Assembly (NCBI RefSeq): GCF_013408145.1
Contig: NZ_JACBZI010000001.1
Span: 62,001 to 126,000, forward strand
Source: Nocardioides marinus
Lineage (GTDB): Bacteria > Actinomycetota > Actinomycetes > Propionibacteriales > Nocardioidaceae
Direction: 5' to 3'
DNA length: 64,000 nt
Part shown: positions 1 through 64,000 of the stretch, in pieces
Layout: each line of letters starts with the position of its first letter
Position numbering within the stretch: position 1 is the first letter of the stretch
The notes under the pieces: model-generated
What the model was told of the DNA's origin: nothing
Databases searched by the model: none
What the model saw: only the letters and a program-made list of their open reading frames with translations
Translations under genes and position numbers: made by a program

Positions 1-167
1 TGGCTCGCAGAGGCACGCTCCGGGTTCCCTTCACGACGCGAACCCTCGGGCGAGGGGCGCCGCGGCACTCATGGCGGCAGGAATCGCAGGAAGCAGTTTC
101 AGTTGCAAGCAGTCGCCCGCATCGCCAGAACGGCGACATCTCGCAGCGGTGAAAGTAAAGTCCGCTC

Positions 168-662
168 ATGGGCATCTTTGGTCGAAAGGCTGCGAGGTAC
201 GCCTACCTGCCGCTCCACGTGCTCCGATGGGGTGAGGTCCGACTCCTAGATCCGAGCCTGAGCCAAGCTGAGTTCAACACCGGCGTGACGATGGCCAAAG
301 CGGCTGGCGACGTAGTGGAGCAGAACGGGGACGCTCTCCTGGACCGCCCCGACATCGATGCCCTTCTGCGGCACCTCATCCCGACCTTGCTCCCGCTTGG
401 TGGGTTCCCTGACAACCCTGACGAGGTGGCCATCGACTTCCTTGTCGGGTGGTCGGTCGCCGACGCGGAGAGCGCAGGCGGCCTGAACAAGCAGGCAAGC
501 ATCAGCAGGTCCGCAGCGCTCGCCCTGTCGCTTCTGCGCCAGTCCCCTGAGGGCGAGGAAGAGCGAGCCCCCGCGACCTGGCGGTTCATGGACCTGGGCT
601 ATTGCTGCAACCGCCTGAACCTAGGCCCGCAAGCAGCTTCGGCGGCCGTGCTTGCGTCCTGA
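168..662 (+). CDS. Hypothetical protein, 164 aa
   Basis: I do not recognise this protein. It is 164 residues, has no obvious signal peptide or membrane segment, and contains a leucine-rich middle (about residues 60-80) and a Cys pair near residues 146-147. The ATG lacks a strong Shine-Dalgarno sequence; a GGTGAAAG stretch lies some 15 bases upstream. It is the only rightward gene before the leftward pair at 738-3436 and converges with it across a 75-base gap. Composition is slightly less GC-rich than the backbone genes further right. It may be real cargo of the element, but coding status rests only on frame length and codon usage. Confidence 0.5.
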   Translation: MGIFGRKAARYAYLPLHVLRWGEVRLLDPSLSQAEFNTGVTMAKAAGDVVEQNGDALLDRPDIDALLRHLIPTLLPLGGFPDNPDEVAIDFLVGWSVADAESAGGLNKQASISRSAALALSLLRQSPEGEEERAPATWRFMDLGYCCNRLNLGPQAASAAVLAS

Positions 663-737
663 ACAGGGACTGCGGAGTGCGACCCGGTAGGGCGCTGGCA
701 CCCCTTGAACGTGCAGACCCGGAGGGCCGAGGTCGCC

Positions 738-2165
738 CTACGTGAGGGCGCTTGGCCACCGCCCACGGCTCTGGTAGTACTCCGGCGCTTCGGGCTCCTC
801 GTTGAACTCTAGGAGTCCACCAACCTTCTCGCGCAACACGTCGCGGACCTCGGCTGGTGTGGCGAAGAAGAACTCCCTGCGCTCGTTGACGAAGTTCACT
901 CGCCGATCGGCGAACGCCTTGTGCAGCTCGTTCTCCAGTGTCACGGCGTCCTCGGAGAAGAACAGGGCGTGCGTGTCATAGAGGAACGGCACGGAGGCAT
1001 CTCCGAGCTCGCGGACACGGTCGCGAGGCTCCAGGCGTCGGGTCATGCCGATCTTGACGATGTCAGCGCCCATCGCGCCGATGTTGGAAATGACGTAGAT
1101 GTAGCCGGCGCGGATGTTGGCGATGCGGTAGTCGTTAGCTTCGATGGCCTCTTCGATGTCGGCGAGTCGGGAGGCGAGGTCTTCGGCTGCTGCGTCGTCC
1201 CCCTTGGCCCGCAACTGGGCCAGCACGGTCTCGTAGTGGGTTCGTTCCTTCTCCAACCGTTCCTTCTCCGCCGCCAACTCCTGCTCGGCCCGCCGCTGTT
1301 CACGCAGCTGCGCGCGCTCCTCGCGCTCGCGTTCCTTCTGCTCCTGGACCTTCATCTGGTAGTCCGCGGTGAGCTCGAGCTCTTCGACGCGGAGTAGGTG
1401 GTATTCGGGGTTGACCCGTAGTTCCATGATGACGCCGAGCTTCTGGATCGACTCCATGGACTTCTCCAGTCGCTTCTTGGCAGTGGAGATGTTCCCGCTG
1501 CGCAAAGACCGGACGCAGTTGTCCGCCTCTGCGTTGTAGGCGCGCAGCATGAGCTTGGACAGGTCGGCGACCATCCGTCGCCCCTTCGCCAGGGAGCCGT
1601 CGAAGGTAAACATGTCTGCCCCAAGGACGGCCTGGTTGTCCTTGACCATGCGCGTGATGCGGGTGTTGATGTCGCTGAGGCGGTCCTTGTACGCGTCGGC
1701 GTCCTCGAGCGGGTGGTGGTATCGGTAGATGCCGACGTCTTGAAGGACTCGCTGATCATGGAGTTCGACGAGGTCAGATCCGCTGCTCGACGCCTCCAGG
1801 GCTGCCTCGAGCTCCGCGATCCGGCGAAGTAGCGCAGAGGGCTCGGACGAACCGGTCGCTGCCGGGGCCACCAGAGGTGGGGTTGGCGGAGCCGACGCCG
1901 GGACGTCTGCCTGAGCCGCCGGAGGCGACGTAGGAGCGTTGATGGACACCGAGGGCTCCTGTTGTTCCTCGGGTGCCTGAGGAGGGCTCGAGGGGGCCTC
2001 AGGTGCGTTCTGCGCGCCCGCACTGTCCGTAGGGGCGCTGTCGTCGACCCACAGTTCCCATCCGAGCGGCGGTTCGGGCCACGAAGGGTCGGGTTTCCAG
2101 CCTGGCGGGGGAACCCAGCCGGCAGGCGGTTGCGGCCAACCTGGAGGCGGGTTGAAGCGCATCAC
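738..2165 (-). CDS. GIY-YIG (T5orf172-like) protein with DUF4041-like coiled coil
   Basis: The 475-residue protein starts with a proline-rich segment of repeated PPGW-type units (residues 1-35), then an Ala/Pro linker, then a region around residues 110-250 that resembles DUF4041, a long Glu/Arg/Lys-rich coiled coil (about 255-350), and a C-terminal domain (about 350-445) with the GIY-like core GYIYVISN, then KIGMT and a conserved ELH segment, typical of the T5orf172/Mug113 branch of GIY-YIG nucleases. DUF4041-T5orf172 proteins are known from phages and defence neighbourhoods. It overlaps the upstream gene (2162-3436) by 4 bases (ATGA), so the two are translated together. Nuclease activity is inferred from the family only. 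Confidence 0.75.
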   Translation of the reverse strand: MMRFNPPPGWPQPPAGWVPPPGWKPDPSWPEPPLGWELWVDDSAPTDSAGAQNAPEAPSSPPQAPEEQQEPSVSINAPTSPPAAQADVPASAPPTPPLVAPAATGSSEPSALLRRIAELEAALEASSSGSDLVELHDQRVLQDVGIYRYHHPLEDADAYKDRLSDINTRITRMVKDNQAVLGADMFTFDGSLAKGRRMVADLSKLMLRAYNAEADNCVRSLRSGNISTAKKRLEKSMESIQKLGVIMELRVNPEYHLLRVEELELTADYQMKVQEQKEREREERAQLREQRRAEQELAAEKERLEKERTHYETVLAQLRAKGDDAAAEDLASRLADIEEAIEANDYRIANIRAGYIYVISNIGAMGADIVKIGMTRRLEPRDRVRELGDASVPFLYDTHALFFSEDAVTLENELHKAFADRRVNFVNERREFFFATPAEVRDVLREKVGGLLEFNEEPEAPEYYQSRGRWPSALT

Positions 2166-3436
2166 TGCCCCCGCTGGCGTACGCCGCGGCTGGTATCCGC
2201 AGCCACGAGCTCGAACGGGTTCTTCGAGATCGACGCGCCCAGGTGGTCAAGCGTGGCGGCAGGCACGACGTTGGCGAGGTCGAAGGCATTGAAGGTCTCG
2301 CGGTCGGAGGCCACGATCACCAGGGGCACGAACTCGGGCAGCCCAGTCGCGGGGGCTGTTCGGTGAACTCCCACGGTGAGGGCGATCGAGTGGATCTTGC
2401 CGGCGCGGTCGGCTTCGAAGACCTCATGGAGGGTACGGATCGCTACTTGCTGCACGGCCGAGGTGTAGCGGTCCTTCTGCGCCTTGGCGGCCAGCTGCGT
2501 CGCGGCGATCTCGTCCTTGGCTTTGACGTAGCGGTACTCCTTGACCGTCGGCAAGGCTGTCGGCTCGGGAACGCTGACCGCCAACGTCAGTTCCCGGTTG
2601 GCCAGATCGAAGGAGTGGTCGTAGTCCACGGGGAACACGTCTGGGTACACAGAGTTCGACAGGACGATGCCGACGTAGTCAGCGATGGCGTACTCCACGT
2701 CGAAGGCTAGGTCGTTGATGAACTTGTCCAGCTCTGCGTTGCGCTTGCCGGCCTCAGCCTCACGTGCCTCGCACTCGGCGCGGTAGACAGCCTCGGCCTC
2801 GGAGAGTTTCGCGAGCCTCTCCTTCTCCTTCTCCTCGCGCTTGGCCAGCAACGCCAGATGGCCCTCGTAGCGGCTCTGGTTCTGGATCTGCCATTCCGCG
2901 ACCGCCTTCTGGTGAGCCTGCTGAGCGGCGGCGACGGCCTCTGCGTGCTTCTTCTTTCCGCCTAGTGCTCCTGCAAGCCCCTTGGGTGCGGGGGGCTCCT
3001 CGTAGCGGGGCTCGGGTGGGTAGGTGAGGTCCTGGATCAGTGGCACGGGCTGACCCAGTGGCCCCGGGTCGAACGGCGGGTGCTCAGGCTGAACTTTCAG
3101 GGTCTCGAGATCGACATGGTCATCTACGTCGAGGGTCCACTCCAGGAGTGAGTCGATGTCGGCGTAGGAGGACGCGAGTTCCGCGTTCAGGGCCTCAACC
3201 TCTGCTTGGCGTGCCTCGACGTGGAGCCGAGCCGCTTCCTTCTCCGCAGCCTTCCGTTCGGCCTCGGAGGCCCGCACCGCGGCAGCGTGTGCGCGAACGG
3301 CTGCCTTGTGCGTCCTTTCCGCTTCACGGACAGCGGCGTTGTGCGCTCTGATGGCCGCCGCTTCTTGCTGTCGGCGACGCTTTTCCGCCTGCTGTGCCTG
3401 GTAGTTCATCTCGGCGAAGAAGCCGCGCTTGGCCAT
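2162..3436 (-). CDS. Coiled-coil protein, partner of the GIY-YIG gene
   Basis: A 424-residue soluble protein with a highly charged N-terminal coiled coil (residues 5-90, repeats of AxxAE/R), a proline-rich middle (about 105-155), a second charged helix (about 160-240) and a globular C-terminal half (about 245-410) that starts NDLAFDVEYAIADY. The N-terminal layout recalls actinobacterial restriction-system proteins that have an Mrr-like nuclease after such a coil, but I see no Mrr catalytic motif here. It is the first gene of a two-gene operon with the GIY-YIG gene. The pair could be a two-component defence module in which this protein is the sensor or scaffold; that is inference. Confidence 0.6.
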   Translation of the reverse strand: MAKRGFFAEMNYQAQQAEKRRRQQEAAAIRAHNAAVREAERTHKAAVRAHAAAVRASEAERKAAEKEAARLHVEARQAEVEALNAELASSYADIDSLLEWTLDVDDHVDLETLKVQPEHPPFDPGPLGQPVPLIQDLTYPPEPRYEEPPAPKGLAGALGGKKKHAEAVAAAQQAHQKAVAEWQIQNQSRYEGHLALLAKREEKEKERLAKLSEAEAVYRAECEAREAEAGKRNAELDKFINDLAFDVEYAIADYVGIVLSNSVYPDVFPVDYDHSFDLANRELTLAVSVPEPTALPTVKEYRYVKAKDEIAATQLAAKAQKDRYTSAVQQVAIRTLHEVFEADRAGKIHSIALTVGVHRTAPATGLPEFVPLVIVASDRETFNAFDLANVVPAATLDHLGASISKNPFELVAADTSRGVRQRGQ

Positions 3437-3790
3437 GAGCGTGCACCCTCCAAGGGAGCTTGGGATCGAGAGACTCGAACGTAAAGGACTCCATCGACAG
3501 TTGCTACCCAGTAGCGGCCGCGCAAGCAGCCTGGGTATGCCGCGGCGACGTCCCCGGGCCGTGGGGAGTTGAGGAGGGCGAGGTTGGCGCCGCGCGCTTG
3601 GGTCGAGGCGAGCCTTGACCGCAAGGAGCGCGACGTCGAGCCCTCAGGGAGCCGTTCGAACTAGGGGTGGACCGCGGGGCGTGGGACTGGTCGCGGGTGC
3701 TGTGCAGCATCGCCTTGGCCGTGGGCGGTGACGACCACGAGTTTCTGCCTGCACCTACACGCGCCGGCGACCGTGTTGCGCCACTACCAC
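3437..3790. other. No convincing gene
   Basis: About 350 bases between two leftward genes. The short frames here have no Shine-Dalgarno sequence and no recognisable motif. The stretch must hold the promoter of the 2162-3436 gene near its right-hand neighbour side, but I cannot define one. Confidence 0.4.
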
Positions 3791-4888
3791 TCAGGCCGCC
3801 CCGTCGTCGAAGACCACGGCGAGCTTCAGTACGGCGCGCTGCGGCGCCGCTGCGCGATGCACTCGCACCCAGTCAGAGAGGCCGCTGATGAACGTGCCCG
3901 CGGCGACGCCGCCGACGCCAGCCAAGGCGCCCGCCGTACTGCCTCCTGCTAGGCCACCAACGGCGCCCCCTAGGCCGGTGATGACGAGCTGCTTCATCCC
4001 CGTCACAGAGGCGGAAAGCGCGGAGCTTCTCGAAGTCTCGCCGCGGAGCCGCTCGGTGTAGGGGGTGAGTTCATCAGCGATGACTGCTCGAGCGTCGGAC
4101 TGCCACGTCTCGCTCTCGGGCAGCAGTTGTACTTGTTCGAGGGCGGTCCGGAGCTGCTGGCGCCACTCAGCGAACGTGTCGCTGCTGCGTCGTACGGCGA
4201 TCAGCTCGGGTGTGCGCAGGGCCATCGACGGGAGCTTGAGCGCCGCCAATGCAGGCAGGTGGACGCCGCGTCCATCAACGGAGCGCCCTGCGCTCTGGAG
4301 CAGAGAGTCCATCGCGCTGGCTTGGCGGCCGCTGATGAACCATGGGGTGGTCCTTTGCGGCCACAGCTCCATCGCGACTGCCTGGTCCAGCCAGTGGTCT
4401 CGCTCGCGGTCGGTGAACGCGAATTGGTCCACGACCTCCGGGGTGTCGAGTCGCAGCGAGTCGGGGTTCCCGTAGCTCGCGTACTGGCCCAGCGGATGCG
4501 GCATCTCGCGAATGTGCAGCGACCCGTCCACGACCAGGTCCCAGACGTTCACCAGCGACGCGATCGTCTCGAGGGTCTCGTCCTGGTCCTCTGGTTCGAC
4601 GCTCAACCACGGTCTGTCGGTCACGACTTCCGGGGCGTACAGCAGCAGCTTGAGTGCTCGGTCCAGCACTTCGCCGTACCTCGCCGTGCGCGCGAGGTCC
4701 ATCGCGACATAGGGCCGCAGTCGGCCAGGCGCGAGAGGTGGGGGCTCGCTGCCGGTCACCTCGTCTACAAGCTGCTCCGCCGTGACGTTGGACGGGCCGG
4801 TCTGAGCCAGCGGACGGGCGAGTGCTTCGGCGAGGCCTCCGTAGGGCCACTCGTTCGGTTCGCCGTGTCGCGCGTCGTCAGTGGTCAC
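3791..4888 (-). CDS. Hypothetical protein with C-terminal glycine-rich membrane segment
   Basis: Not recognised. I start it at a GTG at 4888 (VTTDDARHG), because the 21 residues upstream look like non-coding translation; 365 residues result. Most of the protein is soluble and helical; near the C-terminus a long Gly/Ala/Val run (about 60 residues from the end: ITGLGGAVGGLAGG) could form a membrane hairpin or a glycine-zipper, as in pore-forming effectors. It is divergent from the Dam-type methyltransferase gene, separated by a short region with a tandem 10-bp repeat. A membrane-acting effector role in defence is possible but unsupported beyond the glycine zipper. Confidence 0.6.
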   Translation of the reverse strand: MTTDDARHGEPNEWPYGGLAEALARPLAQTGPSNVTAEQLVDEVTGSEPPPLAPGRLRPYVAMDLARTARYGEVLDRALKLLLYAPEVVTDRPWLSVEPEDQDETLETIASLVNVWDLVVDGSLHIREMPHPLGQYASYGNPDSLRLDTPEVVDQFAFTDRERDHWLDQAVAMELWPQRTTPWFISGRQASAMDSLLQSAGRSVDGRGVHLPALAALKLPSMALRTPELIAVRRSSDTFAEWRQQLRTALEQVQLLPESETWQSDARAVIADELTPYTERLRGETSRSSALSASVTGMKQLVITGLGGAVGGLAGGSTAGALAGVGGVAAGTFISGLSDWVRVHRAAAPQRAVLKLAVVFDDGAA

Positions 4889-4936
4889 GGGCTCACCGTA
4901 CGACCCTGCGATGCCGCGACAGGGCGGCGTGGCGGG

Positions 4937-4956
4937 CTCACGAAACCTCACGAAAC
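4937..4956. repeat. Tandem 10-bp direct repeat between divergent genes
   Basis: Two perfect, adjacent copies of CTCACGAAAC (4937-4946 and 4947-4956) sit between the leftward gene ending its start at 4888 and the GTG start at 4973. Placement in a short divergent intergenic region suggests an operator or an iteron-like protein-binding site, but nothing more can be read from it. Confidence 0.5.
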
Positions 4957-4972
4957 AGGCAGTCTTGGGTCA

Positions 4973-5566
4973 GTGAAGCGGGCGGCGCGGCGGCGGGTGT
5001 GCGTGTCCTGTCCCAACGAGATTGAGCAGCCGGCGAGTGGGCGGCCTCGGCTGTACTGCTCGGATGCCTGCCGGCAGTACGCCTACGCGCAGCGCAAGCG
5101 TCGCCGCCCGGTTCGCTCCGACTGGTGGACTCCGCTTGAGGTGCGTGAGGACGTCCTCGCGCGGTGGTCGGTGGACCTCGACGCCGCCGCGACAGTGCAG
5201 GTGGCCTTGGTGGAGAACTACCTCGGCCCCGACCACGCCGACCCGGCCCGCCGGGACGCTCTCGCGTTCGAGAACTGGGCGGGTCTGTTGCCTGTCGGAC
5301 AGGTGGTGTGGCTCAACCCGCCCTACACCCCGGCGTCGTCCCTCGAGGGGTTCTTGCAGCGTGCCGTAACAACCGCGGCAGCTGGGGTGACGGTGGCGGG
5401 GCTGGTTCCGGCCTCCACGGGGACGGACTGGTGGTGGCGCAACATCGTTGAGCCGGGCGCCGAGGTCGAGTACCTACGCGGGAGGCTTATCTACGGTGGC
5501 CCTCACTCCACCGGTGGTCCAGCCCCGTGGGCGTCGGCCCTGGTCACCTGGCGACCCGCCGTTTGA
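4973..5566 (+). CDS. Dam-type DNA N6-adenine methyltransferase with N-terminal zinc finger
   Basis: A 197-residue protein (GTG start inferred; the longer open frame upstream is antisense to the neighbouring gene). Residues 8-40 hold a CxxC ... YCSDACRQ pattern, a small zinc finger of the kind often joined to phage proteins. Then come DWWTP, VDLDAAA and WLNPPY, the signature order of phage-type DNA N-6-adenine methyltransferases (Dam, PF05869), where NPPY is the catalytic motif and the DLDAAA region binds S-adenosylmethionine. No restriction endonuclease is adjacent, so it is a solitary methyltransferase. On a mobile element it could mark the element's DNA or protect it from host restriction; the target sequence is unknown. 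Confidence 0.8.
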   Translation: MKRAARRRVCVSCPNEIEQPASGRPRLYCSDACRQYAYAQRKRRRPVRSDWWTPLEVREDVLARWSVDLDAAATVQVALVENYLGPDHADPARRDALAFENWAGLLPVGQVVWLNPPYTPASSLEGFLQRAVTTAAAGVTVAGLVPASTGTDWWWRNIVEPGAEVEYLRGRLIYGGPHSTGGPAPWASALVTWRPAV

Positions 5567-5992
5567 GCGGGCGGCTGAATTCGTCGCTGGTTGCGCCCCA
5601 GATGCGGAATCTGCTGGGAGTGTCTTGTCGGGCACGGCGTGGATTCCAGTCCGGACACTTGCGAGCTGGCCGGGCAACGTCCAGTTCGGACACTCCCTGG
5701 CGTGGGCCGTTCCGATCGGGATACTCCGGGATGAGTTCTCCGATGAGGCCGCCGCGACCGAGGCGGCCTGCAACTGGGCGCCGCCGACCATGATGCTGGA
5801 TGGGTCGACCCAGACGGAGTGGCATGAGCAGAGCCGCCGCCCGGTCTCGTGGGAGTAGCGGTGGCCAGGTCTGACGTACAAGCACTTGCACGCTGATCAC
5901 CTGCTCGGTCTGGCCTCGCACTGGGGTAGTTGCCTTTCTCGTACCGCCGCCGGACAGATAACTGATACAGTTTTCTTTCAGGAGGTATGCCG
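5567..5992. other. Gene-free stretch with repeated TCCGGACACT-like motif
   Basis: About 425 bases without a convincing gene. Around 5640-5720 are similar short motifs: AGTCCGGACACT, AGTTCGGACACT and CCGATCGGGATACTCC, spaced some 30-40 bases apart. Such spaced repeats resemble transposase-binding sites in the ends of IS21-like elements, so this may be the scar of a lost insertion sequence. The final 50 bases hold the promoter, operator and ribosome-binding site of the AbiE antitoxin gene. Confidence 0.35.
5960..5972 (+). promoter_or_regulatory. Inverted repeat and ribosome-binding site upstream of the AbiEi-like gene
   Basis: AACTG-ATA-CAGTT is a perfect inverted repeat 21 bases before the antitoxin start, a likely operator for autoregulation, since AbiEi antitoxins repress their own promoters. 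The following AGGAGG at 5980-5985 decides the start: it is too close to the ATG at 5987 but is ideally placed for the ATG at 5993. Confidence 0.5.
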
Positions 5993-6616
5993 ATGTCGGT
6001 CATGGAACGCGTGCGGGAGCGTGTCGTCGCCACCCCCGCTGACGCCTTCATCCACTCGCGTGACCTGGTCGCGGAGCTTGGTGAGCGCACTGCGGTTGAC
6101 GTGGCGCTGCACCGCCTCAAGGAGACCGAGGACCTGGTGCCCGTGCGGCGGGGCCTGTACTACAAGGGCCGCAAGACCCGGTTCGGGACTACGCGGCCTG
6201 AGGCGCTGCGTGTCGGGTACGAGGTGGCGAGGTCGGCGGGGTTCGAGTGCGGGGTGGGGCCGGCGGGGTACTCGGCCGCCCGTGCGCTGGGCCTGACGAC
6301 CCAGGTCCCTCGCCGCGATGAGCTGAGCGTTCCTGGGCGGGCGCCGGCGGATACGCCGGACGTGCACTTCTGTAGCAGGTCGTCGACGGCACGCTCGAAG
6401 CTTCGGCCGCTCGAGGTGGCGGTCTTGGAGCTGCTGCCGGCGTGGCCCCGCTACAGCGAGGAGTCTTGGGGAACGTTCGTCAAGGTTGTCGCGGCCCTGT
6501 CTGCGGAGGGAAAGGTGTCTCTGTCGGAGGTGCGTGACGTGGCCCGTCGGGAGCGGCATGTCGCGGCCAGGAAGCGCGCGGAAAGGCTCTTCGACGAGGT
6601 CGAGACTGTTGGCTGA
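5993..6616 (+). CDS. abiEi: AbiEi-type antitoxin, transcriptional regulator
   Basis: A 207-residue protein with an N-terminal winged-helix (residues 1-60, where short helices precede the VPVRRGLYY strand typical of AbiEi/DUF6088 antitoxins) and a C-terminal domain of the AbiEi type. In type IV toxin-antitoxin systems this protein neutralises the toxin indirectly and represses the operon. It directly precedes and overlaps an AbiEii-type nucleotidyltransferase, which makes the assignment firm as a pair. The start at 5993 is chosen from the strong AGGAGG seven bases upstream. AbiE systems abort phage infection and stabilise mobile elements, which fits the surroundings. Confidence 0.75.
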   Translation: MSVMERVRERVVATPADAFIHSRDLVAELGERTAVDVALHRLKETEDLVPVRRGLYYKGRKTRFGTTRPEALRVGYEVARSAGFECGVGPAGYSAARALGLTTQVPRRDELSVPGRAPADTPDVHFCSRSSTARSKLRPLEVAVLELLPAWPRYSEESWGTFVKVVAALSAEGKVSLSEVRDVARRERHVAARKRAERLFDEVETVG

Positions 6617-7703
6617 ACGACGGCACGGTGCAGCGGTGGGGCAGGCGGAGCAGGACCCTGCCCGTCTGCTCCGCTCTGACCGGGACGGTTTGGATGTTCT
6701 CGCGGCGGACGCGTCTGTGTGGTTCCGTGGCCGAGGCTTGGCGATACCGCAGCTCACAGTGGTCAAGGACTACTGGGTGACCGAGGTTCTGCGGTCGTTG
6801 TCGCAGCCGCTCATCGCGGCGCGCCAGAACGCCCGGGACCCGCGCGTGCATGCCCGCGCCGTGTTCAAGGGCGGGACGAGCTTGAGCAAGGCTCACGGGC
6901 TGCTGCACCGGTTCAGTGAGGACGTCGACGTATACATCGACGCCTACGAGGTCGACGAGGCGGGCAACATCCTGTCGGAGGGTGTCGCTGTCGGGACCAA
7001 CAGGATGAACACCCTGATGAAGATGGCGGCGGAGCGGGTGGCTGGCGCGCTCGATCTGACGTTCACGGAGTTCGAGTACCAGCGGGCCGGTTCCAAGCGC
7101 GGGTACATCTTCGACTACGGCGCGGGTCTGCGTGCGGACCAGGCGTTGAAGGACGGTGTGCAGGTCGAGCTGGTCCGGATGGGGCATCCGACACCGAGCG
7201 CGAGTCAGCAGGTTTCCTCGATGCTGGCGGAGTTTGCTGCGGCGACCGGTCGTTTCGCGCTCGACGACTTCGACGACGCTGCGCCGGTGACCATCGACGT
7301 GCTCTCGCCGGAGCGGACGCTGGTCGACAAGCTCTGCATTCTTCACGACCAGGCCGTGAAGGTCCTCGCCGGCGAGGGCTACGAGCTTCGCCGGCACGCG
7401 CGGCACTACTACGACGTGCACCAGTTGCTGGACGCCCGTTCCATCCGGATGAACCTTCGCGCCAACCCTGGGATGGTCGCCGCGTACGCGGCGGAGGCAG
7501 CCGAGGACTCGGTGCGCAACCGCCGGCCCGGTCAGCCGCGACCCGAGGAGGGGTTCGGGGCGTCGCCGGCGTTCTGCGACGAGGCGGTGCTGGGCCACGC
7601 GCGAGAGGCGTACACGCAGGAGATGGCGGGTCTGGGATACGGCCCGATGCCGGAGTTCGACCGTGTGCTCGAAGTCGTCGAGGCCAGCCGCGCGCTGTTG
7701 TAG
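6609..7703 (+). CDS. abiEii: AbiEii/AbiGii-family nucleotidyltransferase toxin
   Basis: The predicted 364-residue protein carries the family motifs FKGGTSLSK (glycine motif that binds the nucleotide) and FSEDVDVYI (metal-binding acidic residues), with KDYWVTE upstream of them and a later RHARHYYDVHQL segment also typical of the family. AbiEii toxins are nucleotidyltransferases; some modify tRNA and block translation. The start is uncertain: I use a TTG at 6609 that overlaps the antitoxin stop by 8 bases with a GAGG upstream; a GTG at 6636 is the alternative. It forms a coupled operon with the antitoxin. Length is near the family norm, so it looks intact. Confidence 0.85.
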   Translation: MAERRHGAAVGQAEQDPARLLRSDRDGLDVLAADASVWFRGRGLAIPQLTVVKDYWVTEVLRSLSQPLIAARQNARDPRVHARAVFKGGTSLSKAHGLLHRFSEDVDVYIDAYEVDEAGNILSEGVAVGTNRMNTLMKMAAERVAGALDLTFTEFEYQRAGSKRGYIFDYGAGLRADQALKDGVQVELVRMGHPTPSASQQVSSMLAEFAAATGRFALDDFDDAAPVTIDVLSPERTLVDKLCILHDQAVKVLAGEGYELRRHARHYYDVHQLLDARSIRMNLRANPGMVAAYAAEAAEDSVRNRRPGQPRPEEGFGASPAFCDEAVLGHAREAYTQEMAGLGYGPMPEFDRVLEVVEASRALL

Positions 7704-7758
7704 GAGCATCGCGGCCGCTGACCCTTGCGATGTTCGCTGGGTCGGCGCGCGCTGGCGC

Positions 7759-7774
7759 GTGTAGAGGTCTACAC
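7759..7774. promoter_or_regulatory. Perfect palindrome upstream of small HTH gene
   Basis: GTGTAGA-GG-TCTACAC has perfect 7-bp arms and ends 17 bases before the GTG start at 7792. It probably is the operator of the small helix-turn-helix gene that follows or lies over its promoter. Confidence 0.5.
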
Positions 7775-7791
7775 AACGGCAGGCTTAGCGG

Positions 7792-8100
7792 GTGCCTCCT
7801 CGTCGTCGTCGTGATGGCTACCGTCCCGAGACGCTGACGCCTGCTTTGAGTGACGCCCTTGACGCCGAAGGTGCACGCCTGGACGGCATCGAGGGCCCGC
7901 TGGAGCGGATCGCGGCCGTCGGTGCCGTGTACGCGGCCCTGGATGACGCCCTGGACGTCATCGCGCTGCCGCGACTGCGTGCCATCGCCGAACTGCGCGC
8001 CCAGGGGTGGTCCTACGACCGGATCGCTGTCGCCACCGAGTTGTCCAAGGGGCGGGTCGCGCAACTAGTCCGCGCGGCCGGGGACCGTCACCTCCTCTGA
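7792..8100 (+). CDS. Small helix-turn-helix protein, 102 aa
   Basis: The C-terminal half (about residues 60-97) reads LRAIAELRAQGWSYDRIA, then TELSKGRVAQLVRAA, a helix-turn-helix like that of sigma-70 region 4 or small actinobacterial regulators found next to plasmid or phage genes. The N-terminal 20 residues are Arg-rich. It starts with GTG at 7792, just downstream of a perfect palindrome. It may regulate itself or the PIN-GNAT gene downstream (8271), from which it is separated by 170 bases. No enzymatic domain is present. Confidence 0.65.
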   Translation: MPPRRRRDGYRPETLTPALSDALDAEGARLDGIEGPLERIAAVGAVYAALDDALDVIALPRLRAIAELRAQGWSYDRIAVATELSKGRVAQLVRAAGDRHLL

Positions 8101-8270
8101 CACGCCACTAAGGAGACCGCTGCCCGCCGACAGACAGCCACCTTGGTGACGTCGGATGCGCGTCCTGGTGGCTGCTGACCCCAATCGCGGCCGGTCACGA
8201 TGCCGTGTTGTCAGGCACGGGAGCGACGGTGTCGCTTACCGTCTGGCTACTCGCCGGGGGAGGACTCGAG

Positions 8271-9740
8271 ATGGCGAAGGACACCGACGGCCGCCGGCTG
8301 CGGCTGCTCATCGACACCAACATCGTCATCGCGCACGAGGACGAGGACGAGCCGCACACCAACGCGCGGCGCGCCCAACGGCTGGTCCGCGAGGCGCGCG
8401 ACCTCGGCTTCGAGGTGCTCATCAGCCACGGCACCGTTCAAGACGTGCTCCGAGCCGACGAGCCGCGCCGCAGCCGACGACGCAGCTCCCTGAACAAGCA
8501 CTACACCCAGCTGCGCCCCGTCTCGCCGGACCCGGACCTCCGCGAACGCTTCCCGCCCAACCTCGAGGACAACGACAGCTCAGACCTCCAGATCCTGTCG
8601 GTCTTCGCGACCGGTGCCGCCATCGCGCTCGTCACCGAGGACCGCAAGATGCGCAACCGCGCCGCCCAGGCAGGGCTGAAGCGCGTCCTGAACCTCGACG
8701 ACGCCCTCGACTGGCTGGCGGGCCTGCGCGCCCCCGAGCTGCGCAATGCCGCGGGGGTCGAACGGGTCGAGGCCTACCAGATCCCGCTGCGCGCCCCCAT
8801 CTTCGACAGCCTGCGCAACGACTACCCGGACTTCGAGGGCTGGTGGCGCGACAAGGTCGTGGACCAGCGACGCACCGTGCTGGTGCTCGGCGACCACGAC
8901 GCGCCCGAAGGGGTCGCCGTCCTCAAGGACGAGTCCGACGAGAGCGATCTCGCCGACCGGGTCCTGAAGATCTCGACGTTCAAGGTCGCCGAGGGGCTGG
9001 GCCGGGCCAGGCGCGGTGAGCTGCTGCTCCGTGCGGTCGTGGACCACGCCGTCGGCAGCGGCTTCGACGCGGCCTACCTCACGGTCTGGGAGCACCACGG
9101 GGACCTCATCGGATGGCTGGGCCGCTTCGGCTTCTTCCACCACGGCGCCACGGCCGAGGGCGAGCTGGTCCTTGCGAAGCACTTCGTGCCGCCCCCGGGT
9201 GCGGCTGCGTTGGCCCCGCTGCCGCACCACGTCGCCTACGGGCCCAGGTCGCTCCGCGTGGAGCGCGTGTTCTGGGTGCCCATCCAGGACCGGTTCCACT
9301 CCCGCCTCCTCCCCGACAGCGACGAACAGCGGTCACTGATGGGCAACGAGGCCTGCGGCAACGCCATCCGCAAGGCGTATCTGTGCCGCGCGAACACCCG
9401 GCAGCTCCGCCCCGGGGACACCCTCGGCTTCCTGCGGACCGGGGCTGGCACGTCCCGGGTCACCGCTGTCGGCGTCGTCGAGAACACTCTGGCTTCGCGA
9501 GACCCCGCGGAGGTGGCCGCGTTCGTCACGGGACGCACCGTCTACAGCCTTCGCGAGATCCGCAGGATGTGCGAGGTTGGGGAGGTGCTCGCGGTGCTGT
9601 TCCGGTTCGACCGGCGCCTCGAGCCGCCCTGGCTCCTCGACGACCTGAAGCAACGCGGCGCCCTGAATGGCCCGCCACAGTCCATCACCGCCGCGACCGA
9701 GGAGGGAACCACGTGGGTACGCGAGCAGTTGGGCGGGTAG
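8271..9740 (+). CDS. PIN - GNAT - PUA/EVE-like fusion protein
   Basis: The ATG at 8271 follows GGGGGAGGA and gives 489 residues. Residues 8-150 look like a PIN ribonuclease domain (LLIDTNIVIA, with later acidic clusters DNDSSD and VTEDRKM). Residues 205-320 look like a GNAT acetyltransferase (ISTFKVAEGLGRARRGELLL, YLTVWEHHGDLIGWLGRFGF). Residues 330-480 look like a PUA/EVE-type RNA- or modified-base-binding domain (GDTLGFLRT, VTAVGVVE). The last 28 bases overlap the start of an ASCH-domain gene, so the two are surely co-translated. PIN domains cut RNA, GNAT domains acetylate, and PUA-like domains read modified nucleotides; together they suggest a toxin, or defence acting on RNA or tRNA. I know no named system with exactly this architecture. 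Confidence 0.75.
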   Translation: MAKDTDGRRLRLLIDTNIVIAHEDEDEPHTNARRAQRLVREARDLGFEVLISHGTVQDVLRADEPRRSRRRSSLNKHYTQLRPVSPDPDLRERFPPNLEDNDSSDLQILSVFATGAAIALVTEDRKMRNRAAQAGLKRVLNLDDALDWLAGLRAPELRNAAGVERVEAYQIPLRAPIFDSLRNDYPDFEGWWRDKVVDQRRTVLVLGDHDAPEGVAVLKDESDESDLADRVLKISTFKVAEGLGRARRGELLLRAVVDHAVGSGFDAAYLTVWEHHGDLIGWLGRFGFFHHGATAEGELVLAKHFVPPPGAAALAPLPHHVAYGPRSLRVERVFWVPIQDRFHSRLLPDSDEQRSLMGNEACGNAIRKAYLCRANTRQLRPGDTLGFLRTGAGTSRVTAVGVVENTLASRDPAEVAAFVTGRTVYSLREIRRMCEVGEVLAVLFRFDRRLEPPWLLDDLKQRGALNGPPQSITAATEEGTTWVREQLGG

Positions 9741-10165
9741 CGCTGCTGTCCATCCACCCCCGCTACGCCGACGGCATCCTGGCCGGCGCGAAGCGGGTCG
9801 AGTTCCGCAAGCGCCCCCTTGCGGCCGACGTGACCCACGTCGTGGTCTACGCGACCGCCCCGGTCAGCGCAGTCGTCGGTGCGTTCTCCGTCGAGGGGCA
9901 GCACACGCTCACCCCAGCCGAGTTGTGGCAGCGGTTCGCCGACGTCGGTGGCATCGAGGAGGACGCGTTCGCCGCCTACTACGGCAGCCGCGACCTCGGC
10001 ACCGGCATCGCGGTCGGTGAGGTCCTCCGCAGTGCTGCGCCGATGTGCCTGCGCTCCCATCTTGGCATCTCGCACCCGCCGCAGAGCTTCCGCTACCTCG
10101 CCGCCGAGACCGCCCAGGCGGTGCTCCGCCAGATGCGGCCGGCACCCGCGGCCGTGTCTGCCTGA
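9713..10165 (+). CDS. ASCH-domain protein
   Basis: A 150-residue protein starting at GTG 9713 after AGGAGGGAACCAC. The N-terminus reads LLSIHPRYADGILAGAK, followed by a VEFRKR segment, the hallmark of the ASCH superfamily (PUA-like fold; the GxKxxExR motif lines a ligand cleft). ASCH proteins bind RNA or nucleosides and some hydrolyse modified cytidines. It overlaps the PIN-GNAT-PUA gene by 28 bases, so it is either its antitoxin-like partner or a second reader domain of the same complex. It has no membrane segment. The pairing of two PUA-fold proteins in one operon is unusual. Confidence 0.8.
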   Translation: MGTRAVGRVALLSIHPRYADGILAGAKRVEFRKRPLAADVTHVVVYATAPVSAVVGAFSVEGQHTLTPAELWQRFADVGGIEEDAFAAYYGSRDLGTGIAVGEVLRSAAPMCLRSHLGISHPPQSFRYLAAETAQAVLRQMRPAPAAVSA

Positions 10166-10472
10166 CCTCCCGCGGGACGCATTCAGCGCCTCAAGGACGT
10201 AGCAGGGTGGGTCCGGGACACACGTGGGCACGCGGCCGCTGCGCGACGGTGCCATACCCGCTAGACGTTGCTATACCTGCTTGAAGGTGCTGTACCGGGG
10301 CGATGTCAGCTAGGCGGCGCCGAGCGTCGGCTCCTCAACGTTGGCTGGTGTCCACGCCAGCGGTGGCAGCCCGGACCGGGCAGCTCTTCCCTCCCCAGGC
10401 GCCCATCCAGACAACGACGTCGAGGACCCGCAACGCGGAGACCGCGTCGGGGAGCCCTACCTGTTCGCGAAG
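10166..10472. other. No intact gene; holds one copy of the 53-bp repeat and possible gene remnant
   Basis: Between the ASCH gene and the IS3 element. A 53-bp repeat lies at 10244-10296. After it, one frame reads without stops up to the IS end (DNDVEDPQRGDRVGEPYLFAKG), which might be the remnant of a gene cut by the insertion sequence; no family is recognisable. Confidence 0.35.
10244..10296 (+). repeat. 53-bp repeat, copy A (built from 19-bp units)
   Basis: This copy matches copy B at 13276-13328 in 45 of 53 positions, same orientation, 3032 bases apart. Inside, a 19-bp unit of the type GGTGCTATACCTGCT plus four bases recurs two and a half times; the unit contains GGT-N5-ACC, a weak dyad. 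It could be a recombinase or transposase site bounding the segment between the two copies, or an iterated operator. Confidence 0.7.
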
Positions 10473-10497
10473 GGGACTGCTGCACGATCAGGTGACA
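10473..10497 (+). repeat. IS3 terminal inverted repeat, orfB side
   Basis: Begins GGGACTGCTGCACG and ends AGGTGACA; matches the opposite end at 11743-11767 in 22 of 25 bases, differing only in a three-base core. Confidence 0.8.
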
Positions 10498-10504
10498 GGT
10501 CGGG

Positions 10505-11408
10505 TTAGGCAGCCTGGACGGCTTTGGTGGTCATGATGGTTTCGTACTCGACGGGGGTCAATCGTCCGAGACCGGGCTGTCGACGGCGTCGGTGGTAGGT
10601 GCGCTCGATCCAGGTCACGATGGCGATCCTCAGGTCCTCGCGTGTGGCCCAGGTCTGACGGTCCAGAACGTTCTTCTGCAGCAGCGCAGAGAAGCTCTCC
10701 ATGGCGGCGTTGTCGCCCGCGGCACCTACTCGGCCCATCGATCCGACCATGGCGTGATGGTTGAGGGCGTGGACGAATTTCCGGCTTCGAAATTGCGATC
10801 CTCTGTCGGTGTGGACGATGCAGCCGGCGACCTCACCGCGCCTGGCGACGGCGTTGTTGAGTGCTGCGACCGCTAGGCGCGACTTCATTCTGGAGTCGAT
10901 GGAGTAGCCCACGATCTTGTTGGAGTAGACGTCCTTGAACGCGCACAGGTAGAGCTTGCCTTCGCGGGTCCAGTGCTCGGTGATGTCGCCGACCCACAGC
11001 TGGTTGGGCTCCTCGGCTGTGAAGGCGTGGCGGGTCACACCGTGCTTGTCGACGACCGCGCACAGGTCGTCGTGGACCGGCGGGCCGGGCCGCCCGGCCT
11101 TGCCCTTCTTGGGTTTGCCGAAGGCGCTCCACCAGCCGTTGGTCGAGCAGATGCGCCAGGCTGTCCGCTCGCACATGGCCTCACCGGCCTCAGCGGCCTC
11201 GTCGATGAGGAACCGGTAGCCGAACTCGGGGTCCTCGCCGTGGGCGTCGAACAGCGCGTTGGCGCGGTAGGCCTCGACCAGCTCGGCGTCGGTGACCGGA
11301 CACGCGAGCCAGCGGTAAATAGGGCTGGCGGGCGATCTTGAGTACCCGGCACGTCACCGTGACGGGGACACCGTCAGCGGCCAGCTCGCGGACGAGCGGG
11401 TACATCAT
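10505..11408 (-). pseudogene. IS3-family transposase orfB, frameshifted
   Basis: The integrase domain is intact in the downstream frame (10505-11176 and beyond): WVGDITEHW with the first Asp, HTDRGSQF with the second, and DNAAMESF with the catalytic Glu. The start of the gene lies in another frame (ATG at 11408, MMYPLVRELAADGVPV). Restoring the reading frame needs removal of one A from the AAA at 11317-11319, so that the sequence reads RQPYYRWLA rather than RQPYLPLA. This single-base insertion destroys the product. The start overlaps the orfA stop by 4 bases (ATGA). A sequencing error in the short homopolymer is the alternative explanation. Confidence 0.8.
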
Positions 11409-11698
11409 TTTCCCGGCAGGTTCGCCTGGGAGAGGTAGGCAGCAGCACGGCGCAGGACCTCGTTCTCCTGCTCCAGCAACCGGATCCGCTTCTTCGCTTC
11501 ACGCAGCTCGGTGTTCTCAGCCGCGGTGGTCCCGGGCTTGATGCCGTCCTCGACGTCGGCGGTCTTGAGCCAGTTGGTCAGGCAGGACTCGCTGATGCCG
11601 AAGTCGGCAGCGATCTGCTTGAGGTAGACACCCGGCTCGCGGTTCCTCGCCACGCGCACGACGTCGTCGCGGAACTCCTTGGGGTAGGGCTTGGGCAC
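11405..11698 (-). CDS. IS3-family transposase orfA
   Basis: A 97-residue DNA-binding protein: PKPYPKEFRDDVVRVAR, then an ISESCLTNWL helix-turn-helix (about residues 30-45) and a C-terminal leucine-zipper helix (NTELREAKKRIRLLEQ) that mediates multimerisation with OrfB. It binds the terminal repeats of the element. I start it at GTG 11698 because GGAAGG is spaced nine bases upstream; an ATG at 11707 is possible. It is intact, whereas orfB is broken, so alone it would only act as a binding protein or repressor. Confidence 0.85.
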   Translation of the reverse strand: MPKPYPKEFRDDVVRVARNREPGVYLKQIAADFGISESCLTNWLKTADVEDGIKPGTTAAENTELREAKKRIRLLEQENEVLRRAAAYLSQANLPGK

Positions 11699-11742
11699 AG
11701 CGCACATCCTTCCAGCGGCACCTCTCGGCACCACAGATCAGA

Positions 11743-11767
11743 TGTCACCTATCCGTGCAGCAGTCCC
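11743..11767 (-). repeat. IS3 terminal inverted repeat, orfA side
   Basis: Reverse complement begins GGGACTGCTGCACG and ends AGGTGACA, pairing with 10473-10497. Confidence 0.8.
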
Positions 11768-11895
11768 GTGCGTGGGGGCCGCCGCAGTTGGTTGCGCTCG
11801 CACGGCGGGTGGTGAACGACGTGACGATCACCGCGGCGCACGAGGCCGACTTGCACCGCTACATCGATGCCTACGACCGGGGCGGTGGGCGGTGA
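11768..11895 (+). pseudogene. C-terminal gene fragment cut by the IS3 element
   Basis: Directly after the IS end an open frame reads PPQLVALARRVVND, then HEADLHRYIDAYDRGGGR and stops at 11893-11895. It looks like the genuine tail of a helical protein, but has no start. It may be the 3' part of a gene whose 5' part lies left of 10473. The family is not recognised. Confidence 0.4.
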
Positions 11896-12320
11896 GCCAG
11901 TACGCGTCCCACGTGGATGGGGCCGCGGTGGCGGGTGGCTCGGTCTGCACGGTGGGGCACCGCCCTCGGGTCAGGAAGGAAAGGGGGTCTCGGGTCGCCC
12001 CGGGGATGCTCCACCCTAGAACGGCCAGACCGTCCGGAACCAGGCTTCTCCCCCAGACCCGTTGCGTCTCCCGGCGTCTCGGTGCCGTGCCTGCGGCACT
12101 CCGCATGCGCGGCATCTCGCGTCGCCCCCCGACGGGCTGTGGCGCCACCCCCTCGGGCGACGTCAGATGCGCGGCCACGGCTGGGGGCCCGCAGGTGTCG
12201 GGTCTGACACCGGGGCAGGCTGCGGGCGCGGCATGTCTACAGATGTGGACAACGCCTCTGGGCCGTCCGGCTTGCCGGGGGGCTGGGGCTCTGCGGGCGG
12301 CCCGCGCGCAGGTGCGCCGT
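11896..12320. other. No convincing gene
   Basis: Some 425 bases without a supported gene. Frames are GC-rich and lack start signals. One TTGTCCACA (reverse strand, about 12243-12251) matches the DnaA-box consensus but is alone, so I do not call an origin. Confidence 0.4.
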
Positions 12321-12830
12321 CTAGCCCTGGGGCACGATCGCGGAGTCCGCCTGGTCCAGGGTGGAGCCTTCGCTTCCAACCTGCGTCACCATGTACACGG
12401 TCTTGCTGAGATCAAAGCATGACCGCGGAGCGTAGAATCTGATGCTCCCACGCTTGCCTGGCCTGTAGTCGACTGCCGCCTTCTTGCATTTGACCTCGCC
12501 GCCCCCGGCTTCGTCGGTGAAGGCGATGCCGACTTGCAGTTTGCCGTCCTCGTCGCGATAGATGCCGACGTAGTAAGTGCGGTACTCGGCCACGTCGTAG
12601 GTTTCGATCCTGAGGGACTGGTGCACACCCGTCTTCGCGAGGTGACGCATGGTCACCACAGTCCGGAACGCCTTTTCGCCGTTGCTGTACTTCACCCGAA
12701 CGATGTCGACGATCTTGGCGGCGTCTTTGGCTGGGTCCTTCACCACCTCCGATTCGGCGTGGGCTGCCGGGTCTCCAGCCACAGAAAGCATCAGGAACAG
12801 ACCAGCGGCCAGGGCACGTCGGATCAGCAT
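12321..12830 (-). CDS. Secreted hypothetical protein
   Basis: 169 residues with a clear Sec signal peptide (MLIRRALAAGLFLMLSVAG, cleavage near AHA, residue 25). The mature part has a beta-rich pattern (RVKYSNGEKAFRTVVTMRHL) and two Cys residues that could form a disulfide, and resembles short exported proteins common in Nocardioides and Streptomyces. Function is unknown. It is divergent from the SH3-like fragment that starts at 12896. Not obviously mobile-element related; it may be a hitch-hiking chromosomal gene. Confidence 0.7.
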   Translation of the reverse strand: MLIRRALAAGLFLMLSVAGDPAAHAESEVVKDPAKDAAKIVDIVRVKYSNGEKAFRTVVTMRHLAKTGVHQSLRIETYDVAEYRTYYVGIYRDEDGKLQVGIAFTDEAGGGEVKCKKAAVDYRPGKRGSIRFYAPRSCFDLSKTVYMVTQVGSEGSTLDQADSAIVPQG

Positions 12831-12895
12831 GGCAGCACACTAGCGCCGTCTTTACGCGTGCACCGCCGGTTCTCGTTGCGGGTGCGAGGGTCCGC

Positions 12896-13183
12896 GTGTG
12901 TCGCGTTAGAGCAGCGGCCGCGGGTGTTCCGGCCGCGGTGGCGTTTACCGGCGGGGACGGTCTGTGGACCCACGCCGGCCCCGGCTTCGACGGGGAGCTC
13001 ATCGAGGTTCTGCCCGAGGGGTCCCCCTTGACGTTGCTCTGCCAGGTCCGCAGCGACATGGTCACGGGATGGGCCTCGACCGACCTGTGGGACTACGTTG
13101 TCGTGCCCGACGGCACCACGGCGTGGGTCAGCGACCTGTACGTCGAGACCGGGTCGAACGACGCCGTCGCCGGCACCTGCTGA
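12896..13183 (+). pseudogene. SH3-like domain protein, probably 5'-truncated
   Basis: The 95-residue frame carries one bacterial SH3-like domain: DGLWTHAGPGFDGELIEVLP, followed by GSPLTLLCQV and a TTAWVSDLYV strand, with Cys near both ends. Such domains in actinobacteria bind the cell wall and sit behind a signal peptide in secreted hydrolases or short exported proteins. Here no signal peptide precedes it (the GTG start gives MCRVRAAAAG), so it is probably the remaining C-terminal part of a longer secreted protein. A strong terminator follows at 13214-13254. Confidence 0.55.
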
Positions 13184-13213
13184 CCTCAACACCGGCCCGC
13201 ACCCCTGCATGAA

Positions 13214-13254
13214 CCCAACGCCCTCGGCATCTTCTTGATGCCGAGGGCGTTGGG
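13214..13254 (+). terminator. Strong hairpin terminator
   Basis: Perfect 17-bp stem (13214-13230 with 13238-13254) around a 7-base loop, 30 bases after the SH3-like frame. No T-run follows, as is common in actinobacteria. Confidence 0.8.
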
Positions 13255-13275
13255 GTGTCAGCAAGCCCGGCTGCT

Positions 13276-13328
13276 CGACGGCGCCACACCTGCTAGACGG
13301 TGCTATACCTGCTCGAAAGTGCTCGACC
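13276..13328 (+). repeat. 53-bp repeat, copy B
   Basis: Second copy of the repeat at 10244-10296, same orientation, 45 of 53 identical. It contains the best unit, GGTGCTATACCTGCT. With copy A it brackets a 3-kb segment holding the IS3 element, a gene fragment, the secreted protein and the SH3-like fragment. Confidence 0.7.
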
Positions 13329-13462
13329 AAGAGGCGTCCAGTGGGCACGACTCTCCGAACTGCTTCCCACCCGCGAAGTCAGGGGTGAACTCGCGAGGCG
13401 GTCTCTGCGCCGGGGCCACTCCTTCGCGCACAGCAGCCTCGTGTCCGTCGTAGGACTGCCAG

Positions 13463-13966
13463 TTAGAGCACCTGGCCCTCGACCGCGGCCGCTATCTCCT
13501 CCACGTCCACAGCGCCGGTACCGAATGCGGCAGGGCTCGCGGTCAGGACCAAAAAGAAGCCATCGCCGGCGATGACCTTGTGAGAGTCGTCGGGGGTGAT
13601 GAGGTCGTCGTACCCGAGCTCCCGCGCCGCCTCGGGAGGCACCGCACGAGCGGTCACGCCTACGTCCGTGGTGTACCGGTCGTCTCCGTCGGTGAACTCG
13701 ACATCCTCGATTTCACAGGAGGCGTACAGGTTTCCGTTCACGTCGGGCTCGCCGCTCTCGACACCGGCGCCGATGGTGCAGTCCGGAACCATGCGCAGCA
13801 CATCGACCGGGTTCACCTCCGACTCGGCCACCACGTCACTTCCGAAGGCATCCGGCGCGGCCGCCGTGGAGCCGTCCGGCTGCTCCTCGCCGTCCGTCCC
13901 ACCTCCACAACCAGTGACGAGCAGGGCGGCCAGGACAGCCGAGGTCGCGAGAAGTTTTGACTGCAT
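13463..13966 (-). CDS. Lipoprotein of unknown function
   Basis: 167 residues with a lipoprotein signal: hydrophobic MQSKLLATSAVLAALL followed by the lipobox VTGC, so the mature protein is anchored at Cys 20 or close to it. A short Gly/Ser/Pro linker leads to a folded domain of about 120 residues with two Cys residues (PDCTIGAG, YASCEIED). No known family is recognised. It is leftward and faces the 53-bp repeat. Small lipoproteins of this kind are frequent in Nocardioides and may sense or protect the envelope. Confidence 0.7.
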   Translation of the reverse strand: MQSKLLATSAVLAALLVTGCGGGTDGEEQPDGSTAAAPDAFGSDVVAESEVNPVDVLRMVPDCTIGAGVESGEPDVNGNLYASCEIEDVEFTDGDDRYTTDVGVTARAVPPEAARELGYDDLITPDDSHKVIAGDGFFLVLTASPAAFGTGAVDVEEIAAAVEGQVL

Positions 13967-14145
13967 CCCAGGACGCTAACCAACAGCACATCGCGTGCGG
14001 CAACCGACTAGCCAGGACGCGATGCAGCGCCGTACGCCCGCCGCTGCGGCAGGTGGGCGTCCAGCGACACCAACCCCGGGGCCGGCTGCGGCAGCCACCC
14101 ACCGCTCCAAAGCGACGGCGGCGCGCGATCCACGGGACACCCGCC

Positions 14146-14414
14146 TCAGCGACCCTCCTCGTCCAGCGGAGCGGTGAGCCACCCTGGTGGGTCGCTCGTG
14201 TCGAACGGGAACAGCCGATGCTCGTAGGCGCGCGCCACGCCCGCGCCTCCGCGACCTGCCGCTGAAGCTCTCGTAGCGCCTGCTCCCCGTGCTCGAACGT
14301 CTCGCGCCGATGCTCCGTGGTCAGGTTCGCCTCGAACGCGAGCTCGTGCAGCACCGCGTCCAGGCAGTCGGACGGGTGGTCGTGCGGCTCGTGGGTGAAC
14401 AGCCGTTGGGTCAT
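14146..14414 (-). pseudogene. Small hypothetical gene broken by a frameshift
   Basis: The start MTQRLFTHEPHDHPSDCLDA is in one frame, and a matching tail AYEHRLFPFDTSDPPGWLTA, which stops at 14146, is in the next frame. The shift must lie around 14240-14250, where RQVAEARAW in the first frame would continue as RAYEHRLF in the second. Joined, they would make a protein of about 88 residues with a His-rich N-terminus. The reading could be a true pseudogene or a sequencing error. Function is unknown. Confidence 0.4.
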
Positions 14415-14574
14415 AGCCACCATCGTGCCGCCACGGCCAGACACCTGGTGCTCCTTCGGCACCACAGGGTTTCCCGTTCGGAGCCGAGTGTCTGAACCGC
14501 GACGCCAACACACGCCAAGCAGGCTCCTCAAGCAGCGGCTGGCTCACAGCAGAACCATCCGGACGGTAGGGCAC

Positions 14575-14865
14575 ATGTCGCGCCTTGCCCCGGAACTCGC
14601 AGAACGTCTCCCCGCCACCATCGAGGCGTCCATCGACACCGCGCACGCCCTCATCCGCAGCGAGTACCGAAGAGCCGGGGACGACCTCGAGCAGCGCCTA
14701 GACGTCGGGGACTGGGCGGGGTTCCTCATGCAGGTCGACTACTGGTGCGCAGCCCTGCGTGTGACCCTCGGTGCCGACACACAGCGCGACCTGAGAGCGC
14801 TCGCGCAGACCCAGCCCATCTTCTGCGTCGCGGTTGTCACCGTGGACCAAACTCCACGCCTCTGA
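14575..14865 (+). CDS. Hypothetical protein, 96 aa
   Basis: ATG at 14575 gives MSRLAPELAERLPATIEASI, an all-helical small protein with a conserved-looking DVGDWAGFLMQVDYWCAAL stretch. It has no signal peptide. It converges with the leftward 14837-15217 gene and overlaps its end by 29 bases. I do not recognise the family; coding is supported by codon usage and by the clean protein-like composition only. Confidence 0.5.
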   Translation: MSRLAPELAERLPATIEASIDTAHALIRSEYRRAGDDLEQRLDVGDWAGFLMQVDYWCAALRVTLGADTQRDLRALAQTQPIFCVAVVTVDQTPRL

Positions 14866-15217
14866 ACTTCAGTACGCGCACGTCGAACACCGCGAGCCAG
14901 TACCCGCCAGCGCCGCCGAGATGCGGGTCATCTGTTGAGAACATCGCCCCTGCGAGCTCCGCTGGCCTGAGGCCAGCCTCCAAGGGCACTGAACGGTCCT
15001 CGACCTGTCGCACCACGGCAGTCTCATCCAACGCGAAGAACGCCCTCGAGCAGCCTGGGTCAAACTGGCACCCGCTGCTCAGCCACACGCACGGGCCCCA
15101 TCCATGGGTTCCCGGGCCGGAGGAAAGCCTCAGCGCGCGGTCCGCACCGATGTCGCGCAATGGGCCAGCCGTCGTGCAGTGCTCCCACACCACTTCCGCG
15201 ACGCTCGTACTCGACAC
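14837..15217 (-). CDS. Hypothetical protein downstream of MucR-like gene
   Basis: The start is GTG at 15217 with AGGG some ten bases upstream; 126 residues. The sequence (VSSTSVAEVVWEHC, SSGCQFDPGCSRAFFALDET, VFDVRVLKFRGVEFGPR) is protein-like with five Cys residues, and could be a small globular or zinc-binding protein. It begins 11 bases after the stop of the MucR-like gene, so the two probably form an operon. The family is not recognised. Convergent overlap with the 14575-14865 gene is slightly unusual. Confidence 0.45.
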   Translation of the reverse strand: MSSTSVAEVVWEHCTTAGPLRDIGADRALRLSSGPGTHGWGPCVWLSSGCQFDPGCSRAFFALDETAVVRQVEDRSVPLEAGLRPAELAGAMFSTDDPHLGGAGGYWLAVFDVRVLKFRGVEFGPR

Positions 15218-15227
15218 AAGGCGAACC

Positions 15228-15875
15228 CTATGGCGCCCGCAGGAGTCGCTCAGCGGACGACCCGCCACATCCCAGCTCTCCGCGCAGCCGATGCGCCGAA
15301 GCGCCCTCAGCTCTCCGCTGCGCCAAGTAGGCCTCCAACGACGCGAAACCCAAGCCGGTCGCCGCAGATGTCCACCGTTCCCGAGCCGCCGACGACCGCC
15401 GCTCGCGATCAGCGCGCAACGCCGGCGACGCACCTTCCCGGGACGCGGCCAACCGCCCCTGCTCTCGCCGGGTCCCCGCCGGCTGTGCCTTGGCACCGAG
15501 CTCGTACAACGCACCCGATCGCGCCAACGCCTGCCCGACGGCCAACCCCTCGCGAACCGCCGCGTTCTCCACCCACCGACGCTGACCCTCCACACGCCGC
15601 ATCTCCGCCAACGCCGGCGCGATCAGCGACGTCTTCCGGTTCAACCCGAACCGCTCCCGGTAGGCGACCAACGACAGGCCATGACGCCTCGCGTGCGCCG
15701 CAGACACCCCCGCCAGGGGCTCCCCGCACGCGTGGCACACCACCGCACGCCCCTCGTCCGTCACCGTCATCTGCCCCACCGGCGCGTACACCCAGGCGCC
15801 GTCCGCGAGCCGGTCCACGGGCACGTGCGGCTCGAATGCCCGACCCACCCCCGAACTCTCTGACACCGCGAACAC
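15228..15875 (-). CDS. MucR-like zinc-finger protein
   Basis: A 215-residue protein with the MucR/Ros signature CHACGEPLAGVSAAHARRHG followed by LSLVAYRERFGL (about residues 47-80), a Cys2-His2 zinc-binding fold with the typical YRERFGL tail. The rest is helical and Arg/Ala-rich, and repeats several QRRW- and AAREHW-like segments. MucR/Ros proteins are DNA-binding regulators or nucleoid proteins; in actinobacterial mobile DNA such proteins also occur next to homing or integration genes. The start is GTG 15875. An inverted repeat lies just upstream and a third half-site overlaps the start codon, consistent with autoregulation. Confidence 0.65.
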   Translation of the reverse strand: MFAVSESSGVGRAFEPHVPVDRLADGAWVYAPVGQMTVTDEGRAVVCHACGEPLAGVSAAHARRHGLSLVAYRERFGLNRKTSLIAPALAEMRRVEGQRRWVENAAVREGLAVGQALARSGALYELGAKAQPAGTRREQGRLAASREGASPALRADRERRSSAARERWTSAATGLGFASLEAYLAQRRAEGASAHRLRGELGCGGSSAERLLRAP

Positions 15876-15883
15876 CTCTTGAC

Positions 15884-15899
15884 TCGAACAGGTGTTCGA
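15884..15899. promoter_or_regulatory. Palindromic operator upstream of MucR-like gene
   Basis: TCGAACA-GG-TGTTCGA is a perfect inverted repeat 9 bases before the GTG start. A further half-site, CGAACACCT at 15869-15877, overlaps the start codon and pairs with AGGTGTTCG at 15890-15898. A regulator bound here would block both transcription and translation. Confidence 0.55.
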
Positions 15900-16012
15900 A
15901 CATACCTTCGACTTCCGCCACCTGTCGAGACCATCAGAGATGCGCCGTGCAGACCTCTACACCCGCCATTCCCGCCGACGCGGTTGACGCTGCGGCAAAG
16001 CGCACGAGGAGC

Positions 16013-16411
16013 TCAGGCGTCGTCGGGCAGTTCGCCGGCGAGTTCCCCGCGGTCCAGGACCGCCTGCGTGGGGATGGTGGCGCGCAGAATGCCCACGAGA
16101 CGCCACGACGGCCACGACGTCCCCGACCGGAGCGCCGAGAGCCGGTTCACGCTCACGCCCACGTGCGAGGCGTACGCCTTCTGAGTGCGCCCCTTCACCT
16201 GCAGGTACTTCTCGTAGTCCAGCACCAGCTGGCGCAGGTCCCGGACCGCCCGCATGTGCGCAACACCTTGCGTGCGGGTCAGCCCGTAGCGGCGGAACGC
16301 CTCTTCGGGGACCACGAGGCGACCGTGCGGCCACCGACCCTCGACGAAGTCGGCCGGAGTGAGGTCATCGAACGGCGACCGGCGAACCGGACCCCGCTTC
16401 TCCTCCGCCAC
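16013..16411 (-). CDS. XRE-like helix-turn-helix protein
   Basis: A 132-residue protein starting with GTG at 16411. Residues 60-110 include LVLDYEKYLQVKGRTQKAYA, then SHVGVSVNRLSALRSG and SWPSWRLVGIL, an XRE-type helix-turn-helix arrangement. It reads away from the transposition module (divergent from 16555, with 143 bases between). It may regulate the transposase operon, as divergent regulators often do in transposons. A short inverted repeat at 16494-16514 lies in the shared upstream region. Confidence 0.6.
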   Translation of the reverse strand: MAEEKRGPVRRSPFDDLTPADFVEGRWPHGRLVVPEEAFRRYGLTRTQGVAHMRAVRDLRQLVLDYEKYLQVKGRTQKAYASHVGVSVNRLSALRSGTSWPSWRLVGILRATIPTQAVLDRGELAGELPDDA

Positions 16412-16493
16412 GCATCTGACCTTTTCAGCGGCGACCCACGAACCCCACGTCGACCACGCCTGAACTCACTACACACCGCAACCTTGACGCGAT

Positions 16494-16514
16494 GCACAGT
16501 GATTTCTCCTGTGC
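16494..16514. promoter_or_regulatory. Inverted repeat in divergent promoter region of the transposition module
   Basis: GCACAG and CTGTGC form perfect 6-bp arms around a 9-base spacer, between the XRE-like gene and the transposition operon. A TTGACG hexamer at about 16483 could be a -35 box. This would be a suitable operator for control of transposition. Confidence 0.4.
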
Positions 16515-16554
16515 GTGACCATCGTTTCGAGCACCCGACGGCACCAGTGGCGTC

Positions 16555-17547
16555 GTGTCCACCCAACCCACGAACCGCGGCGTCACCATGACCGGGCTCC
16601 GTCGGCCAACCGCCGCGAACCACACCGCACCCGCGAGCACCGCGCGAGTCAGCAGGCAGCAGCGTCCCGCACCCCGGCCGATGGCCGGCACCGTCGTGAT
16701 CGCGCCTAACCGGCGCCAGCGCATCGCCCGACCGCTCAACGTCGCCCCCACCCGCACCAACCTCGCCGCCATCCTCGCCGGCGAGGCCCTCGCCCATGAC
16801 CTCCACGCTGCCGGGTTCCCCGCCGACCTCGCGGGCCAGAACGCCATGCTCGTCGAACTGTGCGACCCGCTGGTACTCGCCCGAGCCGCCGAGCTCGACC
16901 GGCGCGGCGTTTCGTTCCTCGAAGCTGCCGCCCGGTTTCTCGTCACCCACCACCGGCACGCTTGGATGCGCTTCCTTCCCCGCGGCGACATCCTCAGCCT
17001 CTGGCGCGACCACACCGCAACCACGCGAGCCATCTCCGAGACCAGCGGCCACGCAGGAACCGCCGACCTCGACGAGGTCGACCAGGCCGCGAGCCTGCCC
17101 GCCCTGGCACGACGCCGGCGGGTTCTGTGGATGCACCCCGACGGCCCCGCCGCAGGACTGCTGGTGGACCGCATCCACCACACGCCCCGCAGCGGCCTCA
17201 TCGAGGTCGACACATGGATGCGACGCAAGGTCGCCGAAGACCTCCACCGCGTCACCAACCTCCTGGTCGCCCTCGGCGGCACCGCACCGGGCGCTCCCAG
17301 CGGCAGCGGCGAAGACGCCGCCGAGCACGGCATCCTGGGCGTTCGGGTCTTCACCCACCGCGCCCCCAACGCCGGAGTCCACTTCACCGCCACCCTCAAC
17401 CCGGCCGGGCAGGCCGTCGTCGCAGACCACCACCGCATCGGCGGCTGCCACAACTGCCTCAGCACCAGCCACACCACCACCAGCCAGACGCAACCGGCAG
17501 CACCCGAGGACGTGCGCGCTGCCGTGCGAGCGGAGGTGGCGCCGTGA
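16555..17547 (+). CDS. First gene of the transposition operon, unknown
   Basis: 330 residues from GTG 16555; ATG at 16588 is also possible. The N-terminal 65 residues are Arg/Thr/Pro-rich and probably disordered. The core (about 70-240) is helical, with SFLEAAARFLVTHHRH and a WMRFLPRGDIL segment, and the C-terminus has a possible zinc-binding cluster (HHRIGGCHNC). I find no similarity to TnsA or to any named family. It overlaps the transposase start by 4 bases (GTGA), so it is part of the transposition operon. It may be a transposition cofactor or a substitute for TnsA; that is inference from position. Confidence 0.6.
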   Translation: MSTQPTNRGVTMTGLRRPTAANHTAPASTARVSRQQRPAPRPMAGTVVIAPNRRQRIARPLNVAPTRTNLAAILAGEALAHDLHAAGFPADLAGQNAMLVELCDPLVLARAAELDRRGVSFLEAAARFLVTHHRHAWMRFLPRGDILSLWRDHTATTRAISETSGHAGTADLDEVDQAASLPALARRRRVLWMHPDGPAAGLLVDRIHHTPRSGLIEVDTWMRRKVAEDLHRVTNLLVALGGTAPGAPSGSGEDAAEHGILGVRVFTHRAPNAGVHFTATLNPAGQAVVADHHRIGGCHNCLSTSHTTTSQTQPAAPEDVRAAVRAEVAP

Positions 17548-19406
17548 GCACCGCCCAGGTCCACAACCTCGACCTCGCACGCCAGGGCCGCGACAGCGTC
17601 GCCCGCCGCAGCAACGGCTACCGGCTCGGCGACCACGGCAAGCGCACCAGCGCACTGACCCGCGAAGCCGCCATCAACCAACTCCGCGAGGTCGCCAAAC
17701 TCCACGGGAACGTCACCCGGGCAGACAAGGAGCGCGCCGCCGAGCGGGCCGACGTCACGGTCCGCACCATCAATAACTGGTGGTCCAAGGCGTGCCTCGA
17801 AGAGGTTGCCCACCTCCGAGACGACAACGAGATGCCAGGCATGAGCCACCTCGTGATGCCGGCCTACCTCTACCGGTTCGCCGAGCCCGACAAGCTGCAG
17901 CTCACCCAGGACGAAATCGCGTTCTTCGGTCAGGCCAAGCCGCTGCGGAACGCGATCGCGGCAGTGCGCGCCGACCCGACCAACCGGCTCAGCCACTACT
18001 CCGAGTCCACCCTGTACGCCGCCTGGGGCAACGTGACCGCATCAGTGCGGGCCGGGGCCCGCGACGGTGCCGCCGCGCAGCGCGCACTCGAGGCCACCTG
18101 GCCCCTGACCGGCCGCGACCGCATCAACGAGACCTGGTCCATCGACGAGTACGACCTCAAGGTCCGCAGCCGCGACGAGCGCGGCGCACCCATCGAACCC
18201 AAGCTGCTCTGCATCCGAGACCGCGCCTCCGGCCTCCCGCTCGCCTACACCGTCCTCAAGCACGGTGCCCGCGGCGCCGACACCGGCGTTCTCCTTGCCG
18301 CCGCCGCCCTCGGGTTCACCACAACCCACCCTGACGACCCCAACGGCGCCCTGGAAGTCTCCGGGGTCGCACGACTCCTGGTCTCCGACCAGGGAGGCGC
18401 CCTCCTCGGCGACGAAGCGCGTGCCGCCGCCCGCCGTCTCGGCATCGGCAACAGCCCCATCGCCTCCCACACGCCCCAGTCCAACGGCGACCACGAGCAG
18501 ATGCACCAGTCCCTCCTCGCGCACTTCGCGAACGGACCCGGGTCCCGACGTGGATGGCCCGACATCGCCGGCCAGCGAGCCGACCACGGCGACCTGCCCT
18601 TCGACACCGTCGTCGAGGAAATCGGGAACTGGTTCGCCACCTACATCACGCGACCGTTCCAGGGCGGGCCCCACAAGGGCCGCAGCCGCCTGGGCGTCTA
18701 CGCAGACCTCACCGCCGCCGGCGACGTCTACGACGGCCCCACCCTCACCGAGGAAGACGAGGGCTCCGTCGGGTACTGGGTCGGCGAGCGCACCTACGAC
18801 GCCACCCGCGGACTCCACTACGACAACCAGTACTGGCTCTCCTCCGCGCTCGCCGACGCCGCCAACCCCGGCGAACGCATCACGCTCCGCCAACTCCTCG
18901 ACCCCGGCACCCTGTACGCCTACGACAGCAAGGGCCGCTTCATCGGAACCGTCGCGCCACGCGCCGAAGCCATCCCCGCCGAAGTCGAGACCACCCACGC
19001 CCACCGGGCCCGCCGACACACGTTCGTGCAGAACCACATCGCCAAGCCCAAGGCCGCCTCCGCACGCGCCGACGCTCAAGATGCCTGGGACGCCGTCGCA
19101 GACGGTCTCGTCGACGCAGCCGACCACGCCTCCCTCTACGGCCCTCCCCACGACACCAGCGAAGACGAGCACAGCGTTGCTCCCATCCCCGACCTCCACT
19201 TCGTTGCGCCCAGCGCCGCCGCCCAGGCCCCCGACCAGCAGGCGTCGCACCGCCCGCGTCCGCAGCGCACCTCACTGCGCTCCCGCAAGGTCCCGCCGCC
19301 CACCGAGGACCAGCTGCCCGACACCGACAGCCTCGACGCGATCGCAAACCTCTACGGCACCACCCGTTCCGACGACGTCGAAGAGCCGGAGCGAACCGAT
19401 GGGTGA
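17544..19406 (+). CDS. MuA/TnsB/TniA-type DDE transposase
   Basis: 620 residues from GTG 17544, preceded by GGAGGTGG. Residues 40-82 hold a helix-turn-helix (REVAKLHG ... RTINNWW). The RNase H-like catalytic core spans about 190-330: D201 in WSIDEYDLK, D282 in LLVSDQGG, E318 in SNGDHEQMH, giving D-D-35-E. After it, GVYADLT and a segment LHYDNQYWLSS ... YAYDSKGRFIG (about 400-470) resemble the Mu-type transposase C-terminal beta barrel (PF09299). The tail is Ser/Pro-rich. It should cut the element's ends and join them to target DNA, driven by the downstream ATPase. All catalytic residues are present, so it looks active. Confidence 0.85.
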   Translation: MSTAQVHNLDLARQGRDSVARRSNGYRLGDHGKRTSALTREAAINQLREVAKLHGNVTRADKERAAERADVTVRTINNWWSKACLEEVAHLRDDNEMPGMSHLVMPAYLYRFAEPDKLQLTQDEIAFFGQAKPLRNAIAAVRADPTNRLSHYSESTLYAAWGNVTASVRAGARDGAAAQRALEATWPLTGRDRINETWSIDEYDLKVRSRDERGAPIEPKLLCIRDRASGLPLAYTVLKHGARGADTGVLLAAAALGFTTTHPDDPNGALEVSGVARLLVSDQGGALLGDEARAAARRLGIGNSPIASHTPQSNGDHEQMHQSLLAHFANGPGSRRGWPDIAGQRADHGDLPFDTVVEEIGNWFATYITRPFQGGPHKGRSRLGVYADLTAAGDVYDGPTLTEEDEGSVGYWVGERTYDATRGLHYDNQYWLSSALADAANPGERITLRQLLDPGTLYAYDSKGRFIGTVAPRAEAIPAEVETTHAHRARRHTFVQNHIAKPKAASARADAQDAWDAVADGLVDAADHASLYGPPHDTSEDEHSVAPIPDLHFVAPSAAAQAPDQQASHRPRPQRTSLRSRKVPPPTEDQLPDTDSLDAIANLYGTTRSDDVEEPERTDG

Positions 19407-20229
19407 CGCCCCGCCCCGAACGGCTGCGGCGTGGGACGTGCAGCACGCAGCCGCGCGGGTGCCCTACGACGTGCAGCGAACCTTCACCGAGCACTCTGCG
19501 CTCGTCCTGACGCCGCAGATGCGCATGCTTGCCGCCGGGATGCCGTCCGCGCTGGCACGTGGTGCTGCCACCGCCGTGTCCGGGCCCGCCGGATGTGGAA
19601 AGACCACGATGCTCAAGGCCGTCGCCGCAGTGGCCGACCCGGCCGTGAACACCGCGTTCGCCGACATCACCCGCGGCTCCACCGACCGGCAGGTGTGGGA
19701 GGAGATCGCGACCGCAGTCCTCGGCGTCACCGTCGAGGGAACCGCCCGCGACATGCGGCACGCCACCCTCGAGCACCTCGTCACGCACCCAACCCTGCTC
19801 ATCGTCGATGAAGCCCAGTTCATCGGACGGGCCGGGCTACTCCAGCTCCGCTGGCTCTGGGCGCACCCCTTCCCAAACGGGTTCGCCATCGTGCTCGCCG
19901 GATCCGACCTGTTCAGCCACCTCGACGCCGACGAGTCCATCGCCAGCCGCATCAACCGACGCATCGCCCTCGACCACCACACCGCCGCCACGATGGTCAC
20001 CCACATCCAGAACCACCACCGCCTCGCCGCCATCACCGACCGGGACCTCCTGGTCCGCATCAACGAGCAGTACGCACAGGGGTCCTGGAGGAAGTGGTCG
20101 AACTTCCTCGCCGAACTGCGCGACCAACAGCACCGAGGTCCCATCACCGAGCAGGCAGCGCAGCAGGCGCTCACGTCCATCACCGGCCGATACATCGACC
20201 TCGCAGAGCGTCAGCCCTCCCGGCGATGA
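19399..20229 (+). CDS. TnsC/TniB/MuB-like AAA+ ATPase, transposition regulator
   Basis: 276 residues from ATG 19399, overlapping the transposase stop by 8 bases. Walker A is SGPAGCGKTT (residues 61-70) and Walker B is LLIVDEAQ (133-140); a sensor-like segment IVLAGSDLF follows and SRINRRIALDHH resembles the arginine-finger region. This matches AAA+ proteins of transposition (TnsC, TniB, MuB), which form filaments on target DNA, block insertion near an existing copy, and activate the transposase. The order transposase-ATPase is as in Tn7, Tn5053 and Mu. Confidence 0.85.
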   Translation: MGDAPPRTAAAWDVQHAAARVPYDVQRTFTEHSALVLTPQMRMLAAGMPSALARGAATAVSGPAGCGKTTMLKAVAAVADPAVNTAFADITRGSTDRQVWEEIATAVLGVTVEGTARDMRHATLEHLVTHPTLLIVDEAQFIGRAGLLQLRWLWAHPFPNGFAIVLAGSDLFSHLDADESIASRINRRIALDHHTAATMVTHIQNHHRLAAITDRDLLVRINEQYAQGSWRKWSNFLAELRDQQHRGPITEQAAQQALTSITGRYIDLAERQPSRR

Positions 20230-21239
20230 ACCCGTTCGACCCCTTTGCAGGCGAAGGGCCGGCCTTCCCAGGACCAGTAGCGGCCCCCATCTCCGCGCAC
20301 CGCTTCGACCAGGCCCTGCGCACCCTGCGGCCAGCCGCGGCACGACACGACGACACCGCTTGGCTACGTCCACGCCCGATGCCGGTCACCGAGAACCTCG
20401 CAACCTTCAGCCAAGACCTCCTCGACGCGATCGGGGCCGTCGGGCTCGCACCCCCGCGAGCCGTTGGCGAGCGCCACCTCCTCCGGTCGCTGGTTCACCT
20501 CGTCCACGGCCCAGTACGGCACCTCATCGTCGAACACGCCGAACTCGTCGGGACCGACACGCTCGCCGAACTCCACCAGACCGCGCTCCTCGGGTCCGTG
20601 CAGCTCTGGCTCCTCATCGACCCCGCCGGCTCCCTTGGCGGGCCGTCGCTCCGCGGAGAAGCCGACCAAGCGGTCCGCCACTGGGTCCGCGACACCTGCA
20701 CGACCCGTCACGCCGACGCCGTCATCAACGACTGGACCGGACGCCCCGTCAAGACAGGACTCTGCGCGGCACCGCGTCTGCCCTGGTGGACATCAACCCT
20801 GGGCGACACCTGGCCGCCGAAGCCGTGCCGGCAACACCAGACCATTGCGGACTGCGTCGTGTCCTGGGGTCGGCGAGCCGCCATCACCGGAGACACCTTC
20901 GCATCAGTGCACCGGGCGCGCCTGGCCGAGTTCGCGCGCCACCCCGCGACCACCGTCGTTGACCGGTGGCGGCTCACCGCTGCTGGACGGGACCTCTACA
21001 CCCCCGGGATGGACGCCCTCGCGGCGCTCCACCCCGCAGCGAGCGCGGCGCTGCTGTCCGACGTGGCCCCTGACGGCTCGACCGTCGCCGTCGAAGGCAC
21101 CCCGCTGGTGGTAGCCGACCATCTGCGCGCCCCCTTGGCTCGGCTGCGGTCCAGTCGCCGGCTCGCCGGGTGCCACCCACACGAACCCATGCGCGGCCTC
21201 TTCGACCAAACCCAGGAACGCCGGCCCCGCCGGCGCTGA
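20226..21239 (+). CDS. Last gene of the transposition operon, unknown (TniQ/TnsD position)
   Basis: 337 residues from ATG 20226, overlapping the ATPase stop by 4 bases (ATGA). It is in the position where Tn7-like elements carry the target selector (TniQ/TnsD), but I see no TniQ signature. The central region has Cys and His residues that might bind zinc (CTTRHADAV, GLCAAP, PCRQHQ, DCVVSWG, about residues 158-220). The N-terminus is proline-rich. It is the last gene before the end repeats. A target-selection role is inferred from gene order. Confidence 0.6.
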   Translation: MNPFDPFAGEGPAFPGPVAAPISAHRFDQALRTLRPAAARHDDTAWLRPRPMPVTENLATFSQDLLDAIGAVGLAPPRAVGERHLLRSLVHLVHGPVRHLIVEHAELVGTDTLAELHQTALLGSVQLWLLIDPAGSLGGPSLRGEADQAVRHWVRDTCTTRHADAVINDWTGRPVKTGLCAAPRLPWWTSTLGDTWPPKPCRQHQTIADCVVSWGRRAAITGDTFASVHRARLAEFARHPATTVVDRWRLTAAGRDLYTPGMDALAALHPAASAALLSDVAPDGSTVAVEGTPLVVADHLRAPLARLRSSRRLAGCHPHEPMRGLFDQTQERRPRRR

Positions 21240-21311
21240 CGCCGCCACCGCTAGGCCCGGAGCTCATCGAGTTCCGGGCCTTCTTGTCGAGCCCGCACGG
21301 TCTGAGGCGCA

Positions 21312-21468
21312 GGAGTTTCCCCTCTGGAACCGACGAGTTTCTCCGCTGGAACGAGGAGTTTCCCGTCTGGAAGCACGAGCTTCTTCCGTGGAGGAAGCTC
21401 GGCCCAGCTCGGAGTTTCTCGGCCGGAACGCCCCTGGGGATCTTGGGAAACTCCCGCCGGAATCCGCA
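21312..21468 (+). repeat. Right transposon end with five transposase-site-like repeats
   Basis: Direct copies of a 19-bp motif close to GGAGTTTCCCGTCTGGAAC start at 21312, 21334, 21355, 21376 and 21411, so spaced 22, 21, 21 and 35 bases. The copy at 21376 is the most degenerate. An inverted half-site, GGGAAACTCCC, follows at 21444-21454. After it comes a CA at 21467-21468, then the tadA frame. Repeats of this length and spacing are what TnsB or TniA sites look like at the ends of Tn7-like transposons. Confidence 0.65.
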
Positions 21469-21826
21469 GGAGGTCCGCGGGGCCGAGGTGGTCGAGCTGC
21501 TCGCCGCGCTCAACACCGGTCACGAGGGCGGCTGCGGCACCCTGCACGCCAACGCCGCCGCCGACGTCCCCGCCCGGGTGGAGGCCCTCGCCCTTGCCGC
21601 CGGGCTCGACCGGGCGGCCGCCCACAGCCAGCTCGCCGCCGGCGTGGAAGCCGTGCTCCACCTGCGCCGCCACCGCGACGGCACGCGCCGGGTCGCCGAG
21701 CTGGCCGTGCCCTCCCGCGACCGCGACGGCACCGTCCGGATGCTCAGCGCGGTCCGGGTCGAGCACGGTGCCCTGGTCCCCGGGCCCGGGGAGGACCAGT
21801 TGGCCGACGTCCTGGCGCGGGCGTGA
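21469..21826 (+). pseudogene. tadA: tadA/cpaF pilus ATPase, 3' fragment
   Basis: The frame from 21469 reads EVRGAEVVELLAALNTGHEG, then GGCGTLHANAAADVPARVEA, the highly conserved C-terminal part of TadA/CpaF (VirB11-like secretion ATPases: the GEVRGAE Walker B region and the GHEGG-TLHAN segment). The remaining 118 residues are in frame to the normal stop, which overlaps tadB. The Walker A region and N-terminal domains are missing, and the sequence before 21469 is transposon end. Transposition into tadA has therefore most likely inactivated the pilus motor; the 5' part should lie at the element's left end. Confidence 0.85.
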
Positions 21827-22662
21827 GCGCCCCGGTGCTGGCTGGACCCGTGCTGGCAGGGTCGGTGCTCGCTGGACCGGTGCTGGCTGGACCGGTGCCG
21901 GCCGACCCGGTGCTCTCCGCGCTGCTGGCGGGGGCGGCCGCTGCGCTGCTCGTGCCGGGTCGGGTGACGCCCCGCGCCGGCCGGTCGCCGGGTGCGGCGG
22001 TGCTGCTCGCAGGCGCGACGGGAGTGGTCCTGCTCCTCGGGCCCCCGGCCCGCGTGCTCGTCGCGGCCGCGCTCCTCGGGCTGCTGGCGGCCAGTGCCGC
22101 CTGGATCCTGCGGGCCCGACGACAGGCGTCCGCGGCCCGGGCCACCGCCGCCCGCGTGCGCGAGAGCTGCGAGTCCCTCGCCGAGGAGCTCACCGCCGGC
22201 GCCGGCCCCGACCGGGCGCTGGCGCGTGCCGCCCGGGACTGGCCGTCCCTGGGGCCCGTGCTCGCCGCGCACCGGGTCGGGCTCGACGTCCCCACGGCCT
22301 GGCGTCGTGTCGCCGAGGCCCCCGGCGCTGGCGGGCTGCGGCTCGTCGCCGCCGCCTGGCAGGTCTCCGGCCGCACGGGCCAGGGGTTGGCGGCGGCGCT
22401 CTCCCGGGTGGCCGAGGACCTGCGGGCCGGAGAGGCCAGCCGCCGGGTGGTCGCCTCCGAGCTCGCGTCGGCGCGCGCGACCGGTCGGCTCGTGGCCGGC
22501 CTGCCGATGCTGGCCTGGCTGATGGGATCCGGCTCGGGCGGTGACCCGCTCGCCTGGCTCCTGGGCGGTCCTGCCGGCTGGGCCTGCCTCGCGCTCGGTG
22601 GCGGGCTGCTGCTCGGCGGGCTGGCCTGGATCGAGCTGCTCGCCCGGTCGGTGGAGCGATGA
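21823..22662 (+). CDS. tadB: TadB-like pilus assembly membrane protein
   Basis: 279 residues from GTG 21823, coupled to tadA by a GTGA overlap. The N-terminus contains a run of PVLAG pentapeptides. Hydrophobic segments occur around residues 30-75 and again near the C-terminus (AWLMGSG, then CLALGGGLLLGGLAWIELL). The region CESLAEELTAGAGPDRALARA, then VAEDLRAGEASRRVVASE, is the type II secretion system F domain of TadB. With TadC it forms the inner-membrane platform of the Flp/tad pilus. It looks intact, but its operon's ATPase is broken. Confidence 0.85.
   Translation: MSAPVLAGPVLAGSVLAGPVLAGPVPADPVLSALLAGAAAALLVPGRVTPRAGRSPGAAVLLAGATGVVLLLGPPARVLVAAALLGLLAASAAWILRARRQASAARATAARVRESCESLAEELTAGAGPDRALARAARDWPSLGPVLAAHRVGLDVPTAWRRVAEAPGAGGLRLVAAAWQVSGRTGQGLAAALSRVAEDLRAGEASRRVVASELASARATGRLVAGLPMLAWLMGSGSGGDPLAWLLGGPAGWACLALGGGLLLGGLAWIELLARSVER
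21832..21906 (+). repeat. 15-bp minisatellite in tadB
   Basis: About five imperfect copies of CCGGTGCTGGCTGGA encode PVLAG repeats at the start of TadB. The copies keep the frame. Confidence 0.7.
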
Positions 22663-23369
22663 CCGCGCTGGCCGCCGTGGCCACCGCGCTCGCGGTGCTG
22701 CTCGCCCACCGGCCGCACCGGCCCCCGGTCACGGTGCGGCACCGGCCGCGGCCGCCCACCGACGTACGACGGCAGCGGGGGGTGGCCGCTGTCCTGGCCG
22801 TCGTCGCGGGGCTGACCTGGGGTCGCGACCTGCTGGGGCCGCTGCTCGGCCCCGTCGTCGGGCTGGTCGCGGGCGCGGCCGTGTGGACCGCCGCCGGCAG
22901 GGGCGAGTCCAGCGTCGAGCGACGGGCGGCCGCACAGGCTCGCACCGACCTGCCCCACCTGGTGGGTCTGGCCGCCGACGCGGTCCGCGCGGGCAGCGAC
23001 CCCACCCGGGCGCTGCGGCACGCGGCCGACGCGCTGCCCGGCCCGACCGCCGACCGACTGCTCGGCCGTACCCACGCCCTGGCCCTCGGGGCCGACCCCG
23101 CGGCCGTGTGGCGCGAGCTGGCCCACGACCCGGCGCTCGCACCTCTCGGCCGGGCCCTGGCCCGCGCCCACGAGAGCGGGACGCCGGTGGCCGACGCGGT
23201 CGCGCGCCTGGCGGTGCGGTCGGCGGAGCAGGCCCGTGCGGAGGTGGAGGACCGGGCCCGTCGCGTGGGGGTCCGCGCCGCGGTCCCGCTCGGGCTGTGC
23301 CTGCTGCCGTCCTTCGTCGTGCTCGGCATCGTCCCGCTGGCCGCCGCCCTCCTGGCCGACCTCTGGTGA
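22659..23369 (+). CDS. tadC: TadC-like pilus assembly membrane protein
   Basis: 236 residues from ATG 22659, overlapping tadB by 4 bases. Two N-terminal hydrophobic segments (residues 4-15 and 40-75), a T2SSF-type cytoplasmic domain (LPHLVGLAADAVRAGSDPTR, then ALARAHESGTPVADAVARLA), and a C-terminal pair of membrane helices (PLGLCLLPSFVVLGIVPLAA). It partners TadB in the pilus platform. It is followed by three palindromic repeats, then the DUF4244 pilin gene; the operon may continue through them. Confidence 0.85.
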   Translation: MTALAAVATALAVLLAHRPHRPPVTVRHRPRPPTDVRRQRGVAAVLAVVAGLTWGRDLLGPLLGPVVGLVAGAAVWTAAGRGESSVERRAAAQARTDLPHLVGLAADAVRAGSDPTRALRHAADALPGPTADRLLGRTHALALGADPAAVWRELAHDPALAPLGRALARAHESGTPVADAVARLAVRSAEQARAEVEDRARRVGVRAAVPLGLCLLPSFVVLGIVPLAAALLADLW

Positions 23370-23380
23370 CCATCCCCCCC

Positions 23381-23497
23381 GTCGAGCCGGCGCATCCTTA
23401 CGCCGGTTCGGCCCGCCGGTCCCGTCGAGCCGGCGCATCGTTACGCCGGTTCGATCTGTCGGTTCCGTCGAGCCGGCGCATCGTTACGCCGGTTCGA
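23381..23497. repeat. Three copies of a REP-like palindromic repeat
   Basis: Three copies of GTCGAGCCGGCGCATCGTTA followed by CGCCGGTTCGA start at 23381, 23424 and 23467 (43-base period). Each can form a hairpin with several G-U pairs. Two related, almost perfect palindromes lie at 27394-27465. This is a small dispersed repeat family, not a CRISPR: the units are palindromic and the spacers are short and similar. Confidence 0.8.
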
Positions 23498-23643
23498 CGC
23501 CGCCCGGGCCCGGCAGCCGTCCACATGCGGGGTCCGATCGGGCCCCTCCCCAGCCCGGCCCACGGCGCCCCCACGCAGGCCCTCCGGCGACCAGCCTGGG
23601 TGCCCTCGGGCCGCATCGGGTGGCCCCGGACCCAGGAGGCACC

Positions 23644-23847
23644 ATGCCCCGTCCCCACGTCCTCACGACCCGTGGTCGTCCGCGGCACCGCGCCCAGGAC
23701 GGCATCACCACCGCGGAGTACGCCGTCGGCACGGCCGCCGGCGCCGGGCTGGCCGGTCTGCTCTACACGATGCTCACCGGTGGCTTCGGCGACCAGCTGC
23801 TGACGACCCTCTTCGACCACGTGCTCGGCCTGCTGGGCGTCGGATGA
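23644..23847 (+). CDS. DUF4244 Flp-pilin-like protein
   Basis: 67 residues with a positively charged leader, then DGITTAEYAVGTAAGAGLAG and a hydrophobic stretch (LAGLLYTMLTGGF). The G/TAEYA motif resembles the prepilin cleavage and Glu5 region of Flp pilins (DUF4244 in actinobacteria). It is probably the major pilin of the tad pilus. The start is ATG 23644, after the palindromic repeats; the last bases overlap the next gene by 4 (ATGA). Confidence 0.8.
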   Translation: MPRPHVLTTRGRPRHRAQDGITTAEYAVGTAAGAGLAGLLYTMLTGGFGDQLLTTLFDHVLGLLGVG

Positions 23848-24239
23848 GCCGGGCCGGTCGTGGCGATCGGGGAGCGGTGACCGCGGAGCTGGCCATGGTG
23901 CTGCCGCTGCTCCTCGCCGTCACGGCCGGGCTGGTGTGGCTGTTGGTCGTGGGGCTCGGTCAGCTCCGGGCCACCGACGCCGCGCGCGAGGCGGCGCGCG
24001 CCCTGGCCCGCGGGGAGGACGCCGCGGTCGCGACCGATCTCGCGCTCACGATCGGGCCACCGGGCAGCACGGTCGCGGTGAGCGACCGCGACGGGCTGGT
24101 CGTCGTCACCGTCAAGGCCACGATCGAGGGGCCGGGCGGCGCGCTGGCCGTGCTCCCCGGGGCGGAGGTCAGCGGCGAGGCGACGGCCGCGCGCGAGCCG
24201 GCCGCCGGGGGGCCGGCGCCGAGCGGGTCCGTCCCGTGA
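23844..24239 (+). CDS. TadE-family pseudopilin
   Basis: 131 residues: short charged N-terminus, then GAVTAELAMVLPLLLAVTAG and a single membrane helix to about residue 35, the TadE signature (AE near the start of the helix). The outer domain is short and Val-rich. It is coupled to the pilin gene and to the following TadE-like gene by 4-base overlaps. Minor pseudopilins of this type are processed by the prepilin peptidase and help assemble the pilus. Confidence 0.8.
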   Translation: MSRAGRGDRGAVTAELAMVLPLLLAVTAGLVWLLVVGLGQLRATDAAREAARALARGEDAAVATDLALTIGPPGSTVAVSDRDGLVVVTVKATIEGPGGALAVLPGAEVSGEATAAREPAAGGPAPSGSVP

Positions 24240-24634
24240 GGCGGCGTACCGACCGGGGTGCCGACCGGGGTGCCGACCGTGGTGCCGACCGGGGCGCCGC
24301 CACCACGGCCGCGGTCGCCTGCCTCGGGCTGCTGCTGGTGGTGGGTCTGGCACTCGGGGAGGTGGGGGCGTGGTTCGCGGCGCACCGGCAGGCGCGGGCG
24401 GCGGCCGACCTCGCCGCACTGGCCGGGGCCGGCGCCCTGACCGGGGCCCCGGCGGGCGCGGCGGGCCTCGACCCGTGCGTGGCGGCCGCCGAGGTGGCCC
24501 GGCGCAACGGTGCGGAGGTCACGTCGTGCCGCGCCGTCGGCAGCGCGGTCGAGGTGGTCGTCTCGGTGGACGCACCGAGCCGGTGGGGCCCTGAGGCCGC
24601 GCTCACCGGCACCGCTCGGGCCGGTCTTGCGTGA
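24236..24634 (+). CDS. Rv3654c-like TadE-family protein
   Basis: 132 residues from GTG 24236. After an N-terminus of ADRG repeats encoded by a 12-bp minisatellite (24245-24292) comes a hydrophobic helix AAVACLGLLLVVGLALGEVG, then HRQARAAADLAALAGAGAL and a small domain with two Cys residues (DPCVAA, VTSCRA). This is the layout of Rv3654c-type proteins at the end of actinobacterial tad clusters. It closes the pilus operon; the next gene is convergent. Confidence 0.75.
   Translation: MRRRTDRGADRGADRGADRGAATTAAVACLGLLLVVGLALGEVGAWFAAHRQARAAADLAALAGAGALTGAPAGAAGLDPCVAAAEVARRNGAEVTSCRAVGSAVEVVVSVDAPSRWGPEAALTGTARAGLA
24245..24292 (+). repeat. 12-bp minisatellite in the last tad gene
   Basis: Four copies of a unit like GGTGCCGACCGG encode the ADRG repeats just before the membrane helix. 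Confidence 0.7.
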
Positions 24635-24646
24635 GCGGGTCCGGCC

Positions 24647-24937
24647 TCAGCGCTCCTCCTCGCGCTCGTGCTCGCGCGCGCGGTCGAGCTTCTCCGACAG
24701 CTCGGTCAGCTTCTTGTGCTCACGGCGGGCCTGCATCGCCTTGCGGGCGCCCAGCTTGGCCAGCGAGAACCCCCACAGCACGGCCGCCGCCGCACCCACG
24801 CCGAGCAGGAACAGCGTCACTGCCGAGACGTCGATCCCGAGCACCTCCGCGCCGGTGCTCGTGATGTCGGCGGTGAGCACCCCGACCAGGATGACGACGA
24901 CACCGGCGAGGAGCAGCAGCAGACCCAGGACGACCAT
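24647..24937 (-). CDS. Small membrane protein
   Basis: 96 residues. Two membrane helices (VLGLLLLLAGVVVILVGVL, residues 2-21; VTLFLLGVGAAAAVLWGF, about 40-58) and a charged C-terminal coil (KLTELSEKLDRAREHEREEE). The family is not known, but such small proteins with a cytoplasmic coiled tail are common in actinobacteria. It lies between the convergent end of the tad cluster and the helicase gene. Confidence 0.7.
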   Translation of the reverse strand: MVVLGLLLLLAGVVVILVGVLTADITSTGAEVLGIDVSAVTLFLLGVGAAAAVLWGFSLAKLGARKAMQARREHKKLTELSEKLDRAREHEREEER

Positions 24938-25003
24938 GGCCCGAGCCTAGGGCTGCGCGCTCCCCGCCGACAGTGCCCGCCGACACGGGCCCGGCGGTCG
25001 GTG

Positions 25004-27394
25004 TCAGTCGAGCGGCGCGTGGGCGAGCAGCAGGTCCAGGAGGACCAGGGCCCCGGCCTTGTCGAGGGGGTTGTTCTGGTTGCCGCACTTGGGCGACTGG
25101 ATGCACGACGGGCAGCCCTCGAGGCACTCGCAGGAGGCGATGGTCTCCCGCGTGGCCCGCAGCCAGGCGCCGGCGGCGTGGTAGCCGCGCTCCGCGAAGC
25201 CGGCTCCGCCCGGGTGGCCGTCGTGGACGAAGACCGTGAGCGTGCCGGTGTCGGGGTGCAGGGCGGTCGAGACACCGCCGATGTCCCAGCGGTCGCAGGT
25301 CGCGAAGAGCGGCAGCAGGCCGATCGAGCAGTGCTCCGCCGCGTGCGCGGCGCCCGGGAGGTCGCCCGGGTCGAGACCGCAGCCCTCGAGCTCGGCGGAC
25401 GGGATCGTCCACCACACCGCGCTGGTGCGCAGCGTGCGCTCGGGGAGGTCGAGCGGCTCCTCGCCGAGCACCTCACCGCCGGGTTGGCGCCGCCGCAGGA
25501 ACGAGACCACCTGCTGGGAGACGTCGACCTGGCCCAGCACCAGGCGGCACGGGCCCCACCGACGGCTCTCGCGCTCCTCGACCACCGAGATGTCGGTGAG
25601 CTCGCGGGCGGAGGTGGAGTAGTCGGGGTCGTCCCGCTCGAGGACGGCCACGTGGTCCTCGAGGTCGAGCTCGCGCACGAGGTAGGTCTCGCCGCGGTGG
25701 ACGTAGACCGCGCCGGGGTGGGCTGTCCCGTGCGCGCGCCCGCCGTCGACGGTGCCGACCACCCGACCGGTGCCGGCCTCGACGAGCTGGACCTGCTGGC
25801 CGCCGCTGGAGCGGATGTCGGCGAGGTCCGCGGCCCGGCTGCGGTCGGTCCAGAACCAGCCGTGCGGCCGCTTGCGCAGCAGCCCGCGCGCGACGAGGTC
25901 GTCGACGACCGGCTCGGCACCGGGCCAGTACGCCGCGAGGTCGGCGCGCGTGAGCGGCCGCTCCTGTGCGGCGGCCGCGAGGTGCGGCCCGAGGACGTAG
26001 GGGTTGGTGGGGTCGAAGACCGTCGCCTCGACCGGTCGACCGAACAACGACTCCGGGTGGTGCACGAGGTAGGTGTCCAGCGGGTCGTCGCGCGCCACCA
26101 GCAGCGCCGCCGCGTCCTGCGCCCCCCGGCCGGCACGCCCGACCTGCTGCCAGAAGGCGGCGCGGGTCCCGGGGAAGCCGGCGACCAGCACCGCGTCGAG
26201 ACCGCTGACGTCGATGCCGAGCTCCAGCGCGTTGGTCGCAGCCAGGCCCAGGAGCTCCCCGGAGCGCAGCCGCTGCTCGATCTCACGGCGCTCCTCGGGG
26301 AGGTAGCCCCCTCGGTAGGCCGCGACCCGACCCGCGAGGGACGGGTCGACCTCCTCCAGCAGCGCGGACGAGGTCATCGCGACCTGCTCCGCACCGCGGC
26401 GCGAGCGGATGAAGGCCAGGCTGCGCACGCCCTCGACGACCAGGTCGGTGAGCAGGTCGGCGGTCTCGGAGGAGGCGGCCCGCCGCACGGGCGCGTCGTT
26501 CTCCCCGAGGTGCTCGGTCAGCGGAGGCTCCCAGAGCCCCACGGTGACCCGGCCGCGGGGCGAGGCGTCGTCCTCGATCGCGAGCACGTCGAGCCCGGTG
26601 AGCCGGTGCGCGGCCGCGGCCGGGTCTGCCACGGTGGCGGAGGCCAGCACGAACGTCGGGTCGGCGCCGTAGGACGCGCACACCCGCCGCAGGCGGCGCA
26701 GCACGTGCGCCACGTGCGCCCCGAAGACCCCGCGGTAGTGGTGGCACTCGTCGACGACCACCATCGACAGTGACCGCCAGAACCCGGTCCAGCGCTCGTG
26801 GCCGGGCAGCAGGCTGCGGTGCAGCATGTCGGGGTTGGTGAGGACGTACTCGCCGTGGTCGCGGGTCCACTCACGCTGCTCGCGGCTGCTGTCGCCGTCG
26901 TGCGTCGCGAGCCTCACCCCCAGACCCAGCTCGTGCAGCGAGGAGAGCTGGTCCTGGGCGAGCGCCTTGGTGGGGGAGAGGTAGAGCACCGCCGCGCCGC
27001 GCTGCCCGCGACCACCACGCGCGGCCAGCACCCGCGAGAGCGCCGGCACCTGGAAGGCCAGCGACTTGCCCGACGCCGTCCCCGTCGAGAGCACCACGTG
27101 CCGGCCGTGCCAGGCGGCGTCGGCCGCCGCCACCTGGTGGGTCCAGGGCTGCACCACGCCACGCCCGGCGTACGCCGCCCGCACCTGTTCCGGCACCCAC
27201 CCCGGCCACGGGGCAGCCACTGCCGCCCGGGGCGGGAGCTCCTCGACGTGGGTCAGCCGGTCGGCGCGCCCGGGGGCCGAGGCCAGCCGTTCGAGCAGCC
27301 CGGTCACGGGTCGGCCCGTCGGCGTGCCGCTCGGGGCGAGCTCGCTGGTGGTCGGGCCGGGCATGGTCCCGATCCTCGCAAACCGCACCGACAC
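25004..27394 (-). CDS. DEAD/DEAH-box helicase with DUF1998-type C-terminus (YprA/MrfA-like)
   Basis: 796 residues. Helicase core: STGTASGKS (motif I), [28 protein letters not shown] (motif II, DECH), ASATVA (motif III), then the C-terminal RecA domain with IRSRRGAEQ and VGRAGRG (motif VI). A C-terminal cysteine cluster, [10 protein letters not shown] followed by SPKCGNQNN, is the zinc site of the MrfA/YprA (DUF1998) family. These ATP-dependent 3'-5' helicases act in DNA repair; MrfA repairs mitomycin C adducts. An alternative start is ATG 27364. The gene stands alone between the palindromic repeats and the tad cluster. Confidence 0.85.
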
Positions 27395-27465
27395 CGCCGA
27401 GCCGGCGCATCAATGCGCCGGCTCGGCGGGCTGGGTGGTCGAGCCGGCGTATCAATGCGCCGGCT
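27394..27465. repeat. Two REP-like palindromes
   Basis: The first (27394-27429) is a perfect palindrome with 17-bp arms around CA; the second (27441-27465) has one mismatch. The core, GAGCCGGCG ... CGCCGGCTC, is shared with the three copies at 23381-23497. They sit at the start of the helicase gene and may also end transcription from the right. Confidence 0.8.
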
Positions 27466-27667
27466 CGGCAGGGGACAGCCACCTGAACGGGTGAGCGGGC
27501 ACCGTTCGGGTGTGGCGCGGGAGGCCTGTCGTCTTTACCTTTCTGTGCGCGCCTCGGGGCGTCGTGGTTTCATATCCTGTGGTCGATCCGTGGGACGGGG
27601 GGCGTTCCCTGCGCTCCGGCCGACCTGGAGTACCTTCGACCCACCCCCAGCCGACAGGGAGCAACAC

Positions 27668-28006
27668 GTGGACCTCACCCTCGCCACGCGCGACGTCGAC
27701 GGTACGACCGTTGTCACCGTCGGCGGTGAGATCGATGTCTACACAGCGCCGAAGCTGCGCGACAAGATCACCGAGCTCGTCGCCGCCGGCGTCTACGACC
27801 TCGTGATCGACATGGAGGCAGTGGAGTTCCTCGACTCCACCGGCCTCGGTGTCCTCGTGGGCGGACTGAAGAAGGTCCGCGCGCACGACGGCTCGCTGCA
27901 GCTGGTGTGCACCCAGGACCGCCTGCTCAAGATCTTCCGGATCACCGGACTGGCGAAGGTCTTCGTCATCCACGACAGCGCCGAAGCCGCGCTGGCCGCC
28001 TCCTGA
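27668..28006 (+). CDS. STAS-domain anti-sigma factor antagonist
   Basis: 112 residues from GTG 27668 after AGGGAG. A single STAS domain: [20 protein letters not shown], then [12 protein letters not shown] and the phosphorylation loop [13 protein letters not shown], whose Ser is the site that an anti-sigma kinase modifies. Length and motifs match BldG/RsbV-type antagonists, which release a sigma factor by binding its anti-sigma factor. No kinase or sigma gene is adjacent. A promoter lies within 27480-27667. Confidence 0.9.
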
Positions 28007-28280
28007 CCCTGAGCCTCTGACCCGAGCCTTGGTCCGAGCCTTTGGCTCGAGCCCCTGGCCTGAACCCCCGAGACCACGCCCTGGTCCGGGGGTCCTGCTG
28101 GCACGCCGCACGGCCACGTGGGACCCGTCACCGACGGTGACACGCTGTGGCGCGCGTCACACTGTGCTGCTGTCACGCCCTTTGCCGTGCGTAGACTCCG
28201 GCTCGTTCCAGTGAGACGTGGCTCACACTCTGCTGCTGCGTCCACACCGAGCTGCACAGCTCCGACCCAGGAGGAAGCGC

Positions 28281-30608
28281 ATGACGGGGACCGTTCCCAA
28301 CGTCGTGGACGTCTCCGGTGGCAACCTCGTGCTCGTCGTCGTCGTCGCTCTCATCGCACTCGGTGCGTTGGCGATGGCTGCGATGTTCCGCGCCGAGGTG
28401 ATGTCTGCCGCCGAAGGCACCGACAACATGAAGTCCATCGCCCAGGCCGTGCAGGAGGGGGCCAACGCCTACCTCACGCGGCAGTTCCGCACGCTCGCCA
28501 TCTTCGCCGGCATCGCGTTCTTCGCGCTGCTGCTGCTGCCCGCCGACGACGCCGTGGTGCGGATCTTCCGTTCCGTGGCCTTCCTCGGGGGCGCCGGCTT
28601 CTCCGCGGCGGTGGGCTACCTCGGGATGTCGTTGGCGGTGCAGGCCAACCTGCGCGTCGCCGCGGCCGCCCAGACGCAGGGCCGCGACCCGGCGATGCAC
28701 ATCGGGTTCCGCACCGGCGCCACCGTCGGCATGCTCACCGTCGGCCTCGGCCTGCTCGGCGCGTCCGTCGTGGTGCTGGCCTTCCAGGACGACGCGCCCG
28801 ACGTGCTCGAGGGCTTCGGCTTCGGGGCGGCGCTGCTCGCGATGTTCATGCGAGTCGGCGGCGGCATCTTCACCAAGGCCGCCGACGTGGGCGCCGACCT
28901 GGTCGGCAAGGTCGAGAACAACATCCCCGAGGACGACCCGCGCAACGCCGCCACCATCGCCGACAACGTCGGCGACAACGTGGGTGACTGCGCCGGCATG
29001 GCCGCCGACCTCTTCGAGTCCTACGCCGTCACCCTGGTGGCGGCGCTGATCCTCGGCTCGGCCGCGTTCGGCGACAAGGGCCTGGTCTTCCCGCTGCTGA
29101 TCCCCGCGATCGGGGCGCTGACCGCGGTGGCCGGTGTCTACCTCTGCCAGCCGCGGCCCGGCGAGAACGGCCTGACCACGATCAACCGCGCGTTCTACAT
29201 CTCCGCAGGCATCGGTGCGGTGGCCAGCGTCCTGCTGGCCTTCGTCTACCTGCCCGGTGACTTCTCCGAGCTCAGCGGCCTCGAGCGCGGCGGCAGCCCG
29301 CTCGACCGGGCCTTCGGGTTCGAGCCCGCCAGCGGCAGCCCGGCGGTGATCGCGGCCCTGGCGGTGCTGATCGGCATCGTGCTCGCCGCGGCGATCCTGG
29401 CCCTCACCGGCTACTTCACCGGCACCGAGTTCCGTCCGGTCAAGGACGTCGGGCGTACGTCGTTGACCGGTGCGGCCACGGTCATCCTGTCCGGCCTCTC
29501 GGTCGGCTTCGAGTCGGCCGTCTACACGACCCTGGTGATCGGGGCGGCCGTCTTCGGCGCGTTCCTGCTGGGGGCGGGCTCGCTGTCCATCGCGCTGTTC
29601 GCGGTGGCCCTGGCCGGCTGCGGCCTGCTCACCACCGTCGGCGTGATCGTCGCGATGGACACCTTCGGCCCGGTCTCCGACAACGCCCAGGGCATCGCGG
29701 AGATGTCCGGCGACGTGAGCGAGGAGGGGGCGCAGATCCTCACCGAGCTCGACGCGGTCGGCAACACCACGAAGGCGATCACCAAGGGCATCGCGATCGC
29801 GACGGCCGTGCTGGCCGCGAGCGCGCTGTTCGGCTCCTACATCGGCACCGCGATCGAGCGGCTGGCGGACCTGGAGAACTCCACCGAGCAGGACGTCACC
29901 GACTTCCTGACCAGCTTCTTCGTGTTCAGCCCCGACGTGCTGGTCGGTCTGCTGATCGGCGTCGCGGTGGTGTTCTTGTTCTCGGGGCTGGCCATCAACG
30001 CCGTGGGCCGGGCCGCCGGTGCGGTGGTCATGGAGGTGCGCCGCCAGTTCCGGGAGATCCCGGGGATCATGGAGGGCACCGGTCGCCCGGAGTACGGCAA
30101 GGTCGTCGACATCGTCACCCGCGACTCGCTGCGCGAGCTGGCCACGCCGGGCATCCTGGCGATCCTGGCCCCGATCGCGGTGGGCTTCGGTCTCGGCGTC
30201 GGCGCGCTGGCCGGGTTCCTGGCCGGTGCCATCGGCTCCGGCACCTTGATGGCGGTCTTCCTCGCCAACGCCGGCGGTGCGTGGGACAACGCCAAGAAGC
30301 TGGTCGAGGACGGTCACCACGGTGGCAAGGGCTCGCCCGCCCACGAGGCCACCGTCATCGGTGACACCGTCGGCGACCCGTTCAAGGACACCGCGGGCCC
30401 GGCGATCAACCCGCTGCTGAAGGTGATGAACCTGGTCTCGCTGCTCATCGTGGGCGCGATCATCTCGCTGACCGTGGGCGAGGACGCCAACCGTCCGCTG
30501 TCGATCATCATCGCCCTCGCGGCGGCGCTCGGCATCGCGGTCGCGGTCTACCTGTCCAAGCGCCGCTCGGCGGTCATCTCCGACGAGGAGCCGGCCCCGG
30601 TCGGCTGA
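28281..30608 (+). CDS. hppA: Membrane-bound proton-translocating pyrophosphatase, K+-independent
   Basis: 775 residues from ATG 28281, preceded by AGGAGG. About 16 hydrophobic segments. The family signature DVGADLVGKVE is at about residue 205, followed by DNVGDNVGDCAGMAADLFES. The GNTTKAITKG segment has Lys where K+-dependent enzymes have Ala, so this should be the K+-independent, H+-pumping type. It couples cleavage of pyrophosphate to H+ export, saving energy from biosynthetic by-product. A possible -10 box (TAGACT) lies at about 28192. A strong terminator follows at 30621. Confidence 0.95.
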   Translation: MTGTVPNVVDVSGGNLVLVVVVALIALGALAMAAMFRAEVMSAAEGTDNMKSIAQAVQEGANAYLTRQFRTLAIFAGIAFFALLLLPADDAVVRIFRSVAFLGGAGFSAAVGYLGMSLAVQANLRVAAAAQTQGRDPAMHIGFRTGATVGMLTVGLGLLGASVVVLAFQDDAPDVLEGFGFGAALLAMFMRVGGGIFTKAADVGADLVGKVENNIPEDDPRNAATIADNVGDNVGDCAGMAADLFESYAVTLVAALILGSAAFGDKGLVFPLLIPAIGALTAVAGVYLCQPRPGENGLTTINRAFYISAGIGAVASVLLAFVYLPGDFSELSGLERGGSPLDRAFGFEPASGSPAVIAALAVLIGIVLAAAILALTGYFTGTEFRPVKDVGRTSLTGAATVILSGLSVGFESAVYTTLVIGAAVFGAFLLGAGSLSIALFAVALAGCGLLTTVGVIVAMDTFGPVSDNAQGIAEMSGDVSEEGAQILTELDAVGNTTKAITKGIAIATAVLAASALFGSYIGTAIERLADLENSTEQDVTDFLTSFFVFSPDVLVGLLIGVAVVFLFSGLAINAVGRAAGAVVMEVRRQFREIPGIMEGTGRPEYGKVVDIVTRDSLRELATPGILAILAPIAVGFGLGVGALAGFLAGAIGSGTLMAVFLANAGGAWDNAKKLVEDGHHGGKGSPAHEATVIGDTVGDPFKDTAGPAINPLLKVMNLVSLLIVGAIISLTVGEDANRPLSIIIALAAALGIAVAVYLSKRRSAVISDEEPAPVG

Positions 30609-30620
30609 CCCGCCCCTGCA

Positions 30621-30665
30621 CGCACGCAGCGCCCCCACCCGGCACCTGGGTGGGGGCGCTGTGCG
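30621..30665 (+). terminator. Terminator between hppA and the Ig-like protein gene
   Basis: A GC-rich 13-bp perfect stem (30628-30640 with 30648-30660) around GGCACCT, extended by CGCAC/GTGCG after a small bulge. It can serve both convergent genes. Confidence 0.8.
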
Positions 30666-30693
30666 TGTGGGCTCCGGGTGGAGCGGCACGACC

Positions 30694-32310
30694 TCAGCGG
30701 CGGGGCAGCACCCGCACCTTCAGCGTCTTCGACCGGGACTCCTCGGTGGCGTCGGAGCCGGCGTACACCGCGGTGAGCACGTGCTTGCCCTTCGAGAGCT
30801 TGGGCAGCTTGACCTTCTTGGTGCCGCGGGCGATCCGCAGCCGCTTGAGGGTCTTGGAGCCGTCGAGGATGCTGACGACCCCGTCGGGGGCGAACCCGTC
30901 CACCAGCACGCCGACCTTCACGCGCAGCGGCTTGCCCGCACGGGCCTTCTTCTTGCCCTTCAGCGTGGTCGCCGAGGCCAGCTTCGCGACCGGCAGCGCC
31001 GAGGTGGTGAAGGTGGCCGGCTGGTAGCCCGCACGCGTCGCGGTCACGGTGACCGACAGGGTCGACCCGAGGTCGTCGGCGGCGACGGCGTACGTCGAGG
31101 AGGTGGCGCCACTGATGACCTGGCCGCCACGGCGCCACTGGTAGGTGTGGGCCGGCGTGCTGCCCTGGCCCCAGGCGCCGGGCAGGGCGGTGAGGGTGCG
31201 CCCCAGGGCGTAGGTGCCGCTGACCGAGGGCTGGGTGGTGAAGCTCGGCGGGTCGCCCAGGCCGGGGGTCACCTCGTTGCTGTCGACGGTGCTGTCGGTC
31301 CAGCCCTCCTTGTGGCCGGTCACCTTGGCCACGACACGGCGGCCGTAGTCGTCGGGGGTCAGCGTGTAGGTCTTGTCGGTCGCACCGGAGATGGGGGAGC
31401 CGTCGCGCAGCCACTGGTAGGCGTGGGTGACGCCCTCCTCGTTCCAGGTCGGGTCCTGGACGCTGATGACCTTGCCGACGCGCGCGGTGCCGGTCACGGT
31501 CGCAGCGGACGTGGCCTGCAGCGGGCTGGCCTCGGTCTGGGGGATCGTGAGGAAGCCGGTGAGCGCGGTGAGGACCGGCAGCCCGGCCAGGGTGCCCGTC
31601 ACGACGGCGTGCAGCTGCTTGCCGGCGTCGCTGAGGACCGGCACGTACGTCGGCCCCGTGGCGCCGGGGACGGGCGCGCCGTCCACGAACCACTGGTAGG
31701 TCGTCGTCACGCCCGGCAGGCTCCAGATCGGGTTGAGGACCTGCAGCAGCGAGCCGACACCGGGGATGCCGGTGATGGCCGGGTCGCTGAGGACCTCGAG
31801 CACCGGGTTGCCGGTCCCACCGCCCTCACCGCCGCCGCCACCACCGCCGCCACCGCCGGGGAGCGGGATGGCGACGACGCCGGAGTAGACCTCCTTGACC
31901 AGCAGCGTGAGGACGCCGAGCACCGAGCCGGTGACGAGGGCCTGGACGTTCTTGCCGGCCTCGTCGAGCGTGGGGGTGAAGGTGGTGCCGGTGGCGCCCG
32001 GGATCGGTACGCCGTCGGCCAGCCACTGCACCTGGTTGGCGACGCCGAGGAGGTTCCACTCGGGCATGGTGAGCGTGAGTGGGCTGCCGACAGCGGCGGT
32101 GCCGTTGATGATGGGGCCGACGAGTGCGTTCAGCAGGTCGGTGACCGGGTCGAGGATGCCGTCCAGCGGACCGCCGGCGGCTCCGCCCGTGCGGTCGGCG
32201 GCGACCACGGGGGCTGCGGTGGCGGGTGCGGCGGTCAGCGTGACGCCGCCGGCTGCGAGGACGAGTGACAGCGCGGGCGCGAGCGCGCAACGGTGCAGCG
32301 TGGGCAGCAT
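30694..32310 (-). CDS. Secreted protein with Ig-like repeats
   Basis: 538 residues from ATG 32310, with GGGAGGGA upstream; an upstream start gives 17 extra residues. A Sec signal peptide (LAPALSLVLAAGGVTLTAAP, cleavage after ATA) is followed by repeated Ig-like modules of about 90 residues carrying the YQW-xxG-xxIxGAT-xxY pattern (seen for instance in HAYQWLRDGSPISGAT), a Gly-only linker, and a C-terminal Big_3-like domain (SILDGSKTLKRLRIARGTKK). Such exported modular proteins are common in Nocardioides and probably bind the cell surface or matrix. No enzyme domain is present. Confidence 0.8.
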   Translation of the reverse strand: MLPTLHRCALAPALSLVLAAGGVTLTAAPATAAPVVAADRTGGAAGGPLDGILDPVTDLLNALVGPIINGTAAVGSPLTLTMPEWNLLGVANQVQWLADGVPIPGATGTTFTPTLDEAGKNVQALVTGSVLGVLTLLVKEVYSGVVAIPLPGGGGGGGGGGEGGGTGNPVLEVLSDPAITGIPGVGSLLQVLNPIWSLPGVTTTYQWFVDGAPVPGATGPTYVPVLSDAGKQLHAVVTGTLAGLPVLTALTGFLTIPQTEASPLQATSAATVTGTARVGKVISVQDPTWNEEGVTHAYQWLRDGSPISGATDKTYTLTPDDYGRRVVAKVTGHKEGWTDSTVDSNEVTPGLGDPPSFTTQPSVSGTYALGRTLTALPGAWGQGSTPAHTYQWRRGGQVISGATSSTYAVAADDLGSTLSVTVTATRAGYQPATFTTSALPVAKLASATTLKGKKKARAGKPLRVKVGVLVDGFAPDGVVSILDGSKTLKRLRIARGTKKVKLPKLSKGKHVLTAVYAGSDATEESRSKTLKVRVLPRR

Positions 32311-32539
32311 GGGGGTCCCTCCCGGTGGGTGATCGAGATCCGGGTGGCGCGCCCCTCCCAAGGCGCGCCGACCCGGTGCAGCGACGGTAAAACCGTGGGA
32401 GGTCCTAGGACCCGGTTGTCACGGGTTCCTGCCCGAACTGCCCATCCCGCGGCAGTCGGGTAGTCCGTTCGGGCTGGCCCGATGTGACTACCCGGGCGTG
32501 AGGTGGCCCTGGGGGGAGCCACCCGTGCCACGGTGGAGC

Positions 32540-33049
32540 ATGCGCAGCCGTCGGACGTCCGTCCCGTCCCTGCTCCTCCCGGTCCTCGCCCTGGCCCTCG
32601 CGCCGGCGCTCGCCGCGTGCGGGGACGACCAGCCCACCGAGGCCGCGGCACCCGCGGCGCCGACCGTCGAGAGGGTCGACGAGCCTGCCGTGGAGCCCGT
32701 CACCGAGCCCGCCACCGAGCCCGTGGACCCTGCCCCCGCCGAGGAGGCGCCCAGCGGGCCGAGCGGTGAGGAGGCGGTGGCGTTCTTCCGGTCGACCGAG
32801 GCCGACTGCGCCGCGTTCGCGCTGGCGGTCGGCAACGACGTGCTCCCGGCGTACTACTTCACCGATGCGTTCGCCGCGGAGGACCTCGGCAACGGTTCCT
32901 GGGTGGTCGTCGACGGGGGCGGCGCCGAGCTGGTCGTCGACCTCACCGCCGGCGTGGTGCACGGGGTGGACGGGCCCAGCGGCGTGCTGCCGATCGAGTA
33001 CTCCTTCGGCTGCCCCGAGGACCTCTACCTCGGCTCCATCGCCGAGTGA
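32540..33049 (+). CDS. Lipoprotein of unknown function
   Basis: 169 residues from ATG 32540. Lipoprotein signal: Arg-rich start, hydrophobic SLLLPVLALALAPALA, lipobox LAAC. Then a Pro/Glu/Val linker (TEPATEPVDPAPAEEA) and a folded domain of about 100 residues containing two Cys residues (EADCAAFA, FGCPEDLY) likely in a disulfide. No family is recognised. It converges with the P450 gene and ends 8 bases from it. Confidence 0.7.
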   Translation: MRSRRTSVPSLLLPVLALALAPALAACGDDQPTEAAAPAAPTVERVDEPAVEPVTEPATEPVDPAPAEEAPSGPSGEEAVAFFRSTEADCAAFALAVGNDVLPAYYFTDAFAAEDLGNGSWVVVDGGGAELVVDLTAGVVHGVDGPSGVLPIEYSFGCPEDLYLGSIAE

Positions 33050-33056
33050 CCTGCCG

Positions 33057-34358
33057 TCAGGCGCGACGGGAGTAGGAGACCTCGACCGGGCCGGAGGCCC
33101 GGGCCACGCCGCCGATCTGGGCAGGGACGGGCAGCGGATGGTCGGTCCACCGGGTGGTGAGGTCGTACGTCGTCAGCAGCCGGGTCGCGGAGGCCGTCAT
33201 CGCCGCCAGCGAGAACGGCTGGGCCGGGCAGGTGTGCTTCCCGTGCCCGAACGCCGTGACGAGCTGGGGGCTGGCGAGCCCCGCGGTGTCGGTGAACCGG
33301 TAGCGGTCCCAGCGCTCCGGATCCCAGCGGTCGTGCCCGAGCGCCGGGTCGAGGTTGGTCAGCGGCAGCAGCGTGGCGATCGTGACGCCCGGCCCGACCT
33401 CGTAGGTGGTGGCGCCCGTGTCCAGCGCGACCGGAGACATCACGTGGCGCGACATGATCGAGCGCTGCGCCAGCCGCGTCGACTCCAGGGCGCACCGCGA
33501 CGCGAACGCTGCGTCGCCCCCGCGCACCCGCTCCAGGGCGTCCGGGTGCTCGAGCAGGTCGACGAGCGCCCAGCCCAGGGCGGCGTTGAGGTTGGACATC
33601 GACGCCACGTGCACCAGCACGACGTCGAGCGCGGCACCCCGTCGGCGGTCCTCGGGCCCGGCGTCCGACCAGGCCGCGACGATCCGCCCGAACAGCCCGT
33701 GCTCCTCGGGTGCGGCAGACGCCGCGTCCACGGCCGGTCCGAGCAGGGCGACGACGCGCTCGAGGGCGGCCCGCTCCTCGGCGTACCCGCTCTCGGCGAC
33801 GGCGCGCACCGTGTCGGGGTGGACGAAGGAGGCGGCGCCGTCGAGCTGGTCGAGGTCCGCGGCGAGCGCCTCGAAGACCTCGCCGGACGCCGAGCCGGGG
33901 CCGCCCCACGAGGCGAGCCCCATCCGATGCCCCAGCCGGCGTGTCAGGGCGAAGAGGTCCACGGTGCCGGCGCCCCCGAGCTCGGTGATCGTGAGGTCGA
34001 GCGAGTCGTCCAGTGCGGTGAGGTAGGTGGCGACGTCGTCCTTGCGGAACAGTCCGCCCGGCAGCGTGCGTCGGTCGGCGAAGACCTCGTCGGGCAGCTT
34101 GCGGCGCAGCATGAGGTAGTCGGCGACGCCCTTGCTGGCGCTCTCCTCAGGTAGGGCGTAGAAGGACTCGACGCCCTGGGGGGAGAAGCAGAAGAGGTAG
34201 GTGTCCCGACCGGCCTCCCCCGAGTGGACCACGAAGGTGTCGCCGTGCTCGGCGCGCGCCGCGGCGATGGACGCGACCGCGTCGCCGACCGGGGCGTCCC
34301 AGGGCAGCGCCGCGGCGGCGACCGGCGGCTCGGGCGAGATGCGCATCGCCGTGGTCAC
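33057..34358 (-). CDS. Cytochrome P450-like protein with atypical I-helix
   Basis: 433 residues starting with GTG 34358, which overlaps the SDR stop by 4 bases (GTGA). The heme-binding loop FGHGKHTCPAQPF is near residue 375 and keeps the Cys ligand but has Ala two positions later where Gly is usual. An ExxR motif (LESTR) and the meander (PERWDRYRF) are present. The I-helix reads VASMSNLNAALGW and lacks the usual acid-Thr pair for oxygen activation, as in P450s that isomerise or dehydrate rather than hydroxylate. It may act with the SDR encoded upstream. Redox partners are not nearby. Confidence 0.8.
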   Translation of the reverse strand: MTTAMRISPEPPVAAAALPWDAPVGDAVASIAAARAEHGDTFVVHSGEAGRDTYLFCFSPQGVESFYALPEESASKGVADYLMLRRKLPDEVFADRRTLPGGLFRKDDVATYLTALDDSLDLTITELGGAGTVDLFALTRRLGHRMGLASWGGPGSASGEVFEALAADLDQLDGAASFVHPDTVRAVAESGYAEERAALERVVALLGPAVDAASAAPEEHGLFGRIVAAWSDAGPEDRRRGAALDVVLVHVASMSNLNAALGWALVDLLEHPDALERVRGGDAAFASRCALESTRLAQRSIMSRHVMSPVALDTGATTYEVGPGVTIATLLPLTNLDPALGHDRWDPERWDRYRFTDTAGLASPQLVTAFGHGKHTCPAQPFSLAAMTASATRLLTTYDLTTRWTDHPLPVPAQIGGVARASGPVEVSYSRRA

Positions 34359-35170
34359 CGCAGGCCGGGGTGGCTCTTGACCAGCACCGGCAGTAGCAGC
34401 GAGCGCGGGGTGACCTGGGCGAACGCTGCGGCCACCCGGTTCGCGCGGCCGGGGATGACCACCAGCCGGCCGCGGTCGAGCCCCTTCACGGCGTCGAGCG
34501 CCACCTTCTCCGCGGACACCCACATCACGGCGGGCAGCGCGTCCTCGGCCTCCTGCTGCGAGAAGCCGGCCCGCTCGCCGAAGCCGGTGTGCACCGGCCC
34601 CGGGCACAGGGTCGTGGCGGTGACGCCGGTGCCGCGCAGCTCGCCGGCCAGCGACTGGGTGTAGGACAGCACGAACGCCTTGCCGGCGCCGTACCCCGCC
34701 TGGCCGGGCAGCGGCTGGAAGGCCGCGGTCGACGCGACGTTGAGGACGGCCCCGCGCCCGCGCGAGACCATGCCCGGCAGCAGCCGCGAGCACAGGTCGG
34801 CCACGGCGACCACGTCCACCTCGATCATCCCCATCTCCGCCTCGGGGTCGGAGGCCGCGACGGGGCCGAGGGTGGAGAGGCCGGCGTTGTTGACCAGCAC
34901 CTCGACGGTCCGGTCGCCGGCCAGCAGCGAGTCGGCGAGCGCCGCGCGGGCCGTCCGGTCACCGAGGTCGCAGGGCATCACCGACGCGCCGGCGGACCCC
35001 GGTTGCTCCGTCAGCTCCTCGGCCAGCGCCCGCAGCCTGTCCTCGGAGCGGGCGACCAGGGTGACGTGGTGGCCGCGCCGCGCGAGCTCACGGGCGATCT
35101 CGGCGCCGATGCCGGAGGAGGCGCCGGTGACGACGGCGGTGCGGTCGGAGGACGGTCGGGGGAGCGTCAT
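34355..35170 (-). CDS. Short-chain dehydrogenase/reductase
   Basis: 271 residues with the Rossmann motif TGASSGIG (residues 15-22), the NNAG motif, and the catalytic Ser-Tyr-Lys set (ASTAAFQPLPGQAGYGAGK), so active. NADP preference is suggested by VARSEDR. This subgroup (SDR with a LVKSHPGLR-type tail) often reduces lipids or sterol-like carbonyls. It is co-translated with the P450-like gene downstream, suggesting linked oxidation and reduction of one substrate, which is unknown. Divergent from the methyltransferase gene. Confidence 0.85.
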   Translation of the reverse strand: MTLPRPSSDRTAVVTGASSGIGAEIARELARRGHHVTLVARSEDRLRALAEELTEQPGSAGASVMPCDLGDRTARAALADSLLAGDRTVEVLVNNAGLSTLGPVAASDPEAEMGMIEVDVVAVADLCSRLLPGMVSRGRGAVLNVASTAAFQPLPGQAGYGAGKAFVLSYTQSLAGELRGTGVTATTLCPGPVHTGFGERAGFSQQEAEDALPAVMWVSAEKVALDAVKGLDRGRLVVIPGRANRVAAAFAQVTPRSLLLPVLVKSHPGLR

Positions 35171-35223
35171 GGGGAGATGGTGGCAGGCGGGGCCCCGTCG
35201 CGCCCCTCTTCTAGGCTCAGGGG

Positions 35224-36726
35224 GTGAGCAGCCCCCAGGACCTCCCGCACCGGCTGAGGGACGCCCTCGTCGCCGCCGACTTCACCTACGACGCCGTCGC
35301 CGACCAGCTCGGCCCCCTCGGGCACGACGCGCTGGCCCGCAACGAGACCGTGCCCGGCCTGCGCCGCACCCGCGACGGGTCAGCGCTGTCGACGTTGGTA
35401 CGGCTGTTCCTGCTGCAGGTGCCGGTCGGGCTCTCGGCGGCCGAGTCGGCACTGCCCGGCCTGGTCGACGACCTGTGCGCGGAGGGCCTTCTGGAGCAGA
35501 GCGTCGGCGAGGTCGCCGCCCGCCTCGACGTGCGGCCCTACGCCACCGACGACCAGCACCTGTGGGTCGTCTCCGACCTCACCCCCGGGCTGGACGGTAC
35601 GCCGCAGCGCGTCGGCCCCGACCACGTGCTGGGCATCAGCCCCGCCTCCACGAGCCTGGCCCAGCTGACGCTGCGCGAGCCGGTCGGCCGAGCGCTCGAC
35701 CTCGGCACCGGCTGCGGCGTCCAGGCCCTGCACCTCGCCCGCCACGCCGAGGCGGTCGTCGCGACCGACGTCAACGCCCGCGCGCTGCGGCTGACCCGCT
35801 TCAACGCCGCCCTCAACGACGTCGAGGAGCGCGTCGAGGTCCGCGACGGGTCGTTCTTCGAGCCGGTGCACGGCGAGCGCTTCGACCTGATCGCGACCAA
35901 CCCGCCGTTCGTGATCTCGCCGGCCACCGGCGAGCGGCTGGTCTACCGCGACTCCGGCCTGCCCGGCGACCGGGTCGTCGAGGACATCGTGCGCGCCGCT
36001 CCCGACCACCTGACCCCCGGCGGCTGGTGCCAGGTGCTGGGCAACTGGGTCATCTCCCGCGACCAGCCGTGGGACGAGCGGCTCGCGCCGTGGCTCTCCG
36101 AGGACGTCGACGCGCTCGTGGTCCAGCGCGAGGTGCTCGACCCCGCGGCGTACGTCGAGCTGTGGCTCAAGGACGCCGGCCACCACCCCTCGACCGGGGC
36201 GGTCCGGCTCGAGGACTACCACCAGCGCTACGACACCTGGCTGTCGTGGTTCGACGAGCAGGCCATCGAGGCGGTCGGCTTCGGCTGGATCCACCTGCAC
36301 CGGCGTACCGGCTCCGAGGCCGGCGGCCCGGCCCGCGAGCTGCTCAGCTGGCCCTACGACGTCGAGCAGCCGATCGCGCCCGCGGTCGCGGCCTGGGGCC
36401 GGGCGGTGCACGCGGAGGCCGGCCCGGGCGCCCGGCTGACCCTGCGCCCCGACGTGCGCCAGGAGACCCTCGGCCCGGTGGGCGCCGAGGACCCCGAGAC
36501 GATCGTGCTGCGCCAGCAGACCGGCCTGCGCCGTGCCCGCACCGCCGACACCGTGGTGGCCGGCCTGGTGGGCGCCTGCGACGGTGACCTGGAGGTCGGG
36601 CAGATCCTCGACGCGCTCGCCGAGATCCTCGACCTCGATCCCGCCGCCACCCGCGAGGACTACCTGCCGGTGGTCGCCGAGCTGGTGCGCGAGGGGTTCC
36701 TCGTCAGCGAGACCGTCAGCGGGTGA
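35224..36726 (+). CDS. SAM-dependent methyltransferase (N6/RsmC-like)
   Basis: 500 residues from GTG 35224. N-terminal winged-helix-like domain (residues 1-150), then the methyltransferase core: LDLGTGCGVQALHLA (SAM motif I), VVATDVNARAL and ATNPPFVIS (catalytic NPPF typical of N-methylation of RNA, DNA or protein Gln). A C-terminal domain of about 170 residues follows. The layout matches actinobacterial DUF7059/DUF7782-type proteins. The substrate is unknown; rRNA or release factors are candidates. Its 3' end overlaps the convergent vapC by 11 bases. Confidence 0.85.
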   Translation: MSSPQDLPHRLRDALVAADFTYDAVADQLGPLGHDALARNETVPGLRRTRDGSALSTLVRLFLLQVPVGLSAAESALPGLVDDLCAEGLLEQSVGEVAARLDVRPYATDDQHLWVVSDLTPGLDGTPQRVGPDHVLGISPASTSLAQLTLREPVGRALDLGTGCGVQALHLARHAEAVVATDVNARALRLTRFNAALNDVEERVEVRDGSFFEPVHGERFDLIATNPPFVISPATGERLVYRDSGLPGDRVVEDIVRAAPDHLTPGGWCQVLGNWVISRDQPWDERLAPWLSEDVDALVVQREVLDPAAYVELWLKDAGHHPSTGAVRLEDYHQRYDTWLSWFDEQAIEAVGFGWIHLHRRTGSEAGGPARELLSWPYDVEQPIAPAVAAWGRAVHAEAGPGARLTLRPDVRQETLGPVGAEDPETIVLRQQTGLRRARTADTVVAGLVGACDGDLEVGQILDALAEILDLDPAATREDYLPVVAELVREGFLVSETVSG

Positions 36727-37102
36727 GGGCCGGGGTGACGTCGGTGTGGGTGAAGTCGTCGCCGACGAACAGCAGCGGCTCTCCTGTCACCCTGGCCAGC
36801 GCGTAGGAGAACGTGTCGCCCAGGTTGAGTCGAGCGGGAGAGCCGGAGCCCTTGCCGAAGCGTCGGTAGGCGTCTGTCGCGACCTGCGCCATCTCCGGGG
36901 TGAAGTCGACCAGGCGTACTCGTGCGCGGCGCAGGAATGCATCGAATTCGGCGATGCTCCGACCACGAGCCACGACCGTCGCCTCGACGTAGGTGGGGGT
37001 GGCCATCAAGGGCTGTGCGGCGGCGGCCAACGTCTCGAAGACCGCGTCTGCGTCCCCCTCGTCCAGCACCATGGCGATCACTGCGGAGGAGTCGATGATC
37101 AA
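36716..37102 (-). CDS. vapC: VapC-like PIN-domain toxin ribonuclease
   Basis: 128 residues of PIN fold: IIDSSAVIAMVL (Asp 4), TYVEATVV (Glu), LNLGDTFSYALA (Asp) and VGDDFTHTD (last Asp). The four acidic residues that bind metal are present. VapC toxins cut tRNA or rRNA when freed from VapB. It overlaps its antitoxin gene by 4 bases, and its own end runs 11 bases into the convergent methyltransferase gene. The pair sits in backbone DNA just before topA. Confidence 0.9.
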   Translation of the reverse strand: MIIDSSAVIAMVLDEGDADAVFETLAAAAQPLMATPTYVEATVVARGRSIAEFDAFLRRARVRLVDFTPEMAQVATDAYRRFGKGSGSPARLNLGDTFSYALARVTGEPLLFVGDDFTHTDVTPALTR

Positions 37103-37347
37103 CGGGGAAGCCCCAGGTCGTCGTACAGGTCGTCGTCGGTGAGGAGCGGCTCGTCGCCGGAGTCGCGCACCCTGCGTGCGAGCTCCCTCAGCTCATCCAC
37201 GGTCGCTCGTCCAGGGTGCGCGGGCTCCCGCTCCACCGCTTCAGCGAGCGCCGCCCGGACGGCCGCGGTCATGGACGTGCCGCGTCGTTCGGCCAGCTCT
37301 CGGGCCAGCCGGTAGACCTCGGGATCCTTGAGGTTCAACGTGGGCAC
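37099..37347 (-). CDS. vapB: VapB-like antitoxin
   Basis: 82 residues of the Rv0623/Psk type: TLNLKDPEVYRLARELAERRG, then TSMTAAVRAALAEAVER forms the ribbon-helix-helix DNA-binding part (residues 1-45); the C-terminal tail (LTDDDLYDDLGLPR) should bind and inactivate VapC. It overlaps vapC by 4 bases (ATGA). A perfect inverted repeat lies 19 bases upstream of the start, the likely autoregulatory operator. Confidence 0.9.
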   Translation of the reverse strand: MPTLNLKDPEVYRLARELAERRGTSMTAAVRAALAEAVEREPAHPGRATVDELRELARRVRDSGDEPLLTDDDLYDDLGLPR

Positions 37348-37365
37348 CTCTCGAGGGTACGTCCG

Positions 37366-37387
37366 GTTCTACCGTCGAGGGTAGAAC
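37366..37387. promoter_or_regulatory. VapBC operator
   Basis: GTTCTACC-GTCGAG-GGTAGAAC has perfect 8-bp arms, just upstream of vapB. Ribbon-helix-helix antitoxins bind such repeats together with their toxin. Confidence 0.65.
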
Positions 37388-37560
37388 GATCGCCGCAGGT
37401 GCTCGTCGGGCTCTCCACAGGTGCTCCGAGACCGCCCACCGCAGCCTCTCGGGGAGGGCCAGGTCGCCGGCACGCGCTACCGTGAGCGGCGCCGAGGCCC
37501 TCGAGGGCACGGTCCGCAGCAGCGAGAAGCAACCCCCCGATCGAAGGAACGACCAGCCCC

Positions 37561-40281
37561 GTGGCACACAAGCTCGTCATCGTCGAGTCCCCGGCCAAGG
37601 CCCGCACCATCGGCGGGTACCTCGGCCAGGGCTACGTCGTCGAGTCCTCCATCGGTCACATCCGCGACCTCCCCAACTCCGCCGCGGACACCCCGGCCAA
37701 GATCAAGGACAAGCCGTGGGGGCGGCTCGCGGTCGACGTCGACAACGGCTTCGAGCCCTACTACGTCGTGCCGCGCGACAAGAAGTCGCACATCTCCAAG
37801 CTCAAGGGCCTGCTCAAGGACGCCGACGAGCTCTACCTCGCCACCGATGAGGACCGCGAGGGGGAGGCGATCGCCTGGCACCTGCTCGACGAGCTGAAGC
37901 CGAAGAACATCCCGGTCAAGCGGATGGTCTTCCACGAGATCACCAAGGCCGCGATCCTCGAGGCAGCCGAGAACCCCCGCGAGCTCGCGATGGACCTCGT
38001 CGAGGCCCAGGAGACCCGCCGCATCCTCGACCGCCTCTACGGCTACGAGGTCTCCCCGGTGCTGTGGAAGAAGGTCATGTCCGGCCTGTCCGCCGGCCGG
38101 GTGCAGTCGGTGGCGACGCGACTGGTCGTGGACCGCGAGCAGGAGCGGATGGCCTTCAAGGTCGCCTCCTACTGGGACCTCGAGGGCACCTTCGACGCCG
38201 GCTCCAAGCACGAGCAGCGGATGTTCCCGGCCAAGCTGCACTCCGTCGACGACAAGCGCGTCGCGCGCGGATCCGACTTCGGCCAGGACGGCGTGCTCAA
38301 GGCCGGTGCCGAGGGCAAGGTCGTCCACCTCGACCGGCCGCGCGCCGAGGCCCTGGTCAGCGCCCTCGAGGACACGACGTACGACGTCCGCTCGGTCGAG
38401 GCCAAGCCCTACCGTCGCTCGCCGTACCCGCCGTTCCGCACCACGACGCTGCAGCAGGAGGCCAGCCGCAAGCTCGGCATGTCCGCCAGCGTGACCATGT
38501 CGGTCGCCCAGCGGCTCTACGAGAACGGCTACATCACCTACATGCGTACCGACAGCACCACGCTGTCAGGCACGGCCGTGAACGCGGCCCGGTCGCAGGT
38601 GCGCGAGCTCTACGGCGCCGAGTACCTCCCCGACGCCCCCCGCACCTACACCTCCAAGGTCAAGAACGCCCAGGAGGCGCACGAGGCGATCCGCCCGGCC
38701 GGCGAGTCGTTCCGCACCCCGGCCCAGACGGGGCTGACCGGCGAGCAGTTCCGGCTCTACGAGCTGATCTGGATGCGCACCGTGGCTTCGCAGATGAAGG
38801 ACGCCGTCGGCCAGTCGGTGACGATCCGCCTCGGCGGCGCCGCGGCCACCGGCGAGGACGTCGTCTTCTCCGCGACCGGCCGCGTCATCACCTTCCACGG
38901 CTTCCTCAAGGCCTACGTCGAGGGCACCGACGAGGGCAAGGCCACCGACGACCAGGAGACCCGGCTGCCGCAGCTGGCCGAGGGCGACTCGGTGGCGGCG
39001 GCCAGCGTCACGGCCAACGGCCACGAGACCAAGCCGCCCTCGCGCTACACCGAGGCCACCTTGATCAAGGAGCTCGAGGAGCGCGAGATCGGTCGCCCGT
39101 CGACCTACGCCTCGATCATCGGCACGATCCTCAACCGCGGCTACGTCTACAAGAAGGGCACCGCGCTGGTGCCGGCGTGGCTGGCGTTCTCGGTGATCCG
39201 GCTGCTGACCGAGCACTTCCCGCGCCAGATCGACTACACCTTCACCGCCCGGATGGAGGACGTCCTCGACGAGATCGCGGCCGGCCGCAAGGACCGCTCC
39301 ACCGAGCTGGCGGAGTTCTACTTCGGCACCGGCGACGTCGAGGGCCTCAAGACGCTGGTCGACGGCCTCGGCGACATCGACGCCCGCGAGCTGGCGACCT
39401 TCCCGGTCGGTGGCCCCGACTCCGGCATCAACCTGCGGGTCGGGCGCTACGGCCCCTACCTCGAGACCGCCGGCGGGCCCGACGACGGTGACGGTGCGGG
39501 CGTACGCGCCAACGTCCCCGACGACCTGCCGCCCGACGAGCTGACGCTGGAGAAGGCCAAGGAGCTGCTGGCCAACCCCGCCGGCGAGGAGATCGACCTC
39601 GGCGCGCACCCCGAGACCGGTCTGCGGATCGTGGCCAAGAACGGCCGCTTCGGCCCCTACGTCACCGAGCTGCTGCCCGAGGACGCCCCGAAGTCCGCGA
39701 AGCCGCGCACCGGCTCGCTGTTCAAGTCGATGTCGCTGGACTCCGTCTCCCTCGAGGACGCCGTCAAGCTGCTCTCGCTGCCGCGCGTCGTCGGCGAGGA
39801 CCCGGAGTCCGGTGACGAGATCACCGCGCAGAACGGCCGCTACGGGCCGTACCTCAAGAAGGGCAGCGACTCCCGCTCGCTGACGTCGGAGGACCAGCTC
39901 TTCACGATCACCCTCGACGAGGCGCTGCGGATCTACGCCCAGCCCAAGCAGCGCGGCCGCGCCGCGGCCGCCCCGCCGCTCAAGGAGCTCGGCAACGACC
40001 CGGTCTCCGGGCAGCCGGTCGTGGTGAAGTCGGGTCGCTTCGGCGAGTACGTCACCGACGGCGAGTACAACGCCACCCTGCGCAAGGACGACACCGTCGA
40101 GGACCTCACCCTCGAGCGGGCCGCCGAGCTGCTCGCCGAGCGCCGCGCCCGCGGCCCGGCGAAGAAGGCGGCCAAGAAGGGCGCGAAGAAGGCGGCCAAG
40201 AAGTCGACGGCGAAGAAGTCCACGACCAAGAAGACCGCTGCGAAGAAGACGACGAAGAAGGCGGCGGCGAAGAAGTCGTGA
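37561..40281 (+). CDS. topA: DNA topoisomerase I
   Basis: 906 residues from GTG 37561. The Toprim domain starts LVIVESPAKA and has ATDEDREGEAIAWH; the active-site Tyr is in NGYITYMRTDST (about residue 325), and SAGRVQSVA is the conserved helix. The C-terminal part holds four repeat domains with GRYGPY or GRFGPY motifs in place of the zinc fingers found in E. coli, and a tail of about 40 residues rich in Lys/Ala (KKAAKKS), which in actinobacteria promotes processive relaxation. It relaxes negative supercoils and is essential. A hairpin region follows. Confidence 0.97.
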   Translation: MAHKLVIVESPAKARTIGGYLGQGYVVESSIGHIRDLPNSAADTPAKIKDKPWGRLAVDVDNGFEPYYVVPRDKKSHISKLKGLLKDADELYLATDEDREGEAIAWHLLDELKPKNIPVKRMVFHEITKAAILEAAENPRELAMDLVEAQETRRILDRLYGYEVSPVLWKKVMSGLSAGRVQSVATRLVVDREQERMAFKVASYWDLEGTFDAGSKHEQRMFPAKLHSVDDKRVARGSDFGQDGVLKAGAEGKVVHLDRPRAEALVSALEDTTYDVRSVEAKPYRRSPYPPFRTTTLQQEASRKLGMSASVTMSVAQRLYENGYITYMRTDSTTLSGTAVNAARSQVRELYGAEYLPDAPRTYTSKVKNAQEAHEAIRPAGESFRTPAQTGLTGEQFRLYELIWMRTVASQMKDAVGQSVTIRLGGAAATGEDVVFSATGRVITFHGFLKAYVEGTDEGKATDDQETRLPQLAEGDSVAAASVTANGHETKPPSRYTEATLIKELEEREIGRPSTYASIIGTILNRGYVYKKGTALVPAWLAFSVIRLLTEHFPRQIDYTFTARMEDVLDEIAAGRKDRSTELAEFYFGTGDVEGLKTLVDGLGDIDARELATFPVGGPDSGINLRVGRYGPYLETAGGPDDGDGAGVRANVPDDLPPDELTLEKAKELLANPAGEEIDLGAHPETGLRIVAKNGRFGPYVTELLPEDAPKSAKPRTGSLFKSMSLDSVSLEDAVKLLSLPRVVGEDPESGDEITAQNGRYGPYLKKGSDSRSLTSEDQLFTITLDEALRIYAQPKQRGRAAAAPPLKELGNDPVSGQPVVVKSGRFGEYVTDGEYNATLRKDDTVEDLTLERAAELLAERRARGPAKKAAKKGAKKAAKKSTAKKSTTKKTAAKKTTKKAAAKKS

Positions 40282-40285
40282 CGCG

Positions 40286-40384
40286 GCGTGAGGTTCATCG
40301 GGGCGCCGCTGGACCTGACGGATCCCCGATGCAGCTGCGTCGTCGCAGCGTGAGGTTCATCGGGCCGCCGATGAACCTCACCGC
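40286..40384. repeat. Palindromic repeats after topA
   Basis: GCGTGAGGTTCATCGGG occurs twice (starting at 40286 and 40348). The second copy forms a perfect 13-bp stem (40351-40363 with 40368-40380) around GCCG. It may end topA transcription; the unit looks like another REP-like family. Confidence 0.7.
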
Positions 40385-40436
40385 ACCCGGCCGCCCCCGG
40401 CTCGCCGCTGTCCCCACCGCCCCGTAGGTTCACCCC

Positions 40437-41081
40437 ATGACCCGGCACACGACCTGGCCCGGCCGGTGGACCGACACCGGCGTCTTCGTGTGCTTCGAGG
40501 GCGGCGAGGGCTCGGGCAAGTCCACGCAGTCGCGGCTGCTGCGCGAGCACCTCGAGGCGGCCGGTCACGAGGTGGTGCTGACCTTCGAGCCCGGTGACAC
40601 CGCGGTGGGTCGCGAGCTGCGGCGCATCGTGCTCAGCCCCGAGACCGGGGAGCTGTCCGACCGCACCGAGGCGCTGCTCTACGCCGCCGACAAGGCCGAG
40701 CACGTCGACACCGTGGTGCTGCCGGCGCTGGCACGGGGCGCGGTGGTGATCACCGACCGGTACGTCGACAGCACGCTGGCCTACCAGGGCGCCGGTCGCA
40801 CGCTGCCCGTGGCCGAGGTCGAGGACGTCGCCCGCTGGGCGACCGGCGACCTGCGCCCCCACCTCACGGTCGTGCTCGACCTGGAGCCGTCGGCGGGCCT
40901 GGGCCGCTTCGAGGGACGCGACCGGATCGAGGGGGAGTCGCTGGAGTTCCACCAGCGCGTCCGCGAGGCGTTCACGACGATGGCCGCGGCCGACCCCGAC
41001 CACTACCTCGTGCTCGACGCGCGTGCCCCGATCGAGGAGATCGCCGCCACGATCCGCGACCGCGTGGAGGCCCTGCTGTGA
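40437..41081 (+). CDS. tmk: Thymidylate kinase
   Basis: 214 residues. The P-loop is FEGGEGSGKST (residues 20-30); FEPGDTAVG replaces the usual TREPGGT motif, and the conserved DRYVDSTLAYQGAGR segment binds dTMP. LID-region GRFEGRDRIEGES follows. It phosphorylates dTMP to dTDP for DNA synthesis. It overlaps holB by 4 bases, the usual bacterial pairing. ATG 40437. Confidence 0.93.
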   Translation: MTRHTTWPGRWTDTGVFVCFEGGEGSGKSTQSRLLREHLEAAGHEVVLTFEPGDTAVGRELRRIVLSPETGELSDRTEALLYAADKAEHVDTVVLPALARGAVVITDRYVDSTLAYQGAGRTLPVAEVEDVARWATGDLRPHLTVVLDLEPSAGLGRFEGRDRIEGESLEFHQRVREAFTTMAAADPDHYLVLDARAPIEEIAATIRDRVEALL

Positions 41082-42238
41082 GCGTCTGGGACGACCTGGT
41101 CGGCCAGAGGCCGGTCATCGAGACCCTCCGTGCCGCGGCGTCCGGGCAGGGCATGACCCACGCCTTCCTGCTCACCGGGCCCCCGGGCTCGGGCCGCTCC
41201 AACGCGGCGATCGCCTTCGCCGCCGCGCTCCAGTGCGAGAACGGTCCCGGCCCAGCCGCCGGGTGCGGCGGCTGCAACGCCTGCATCACCACGCTGGCCG
41301 GCTCCAACCCCGACGTGACCCGGGTGTCCACGGAGTCGGTGCAGTTCCGCGTCAAGGACGCCCGCGACATGGTCCGCAAGTCGGCGATGAGCCCGGTCAG
41401 CCACCGCTGGCAGGTGATCGTGGTCGAGGATGCCGACCGCTTCAACGACTCCTCGGGCAACGCCGTGCTCAAGGCCGTCGAGGAGCCTGCTCCGCGCACG
41501 ATCTGGGTGCTGTGCGCACCGACCGTCGAGGACGTCCTGCCCACGATCCGCAGCCGCTGCCGGCTGGTCTCGCTCTCCACGCCGACCGCGCCCGAGGTGG
41601 CCGACTTCCTGGTGCGCCGGCAGGGCGTGTCGGAGTCGCTGGCGTCGTACGCCGCCCGCGCCAGCCAGGGCCACATCGGCCGGGCCAAGGCGCTGGCCAC
41701 CGACGAGGCCACCCGCAACCGGCGCCGCGAGGTGGTCTCGCTGCCCGCGCGGCTGACCACGATCGGGGCCTGCATGCAGGCCGCCACCAACCTCGCCGAG
41801 GTGGCCAAGGAGGAGGCGGAGGCGATCACCACCGACCTCGACCAGCGCGAGAAGGCCGACCTGGACCGGGCCTTCGGCTACGAGGACAAGGGGCGCCGGC
41901 CGCGGGAGTACGCCTCCGCCCTGCGCGAGATGACCGACGACCAGAAGCGCCGCGCCAAGCGCCGGGTGCTCGACGTGGTCGACCGCAGCCTGATGGACCT
42001 CGTCTCGGTCTACCGCGACGCGATCGCGCTGGCGAGCCGGGCGCCGGGGCAGCTGGTCAACGAGGAGATCCGCCCCGACGTCGAGGAGGTCGTGCGCACC
42101 TCCACCCCCGAGCTCAACCTGCGGCGCATCGCGTGGGTCTTCGAGGCGCGCGAGCAGATGCTGGAGTTCAACGTGCCGGTGGCCTTGGCCCTGGAGTCCA
42201 TGATGGTGGCGCTGAAGGTGCCCGAGGGAAGCAGGTAG
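41078..42238 (+). CDS. holB: DNA polymerase III subunit delta'
   Basis: 386 residues from GTG 41078. The nucleotide-binding loop is GPPGSGRSN, with Arg in place of the Walker Lys, as in delta' subunits that do not hydrolyse ATP. A zinc-binding cysteine set (LQCEN ... CGGCNAC) and the conserved RWQVIVVEDADRF and AVLKAVEEP helices follow, then IRSRCR. It is a fixed part of the clamp-loader complex. Coupled to tmk; 3 bases separate it from the following hydrolase gene. Confidence 0.93.
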   Translation: MSVWDDLVGQRPVIETLRAAASGQGMTHAFLLTGPPGSGRSNAAIAFAAALQCENGPGPAAGCGGCNACITTLAGSNPDVTRVSTESVQFRVKDARDMVRKSAMSPVSHRWQVIVVEDADRFNDSSGNAVLKAVEEPAPRTIWVLCAPTVEDVLPTIRSRCRLVSLSTPTAPEVADFLVRRQGVSESLASYAARASQGHIGRAKALATDEATRNRRREVVSLPARLTTIGACMQAATNLAEVAKEEAEAITTDLDQREKADLDRAFGYEDKGRRPREYASALREMTDDQKRRAKRRVLDVVDRSLMDLVSVYRDAIALASRAPGQLVNEEIRPDVEEVVRTSTPELNLRRIAWVFEAREQMLEFNVPVALALESMMVALKVPEGSR

Positions 42239-42241
42239 ACC

Positions 42242-43807
42242 GTGTCCACGACGACGACCCGCGTGGTGGCCGCCGTGGTGGCGCTCGCCATGGTGCTCGC
42301 CGGCCTCGGGGTGGCGCTCACCCTGTTCTTCGGCGGCGACGAGCCGGGGCGTGCCTCCGGGCCCGCGCCGACGACGACCCCGGAGCCGGGCGCCACCGAC
42401 GCACCGTCCCCGGAGCTGGACGAGTTCTACGGCCAGCAGCTGGAGTGGAGCCCCTGCGAGCGCGACGACGACCTCGAGTGCGCGACGCTCACCGTGCCGG
42501 TGGACTACACCGACCCCGGCGGCGACACGGTCGGCATCGCCCTGCTCAAGCTGCCCGCGACCCGTCCGGCCGAGCGGATCGGCTCGCTGGTGGTCAACCC
42601 CGGCGGCCCCGGCGCGCCCGGCACGTCGTACGCCGCAGCCGCCGGCGTGGTCTTCCGTCCGGCCCTCTACCAGCGCTACGACATCGTCGGCTTCGACCCG
42701 CGCGGCACCGGCTCCTCCGACCCGGTCGACTGCGTGAGCGACGAGGAGCTCGACGCCTTCCTCTCCATCGACCCCGCCCCCGACACCCCGGCGGAGATCG
42801 ACGGGGCCCGAGCGGACCTCGAGGACTTCTTCGCCGGCTGCCTGGAGCGCTCCGACGGGCTGGTCGAGCACGTCACGACCGTCGAGACCGCCCGCGACAT
42901 GGACGTCCTGCGCGCGGCGCTGGGGGAGTCCGAGCTGGCCTACTTCGGCGCCTCCTACGGCACCAAGCTGGGCGCGACCTACGCCGAGCTGTTCCCCGAG
43001 AGCGTCGGCCGCTTCGTCCTCGACGGCGCCGTCGACGTGGCGGCGTCCTCGCGCGAGTTGACCCTGGGCCAGGCCGAGGGCTTCCAGCGCGCGCTGGAGG
43101 CCTACGTCGGCGACTGCGTCGACGGGGGCGGCTGCTTCCTCGGTGACTCGGTGGACGCGGGGCTGGAGCGCATCGCGACCTTCCTCGACGAGGTCGACGC
43201 CGAGCCGCTGCCCGCGGGCGACCGCGAGCTGACCGTCGGCAACGCCTTCTACGGCATCATCACCCCGCTCTACGTCAGCGACTACTGGTTCCTGCTGACC
43301 CAGGCGCTGCAGGACGCCTTCGACGGCGACGGCAGCGCGCTGATGGACCTCGCCGACCTCTACGCCTCGCGCAACCCCGACGGTTCCTACTCCGACAACT
43401 CCGCGGAGGCGATCTACGCGATCAACTGCCTCGACGACCCGAGCAGTGCCTCGGTCGAGGAGATCCGCCAGCAGGTCCCGGTCTTCGAGGAGGCGTCACC
43501 GACCCTGGGCGAGGTGTTCGCCTGGAGCCTCATCGGCTGCGTGGGGGACCCGCGCCGGGCCGTCGAGGAGGCGCCGAAGATCCGGGCCGAGGGAGCCGCC
43601 CCCATCCTGGTGGTCGGCACCACGCGCGACCCGGCCACCCCGTACGAGTGGGCCGAGTCGTTGGCCGACCAGCTGGCCAGCGGGGTGCTGCTGAGCCGCG
43701 ACGGCGATGGCCACACGGCGTACAACTCCGGGAACGAGTGCATCGACTCCGCCATCGAGGCCTACCTGCTCGAGGGCACCGTCCCCGCCGACCGCACGTC
43801 CTGCTGA
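42242..43807 (+). CDS. Exported alpha/beta hydrolase (TAP-like C-terminus)
   Basis: 521 residues from GTG 42242. N-terminal membrane anchor or signal (VVAAVVALAMVLAGLGVALT, residues 8-27). Hydrolase core: VVNPGGPGAPG (oxyanion hole), FDPRGTGSSD, nucleophile GASYGTKLG. The C-terminal TAP-like domain carries VVGTTRDPATPYEWA (Asp) and GDGHTAYNSG (His). This matches the SlpD/SlpE tripeptidyl-aminopeptidase family of actinobacteria, which release peptides outside the cell. It looks active. Two tandem 13-bp repeats and a palindromic terminator follow. Confidence 0.88.
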   Translation: MSTTTTRVVAAVVALAMVLAGLGVALTLFFGGDEPGRASGPAPTTTPEPGATDAPSPELDEFYGQQLEWSPCERDDDLECATLTVPVDYTDPGGDTVGIALLKLPATRPAERIGSLVVNPGGPGAPGTSYAAAAGVVFRPALYQRYDIVGFDPRGTGSSDPVDCVSDEELDAFLSIDPAPDTPAEIDGARADLEDFFAGCLERSDGLVEHVTTVETARDMDVLRAALGESELAYFGASYGTKLGATYAELFPESVGRFVLDGAVDVAASSRELTLGQAEGFQRALEAYVGDCVDGGGCFLGDSVDAGLERIATFLDEVDAEPLPAGDRELTVGNAFYGIITPLYVSDYWFLLTQALQDAFDGDGSALMDLADLYASRNPDGSYSDNSAEAIYAINCLDDPSSASVEEIRQQVPVFEEASPTLGEVFAWSLIGCVGDPRRAVEEAPKIRAEGAAPILVVGTTRDPATPYEWAESLADQLASGVLLSRDGDGHTAYNSGNECIDSAIEAYLLEGTVPADRTSC

Positions 43808-43822
43808 TCAGCGGGCCGCGTA

Positions 43823-43855
43823 CTTGTCGACCGGAACTGCCGCTTGTCGACCGGA
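43823..43855. repeat. Duplicated 13-mer after hydrolase gene
   Basis: CTTGTCGACCGGA occurs at 43823-43835 and 43843-43855, between the hydrolase gene and a perfect palindrome. Confidence 0.6.
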
Positions 43856-43875
43856 GTTCCGTGAGACCAGCGGGT

Positions 43876-43899
43876 GTTTCACCACCCGGGTGGTGAAAC
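43876..43899. terminator. Perfect palindrome between convergent genes
   Basis: A 24-bp perfect palindrome (arms GTTTCACCACCC and its complement, no loop) between the convergent hydrolase and SnoaL-like genes. It suits a bidirectional terminator, though a protein-binding site is possible. Confidence 0.65.
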
Positions 43900-43909
43900 T
43901 GCCCCCGGG

Positions 43910-44305
43910 CTACCGCGGCAGGACCGCCCGCACCAGCCCCAGCGCCGAGGCGCCGGCGAAGCCACCCATGGAGAACGCGTCGTCCCAGACGGCGATCTTG
44001 CCGTGCCGCAGCGTGAAGGTGCCGCGCACCCAGAACTCCGCGCGCCAGCGCCCGAGGGTCAACCAGTCGCTGCGGTCGGTGAGCACGACGTCGCCCTCGG
44101 CGGCGGCTGCGTGCATGGTGTAGCCGAAGCCCACCCCACGCTTCTCCATGCTCACCAGGGCACCGGTGGCCCGGCGCCCGCGCAGCGTCGGCAGGCCGGT
44201 GTTGCGCCACTCGATGTCGACGTCGAGCAGGTCCAGCGCGCTGCGGGAGTCACCCGCGGCCAGGGCGTCGAGGAAGGTCGTGACGACGGAGACGGGCTCG
44301 CTCAT
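43910..44305 (-). CDS. SnoaL / limonene epoxide hydrolase-like protein
   Basis: 131 residues of the NTF2-like cone fold: an N-terminal helix VVTTFLDALAAGDSRSALD, then DVDIEWRNTGLPTLRG, ending FTLRHGKIAVWDDAFS. The Arg-Asp-like pocket residues of the limonene-1,2-epoxide hydrolase subgroup appear (DIEWRN, DRSDW). The substrate is unknown. It is divergent in function but parallel with the amine oxidase gene upstream on the same strand (39 bases away), and both may belong to one operon. Confidence 0.75.
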   Translation of the reverse strand: MSEPVSVVTTFLDALAAGDSRSALDLLDVDIEWRNTGLPTLRGRRATGALVSMEKRGVGFGYTMHAAAAEGDVVLTDRSDWLTLGRWRAEFWVRGTFTLRHGKIAVWDDAFSMGGFAGASALGLVRAVLPR

Positions 44306-44343
44306 GGCTCCAGCCTAGGGCCGGGCCTCGCGTGGCGCGGTCG

Positions 44344-45693
44344 TCACAGCAGCCCCAGCACCTCCCGCGCCGTGGCCTCGCCGGAGAGCACGGCACCCTC
44401 CATGTAGCCGTTCCACACCGGCGAGCACTCGGCGCCGGCCCAGTGGATGCGGCCGACCGGCTCACGCAGCGCGTCGCCGAAGCCGGTCCACACCCCGGGC
44501 GCGAAGTGCGCGCCGTAGCAGCCGCGGGTGAACTCCTCGGCCGTCCAGTCGCGCTCGACGTACTCCACCGGGTCGGCGGCCTGCGGACCGAAGTAGCGCA
44601 CCAGGCACTCGACCACGGCGGTACGCCGCTGGGCCGGCGAGCGCGCGGACCACTCACGGGCGGCGGCGCCCTCGAGGAAGCCCATGAGGATGCCGCGGTC
44701 GTAGCCGGGCGGGGTGTTGTCGAAGACCACCTTGACCGGGCCCCGGTCCGAGCCGGCCTGGCCGTTGAGACCCTCGTCGCGCCAGAACGGCCGGGGGTAG
44801 ACGGCGTAGACCTTGATGACCGACCCGGCGGGGAGCTTCTGGGTCAGCTGGTCGCGCCGCGACGGCAGCAGCGGCTCGTAGCGAAGGCGGCCGGCCAACG
44901 TGGGAGGCAGCGTCACGACGACCCGCGACCCACGGAAGCGGTCGCCGTCCCGGGTCACCACGTCGACCCCGGCCGCGTCCTGCACCACCGCGGCCACCGG
45001 CCGCCCGAGTCGAACGTCGAGCTCCTCGGCCATCCGCTGCGACACCAGCACCGAGCCGCCCTCGACGCGGTCCTGCTGGGCGCCGCGGTCGACGGCCATC
45101 AGCGTGTCCATGTCGGTGCCGGAGCGGGTGTAGAAGAGCGCGTGCAGCAGCGAGACGTCGGCGGGCTGGCAGGCCAGGACGGCCTCGGAGTAGAGCTCGA
45201 AGTAGGCCCGTGCCTGCGGGGTGCGCAGGTTCCGGCGTACCCACGTGGCCAGCGTCTGCCCGTCGAGCCGGTCGGCGCCGGGGGTGGCCCACGGGGCGTC
45301 GAGGTCGGTGCGCCGCGCCAGCCGCCCGAAGCGGGTGACGCCCTGCGCGAGGTCGGCCAGCGCGACGGGGTTGAGCCGGGGGACGGCGCCCTTGCGTCCC
45401 GCCAGCCGCCCGGTACGCCGCCCGAGGCCGAACACGATGTCGCCGTCGTTCCACGTCGGCACCGTCCGCAGCCCGAGCTCGGCGAGGAGCGCGTACATCC
45501 GGTCCTGCGTGGGCCCGACCCACTGCCCGCCGAGCTCGACCCACTGCCCGTCCTCGAGAGTGCCGCCCTCGGTGCGACCGCCGACCCGGTCCCGGGCCTC
45601 GACGACCACGACGGAACGGCCCTCCGCGGCCACGGCGCGGGCGGCGGCGAGCCCGGACAGGCCGGCTCCCACGACGACGACGTCCCAGGTCAT
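44344..45693 (-). CDS. FAD-dependent amine oxidase
   Basis: 449 residues of the flavin monoamine oxidase family. FAD-binding motif VVVVGAGLSGLAAA (residues 5-18) with EARDRVGGRT; a second stretch GGQWVGPTQDRMYALL; C-terminal IHWAGAECSPVWNGYMEGAV, the conserved FAD-closing segment. The enzyme oxidises amines to aldehydes with release of H2O2. It is transcribed with the LysR regulator gene upstream, separated by 43 bases, and may be its target. Confidence 0.9.
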   Translation of the reverse strand: MTWDVVVVGAGLSGLAAARAVAAEGRSVVVVEARDRVGGRTEGGTLEDGQWVELGGQWVGPTQDRMYALLAELGLRTVPTWNDGDIVFGLGRRTGRLAGRKGAVPRLNPVALADLAQGVTRFGRLARRTDLDAPWATPGADRLDGQTLATWVRRNLRTPQARAYFELYSEAVLACQPADVSLLHALFYTRSGTDMDTLMAVDRGAQQDRVEGGSVLVSQRMAEELDVRLGRPVAAVVQDAAGVDVVTRDGDRFRGSRVVVTLPPTLAGRLRYEPLLPSRRDQLTQKLPAGSVIKVYAVYPRPFWRDEGLNGQAGSDRGPVKVVFDNTPPGYDRGILMGFLEGAAAREWSARSPAQRRTAVVECLVRYFGPQAADPVEYVERDWTAEEFTRGCYGAHFAPGVWTGFGDALREPVGRIHWAGAECSPVWNGYMEGAVLSGEATAREVLGLL

Positions 45694-45736
45694 GCGGCCT
45701 CCTGTGCTCGATGCGCCTCCCGGGCGCTCTCGGAGG

Positions 45737-46687
45737 CTACGGGGTCGCGGGCGTCGCCGGGTGCCGCGAGGCGGTGGCCTCGGCGATCGACTGCATCCGT
45801 GCGGTGGCGAGCTCGATCATCAGGCGTGCGGCGGGGGAGAGCACGGCGCCCTTGCGGTGCACGATGGCGAAGGTGTCGAACTGGCGCGGCCGCAGCGAGA
45901 CCCAGCCGGCGTTCGGCGCGAGCCGCGGCACGAGCTGCTGGGCGGCGCCCAACGGGATGACGGTGTCGGCGAGGCCGAGGCCGACCAGCTCGACGGCGGT
46001 CTCGATGTCCTCGACCTCGATGCGGGTCGCGGGGTTGCGGCCGGTCTCGTGCAGCATCCGGCGCAGGGTGGCGCGGGTGGAGTCGGTGGCCCTGAAGGTG
46101 GTCTCGGACATCACCAGCGTCGCGAGCGAGAGCCGGTGCGCGGTGACGGGCGTCTCGAGGCGGGCGGGCTCGGCGGTGAGGTAGACGAGCTCCTCGCGGG
46201 CCACGGGGATCACCTCCATGCCCTCGCTCTCGACGGTGGAGACGGCGAGCATGGCGGCCTCGAGCCGGCCGCGGCGCAGCTCCTCCATGACCTCGGCGGA
46301 GTTCTGCCCGACCAGCTCGACACGGACGCCGGGGTAGCGGGTGAGCACGTCGGCGATCAGGCTCGCTCCGGCGTACAGGCGGGCGATGCCGAACATCCCG
46401 AAGCGGATCGTCCCGGTCTCGAAGGACTTCACCGACTGCACGGCCTGGCGGGCCTCGTCGATGGAGGCGATGACCTGCTCGGCGTACGGGCGCAGGGTGT
46501 CGCCGACGGTGGTGGGGACGACTCCGCGACCGACCCGGCGGAACAGCTCGACGCCGAGGGTCTTCTCCAGGGCCCGGATCTGCTCGGACACCGACGGCTG
46601 GGCGTAGCCGAGGTGCTCGGCCGCGCGCGTGAGCGAGCCGTGCTCGTAGGCGGCGAGGAAACATGTGAGCTGGTGTACAGAAAGCAT
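45737..46687 (-). CDS. LysR-family transcriptional regulator
   Basis: 316 residues. N-terminal helix-turn-helix: LTCFLAAYEHGSLTRAAEHL, then GYAQPSVSEQIRALEKTLG and VELFRRVGRG, the standard LysR pattern. The effector domain covers about residues 90-300. It lies directly upstream of the amine oxidase gene in the same direction, so it may control that operon or the divergent small zinc-ribbon gene at 46788. The region 46688-46787 is shared by both promoters. Confidence 0.92.
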   Translation of the reverse strand: MLSVHQLTCFLAAYEHGSLTRAAEHLGYAQPSVSEQIRALEKTLGVELFRRVGRGVVPTTVGDTLRPYAEQVIASIDEARQAVQSVKSFETGTIRFGMFGIARLYAGASLIADVLTRYPGVRVELVGQNSAEVMEELRRGRLEAAMLAVSTVESEGMEVIPVAREELVYLTAEPARLETPVTAHRLSLATLVMSETTFRATDSTRATLRRMLHETGRNPATRIEVEDIETAVELVGLGLADTVIPLGAAQQLVPRLAPNAGWVSLRPRQFDTFAIVHRKGAVLSPAARLMIELATARMQSIAEATASRHPATPATP

Positions 46688-46787
46688 AGGGAAATCCTTG
46701 AGGACCGGCTGGAAAGACAGGCTACCCCTGTTCCTACTGGCGAGTCATGATTGTCCCGTCACCCGATCAGACTCCGAGGAGGTCCCG

Positions 46788-48390
<1,603 letters not shown>

Positions 48391-48403
48391 CGTCCCGGTG
48401 GTC

Positions 48404-48451
48404 GGGTGGTCGAGCAGTGAGGAGCGTCAGCGACGAGCGGGCGTCGAGACC
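48404..48451. repeat. Dispersed repeat of the Nocardioides type
   Basis: The string GGTGGTCGAGCAGTGAGGAG, then CGTCAGCGACGAGCGGGCGT, then CGAGACC matches a hairpin-forming intergenic repeat that I recall as abundant in Nocardioides genomes. It lies between convergent gdhA and tspO and can act as a terminator. The recall is from memory, not from a search. Confidence 0.6.
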
Positions 48452-48453
48452 CC

Positions 48454-48966
48454 TCAGCGGTTGAGCCACCAGATCGACGCGTTGAGGGCGGTCGCGAAGG
48501 CGACCCAGCCCAGGTAGGGGACCATCAGCCAGGCGGCGGCTCCGCTGCGGGCGCGGAACATGGTGATGGTGACCGTGACGGCCGCCAGGAGCGCCACGAT
48601 CTCCACCAATGCCCAGCCGTAGGCGCCGGCACCGAAGAAGATCGGGGTCCAGGCGGCGTTGAGCACCAGCTGCCCGGCCCACCACCCGGTGGCCGCGTCG
48701 ACGCCGGTACGTCGCCAGGCGAGCCACCCCGCCACGCCGATCGCCACGTAGAGCGCCGTCCACACCGGCCCGAACAGCCACGACGGCGGCGCGAAGAACG
48801 GCTGGTCGAGCGACTCGTACTCCGAACCGGCCGAGGACGACGCCGCTCCACCGAGGCCTGCGGCGAGCGCCACGGCCAGCAGGAACGGGATCAGCGTCCA
48901 CCAGGCCGCTGGGCCTGACGTCCGGTCGGTGCCACGGTGACGTGCGGAGGTCGACGTACTGCTCAT
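48454..48966 (-). CDS. tspO: TspO/MBR family membrane protein
   Basis: 170 residues with five membrane helices. Conserved features: PFFAPPSWLFGPVWTALYVA (the APPxWxFGPVWT motif), WAGQLVLNAAWTPIFFG, and PYLGWVAFATALNASIWWLN at the C-terminus. TspO proteins bind tetrapyrroles and act in stress signalling or porphyrin breakdown. The charged N-terminus of about 20 residues is longer than typical. Single leftward gene. Confidence 0.92.
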   Translation of the reverse strand: MSSTSTSARHRGTDRTSGPAAWWTLIPFLLAVALAAGLGGAASSSAGSEYESLDQPFFAPPSWLFGPVWTALYVAIGVAGWLAWRRTGVDAATGWWAGQLVLNAAWTPIFFGAGAYGWALVEIVALLAAVTVTITMFRARSGAAAWLMVPYLGWVAFATALNASIWWLNR

Positions 48967-49078
48967 GTCGCGACCCTGCCCACGTCGACACGTCCCCTCA
49001 CCACCCGGCCGGGCCTCGTTTTCGCGCCTCGCGACGGGCTCCCTATACTTCGTCGGGTTGCTCGCGCGCGGGCAGCGC

Positions 49079-49154
49079 GCCGCCTTAGCTCAGTCGGTAG
49101 AGCGAGTCACTCGTAATGACTAGGTCGTCGGTTCGATTCCGACAGGCGGCTCCA
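49079..49154 (+). tRNA. tRNA-Thr (CGT)
   Basis: Acceptor stem GCCGCCT pairs with AGGCGGC; D arm AGCTCAGTCGGTAGAGC; anticodon loop CTCGTAA with CGT; T arm GTCGGTTCGATTCCGAC. The CCA end is encoded at 49152-49154. A terminator follows. Confidence 0.97.
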
Positions 49155-49179
49155 TGTGATGTCTCAGGACATCGGAACA

Positions 49180-49209
49180 GGCCGAACCCACAGTTCTGTG
49201 GGTTCGGCC
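49180..49209 (+). terminator. Rho-independent terminator of tRNA-Thr
   Basis: Perfect 13-bp stem (49180-49192 with 49197-49209) around GTTC, then TTCACTTCTTT. It closely follows the tRNA. Confidence 0.9.
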
Positions 49210-49543
49210 TTCACTTCTTTCAAGGGTGATGAGGCCGGGGGTCGGCCGGTCCTCAGTAGTCGCAGGTGGGGTCGATCGCCAAGTCGTGGGGGCCGGGGCA
49301 GGGCCGACTGGAGGTCCTGCTCGGCACCGGCTGCGGGCGACGGCCTCCAAAGCCGGCGCTCACCGAAAGTCCGAGATGGTGAGCTGTTCTCGGCCCGGCG
49401 GTGCGCTCGTCCAAGCGCCGGTCATCTCGCTGGACGCGCCGAGGACGAGCACGACACACCGCCGTCGCCCAGATGCTCGAGGCGCTCGGCGCGGGCCGGA
49501 ACCACCTGTTGAGCAACAACCCGGACCTCGGCGTACGGCACGG
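49210..49543. other. No convincing gene; degraded DNA downstream of tRNA
   Basis: About 330 bases between the tRNA terminator and the mini zinc-ribbon gene. Short frames on both strands look like fragments without starts. DNA next to tRNA genes is often scarred by lost integrated elements; no integrase remnant or att repeat was seen. Confidence 0.4.
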
Positions 49544-49666
49544 TCACCCACCCTCCCTCGTCACGGGCTCGCCACAGGTGGGGCAGAGCACGGTCTCGCT
49601 GGGCTGGCCGGTCTCGGTCCGGCCGCGGGTGCCGCAGAAGTCGCAGACCCATCGTTCGCGTTCCAT
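49544..49666 (-). CDS. Mini zinc-ribbon protein, 40 aa
   Basis: An open frame of 40 residues from ATG 49666 that contains CDFCGTRG and, 17 residues later, CPTCGEP, a textbook zinc ribbon with two CxxC knuckles. GAGGG lies upstream at reasonable spacing. It is too short for usual gene finders. The two pairs of Cys make chance unlikely. Function is unknown. Confidence 0.6.
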   Translation of the reverse strand: MERERWVCDFCGTRGRTETGQPSETVLCPTCGEPVTREGG

Positions 49667-49713
49667 GCCTGCACCCTCGACCGCGGCACCGACAACCCGC
49701 TTAGGTTGGCGCC

Positions 49714-49791
49714 GTGGCGCGCTGCATCCCTGAGGAGCCGACGTTCGTCACCGAGTCCGAGCGGCTCGTCGGCCGCTCGCCCGAGCCCTAG
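49714..49791 (+). pseudogene. Truncated N-terminus (NERD-like protein start)
   Basis: Starting at GTG 49714 the frame VARCIPEEPTFVTESERLVG stops after 25 residues. It resembles the N-terminus of actinobacterial NERD-domain or helicase proteins, which start with a similar xPEEPxFxTxSER pattern. The rest of the gene is absent. The VOC gene starts 10 bases later. Confidence 0.35.
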
Positions 49792-49801
49792 GGTCGGCTC
49801 C

Positions 49802-50287
49802 GTGACGCACACCGCCCCAGGTCCGATCGCCCAGGTCTGCTGGGTCGTCCCCGACATCAGCGCGTCGGAGTCCTTCCTCGCGACGACGCTCGGGGTCGGC
49901 GCGTGGACGTCGATGGGGGAGGTCCGGTTCGGGCCGGACGAGGCAACGCACCGAGGCGCGCCGGCCGACTTCACGGTGCTGGTCTCCCTGGCCTGGGCGG
50001 GGGACCTCCAGGTCGAGCTGATCCAGCCCCTGGCCGGCGAGTCGCTGTACGCCGAGTTCCTCGCCGAGCACCCGGCAGGCGGCCTGCACCACGTGGCGAT
50101 CGAGACCGAGGACGTCGACGCGTCGGTCGCGGCCGCGGGTCTGCCGGTGCTCTCGGAGGGGTCGATGGCCGGCGGGCTGATGCGCTTCGCCTACCTCGAC
50201 GGCGCAGCCCACGGGGTGCCCTTCGTCGAGCTGCTGTGGCTCTCGGAGGAGATGCGGGAGATCTTCGCGACGATGCGCCGCGGCTGA
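49802..50287 (+). CDS. VOC-family protein (glyoxalase/epimerase type)
   Basis: 161 residues from GTG 49802. Two beta-alpha-beta-beta-beta repeats: IAQVCWVVPDISASESFLAT near the start, and GGLHHVAIETEDVDASVAAA in the second half. Metal-binding candidates are His in LHHVAIE and Glu in VELIQP and VELLWL, as in methylmalonyl-CoA epimerase and related isomerases. The substrate is unknown. A single gene between the truncated fragment and the secreted propeller gene. Confidence 0.8.
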   Translation: MTHTAPGPIAQVCWVVPDISASESFLATTLGVGAWTSMGEVRFGPDEATHRGAPADFTVLVSLAWAGDLQVELIQPLAGESLYAEFLAEHPAGGLHHVAIETEDVDASVAAAGLPVLSEGSMAGGLMRFAYLDGAAHGVPFVELLWLSEEMREIFATMRRG

Positions 50288-50405
50288 CGCAGGCAGTGGC
50301 CGGCCGACTCGCCGGCTGCGCCCGGGGGGCTCGCGGACCGTCCGTCCCCGTCTCGCTGGCTGCGGATCGGTGATGCCGGTCACACGATCCCGGTAGCCTC
50401 GACCG

Positions 50406-51857
50406 GTGCTGACCGCCACCCGCCCGGCCGCGCGGCGCCTGCTGCTCGCCACGGCCGCCCTCGTCCTCGGAACCGCCACCTTCGCCGTCGCCGACCTCGG
50501 GACCGCCGCCGACCTCGAGCCACGCCCCACGCCGCAGGCCCGCTGCACGGGCGCGAACGACCTCCCCGAGACCGCGCAGCAGGGGCGGGTCGCGCTGGCC
50601 GACTACGTGTCGGGCAGGGCGGCACAGGGCTACCGGTGCAACGCGGCCCAGGTCGCCCACCACGGCACCTCGGGAGGCTTCAAGGTCGAGCGCTACACGG
50701 ACCGGACGGGACGTACGTGCGCCTACTACGACTCCACCCTGCTCTTCCCGCGCGACGTTCTCTTCAACGCGGTCGAGGGCCTCGGTGTCATCACCCTGGA
50801 CATGACCGATCCGCGCAACCCCGTGCAGACCGCCACGTTGACCTCGCCCGCCATGTTGAGCCCGCACGAGTCGCTGCTGGTCAACAAGAAGCGCGGCATC
50901 CTCGCCGCCGTGCTCGGCAACCCCGCCACCAACCTCGGCATCGTCGACCTCTACGACGTCGGCACCGACTGCCGCAGCCCCGAGCTGCTGTCCTCGACCC
51001 GCTCGGCGGCCTTCGGGCACGAGAGCGGGTTCACCCGTGACGGCCGCACCTTCTGGGTCGCCGGCACCACCGGCGGCAACCTCACCGCCGTCGACATCAG
51101 CGACCCGCGGGAGCCGGTGCAGGTCTTCGAGCAGACCGGCGTCCGCTACCACGGGCTGCGGCTCTCCAAGGACGGCCGCACGATGTACGTCGCGGTGACG
51201 GGGGGCTCGCAGGGCGCCATGAGCACCGCCGGCCTGCGGGTGCTCGACGTCTCCGAGGTGCAGGACCGGCGCCCCGATCCCGACGTCAGCGTGATCTCCG
51301 ACCTGACGTGGCAGACCGTCTCGATCCCGCAGTCGGCCGAGCCGTTCACCCGCGGCGGGCGCCACTACCTGCTCGAGACGGACGAGTACGCCGACTACCA
51401 GGGCGACCGCGAGATCGGCGCCGCACGGATCATCGACATCGAGAACCCGAAGCGCCCGAAGGTCGTCTCCGACATCCGCCTGGCCGTCCACGAGGCCGGC
51501 TTCGGCAGCGGTGAGCAGGCGCTCGATCCCGGCGCGCTGATCCCGGTGCAGGGCTATGCCGCCCACTACTGCTCGGTCCCCTACGTCAAGAACCCCAAGA
51601 TCGTGGCCTGCTCCATGATCCTCTCGGGCCTGCGCGTCTTCGACATCTCCAACCTGCGACGCCCGCGCGAGATCGCCTACTTCAACCAGCCGGTCCTGCC
51701 CGGCAGCGGCACCCTGCAGCCCAGCGCGGTCGGGGCGTTCGCGATGGCACGACCCGCCTGGGACGTGAGGCGTCGCCACGTCTGGTACTCCGACGGGAAC
51801 TCCGGCTTCTACGTCGTCGCGCTGCGCGGGCCGGCCCGCAAGCTGCTGCGTCGCTGA
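50406..51857 (+). CDS. Exported LVIVD-type beta-propeller protein
   Basis: 483 residues from GTG 50406. Signal peptide (RRLLLATAALVLGTATFAVA, residues 10-29). The mature part has repeated propeller blades with TLDMTDPRNPVQ, AVDISDPREPVQ, IIDIENPKRPK and VFDISNLRRPRE, the LVIVD pattern (xVDISxPxxP). About eight Cys residues suggest disulfides outside the cell. Function is unknown; propellers of this kind bind surface ligands. It precedes the molybdopterin oxidoreductase gene by 16 bases, so the two may be co-transcribed. Confidence 0.8.
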   Translation: MLTATRPAARRLLLATAALVLGTATFAVADLGTAADLEPRPTPQARCTGANDLPETAQQGRVALADYVSGRAAQGYRCNAAQVAHHGTSGGFKVERYTDRTGRTCAYYDSTLLFPRDVLFNAVEGLGVITLDMTDPRNPVQTATLTSPAMLSPHESLLVNKKRGILAAVLGNPATNLGIVDLYDVGTDCRSPELLSSTRSAAFGHESGFTRDGRTFWVAGTTGGNLTAVDISDPREPVQVFEQTGVRYHGLRLSKDGRTMYVAVTGGSQGAMSTAGLRVLDVSEVQDRRPDPDVSVISDLTWQTVSIPQSAEPFTRGGRHYLLETDEYADYQGDREIGAARIIDIENPKRPKVVSDIRLAVHEAGFGSGEQALDPGALIPVQGYAAHYCSVPYVKNPKIVACSMILSGLRVFDISNLRRPREIAYFNQPVLPGSGTLQPSAVGAFAMARPAWDVRRRHVWYSDGNSGFYVVALRGPARKLLRR

Positions 51858-51873
51858 CGGCCCCGGTCGGATC

Positions 51874-53214
51874 ATGCGTTCGGTCCCCGTCGGGCACGCC
51901 GCCCGGTCCCTCGCTGCCGTCGGGCTGGTGGAGCTGGCCCTGGCCACGCGCGGTCGCAGCGTGCTGGACGACCTCGGTGAGGTCGTCATCGACCACGCCC
52001 CGCTGCCGCTGATCGAGCTGGGCGTGCAGCTGATGGGCACCACCGACAAGCCGCTGCTGCGCCTGCAGTCGCTGGGTGCCCTGGTCGCGGCGGGTACGGC
52101 GGTCGGGCATCTGGCGCCGGCGGGTGAGTCGTCCGATCGGCGGCGTACGGCCGTGCAGGCGGGCGTCGGCCTCGGGGCCCTGGTCGCCGCTCGGGCCGTC
52201 CTGGCGCGGCAGCAGCCGCAGGCGCGAGCCGACCTGGCAGGAGCGCCCGTCACGGACCCCGACGACGGCGCGGACGGCTGGGCGAGCACCCCGCTGGTCA
52301 CCCCCGTCGAGGACTTCTACGTCACCGACGTGACGATGCGCGCGCCGGTCATCGACGCCGACGGGTGGCGCCTCGAGGTCGAGGCCGCGGACGGCACCCG
52401 TGCGGTGGTCGACGCGGCCCGGCTCGCGGGCCTCCCGCGGCAGGAGCGTCAGGCCCTCCTCGCGTGCGTCCACAACCGTCCCGGCTGGGACCGTCTCGGC
52501 CAGCAGTCCTGGACCGGCCTCCCGGTCCCCGAGCTGCTGGCCGCGCTCGGGCTGCCGGTCCCGGACGCCGCGGACGACTCGCTGGACCTGGTGATGGAGG
52601 GGGCCGACGGGCTGGTCATGACGCTGCCGTGGCCCGACGTCGTCGCCCGCCGCTCCTGGCTCGTCACTGCGATGGGCGGGCGGCCGCTCACCGCGGCGCA
52701 CGGCCACCCGGCGCGGGTGCTCACCGCCGGCCTGCCGGGGCAGTACGGCGGACCCAAGTGGGTCACCGGGCTGCGGCTGCGCCCCACCGGGTCGGTCACC
52801 GCCACCTGGGTCGCCCGCGGCTGGCCGCGCGGGCCGGTCCTCGTGCCGATGATGGCCCGCATCGACTCCCTCGGGACCGTCGGCATGCCCCCGCGGCTGC
52901 CCCGCCGACCCGTGCCGGTCCAGGCACGCGGCGAGGTCAGCGGCGTGGCCTGGGCCCCCGCCCACGGCGGCGTGGCCGGGGTCGACCTGCGCGTCGACGA
53001 CGGCCCCTGGCAGCCCGCCGAGCTGGCCGCCGACCTGGGTGCGGACTCCTGGCGCCGCTGGCGGGCGCCGCTCGACCTGGCGCCCGGCACCCACGAGCTC
53101 GCCGTCCGGTGCCGCGCGGGCGACGGGACCGTCCAGGCCGGCACCGGCCGACCGCCGTACCCCTCGGGCGCCGACGGCTTCCACCGCGTGCGGGTGAAGG
53201 TCGCCCGGGCCTAG
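51874..53214 (+). CDS. Molybdopterin-dependent oxidoreductase (sulfite oxidase-like)
   Basis: 446 residues. The N-terminal third (residues 1-125) is hydrophobic with about three membrane helices. Then comes a molybdopterin domain: TPVEDFYVTDV (replacing the usual TPNxxFYVRNH), the Cys ligand in LLACVHNRPGW, and YGGPKWVTGL, where sulfite oxidases read GxKxxK. A C-terminal Mo-co dimerisation domain (about 335-440: VSGVAWAPAHGGVAGVDLRVD) follows. Such membrane-bound enzymes oxidise or reduce small molecules at the membrane; the substrate is unknown. Confidence 0.85.
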   Translation: MRSVPVGHAARSLAAVGLVELALATRGRSVLDDLGEVVIDHAPLPLIELGVQLMGTTDKPLLRLQSLGALVAAGTAVGHLAPAGESSDRRRTAVQAGVGLGALVAARAVLARQQPQARADLAGAPVTDPDDGADGWASTPLVTPVEDFYVTDVTMRAPVIDADGWRLEVEAADGTRAVVDAARLAGLPRQERQALLACVHNRPGWDRLGQQSWTGLPVPELLAALGLPVPDAADDSLDLVMEGADGLVMTLPWPDVVARRSWLVTAMGGRPLTAAHGHPARVLTAGLPGQYGGPKWVTGLRLRPTGSVTATWVARGWPRGPVLVPMMARIDSLGTVGMPPRLPRRPVPVQARGEVSGVAWAPAHGGVAGVDLRVDDGPWQPAELAADLGADSWRRWRAPLDLAPGTHELAVRCRAGDGTVQAGTGRPPYPSGADGFHRVRVKVARA

Positions 53215-53224
53215 GGTCGGGTCC

Positions 53225-53608
53225 GTGGAGACTCCCCGCACCGTCCAGGCCTGGCACGCCCTCGCCGCCACCCGCGACCCTGCCGGGCTCGGTGCCCTGC
53301 TGCACGAGGACTGCGTGTTCCGCTCCCCGGCGGTGCACGCGCCGCAGGTCGGCAAGGAGCTGACCACGGCCTACCTCTCGGCCGCCCTCGTCGTGCTCGG
53401 CCCGACGCTGACCTACCAGCGCGAGTGGTACGCCGAGGACTCGGCGGTCCTGCAGTTCACCGCCGACCTCGACGGGGTCGTCGTCGAGGGGATCGACATG
53501 ATGACCTGGGGGGCCGATGGCCGGATCACCGAGTTCACCGTGATGGTGCGACCGGTCAAGGGCCTGCACACGCTGATCGAGAAGATGGCCGCCCAGCTCT
53601 TCGGCTGA
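53225..53608 (+). CDS. NTF2/SnoaL-like protein
   Basis: 127 residues from GTG 53225. Pattern of the NTF2-like cone: TVQAWHALAATRDPAGLGAL, LHEDCVFRSP, then ITEFTVMVRPVKGLHTLIEK. The VFRSP-AVHAP segment is typical of the actinobacterial subgroup sometimes linked to steroid isomerases. Eleven bases after the oxidoreductase, so possibly in the same operon. Function is unknown. Confidence 0.75.
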   Translation: METPRTVQAWHALAATRDPAGLGALLHEDCVFRSPAVHAPQVGKELTTAYLSAALVVLGPTLTYQREWYAEDSAVLQFTADLDGVVVEGIDMMTWGADGRITEFTVMVRPVKGLHTLIEKMAAQLFG

Positions 53609-53623
53609 GTCGCGGGCGACCGG

Positions 53624-54292
53624 TCAGGTGGCGAACGCCCGGCTGACCCAGACCGCGACCGAGTCGCGGGTCCCCGGCAGATCCGGTGTCGGTGTGTCGA
53701 GCGCGTCGGAGGCCAGCTGGCGTACCCCGTACAGCGCGGCGATGTAGGCCGCCTCCGGCAGCACCTCGCCCTGCGTGCCCACCCACTCCCGGTGCTTCTG
53801 GTGCAGCAGCTGACCCAGGCCGTGCAGGGCCTCGCGCCGGCGTCGGCGAGCCTCTGGTCCCAGGGAGTCCATCTCGACCTGGAAGGCCCGCGCGACCACG
53901 AGGTCCTGCTCGAGGACCTCGAAATAGGAGTCGAGCACGGCCCCGACGTACTCCTCCCACGTCCGACCCTCCCCGTGGACCGCCACCAGCCGCTCGATGA
54001 AGACCGCGATGAAGCGGTCGTAGGCGGCGAAGATGCAGTCCTCCTTGGTCTCGAAGCACTCGTAGAAGGCGGCGAGGGAGGCGCCGGCGCGCGAGCAGAC
54101 CGGTTTCACGCCGACGGCGCCGGGTCCGCCGTGGGCGAGCAGCTCGGTCGCCGCGATGAGCAGTCGGTCGCGCTGTCGGGCGAGGACCTCCGAGCGGGGC
54201 AAGCGGTGCCGCCCCCGGGGCAGTGGGTCGGGCACGGTGAAGAAGACGCCGTCGGTGATCGGCGTCGGGTCGGGCTCGGAGCCTGTGGGCAC
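53624..54292 (-). CDS. TetR-family transcriptional regulator
   Basis: 222 residues. The N-terminal helix-turn-helix is RDRLLIAATELLAHGGPGAV, then SRAGASLAAFYECFETKEDC (residues 40-85), where AAFYECFETKED is the recognition helix and the next helix start. The C-terminal domain should bind a ligand. It is divergent from the peptidase-lipase-peptidase operon at 54432; it most likely controls that operon and itself. Confidence 0.9.
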   Translation of the reverse strand: MPTGSEPDPTPITDGVFFTVPDPLPRGRHRLPRSEVLARQRDRLLIAATELLAHGGPGAVGVKPVCSRAGASLAAFYECFETKEDCIFAAYDRFIAVFIERLVAVHGEGRTWEEYVGAVLDSYFEVLEQDLVVARAFQVEMDSLGPEARRRRREALHGLGQLLHQKHREWVGTQGEVLPEAAYIAALYGVRQLASDALDTPTPDLPGTRDSVAVWVSRAFAT

Positions 54293-54383
54293 GGGCGGAG
54301 TCTAGGAGCACCCCGAGGGGCGGGCGCTGCTGCGGGGCACGGTCGCCCGGTGGATCGCACCTCGCGGTGTGACGGGCGTAACT

Positions 54384-54405
54384 GATACAAGTAGCGCTCG
54401 TTATC
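54384..54405. promoter_or_regulatory. Imperfect dyad in TetR / hydrolase operon promoter
   Basis: GATACAAGTAGCGCTCGTTATC is an imperfect inverted repeat centred on AGCGCT, in the 139-base divergent region. TetR-type operators are often of this size. Confidence 0.35.
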
Positions 54406-54431
54406 TTTATGTGCGATCACCTGGAGACCCC

Positions 54432-56006
54432 ATGACCCACCTGCTGTCGCGACCCGTCGTCGTGCTGCTCGGCGCTCTCGTCGCCCTTGTCCTGGCGGCG
54501 GGTTCCCTGCCGGCCGGGGCCGTGTCGCCCGCTGCACGCGGCGCCGTCGACGGACCCTCCCGGGAGGCTGCAGCCGTCACCAGCGTGGTCGAGCCCTCGC
54601 GCCGCGACATGCTGCGCACGGTCAAGGACCTCGTCGCCCTGTCCCCGCGCAAGACGGGCACCGCGAAGGGCCGGGCTGCGGCCCGCTACGTCGCCCAGCG
54701 GTTCAGGGCGGCCGGGATGGACGAGGTCTTCATGGAGAAGTCGACCTCCTACTCATGGAGGGTGCGCCACGACAGCCTGCGGGTGGCCGGTGAGCGCATC
54801 GACCAGACGCCGATCTCGTTCTCCTTCATCACCGGGCCCACCGGCACCGGTCGTCGGAGCCTGGGCCGGGAGGGCCTCACCGCCCCGGTGGTCGATCTCG
54901 GTGGTCTCTCCACCACCGAGATCGCCACGCTGGACCTGTCGGGCAAGATCGCGTTGGTCGACGTGAAGTTCCTGACTCCCCTGGCCGCGCTGTCGCCGTT
55001 GATGGAGTTCATCCACGACCCGTTCGGGGAGATCATCGACGCCCAGACCCTGCTCACGCCGAACCCCTACATCACCTCGCTGTCACAGACGATCGACGCG
55101 CTCCAGCTCGCGGGCGCGGCGGGGATGATCGGGGTGCTGGCCGACTACTTCGACTCCAACGAGTACCACAACGAGTACTACCGCCGTTCGCCGATGACGA
55201 TCCCCGGCTACTGGGTCACCCGGGGGGAGGCGGTGAGGCTCCGCGAGCTGCTGGCCACCGACCCCCGCGCCACCATGCGTCTCGACATCGTGCGCCGCGA
55301 GGTGACGGCGTACCAGCCCATCGGCATCCTCCGGGGCCGTACCGACGAGACGATCATGGTGCAGTCCCACCACGACTCGATGGGGCCTGGTGCCGTCGAG
55401 GACGGCACCGGGACGGCCGAGGTCATCGCACTCGCCGACCACTACGGCTCGCTGGCCCGACAGCCCGGCGCCCAGCTGCGTGACAAGACGCTGATGTTCA
55501 CCACCTTCGAGACCCACTTCACCGGGTACCAGGCGCACATGCACTTCGTCGAGAAGTACGTCGACGACCCGGCCTCGCCCTACGACATCGTCCTCAACGA
55601 CACGATCGAGCACGTGGCGCGCAAGGGCCAGGTCGCGGCCGACGGAACCCTGCTGCTGCTCGACGAGTCCGAGCCGCGCGGGTTCTTCGAGAACATCGCC
55701 GCCGACGGCAAGGTGATGCTCGCCCGCTCGATCGTCGAGCACGGCATGAACGCCACCACGATCTTGAACGGCACCGTCATGACCCCCGTCGGCGTGCCCA
55801 CGGACGCCTCCTTCACGATGGTCGCCGGTGTGCCGACGGTCAGCCTGATCGCCGGTCCCATCTACCTCTACGACTCCGCCGACACGATGGCGGCCGTCGA
55901 CAAGCGGTCGATGGTGCCGGTCTTCCGGGTGAACCGGGATGTCATCGAGTGGGCGGAGCAGACCCCCGCCGCTCTCATCGGCCTGCCGACCGGAGTCCTC
56001 GGATGA
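54432..56006 (+). CDS. Secreted M28-family peptidase with PA domain
   Basis: 524 residues from ATG 54432 after TGGAGA. Signal peptide (LLSRPVVVLLGALVALVLAA). N-terminal part includes a PA-like insert; the M28 core has QSHHDSMGPGAVEDGTG (first zinc His and bridging Asp), TTFETHFTG and the late DTIEH, which may bind the second zinc. The usual Glu-Glu pair reads FETH, so activity should be checked. The stop overlaps the lipase start by 4 bases. It is the first gene of a three-gene operon of exported hydrolases. Confidence 0.85.
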   Translation: MTHLLSRPVVVLLGALVALVLAAGSLPAGAVSPAARGAVDGPSREAAAVTSVVEPSRRDMLRTVKDLVALSPRKTGTAKGRAAARYVAQRFRAAGMDEVFMEKSTSYSWRVRHDSLRVAGERIDQTPISFSFITGPTGTGRRSLGREGLTAPVVDLGGLSTTEIATLDLSGKIALVDVKFLTPLAALSPLMEFIHDPFGEIIDAQTLLTPNPYITSLSQTIDALQLAGAAGMIGVLADYFDSNEYHNEYYRRSPMTIPGYWVTRGEAVRLRELLATDPRATMRLDIVRREVTAYQPIGILRGRTDETIMVQSHHDSMGPGAVEDGTGTAEVIALADHYGSLARQPGAQLRDKTLMFTTFETHFTGYQAHMHFVEKYVDDPASPYDIVLNDTIEHVARKGQVAADGTLLLLDESEPRGFFENIAADGKVMLARSIVEHGMNATTILNGTVMTPVGVPTDASFTMVAGVPTVSLIAGPIYLYDSADTMAAVDKRSMVPVFRVNRDVIEWAEQTPAALIGLPTGVLG

Positions 56007-57298
56007 GGGGGCGCGGGAGTCTGCGGGCCCTGCTGCTGAGCATGCTGCTGACCACCGCTGCGGGCCTGGCCGTGCCCGCCGCTGTACCACCGGCCGGCGC
56101 CACGCTGCCGGCGTACGACGCCTCCGAGACGCGGACGGCACCGCTCTCCGCCGCGCCGCCGACGCAGGCGGCCGGCCGTGACGGGAGGACCGGTAGGCCG
56201 GGACGCCTGCTCTCCCGTCGACCTGCGGGGGAGACGAGCCGGGTCGCCGGTGCGCGGCGCGCCCTGGAGGTCCGGTACACCACGACAGACCGTCGGGGGC
56301 GGGTCGTGCCCGCCTCGGGCCTGGTCCTCCTGCCCGCCGAGCGACGCACGGCTGCCCCTCTGGTCATCTACGGGCACATGACCACGGGCGCCGCGGACGC
56401 CTGCGCGCCGACGCGGGGCACGCCCGACTCCACCGAGCTGCGGCGGATGCAGCAGGGCGACCGCGTGGCCGCGGCGCTCCTCGAGGGCGGCGCCGTGGTG
56501 GCGCGCCCCGACTACGAGGGCTTGGGTGTGCGCGGTCCGCACCCCTACCTGCGGGGCGAGTCGTTGGCCCGCTCGATGGGCGACATGGCCCGCGCGGTGC
56601 GACGCGCGTTCCCGGAGGTGGGGAGGCACTGGGTCGCTGCCGGTCATTCGGAGGGCGGCGTCGCGGCGCTCAACACCGGAGCGCGCACCGGCCCGGCCGC
56701 CCGCATCCCCGGACTCCTGGGCGTCGCCGCCATCACCCCGGTCACCCAGGTCGACATCCTGGCCACGCTGCTGGGGGATGCGCCGATCGCGAGCGCCCCC
56801 GTCAACGTCGTGGTCTCCCTCGCCGCCCTGATCCTGAAGGGCCAGGCCACCGAGGACCGCGCCCTGCGGCGGCTGCTCCTGCAGCAGGGCGGTCTCTCGC
56901 CCGAGGCGGTGGCCCTGTGGCCGGACCTGGAACGGCTCTGCCTGGAGGACCTCGGGGGAACCGACTCATGGGGCGGGTTGTCGCCCCAGCAGGTCAAGGG
57001 GCCCCGTGGTGACGAGGCGCTGGAGGAGATGAAGAACAAGCTGCGTGCCGACGACGTACGTCATCTCACGATGCGCCTCGGCCTCCCGATCAGGATCGAC
57101 GCAGGCGCGCTCGACAGCGTCGCGCCGCTCCCGCTCACCATCCAGCTCGCGGAGGAGTACCGAGCCCGCGGCTACCCCGTCGACCTCGCGCTCTGGCCCG
57201 CGGAGCACTCGCCGACCGCTGACCAGGCGGCCCCCGAGCTCGCCGCCTGGATCCTCGACCTGTTCCAGACCGCTGGCGACCCCCGGAGCGTGCGATGA
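56003..57298 (+). CDS. Secretory lipase-like alpha/beta hydrolase
   Basis: 431 residues from ATG 56003. Signal peptide (LRALLLSMLLTTAAGLAVPA, residues 5-24). The nucleophile motif is GHSEGG, with IYGHMTTG as oxyanion-hole region and late DSVAPL and WPAEHSP segments supplying Asp and His. This resembles the LIP secretory lipase family (PF03583). Coupled to both neighbours by 4-base overlaps. Together with two M28 peptidases it suggests extracellular breakdown of lipoprotein- or peptide-lipid-like material. Confidence 0.85.
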   Translation: MRGRGSLRALLLSMLLTTAAGLAVPAAVPPAGATLPAYDASETRTAPLSAAPPTQAAGRDGRTGRPGRLLSRRPAGETSRVAGARRALEVRYTTTDRRGRVVPASGLVLLPAERRTAAPLVIYGHMTTGAADACAPTRGTPDSTELRRMQQGDRVAAALLEGGAVVARPDYEGLGVRGPHPYLRGESLARSMGDMARAVRRAFPEVGRHWVAAGHSEGGVAALNTGARTGPAARIPGLLGVAAITPVTQVDILATLLGDAPIASAPVNVVVSLAALILKGQATEDRALRRLLLQQGGLSPEAVALWPDLERLCLEDLGGTDSWGGLSPQQVKGPRGDEALEEMKNKLRADDVRHLTMRLGLPIRIDAGALDSVAPLPLTIQLAEEYRARGYPVDLALWPAEHSPTADQAAPELAAWILDLFQTAGDPRSVR

Positions 57299-58737
57299 GT
57301 GTCGACCGACGAAGCCTGGTCGCGGGCACGATGGCCGCTGCCGCCGCCACGGCGTTGAACGGCCCCGCAGCCAAGGCCCTTCCCCAGCGGTCCCCGGGCC
57401 GCGCCGGACGTCCCGATCCGATGGCACCTGCGAGGCTGCACCGCCGGGTGCGCGAGCTCTGCGACTTCCAGCCGCGCTGGGCCGGGTACCGGGCCGAGCG
57501 CCAGGCGGGTGCCTGGCTCGCGCGTCGGCTCCGCGATGCCGGCCTCGACGTCGAGGTCGACCGCTACACCTTCCGCAAGTGGCAGCTCGACGGCTGGCGC
57601 ACGACGCTGCTCTCCGCACAGGGTCGCCGCGTCCTGCCCTCGTTCCCGATCTGGTCGACCGCCGCCGGCCGCGGCACCGCGCCCCTGGTCGACGTCGGAC
57701 TCGGCACCGAGCCCGAGCTGCTGGCCCGCGACCTCACCGGGGCCGTCGCCGTGGTGACCGGGAAGGCCCTGCTCAACGTCTTCGCGAGCTACCCCGACAC
57801 CTACCACCGTGCCGCGGAGCTCGGAGCGGTGGCGATGGTCGTGACCTCCGACGCTCCGGACAACCTGATCCGACCGACCTCGTCGGGCCGCAACCTCCTC
57901 GACGAGAACCCGATACCGGCCTTCCAGCTCGGGGCGCAGGACCTCGCCGCCGTGCGCGCGGCGGCCGGCGAGGGTGGTCGACTTCGGTACCGACTGGCCG
58001 CCGAGCACCGCGACGGCACCACCCGTGACGTCGTGGGCCACCTCCGTGGGTCGGGTGAGCTGCCCGGCACCGTGCTGGTGTGCGCGCACTACGACGCGTG
58101 GTTCACCGGGGCGCTCGACAACGCCACCGGGGTGGCGGGCCTCATCGGTCTCGCCGAGCACTTCGCGGCACTCCCGCGGTCGCAGCGACCGCGCGACATG
58201 GTCTTCGTCGGGGTCACCGGGCACGACGCGGGCTACCCGCACCTCGGTCTGAACCACTTCGTCGCCAGCCGGCCCGAGCTGATGGCCGACGTGGACCTCT
58301 TCGTGAACCTCGACCACCTCGCCGCCCATGGTGACGAGCACGTGAGCGGCACCGGACTGACCGACATGCTCGGACTGCAGGTCGATGTCGGCGTCCAGCG
58401 GCCCGGGGACGAGGAGCGCGCGCTGTTCACCACGCGGCATCCGGCGCTCGCCGCGACGTTCCTGCCGCACCTGGTCGCCCACGGGCTCCTGCTCACCGCT
58501 GCCGTGCCCACCATCCCCGAGGTCAACGCCAACGGGGACCTGGAGGGCCTGGTCGGAGCCCTCGGGGTCCCCAGCGTCAACCTCACGATGGCCACCCCGC
58601 ACTACCACACCGTCGAGGACACCCCGGCTCGGATCCCCGCAGGTCAGCTGGCTCGCTGTGTCCGGGCGCATCGTGACTTCCTGACCGACGCCATGGCGTT
58701 GCCGAGGGAGGTGCTGCGGGCGGGGATCGGCTTCTGA
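57295..58737 (+). CDS. M28-family peptidase with Tat-like signal
   Basis: 480 residues from ATG 57295. The start reads SVDRRSLVAGTMAAAAATAL, with a twin-Arg stretch and hydrophobic region, a likely Tat signal. The M28 core is better conserved than in the first peptidase: CAHYDAWFTGALDNATG (first zinc His, bridging Asp), VTGHDAGY (His replaced context of the Glu pair), NLDHL and HYHTVEDT (last His). It ends the three-gene operon; the next gene is convergent 8 bases away. Confidence 0.85.
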   Translation: MSVDRRSLVAGTMAAAAATALNGPAAKALPQRSPGRAGRPDPMAPARLHRRVRELCDFQPRWAGYRAERQAGAWLARRLRDAGLDVEVDRYTFRKWQLDGWRTTLLSAQGRRVLPSFPIWSTAAGRGTAPLVDVGLGTEPELLARDLTGAVAVVTGKALLNVFASYPDTYHRAAELGAVAMVVTSDAPDNLIRPTSSGRNLLDENPIPAFQLGAQDLAAVRAAAGEGGRLRYRLAAEHRDGTTRDVVGHLRGSGELPGTVLVCAHYDAWFTGALDNATGVAGLIGLAEHFAALPRSQRPRDMVFVGVTGHDAGYPHLGLNHFVASRPELMADVDLFVNLDHLAAHGDEHVSGTGLTDMLGLQVDVGVQRPGDEERALFTTRHPALAATFLPHLVAHGLLLTAAVPTIPEVNANGDLEGLVGALGVPSVNLTMATPHYHTVEDTPARIPAGQLARCVRAHRDFLTDAMALPREVLRAGIGF

Positions 58738-58744
58738 GAGCGGC

Positions 58745-60211
58745 TCACGCCGGGGGCGGGCCGGCCTGCAGCACCAGCTCGAAGCAGCTGCCGCCGGGCT
58801 CGGACGAGAGTCGCAGGTCACCACCGTTGGCGAGGGCCAGGGCACGGCTGATGTGCAGCCCCAGGCCACGGCCGGAGACGGTGTCGGCGGTGTCCGGGTG
58901 CCGGGTGCGCCGGCGGAACACCTGGTCGCGGAAGTCGTCGGGGATCCCCGGCCCGTCGTCCTGCACGGCGACGACCACCCGACGCTCGCCGTCCGGGGTG
59001 GCCACGAGCCGGGTCGCGCCTCCGGCGTACTTGGTGGCGTTGCCGAGCAGGTTGGCCAGCACCTGGTCGAGGTGGCCGGGTTGGATGAGCGCGACGAGGT
59101 CGTCGGCGCAGTGCACCTCGGGCTGGGCGCCGGCCGGCTGCGCCGCGGCGGCGGCCTGCAGGTGCGGCCCCAGCAGGGTCGGCTCGGGCCGGGCCGTCAG
59201 GCCGCCCGGGTTGGCCTCGACCAGCGCGACGATGTCGTGCAGGACGCCGCCGATCTGGTCGGCGTTGCGCTGCACGACCCGGACCGCCGGCAGCGCCCCG
59301 TCGGGGTCGCCCTCCTCGAGGGAGTCGACGGCGACCTCGGCGTACCCGGTCACCGCCGCCAGCGGGTTGCCCACCTCGTGGGCGAGCATCCCCATCAGGT
59401 CGCTCTTGAACTCGCTCACCGCCTCCAGCTGCCGGTTGGTCTCGACCAGCTCTGCGGCCATCGCGGCGTTCTCGCGCAGCGGCTCGAGCAGCACCGCGCG
59501 CTGCATCAGCGCGTACAGCGGGCCGAGCAGCAGCACGAACCACGCCCCGGCCGTCCAGATCGCCGCCATCAACCCGCCGGTGAGGACGACCCCGGCCTCG
59601 TTGAGGTGGTAGCCCGGGCTGGTCAGCTGGCTGCGCAGCCACTGCTCGTCCTCGGCGTGGTTCAGCCATGCCGACCCCGCGAAGAGCGCGCTCTCCACGA
59701 CCAGGAACACCGCGGCCGCGACCAACAGCGTGCCCAGCCCCCCGCGCCCGTCGCCCTGCATCCAGTTCGGCAGGCCGCCGAGCACGAGTCGCGGGACCAG
59801 CGAGGCGGCGGTGCCGGCCAGGACCAGGAAGGCCGCCGAGCCCACCCACTTCCACAGCGGCGCGCGCAGCCCGCGCCAGCGGGTGTGCGCGTAGGTGAGG
59901 GGTACGACGACGAGCAGCCAGGCGGCGGGCAGCACCATCGCGCAGGCGAAGGCCCACGCCGACAGTGCCTTGTGCGGCTGCTGCCCACGCGCGAGCCCGC
60001 CGACCAGGACCCGGCCGATCTCGACGTTGAGCGCCGACAGGGCGACCAGGACCGCACAGGTGAACCAGTCCGGCGGGTGCGCGGACACCAGTCGGTCCGC
60101 GCCCCACGGGCCGGTCAGCGCCAGCGGCGCCGCAACGGCGGCGACGCCGGCGAGCACGAGGTAGACCTGTTCGCGACGCGGGGCGTCGCCGAACGCCAGG
60201 TGCGTCGTCAC
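58745..60211 (-). CDS. Membrane sensor histidine kinase
   Basis: 488 residues. Seven or so hydrophobic segments up to residue 235. HisKA with the phosphoacceptor His 278 in GMLAHEVGNPLAAVTGYAE. The ATPase domain has NLLGNATKYAGG (N box), DDGPGIP (G1) and GRGLGLHIS (G2). The sensing domain is integral in the membrane, which suggests that it senses membrane state or a lipid. It has no partner response regulator next to it; the divergent receiver gene at 60822 lacks its phosphoacceptor. Confidence 0.9.
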   Translation of the reverse strand: MTTHLAFGDAPRREQVYLVLAGVAAVAAPLALTGPWGADRLVSAHPPDWFTCAVLVALSALNVEIGRVLVGGLARGQQPHKALSAWAFACAMVLPAAWLLVVVPLTYAHTRWRGLRAPLWKWVGSAAFLVLAGTAASLVPRLVLGGLPNWMQGDGRGGLGTLLVAAAVFLVVESALFAGSAWLNHAEDEQWLRSQLTSPGYHLNEAGVVLTGGLMAAIWTAGAWFVLLLGPLYALMQRAVLLEPLRENAAMAAELVETNRQLEAVSEFKSDLMGMLAHEVGNPLAAVTGYAEVAVDSLEEGDPDGALPAVRVVQRNADQIGGVLHDIVALVEANPGGLTARPEPTLLGPHLQAAAAAQPAGAQPEVHCADDLVALIQPGHLDQVLANLLGNATKYAGGATRLVATPDGERRVVVAVQDDGPGIPDDFRDQVFRRRTRHPDTADTVSGRGLGLHISRALALANGGDLRLSSEPGGSCFELVLQAGPPPA

Positions 60212-60462
60212 GGTGGCCCCCTTCTGCCGCGGCGGACGCCGGTGGACGACGTCACGGTGATCGCGCCACCCAGGCTAGGGCGTGCGGCGCGCCGGTCGCC
60301 GGGGAACGCGGTCCCTCGACGGTCGCCGCGCGCCACCGGACGCACAGATGGTACGTACGTCAAGTTTTGGTCGACGTGCGCCAGACCAGGTGGCGCCGGC
60401 GGCAGATCCGGCGGATCATGGAGGGTCCACCCCGCCGCGCGTCCCGAGCCCCAGGAGGCCCG

Positions 60463-60828
60463 ATGATCCTGGCCGACATCCCGATCCCCGACCTCGAGCT
60501 CGAGGCGCACGACGGCCTGGACGTGCCGCACGACATGGTGGCGCTCGCGGAGCCCCTCGAGCCGGGCCAGATGCTGCTGCTGCGCACGCTCGACGGCGTG
60601 CACCGCTGCGCGGAGGTCGTCGGGCTGGACTTCACCGCGACCGAGACGATCTACCGGTTGACCTACGGCGACCCGGTGGCGCCGGAGATGGCCGCAGCCC
60701 TGGCCCGGCCGCCCCGCTCGGCGCTGCGGCACTGGGTGGACGACATCGACGTCGAGGTGCTCCTCGGCGAGCTGGCCACGGCTCGGCGTACGGCGACCTC
60801 GCGGCAGGTGTCCGAGTCGTCATGGTGA
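60463..60828 (+). CDS. Hypothetical protein upstream of receiver gene
   Basis: 121 residues from ATG 60463, preceded by AGGAGG; the longer upstream frame has no such signal. Sequence MILADIPIPDLELEAHDGLD is followed by a compact beta-rich part (QMLLLRTLDGVHRCAEVVGL) and an acidic helix (WVDDIDVEVLLGELATA). No family recognised. It overlaps the pseudo-receiver gene by 7 bases, so both belong to one operon. Confidence 0.65.
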   Translation: MILADIPIPDLELEAHDGLDVPHDMVALAEPLEPGQMLLLRTLDGVHRCAEVVGLDFTATETIYRLTYGDPVAPEMAAALARPPRSALRHWVDDIDVEVLLGELATARRTATSRQVSESSW

Positions 60829-61220
60829 CGCCCGGCCGGATCCTCGTCGCCGAGCGCGACCCGGAGCTGCTGGAGCTCGTGGTGCCGGTCCTGCGGCTCG
60901 CGGGGCACCGCGTCACCGCCGCCCGTGACGGCCTGCAGGCGCTCGGGCTGTGGCGCAACCAGCCCTTCGACCTCGTCGTCCTCGGCATGGTCCTGCCCCG
61001 CCTGACCGGGCTGGAGGTGCTGCACGAGCTGCGCGCCGACGCCGAGCGGACCCAGTCCGCGGTCATCATGCTGTCCTCGCTGGGGACCCGCGAGGAGGTG
61101 CGCACCGCCGTCCTGGCCGGTGCCGACGAGGTGCTGGCGACGCCGTTCACGGTCCAGGTGCTGCGCACCCGCGTGGAGGAGCTGCTGGCCGAGCGGGCCC
61201 TGGTCGGCGCCTCCACCTGA
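60822..61220 (+). CDS. Receiver-domain protein lacking the phosphoacceptor Asp
   Basis: 132 residues of response-regulator receiver fold and nothing more. The N-terminal acidic residues are present (VAERD, E11 and D13), but the phosphoacceptor position reads LVVLGMVLP, with Gly 55 where Asp is required, and the conserved Lys is replaced (ATPF, Thr 107). The Ser of the third conserved position is kept (IMLSS). So it cannot be phosphorylated by the normal chemistry and is a pseudo-receiver. It probably acts by protein binding. Confidence 0.85.
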   Translation: MVTPGRILVAERDPELLELVVPVLRLAGHRVTAARDGLQALGLWRNQPFDLVVLGMVLPRLTGLEVLHELRADAERTQSAVIMLSSLGTREEVRTAVLAGADEVLATPFTVQVLRTRVEELLAERALVGAST

Positions 61221-61275
61221 GCCCGAGCCCGAGCCCGAAGCTCTGAGCCCGGGCGGGGCCTGATCGGTCGCCCGA

Positions 61276-62013
61276 TCAGGGGTTGGTCGGGATGTGCATC
61301 ACCGTGCCGCCGTCGACGGTGAACTCCGAGCCGGTGCAGAACGCCGACTCGTCGCTGGCGAGGAAGACCACGAGCCCCGCGACCTCCTCGACCGTGCCCG
61401 GACGCCCCAGCGGGATGGGGATGAGGTCCGCAGGCATCTGGTCGGTGGCGGGCGTGCTGATCCGGCCGGGGTGCACGGAGTTGGCGCGGATGCCGTGGGG
61501 CGCCAGCTCCATCGCCACCGACTTGGTGAGCCCGGTCAGGCCCCACTTCGAGGCGACGTACCCGTGCGCCCACGGGGTCCCGCGCAGTCCCTCGATGGAG
61601 GAGGTGTTGATGATCGAGCCGCCGCCGGAGGCGATCATCGCGTCCGCCGCGGCGCGGCAGCCCAGGAAGGCTCCGGTGAGGTTGACGTCGAGCATCTGCT
61701 GCCACAGCTCGCGCTTGTAGCGCTGCAGCTGACCGCCGTTGAAGATGCCGGCGTTGTTGAACAGCACGCTCAGCGAGCCGTACGTCGAGGTCGTGGTCTC
61801 CACCGCGGCCCGCCAGTCCTCGTTGCTGGTCACGTCGAGGTGGACGTAGGTCGCATCGGGTCCGAGCTCGTCGGCCAGGGCCTGACCCTCCTCGTCGAGC
61901 ACGTCGCCGATGACCACCTTGGCGCCCTCGGCGACCAGCCACCGCGCCGTGGCGCCACCGATGTTGCGCGCACCGCCGCTGATGAGCGCGACCTTGCCGT
62001 CCACACGTCCCAT
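61276..62013 (-). CDS. Short-chain dehydrogenase/reductase (FabG/hydroxysteroid dehydrogenase-like)
   Basis: 245 residues from ATG 62013. NAD(P) motif SGGARNIGGATA (in place of TGxxxGxG), NNAG, catalytic INTSSIEGLRGTPWAHGYVASK (Ser, Tyr, Lys all present). The fold and length are those of classical SDRs such as FabG and 3-alpha/20-beta-hydroxysteroid dehydrogenases. It is divergent from the DapB-like gene, and the intergenic region contains a KstR-type palindrome, so a steroid or lipid substrate is likely. Confidence 0.88.
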   Translation of the reverse strand: MGRVDGKVALISGGARNIGGATARWLVAEGAKVVIGDVLDEEGQALADELGPDATYVHLDVTSNEDWRAAVETTTSTYGSLSVLFNNAGIFNGGQLQRYKRELWQQMLDVNLTGAFLGCRAAADAMIASGGGSIINTSSIEGLRGTPWAHGYVASKWGLTGLTKSVAMELAPHGIRANSVHPGRISTPATDQMPADLIPIPLGRPGTVEEVAGLVVFLASDESAFCTGSEFTVDGGTVMHIPTNP

Positions 62014-62045
62014 GGGAGCGAAAGTAGCGTAGGTTGACCGTGAAA

Positions 62046-62059
62046 TAGAACACGTTCTA
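62046..62059. promoter_or_regulatory. KstR-type operator palindrome
   Basis: TAGAACACGTTCTA is a perfect match to the KstR consensus TNNAACNNGTTNNA, a perfect inverted repeat with a 2-base spacer. It lies 32 bases from the SDR start and 15 from the DapB-like start, so it can repress both. KstR is the TetR-type repressor of cholesterol catabolism in actinobacteria. Confidence 0.7.
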
Positions 62060-62074
62060 CCGATCGGATCTCCC

Positions 62075-63166
62075 ATGGCACCGTCCCCGACCCGGGTCGT
62101 CCAGGTCGCCACCGGCAACGCCGGCCGGCTCACGTTGCGCCAGCTCGTCACCGACGAGCGCTTCGAGCTCGTCGGCGTCAGCACCTCGACGGCAGACCGG
62201 GTCGGTGTCGATGCCGGCACCCTCGCGGGCCTCGACGTCACCACCGGCGTCGCCGCGGTCGGCAGCCTGGACGAGCTGATCGCGCTGCACCCCGACGTCG
62301 CTGTCTACTGCGCGATGGGCGACACCCGTCCGGTCGAGGCGACCAAGGACGTCTGCCGACTGCTCGAGGCCGGCATCGACGTGGTGGGTTCCGCCCCGGG
62401 GACCCTGCAGTACCCCTGGGGCACCGCGCCCGATCGGGTCATCGAGAAGGTCGAGGCCGCCGCAGAGGCCGGCGGCGCCAGCCTCTACATCACCGGGGTC
62501 GACCCCGGCTTCGCCAGCGACCTGCTGCCGCTGGCCCTGGCCAGCACCTGTCAGCGCATCGAGCAGATCCGCTGCTACGAGCTGGCCGACTACGCGACGT
62601 ACGACGGGGCTGAGGTGATGTTCGACCTGATGGGCTTCGGCCAGCCGATCGACACCGTGCCGATGCTCTTCCTGCCCGGGGTGCTCGCGCTGGCGTGGGG
62701 CACCGCGATCCGGATGATGGCCGCGGGTCTCGGCATCGAGGTCGACGAGATCGTCGAGCGCTGGGAGGTCGAGCCGGCGCCGGAGTCCTACGACATCGCT
62801 GCGGGCCGGATCGAGCAGGGGACGATCGCGGCGATGAAGTTCTCCATCTCCGGGATCGTCGCCGGGCACCCGGCGGTCGTCGTCGAGCACGTCACCCGCA
62901 CCCGCGAGGACCTGCGCCCGGACTGGGCCCACCCCGCGGCCGGTGGCGGCGCCTACCGGGTCGAGATCGTCGGGGAGCCGTCGTACACCGTGGACGTCGT
63001 GCCGAGCAGCGAGCACGGTGACCACAACCATGCGGCGATCGTCGCCGCCTGCGGCCGCATCGTGAACGCCATCCCCGACGTCGTCGCCGCGCCGCCGGGC
63101 ATCCGCACGACGCTGGATCTTCCGCTGCCCACCGGCCGCGGCACGTACGTCGGCCCGCGCCCCTGA
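62075..63166 (+). CDS. Dihydrodipicolinate reductase-like oxidoreductase
   Basis: 363 residues. N-terminal Rossmann fold: RVVQVATGNAGRLTLRQLV (residues 6-24), then GVSTSTADRVGVDAG; the central part SLYITGVDPGFASDLLPLAL and the C-terminal HGDHNHAAIVAACG are as in the DapB-like proteins of mycobacterial and rhodococcal lipid clusters. The real biosynthetic dapB is smaller (about 245-270 residues), so this is a different enzyme. It probably reduces or dehydrogenates a steroid- or acyl-CoA-derived compound; the palindrome at 62046 suggests KstR control. Confidence 0.75.
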   Translation: MAPSPTRVVQVATGNAGRLTLRQLVTDERFELVGVSTSTADRVGVDAGTLAGLDVTTGVAAVGSLDELIALHPDVAVYCAMGDTRPVEATKDVCRLLEAGIDVVGSAPGTLQYPWGTAPDRVIEKVEAAAEAGGASLYITGVDPGFASDLLPLALASTCQRIEQIRCYELADYATYDGAEVMFDLMGFGQPIDTVPMLFLPGVLALAWGTAIRMMAAGLGIEVDEIVERWEVEPAPESYDIAAGRIEQGTIAAMKFSISGIVAGHPAVVVEHVTRTREDLRPDWAHPAAGGGAYRVEIVGEPSYTVDVVPSSEHGDHNHAAIVAACGRIVNAIPDVVAAPPGIRTTLDLPLPTGRGTYVGPRP

Positions 63167-63176
63167 GCGGGTCCGG

Positions 63177-63222
63177 CTCGTGTGGCCCAGCGCGGTCCAT
63201 GCGCCGCGCTCAGCCACACGAG
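63177..63222. terminator. Bidirectional terminator hairpin
   Basis: CTCGTGTGGC pairs with GCCACACGAG and, after a 2-by-2 mismatch, AGCGCGG with CCGCGCT. Lies between the convergent DapB-like and acyl-CoA dehydrogenase genes. Confidence 0.75.
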
Positions 63223-63225
63223 GCG

Positions 63226-64000
63226 CTAGGAGAGGTGCGTGATCGAGTCGTCGGGCTGGCGGTCGAGGTGCCGGGCGATGACCATGCGCTGGATCTGGTT
63301 GGTGCCCTCGAAGATCTGGGTGACCTTGGCCTCGCGCATGTAGCGCTCGACGGGGAAGTCGCGGGTGTAGCCGTAGCCGCCGAGGACCTGGACGGCGTCG
63401 GTGGTGACCTTCATGGCGTGGTCGGTGGCGACCAGCTTGGCGATGCTGGCCTCGCGGCCGTACGGGAGGCCGGCGTCCTTGAGGCGGGCGGCGTGCAGGG
63501 TCGCGGCCCGCGCGGTCTGGATCGCGGCCTCCATGTCGGCGAGCAGGAACCCGAGCCCCTGGTGGTCGAGGATCCGCTGGCCGAAGGCCTCGCGCTCGCG
63601 GGCGTAGGCCAGTGCGTGGTCCAGCGCCCCCTGCGCCAGGCCGGTGGCGACCGCGGCGATGCCGAGGCGCCCGGCGTCGAGACCGGCGAGGGCGATCTTG
63701 AGGCCCTCGCCCTGCTCGCCGACGAGGTGGTCGGCGGGGATGCGGGCGCCGTCGAGGCGCATGGTGGCGGTGGCCGAGCCGGTGAGCCCCATCTTCTTCT
63801 CGGGGGCGTCGGCGGACAGGCCGGGGGTGTCGGCGGGCACGAGGAAGCAGGAGATGTCCCCGCGACCCTCGCCGGTGCGGGCCATGACGGTGTAGAAGTC
63901 GGCGTGGCCGCCGTGGGTGGTCCAGGCCTTGGCCCCGGTGAGCACCCACCCAGCGTCCGGCCCGGAGCCGTCGCGGACGGCCTTGGTGCGCATCGCGGCG
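63226..64000 (-). CDS. Acyl-CoA dehydrogenase, N-terminus beyond window
   Basis: The visible 258 residues are the C-terminal two thirds. They start with MRTKAVRDG ... WVLTGAKAWTTHGGHADFY (the FAD-binding middle domain) and contain EREAFGQRILDHQGLGFLLA, GGYGYTRDFPVERYMREAK and IFEGTNQIQRMVIAR, the family's C-terminal signatures. The catalytic Glu is in the IFEGTNQ segment. It oxidises acyl-CoA to enoyl-CoA with FAD; the substrate may be a steroid- or lipid-derived acyl-CoA given the neighbours. The start lies beyond 64000, and the gene is otherwise intact. Confidence 0.93.
   Translation of the reverse strand, partial: AAMRTKAVRDGSGPDAGWVLTGAKAWTTHGGHADFYTVMARTGEGRGDISCFLVPADTPGLSADAPEKKMGLTGSATATMRLDGARIPADHLVGEQGEGLKIALAGLDAGRLGIAAVATGLAQGALDHALAYAREREAFGQRILDHQGLGFLLADMEAAIQTARAATLHAARLKDAGLPYGREASIAKLVATDHAMKVTTDAVQVLGGYGYTRDFPVERYMREAKVTQIFEGTNQIQRMVIARHLDRQPDDSITHLS

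Follow-up and report, generated by a model that had tools for sequence, protein, structure and literature searches.

The window analysed here, 64,000 nucleotides long (C1:62001-126000 of the complete 4,110,100-bp genome of Nocardioides marinus, hereafter G000), opens inside an element of 30,577 bp (C1:52892-83468) that lies between the two halves of a tadA gene. The first 9,109 bp of this element (C1:52892-62000) are situated to the left of the window. Coordinates given without the C1 prefix are window positions. The element and its right junction comprise the following features:

1-21468, no strand: right-hand 21,468 bp of the element, of which both ends, the target-site duplication and the interrupted gene were located
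10505-11773 (approximate), minus strand: insertion sequence of the IS3 family, nested inside the element
21311-21428, no strand: four 19-nt direct repeats of the AGGAGTTTCCCgTCTGGAA type, starting at 21311, 21333, 21354 and 21410
21445-21468, minus strand: right terminal inverted repeat TGCGGATTCCGGCGGGAGTTTCCC, 24 bp, matching the left end
21469-21473, plus strand: target-site duplication GGAGG, 5 bp, with its other copy at C1:52887-52891
21470-21826, plus strand: tadA 3' fragment, 118 codons and stop (TIGR03819 positions 261-339, T2SSE)
21880-24634, plus strand: intact downstream tad genes for TadB, TadC, a DUF4244 pilin (QDG/ITTAEY), TadE (Rv3655c type) and Tad, from profile matches

The tadA 3' fragment (EVRGAEVV...LARA) opens with GAG GTC CGC at 21470 and ends with a TGA stop at 21824-21826. 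A preliminary description had read this frame as the last 118 residues of TadA, placed just behind a transposon end and in front of intact tad genes, and each of these points agrees with our data, the frame running from 21470 (21469 is the first base of GGAGG) and the transposon end being recognised by its 24-bp terminal inverted repeat and its four 19-nt repeats. The 5' part of the gene and the short target duplication, which were to be looked for on the other side, are also present. Indeed, the T2SSE profile, run against the whole genome, placed the 5' part outside the window, on the same strand at C1:52093-52891 (266 codons). The two halves correspond to one contiguous TIGR03819/T2SSE protein: on TIGR03819 (TadA family ATPase; model length 340) the 5' piece covers positions 1-261 and the 3' piece positions 261-339, the pieces meeting at position 261, and on Pfam T2SSE they cover about 3-221 (match C1:52255-52896) and about 219-280. 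When the flanks are joined and one GGAGG is dropped, the frame is restored (VVGEVRGAEVV) and an ordinary TadA of 383 aa is obtained.

The termini of the element, TGCGGATTCC.../...GGAATCCGCA, form TG...CA inverted ends. At the left junction the tadA 5' piece ends in ...CGTCGGGGAGG and is followed by the left element end TGCGGATTCCAGCGGGAGTTTCCC at C1:52892; at the right junction the element ends in ...GGGAAACTCCCGCCGGAATCCGCA and is followed by the tadA 3' piece, GGAGGTCCGCGGGG. Compared by eye, the left and right terminal inverted repeats are identical at 23 of 24 positions. The left end also holds four 16-nt repeats that match the 19-nt repeats of the right end, the latter being probable transposase-binding sites. 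The GC content of the element is 68.7%, against 73-75% in the flanks.

Four adjacent genes, named A to D, adjoin the right end and constitute the putative transposition module, to which two further genes may be added:

7846-8100, plus strand: 84-aa HTH-like protein with 66-70% identity to its counterparts in the elements of G215 and G842 (see below)
16013-16411, minus strand: HTH protein of 132 aa, encoded divergently from A and found in 5/5 related elements
16681-17547, plus strand: A, 288 aa, possible TnsA counterpart (model weakly like PD-(D/E)XK nucleases of Cas4/AddAB type)
17544-19406, plus strand: B, DDE transposase of 620 aa with D201-D282-E318 (DD35E), from its catalytic residues and phrog_310
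19399-20229, plus strand: C, TnsC/MuB-type AAA+ regulator in which both Walker motifs, A and B, are intact (AAA_22, phrog_296)
20226-21239, plus strand: D, 337 aa, TnsC/MuB-like AAA+ fold lacking a P-loop (AF2 model and VIA-align)

In protein B, residues D201, D282 and E318 are invariant in four homologs, the last two being 35 residues apart. B matches the phage transposase family phrog_310 (2.5e-22) and its D-35-E stretch aligns weakly with retroviral integrase; a Pfam search gave no match, rve included. Protein C matches AAA_22 at 6.9e-14 and phrog_296 (DNA transposition protein) at 1.3e-13. Protein D matches no Pfam or NCBIfam family, and in an AlphaFold model built from four sequences (pLDDT 67) its residues 13-165 superpose on TnsC/MuB AAA+ domains, which rank first for the N-terminal fold (Z 10.1, rmsd 2.7 and 121 residues against ShTnsC with VIA-align); its C-terminal half is poorly modelled. 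TniQ and TnsF are absent from the listed structural neighbours of this moderate model, and Pfam and NCBIfam found no TniQ/TnsD, TnsF or TnsE among the element proteins scanned. We infer that D is the best candidate, at the level of a guess, for the target selector. Protein A is possibly a nuclease and a counterpart of TnsA, as the top neighbours of its model (pLDDT 72) are PD-(D/E)XK nucleases, with weak scores (Z at most 8.3, rmsd 6.1, 153 residues, 4-7% identity with VIA-align); Foldseek gave no significant match and a sequence search gave none, and A is not recognisable as TnsA by sequence. Finally, the 84-aa HTH-like protein may belong to the element's own functions because it is conserved in three elements with otherwise different cargo, and a 167-aa gene at the left end is common to the same three elements (G000, G215 and G842).

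Clear homologs of the A-B-C-D module were found in five genomes: G000, Nocardioides sp. Root122 (G045), G215 from another genus of the family, G842 from another family of the class, and G134. Any match to B, several of them weak, occurred in 4 of 197 genomes of the genus, 5 of 295 of the family and 9 of 392 of the order, and a class-level draw of 395 genomes contained B in one genome besides G000. In four of the five carriers the element lies at the identical base of tadA, in one orientation and between 5-bp duplications: GGAGG around the 30,577-bp element of G000, CGAGG in G045 (element divided between two contigs, L013 and L022), GGAGG around 26,392 bp in G215 and CGAGG around 25,375 bp in G842. 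The internal end repeats tabulated for G000 are visible in the other three as well. It is the Walker-B codons that are interrupted, at GTN GGN GAG G^TN CGN GG (VGE|VRG). A tadA ortholog is near-universal in the 197 Nocardioides genomes and almost all matches listed cross the site uninterrupted; among the roughly 150 best tadA matches listed, only that of G000 stops at the insertion point. These relatives provide the uninterrupted comparison that had been called for, and G301 offers an empty site with an intact tadA frame of 394 aa. We are highly confident that a DDE transposon of Tn7/Mu type inserts site-specifically in tadA of a conserved actinobacterial tad locus.

In the mechanism that we propose, transposase B, aided by the AAA+ protein C, would link the TG...CA ends to target DNA at positions staggered by 5 bp, presumably in a cut-and-paste mode. 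Insertion would always occur in the Walker-B codons (VGE|VRG), and always so oriented that A-B-C-D lies next to the tadA 3' end. The address would probably be read by an element protein, the P-loop-less, TnsC-like D being the best candidate, and the element would destroy the TadA of the locus while importing anti-phage defence genes.

Tn7 inserts in a site- and orientation-specific manner with a 5-bp duplication, and its TG...CA ends carry repeated internal binding sites. The tadA element resembles Tn7 (TnsABC and TnsD, attTn7 at glmS) in all these respects, as well as in the location of a transposition module of four genes beside the right end: it has a TnsB-type DDE transposase, an adjacent TnsC-type AAA+ protein, the 5-bp duplication and the TG...CA ends, and a single attachment site with fixed orientation in four of the five carriers. 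It differs from Tn7, which lands beyond its target gene and leaves it unbroken, in that it cuts the gene, in that TnsD/TniQ was not found and in that the sequence of A is not recognisable as TnsA. A likeness to MuA/MuB of Mu is seen in the matches of B to phrog_310 and of C to phrog_296 and in the resemblance of the D model to MuB as well as TnsC; the insertion of Mu is near-random, however, whereas that of the tadA element is site-specific, and no phage structural genes were noticed among the genes examined.

The element works like a Tn7-type transposon that homes on tadA, comparable to Tn6022 with comM, whose Walker-B region is recognised by TnsF (PMC10293859). Tn6022/AbaR and the tadA element both combine a DDE transposase with an AAA+ regulator in a large defence- or resistance-bearing element of one orientation, and both insert within an ATPase gene at the Walker-B coding region (PMC10293859). 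Both interrupted genes have a link to transformation, which in the case of tadA is drawn by analogy with Micrococcus luteus only. They differ in their target, tadA (an ATPase of the T2SSE family) versus comM, and the comM insertion through TnsF that characterises the Tn6022 subgroup was not found in the present element. Other differences are that none of TniQ, TnsF and TnsE was detected among the scanned proteins, that the transposase is too diverged for Pfam, that a fourth, P-loop-less TnsC-like protein is present and that the host is an actinobacterium. None of the element proteins covered by Pfam scans showed a tyrosine-recombinase domain, the domain type from which TnsF derives.

Neither half of tadA is expected to work as an ATPase, because in the 5' piece, which retains the P-loop, the frame leaves TadA directly after ...VVGEVR and continues into element-encoded residues, and the 3' piece has no P-loop. 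The TadA of the interrupted locus is thus predicted to be dead and the pilus function of the locus to be lost; polarity on the downstream tad genes may be added to this. The proposed silencing of the pilus motor holds for the interrupted locus and does not extend to every Tad pilus. Since two more tad loci (C1:2292-2302 kb and C1:2711-2716 kb) encode complete TadA/CpaF ATPases of their own, with 40-44% identity to the broken TadA, Tad pili may still be produced by the cell.

Why this address is used can be explained in two ways. We consider it probable that the Walker-B codons only offer a convenient, conserved address and that the gene is dispensable, its loss being neutral or slightly costly and buffered by the other tad loci; the conservation of the site among orthologs and the two other complete tad loci of the same genome fit this. 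Other conserved dispensable sites exist, however, and the convergence of two transposon types on an ATPase connected with DNA uptake appears suggestive. The second explanation, selfish protection, is that loss of a Tad competence pilus prevents the curing of the element by natural transformation, an idea already put forward for elements that target comM. In M. luteus, deletion of every gene of the tad cluster except tadB abolished transformation, and both tad loci were needed (PMC4322843). These mutants make a loss of natural transformation no less plausible a consequence than the effects on adhesion and phage sensitivity suggested previously. The interrupted locus possesses a Flp-type pilin with a G/XXXXEY site, and Tn6022 offers the precedent of a TnsF-mediated strike on the Walker-B region of comM (PMC10293859); inactivation of comM lowers transformation and may hinder the removal of mobile elements (PMC11472951), and by the title of a further paper the curing of AbaR raised transformability (PMC7508600). 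By analogy with the comM elements we hypothesise a similar loss of transformation here. The two other tad loci may nevertheless carry transformation, and a conserved coding motif would be a dependable address even without any gain from the loss of the pilus, so that we regard protection of the element as rather unlikely to be the reason for its choice. We hold as doubtful the broader conjecture of a TniQ-less branch of Mu/Tn7 elements with a P-loop-less TnsC-like selector, convergent with Tn6022, that breaks a DNA-uptake ATPase at its Walker-B codons and blocks its own removal by transformation.

The history of the four insertions can be read from the identities. The transposase of G000 is 47-59% identical to those of the other tadA-inserted elements, and the cargo is almost wholly different among related elements. 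A single ancient insertion, inherited vertically while element and host diverged, would account for the strong divergence of both the host tadA genes and the transposases. We judge it very improbable: the closest transposase is in another genus (59% to G215) and not in the same genus (about 47% to G045), whereas tadA shows the reverse (60% and 67%), the identities of B, C and D being out of step with host relatedness; the duplications match each host's own codons, the cargo differs, and interrupted tadA is rare in the 197 Nocardioides genomes among the matches listed. An insertion by accident, as the preliminary description presented it and exactly as G000 alone would look with its one interrupted gene and target duplication, is hardly credible at all when three independent homologous elements occupy the identical nucleotide in the same orientation, three further hits at one base having a calculated chance of about 1e-10 even within tadA alone. 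Repeated site-specific insertion is the only explanation that fits the same base and orientation, the empty sites, and identities and cargo that depart from host relatedness.

With this site-specific insertion, a conserved pilus/competence ATPase gene joins the attachment sites of Tn7-type elements, used by a transposase beyond the reach of Pfam and with no recognised selector, in parallel with Tn6022/TnsF, which targets comM at its Walker-B region. A search of the openly accessible journal literature yielded no account of Tn7-like elements in tadA/cpaF or, with TnsB, in Nocardioides; the elements thus look like one transposon family whose fixed target, a pilus ATPase gene, is apparently undescribed. 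Whether transposons choose competence genes as homes against their own removal becomes a testable question, a compact site-specific insertion module of actinobacterial origin is on offer, and a split tadA can serve as a marker of strains whose Tad locus has been broken by a defence island.

The fifth A-B-C-D module, in G134 (L019/L020, G134:C8:3640000-3679999), lies outside tadA; its B is about 47-51% identical, this genome has only more distant TadA paralogs, and a search for repeats beside the D gene did not reveal the right end of the element. Either targeting is not fixed throughout the family or the target of G134 has been lost.

Two degenerate remnants of T2SSE ATPases, about 4.3 kb apart and one of them with internal stops, occur at G134:C8:2935254-2940387. 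The best tadA matches of four other genomes (G154, G168, G170 and G183) score 1e-85 to 1e-99, compared with about 1e-110 to 1e-145 for intact orthologs; these are the scores expected of a split gene and may represent further insertions with other transposases.

The cargo of the element includes predicted defence-like, anti-phage genes:

C1:55612-57828 (L010:9613-11829), left of the window: ThiF/E1-E2-like protein, 631 aa
738-1871, minus strand: DUF4041/T5orf172 protein, PADLOC PD-Lambda-1, by homology
2162-3436, minus strand: protein similar to the PADLOC mREase_IV model, by homology
5987-7703, plus strand: AbiEi-AbiEii pair, with homologs also in the G842 element
8271-10165, plus strand: PDC-M11A (PIN/GNAT-like) and an ASCH-like protein, by homology

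Annotation by homology similarly assigns a type III restriction-modification pair to the G215 element, and AbiE together with a PD-T4-6-like kinase to the G842 element. The cargo of these three elements fits a survey of Tn7-like transposons according to whose title defence systems make up a large share of their cargo (PMC8649781). A 102-aa acidic protein adjoins the ThiF/E1-E2-like protein, and the two possibly form a conjugation module, ubiquitin-like or of CBASS type. In the G842 element the AbiEi/AbiEii genes (L060:11152-12827) are located between D and the right end, and in G000 to the left of A-B-C-D; the right flank of the module can take up cargo as well. Finally, no relative of transposase B was found in the viral contigs searched or in the plasmid search, where only the nested IS3 matched, through similar copies (80-90% identity) on Rhodococcus plasmids.
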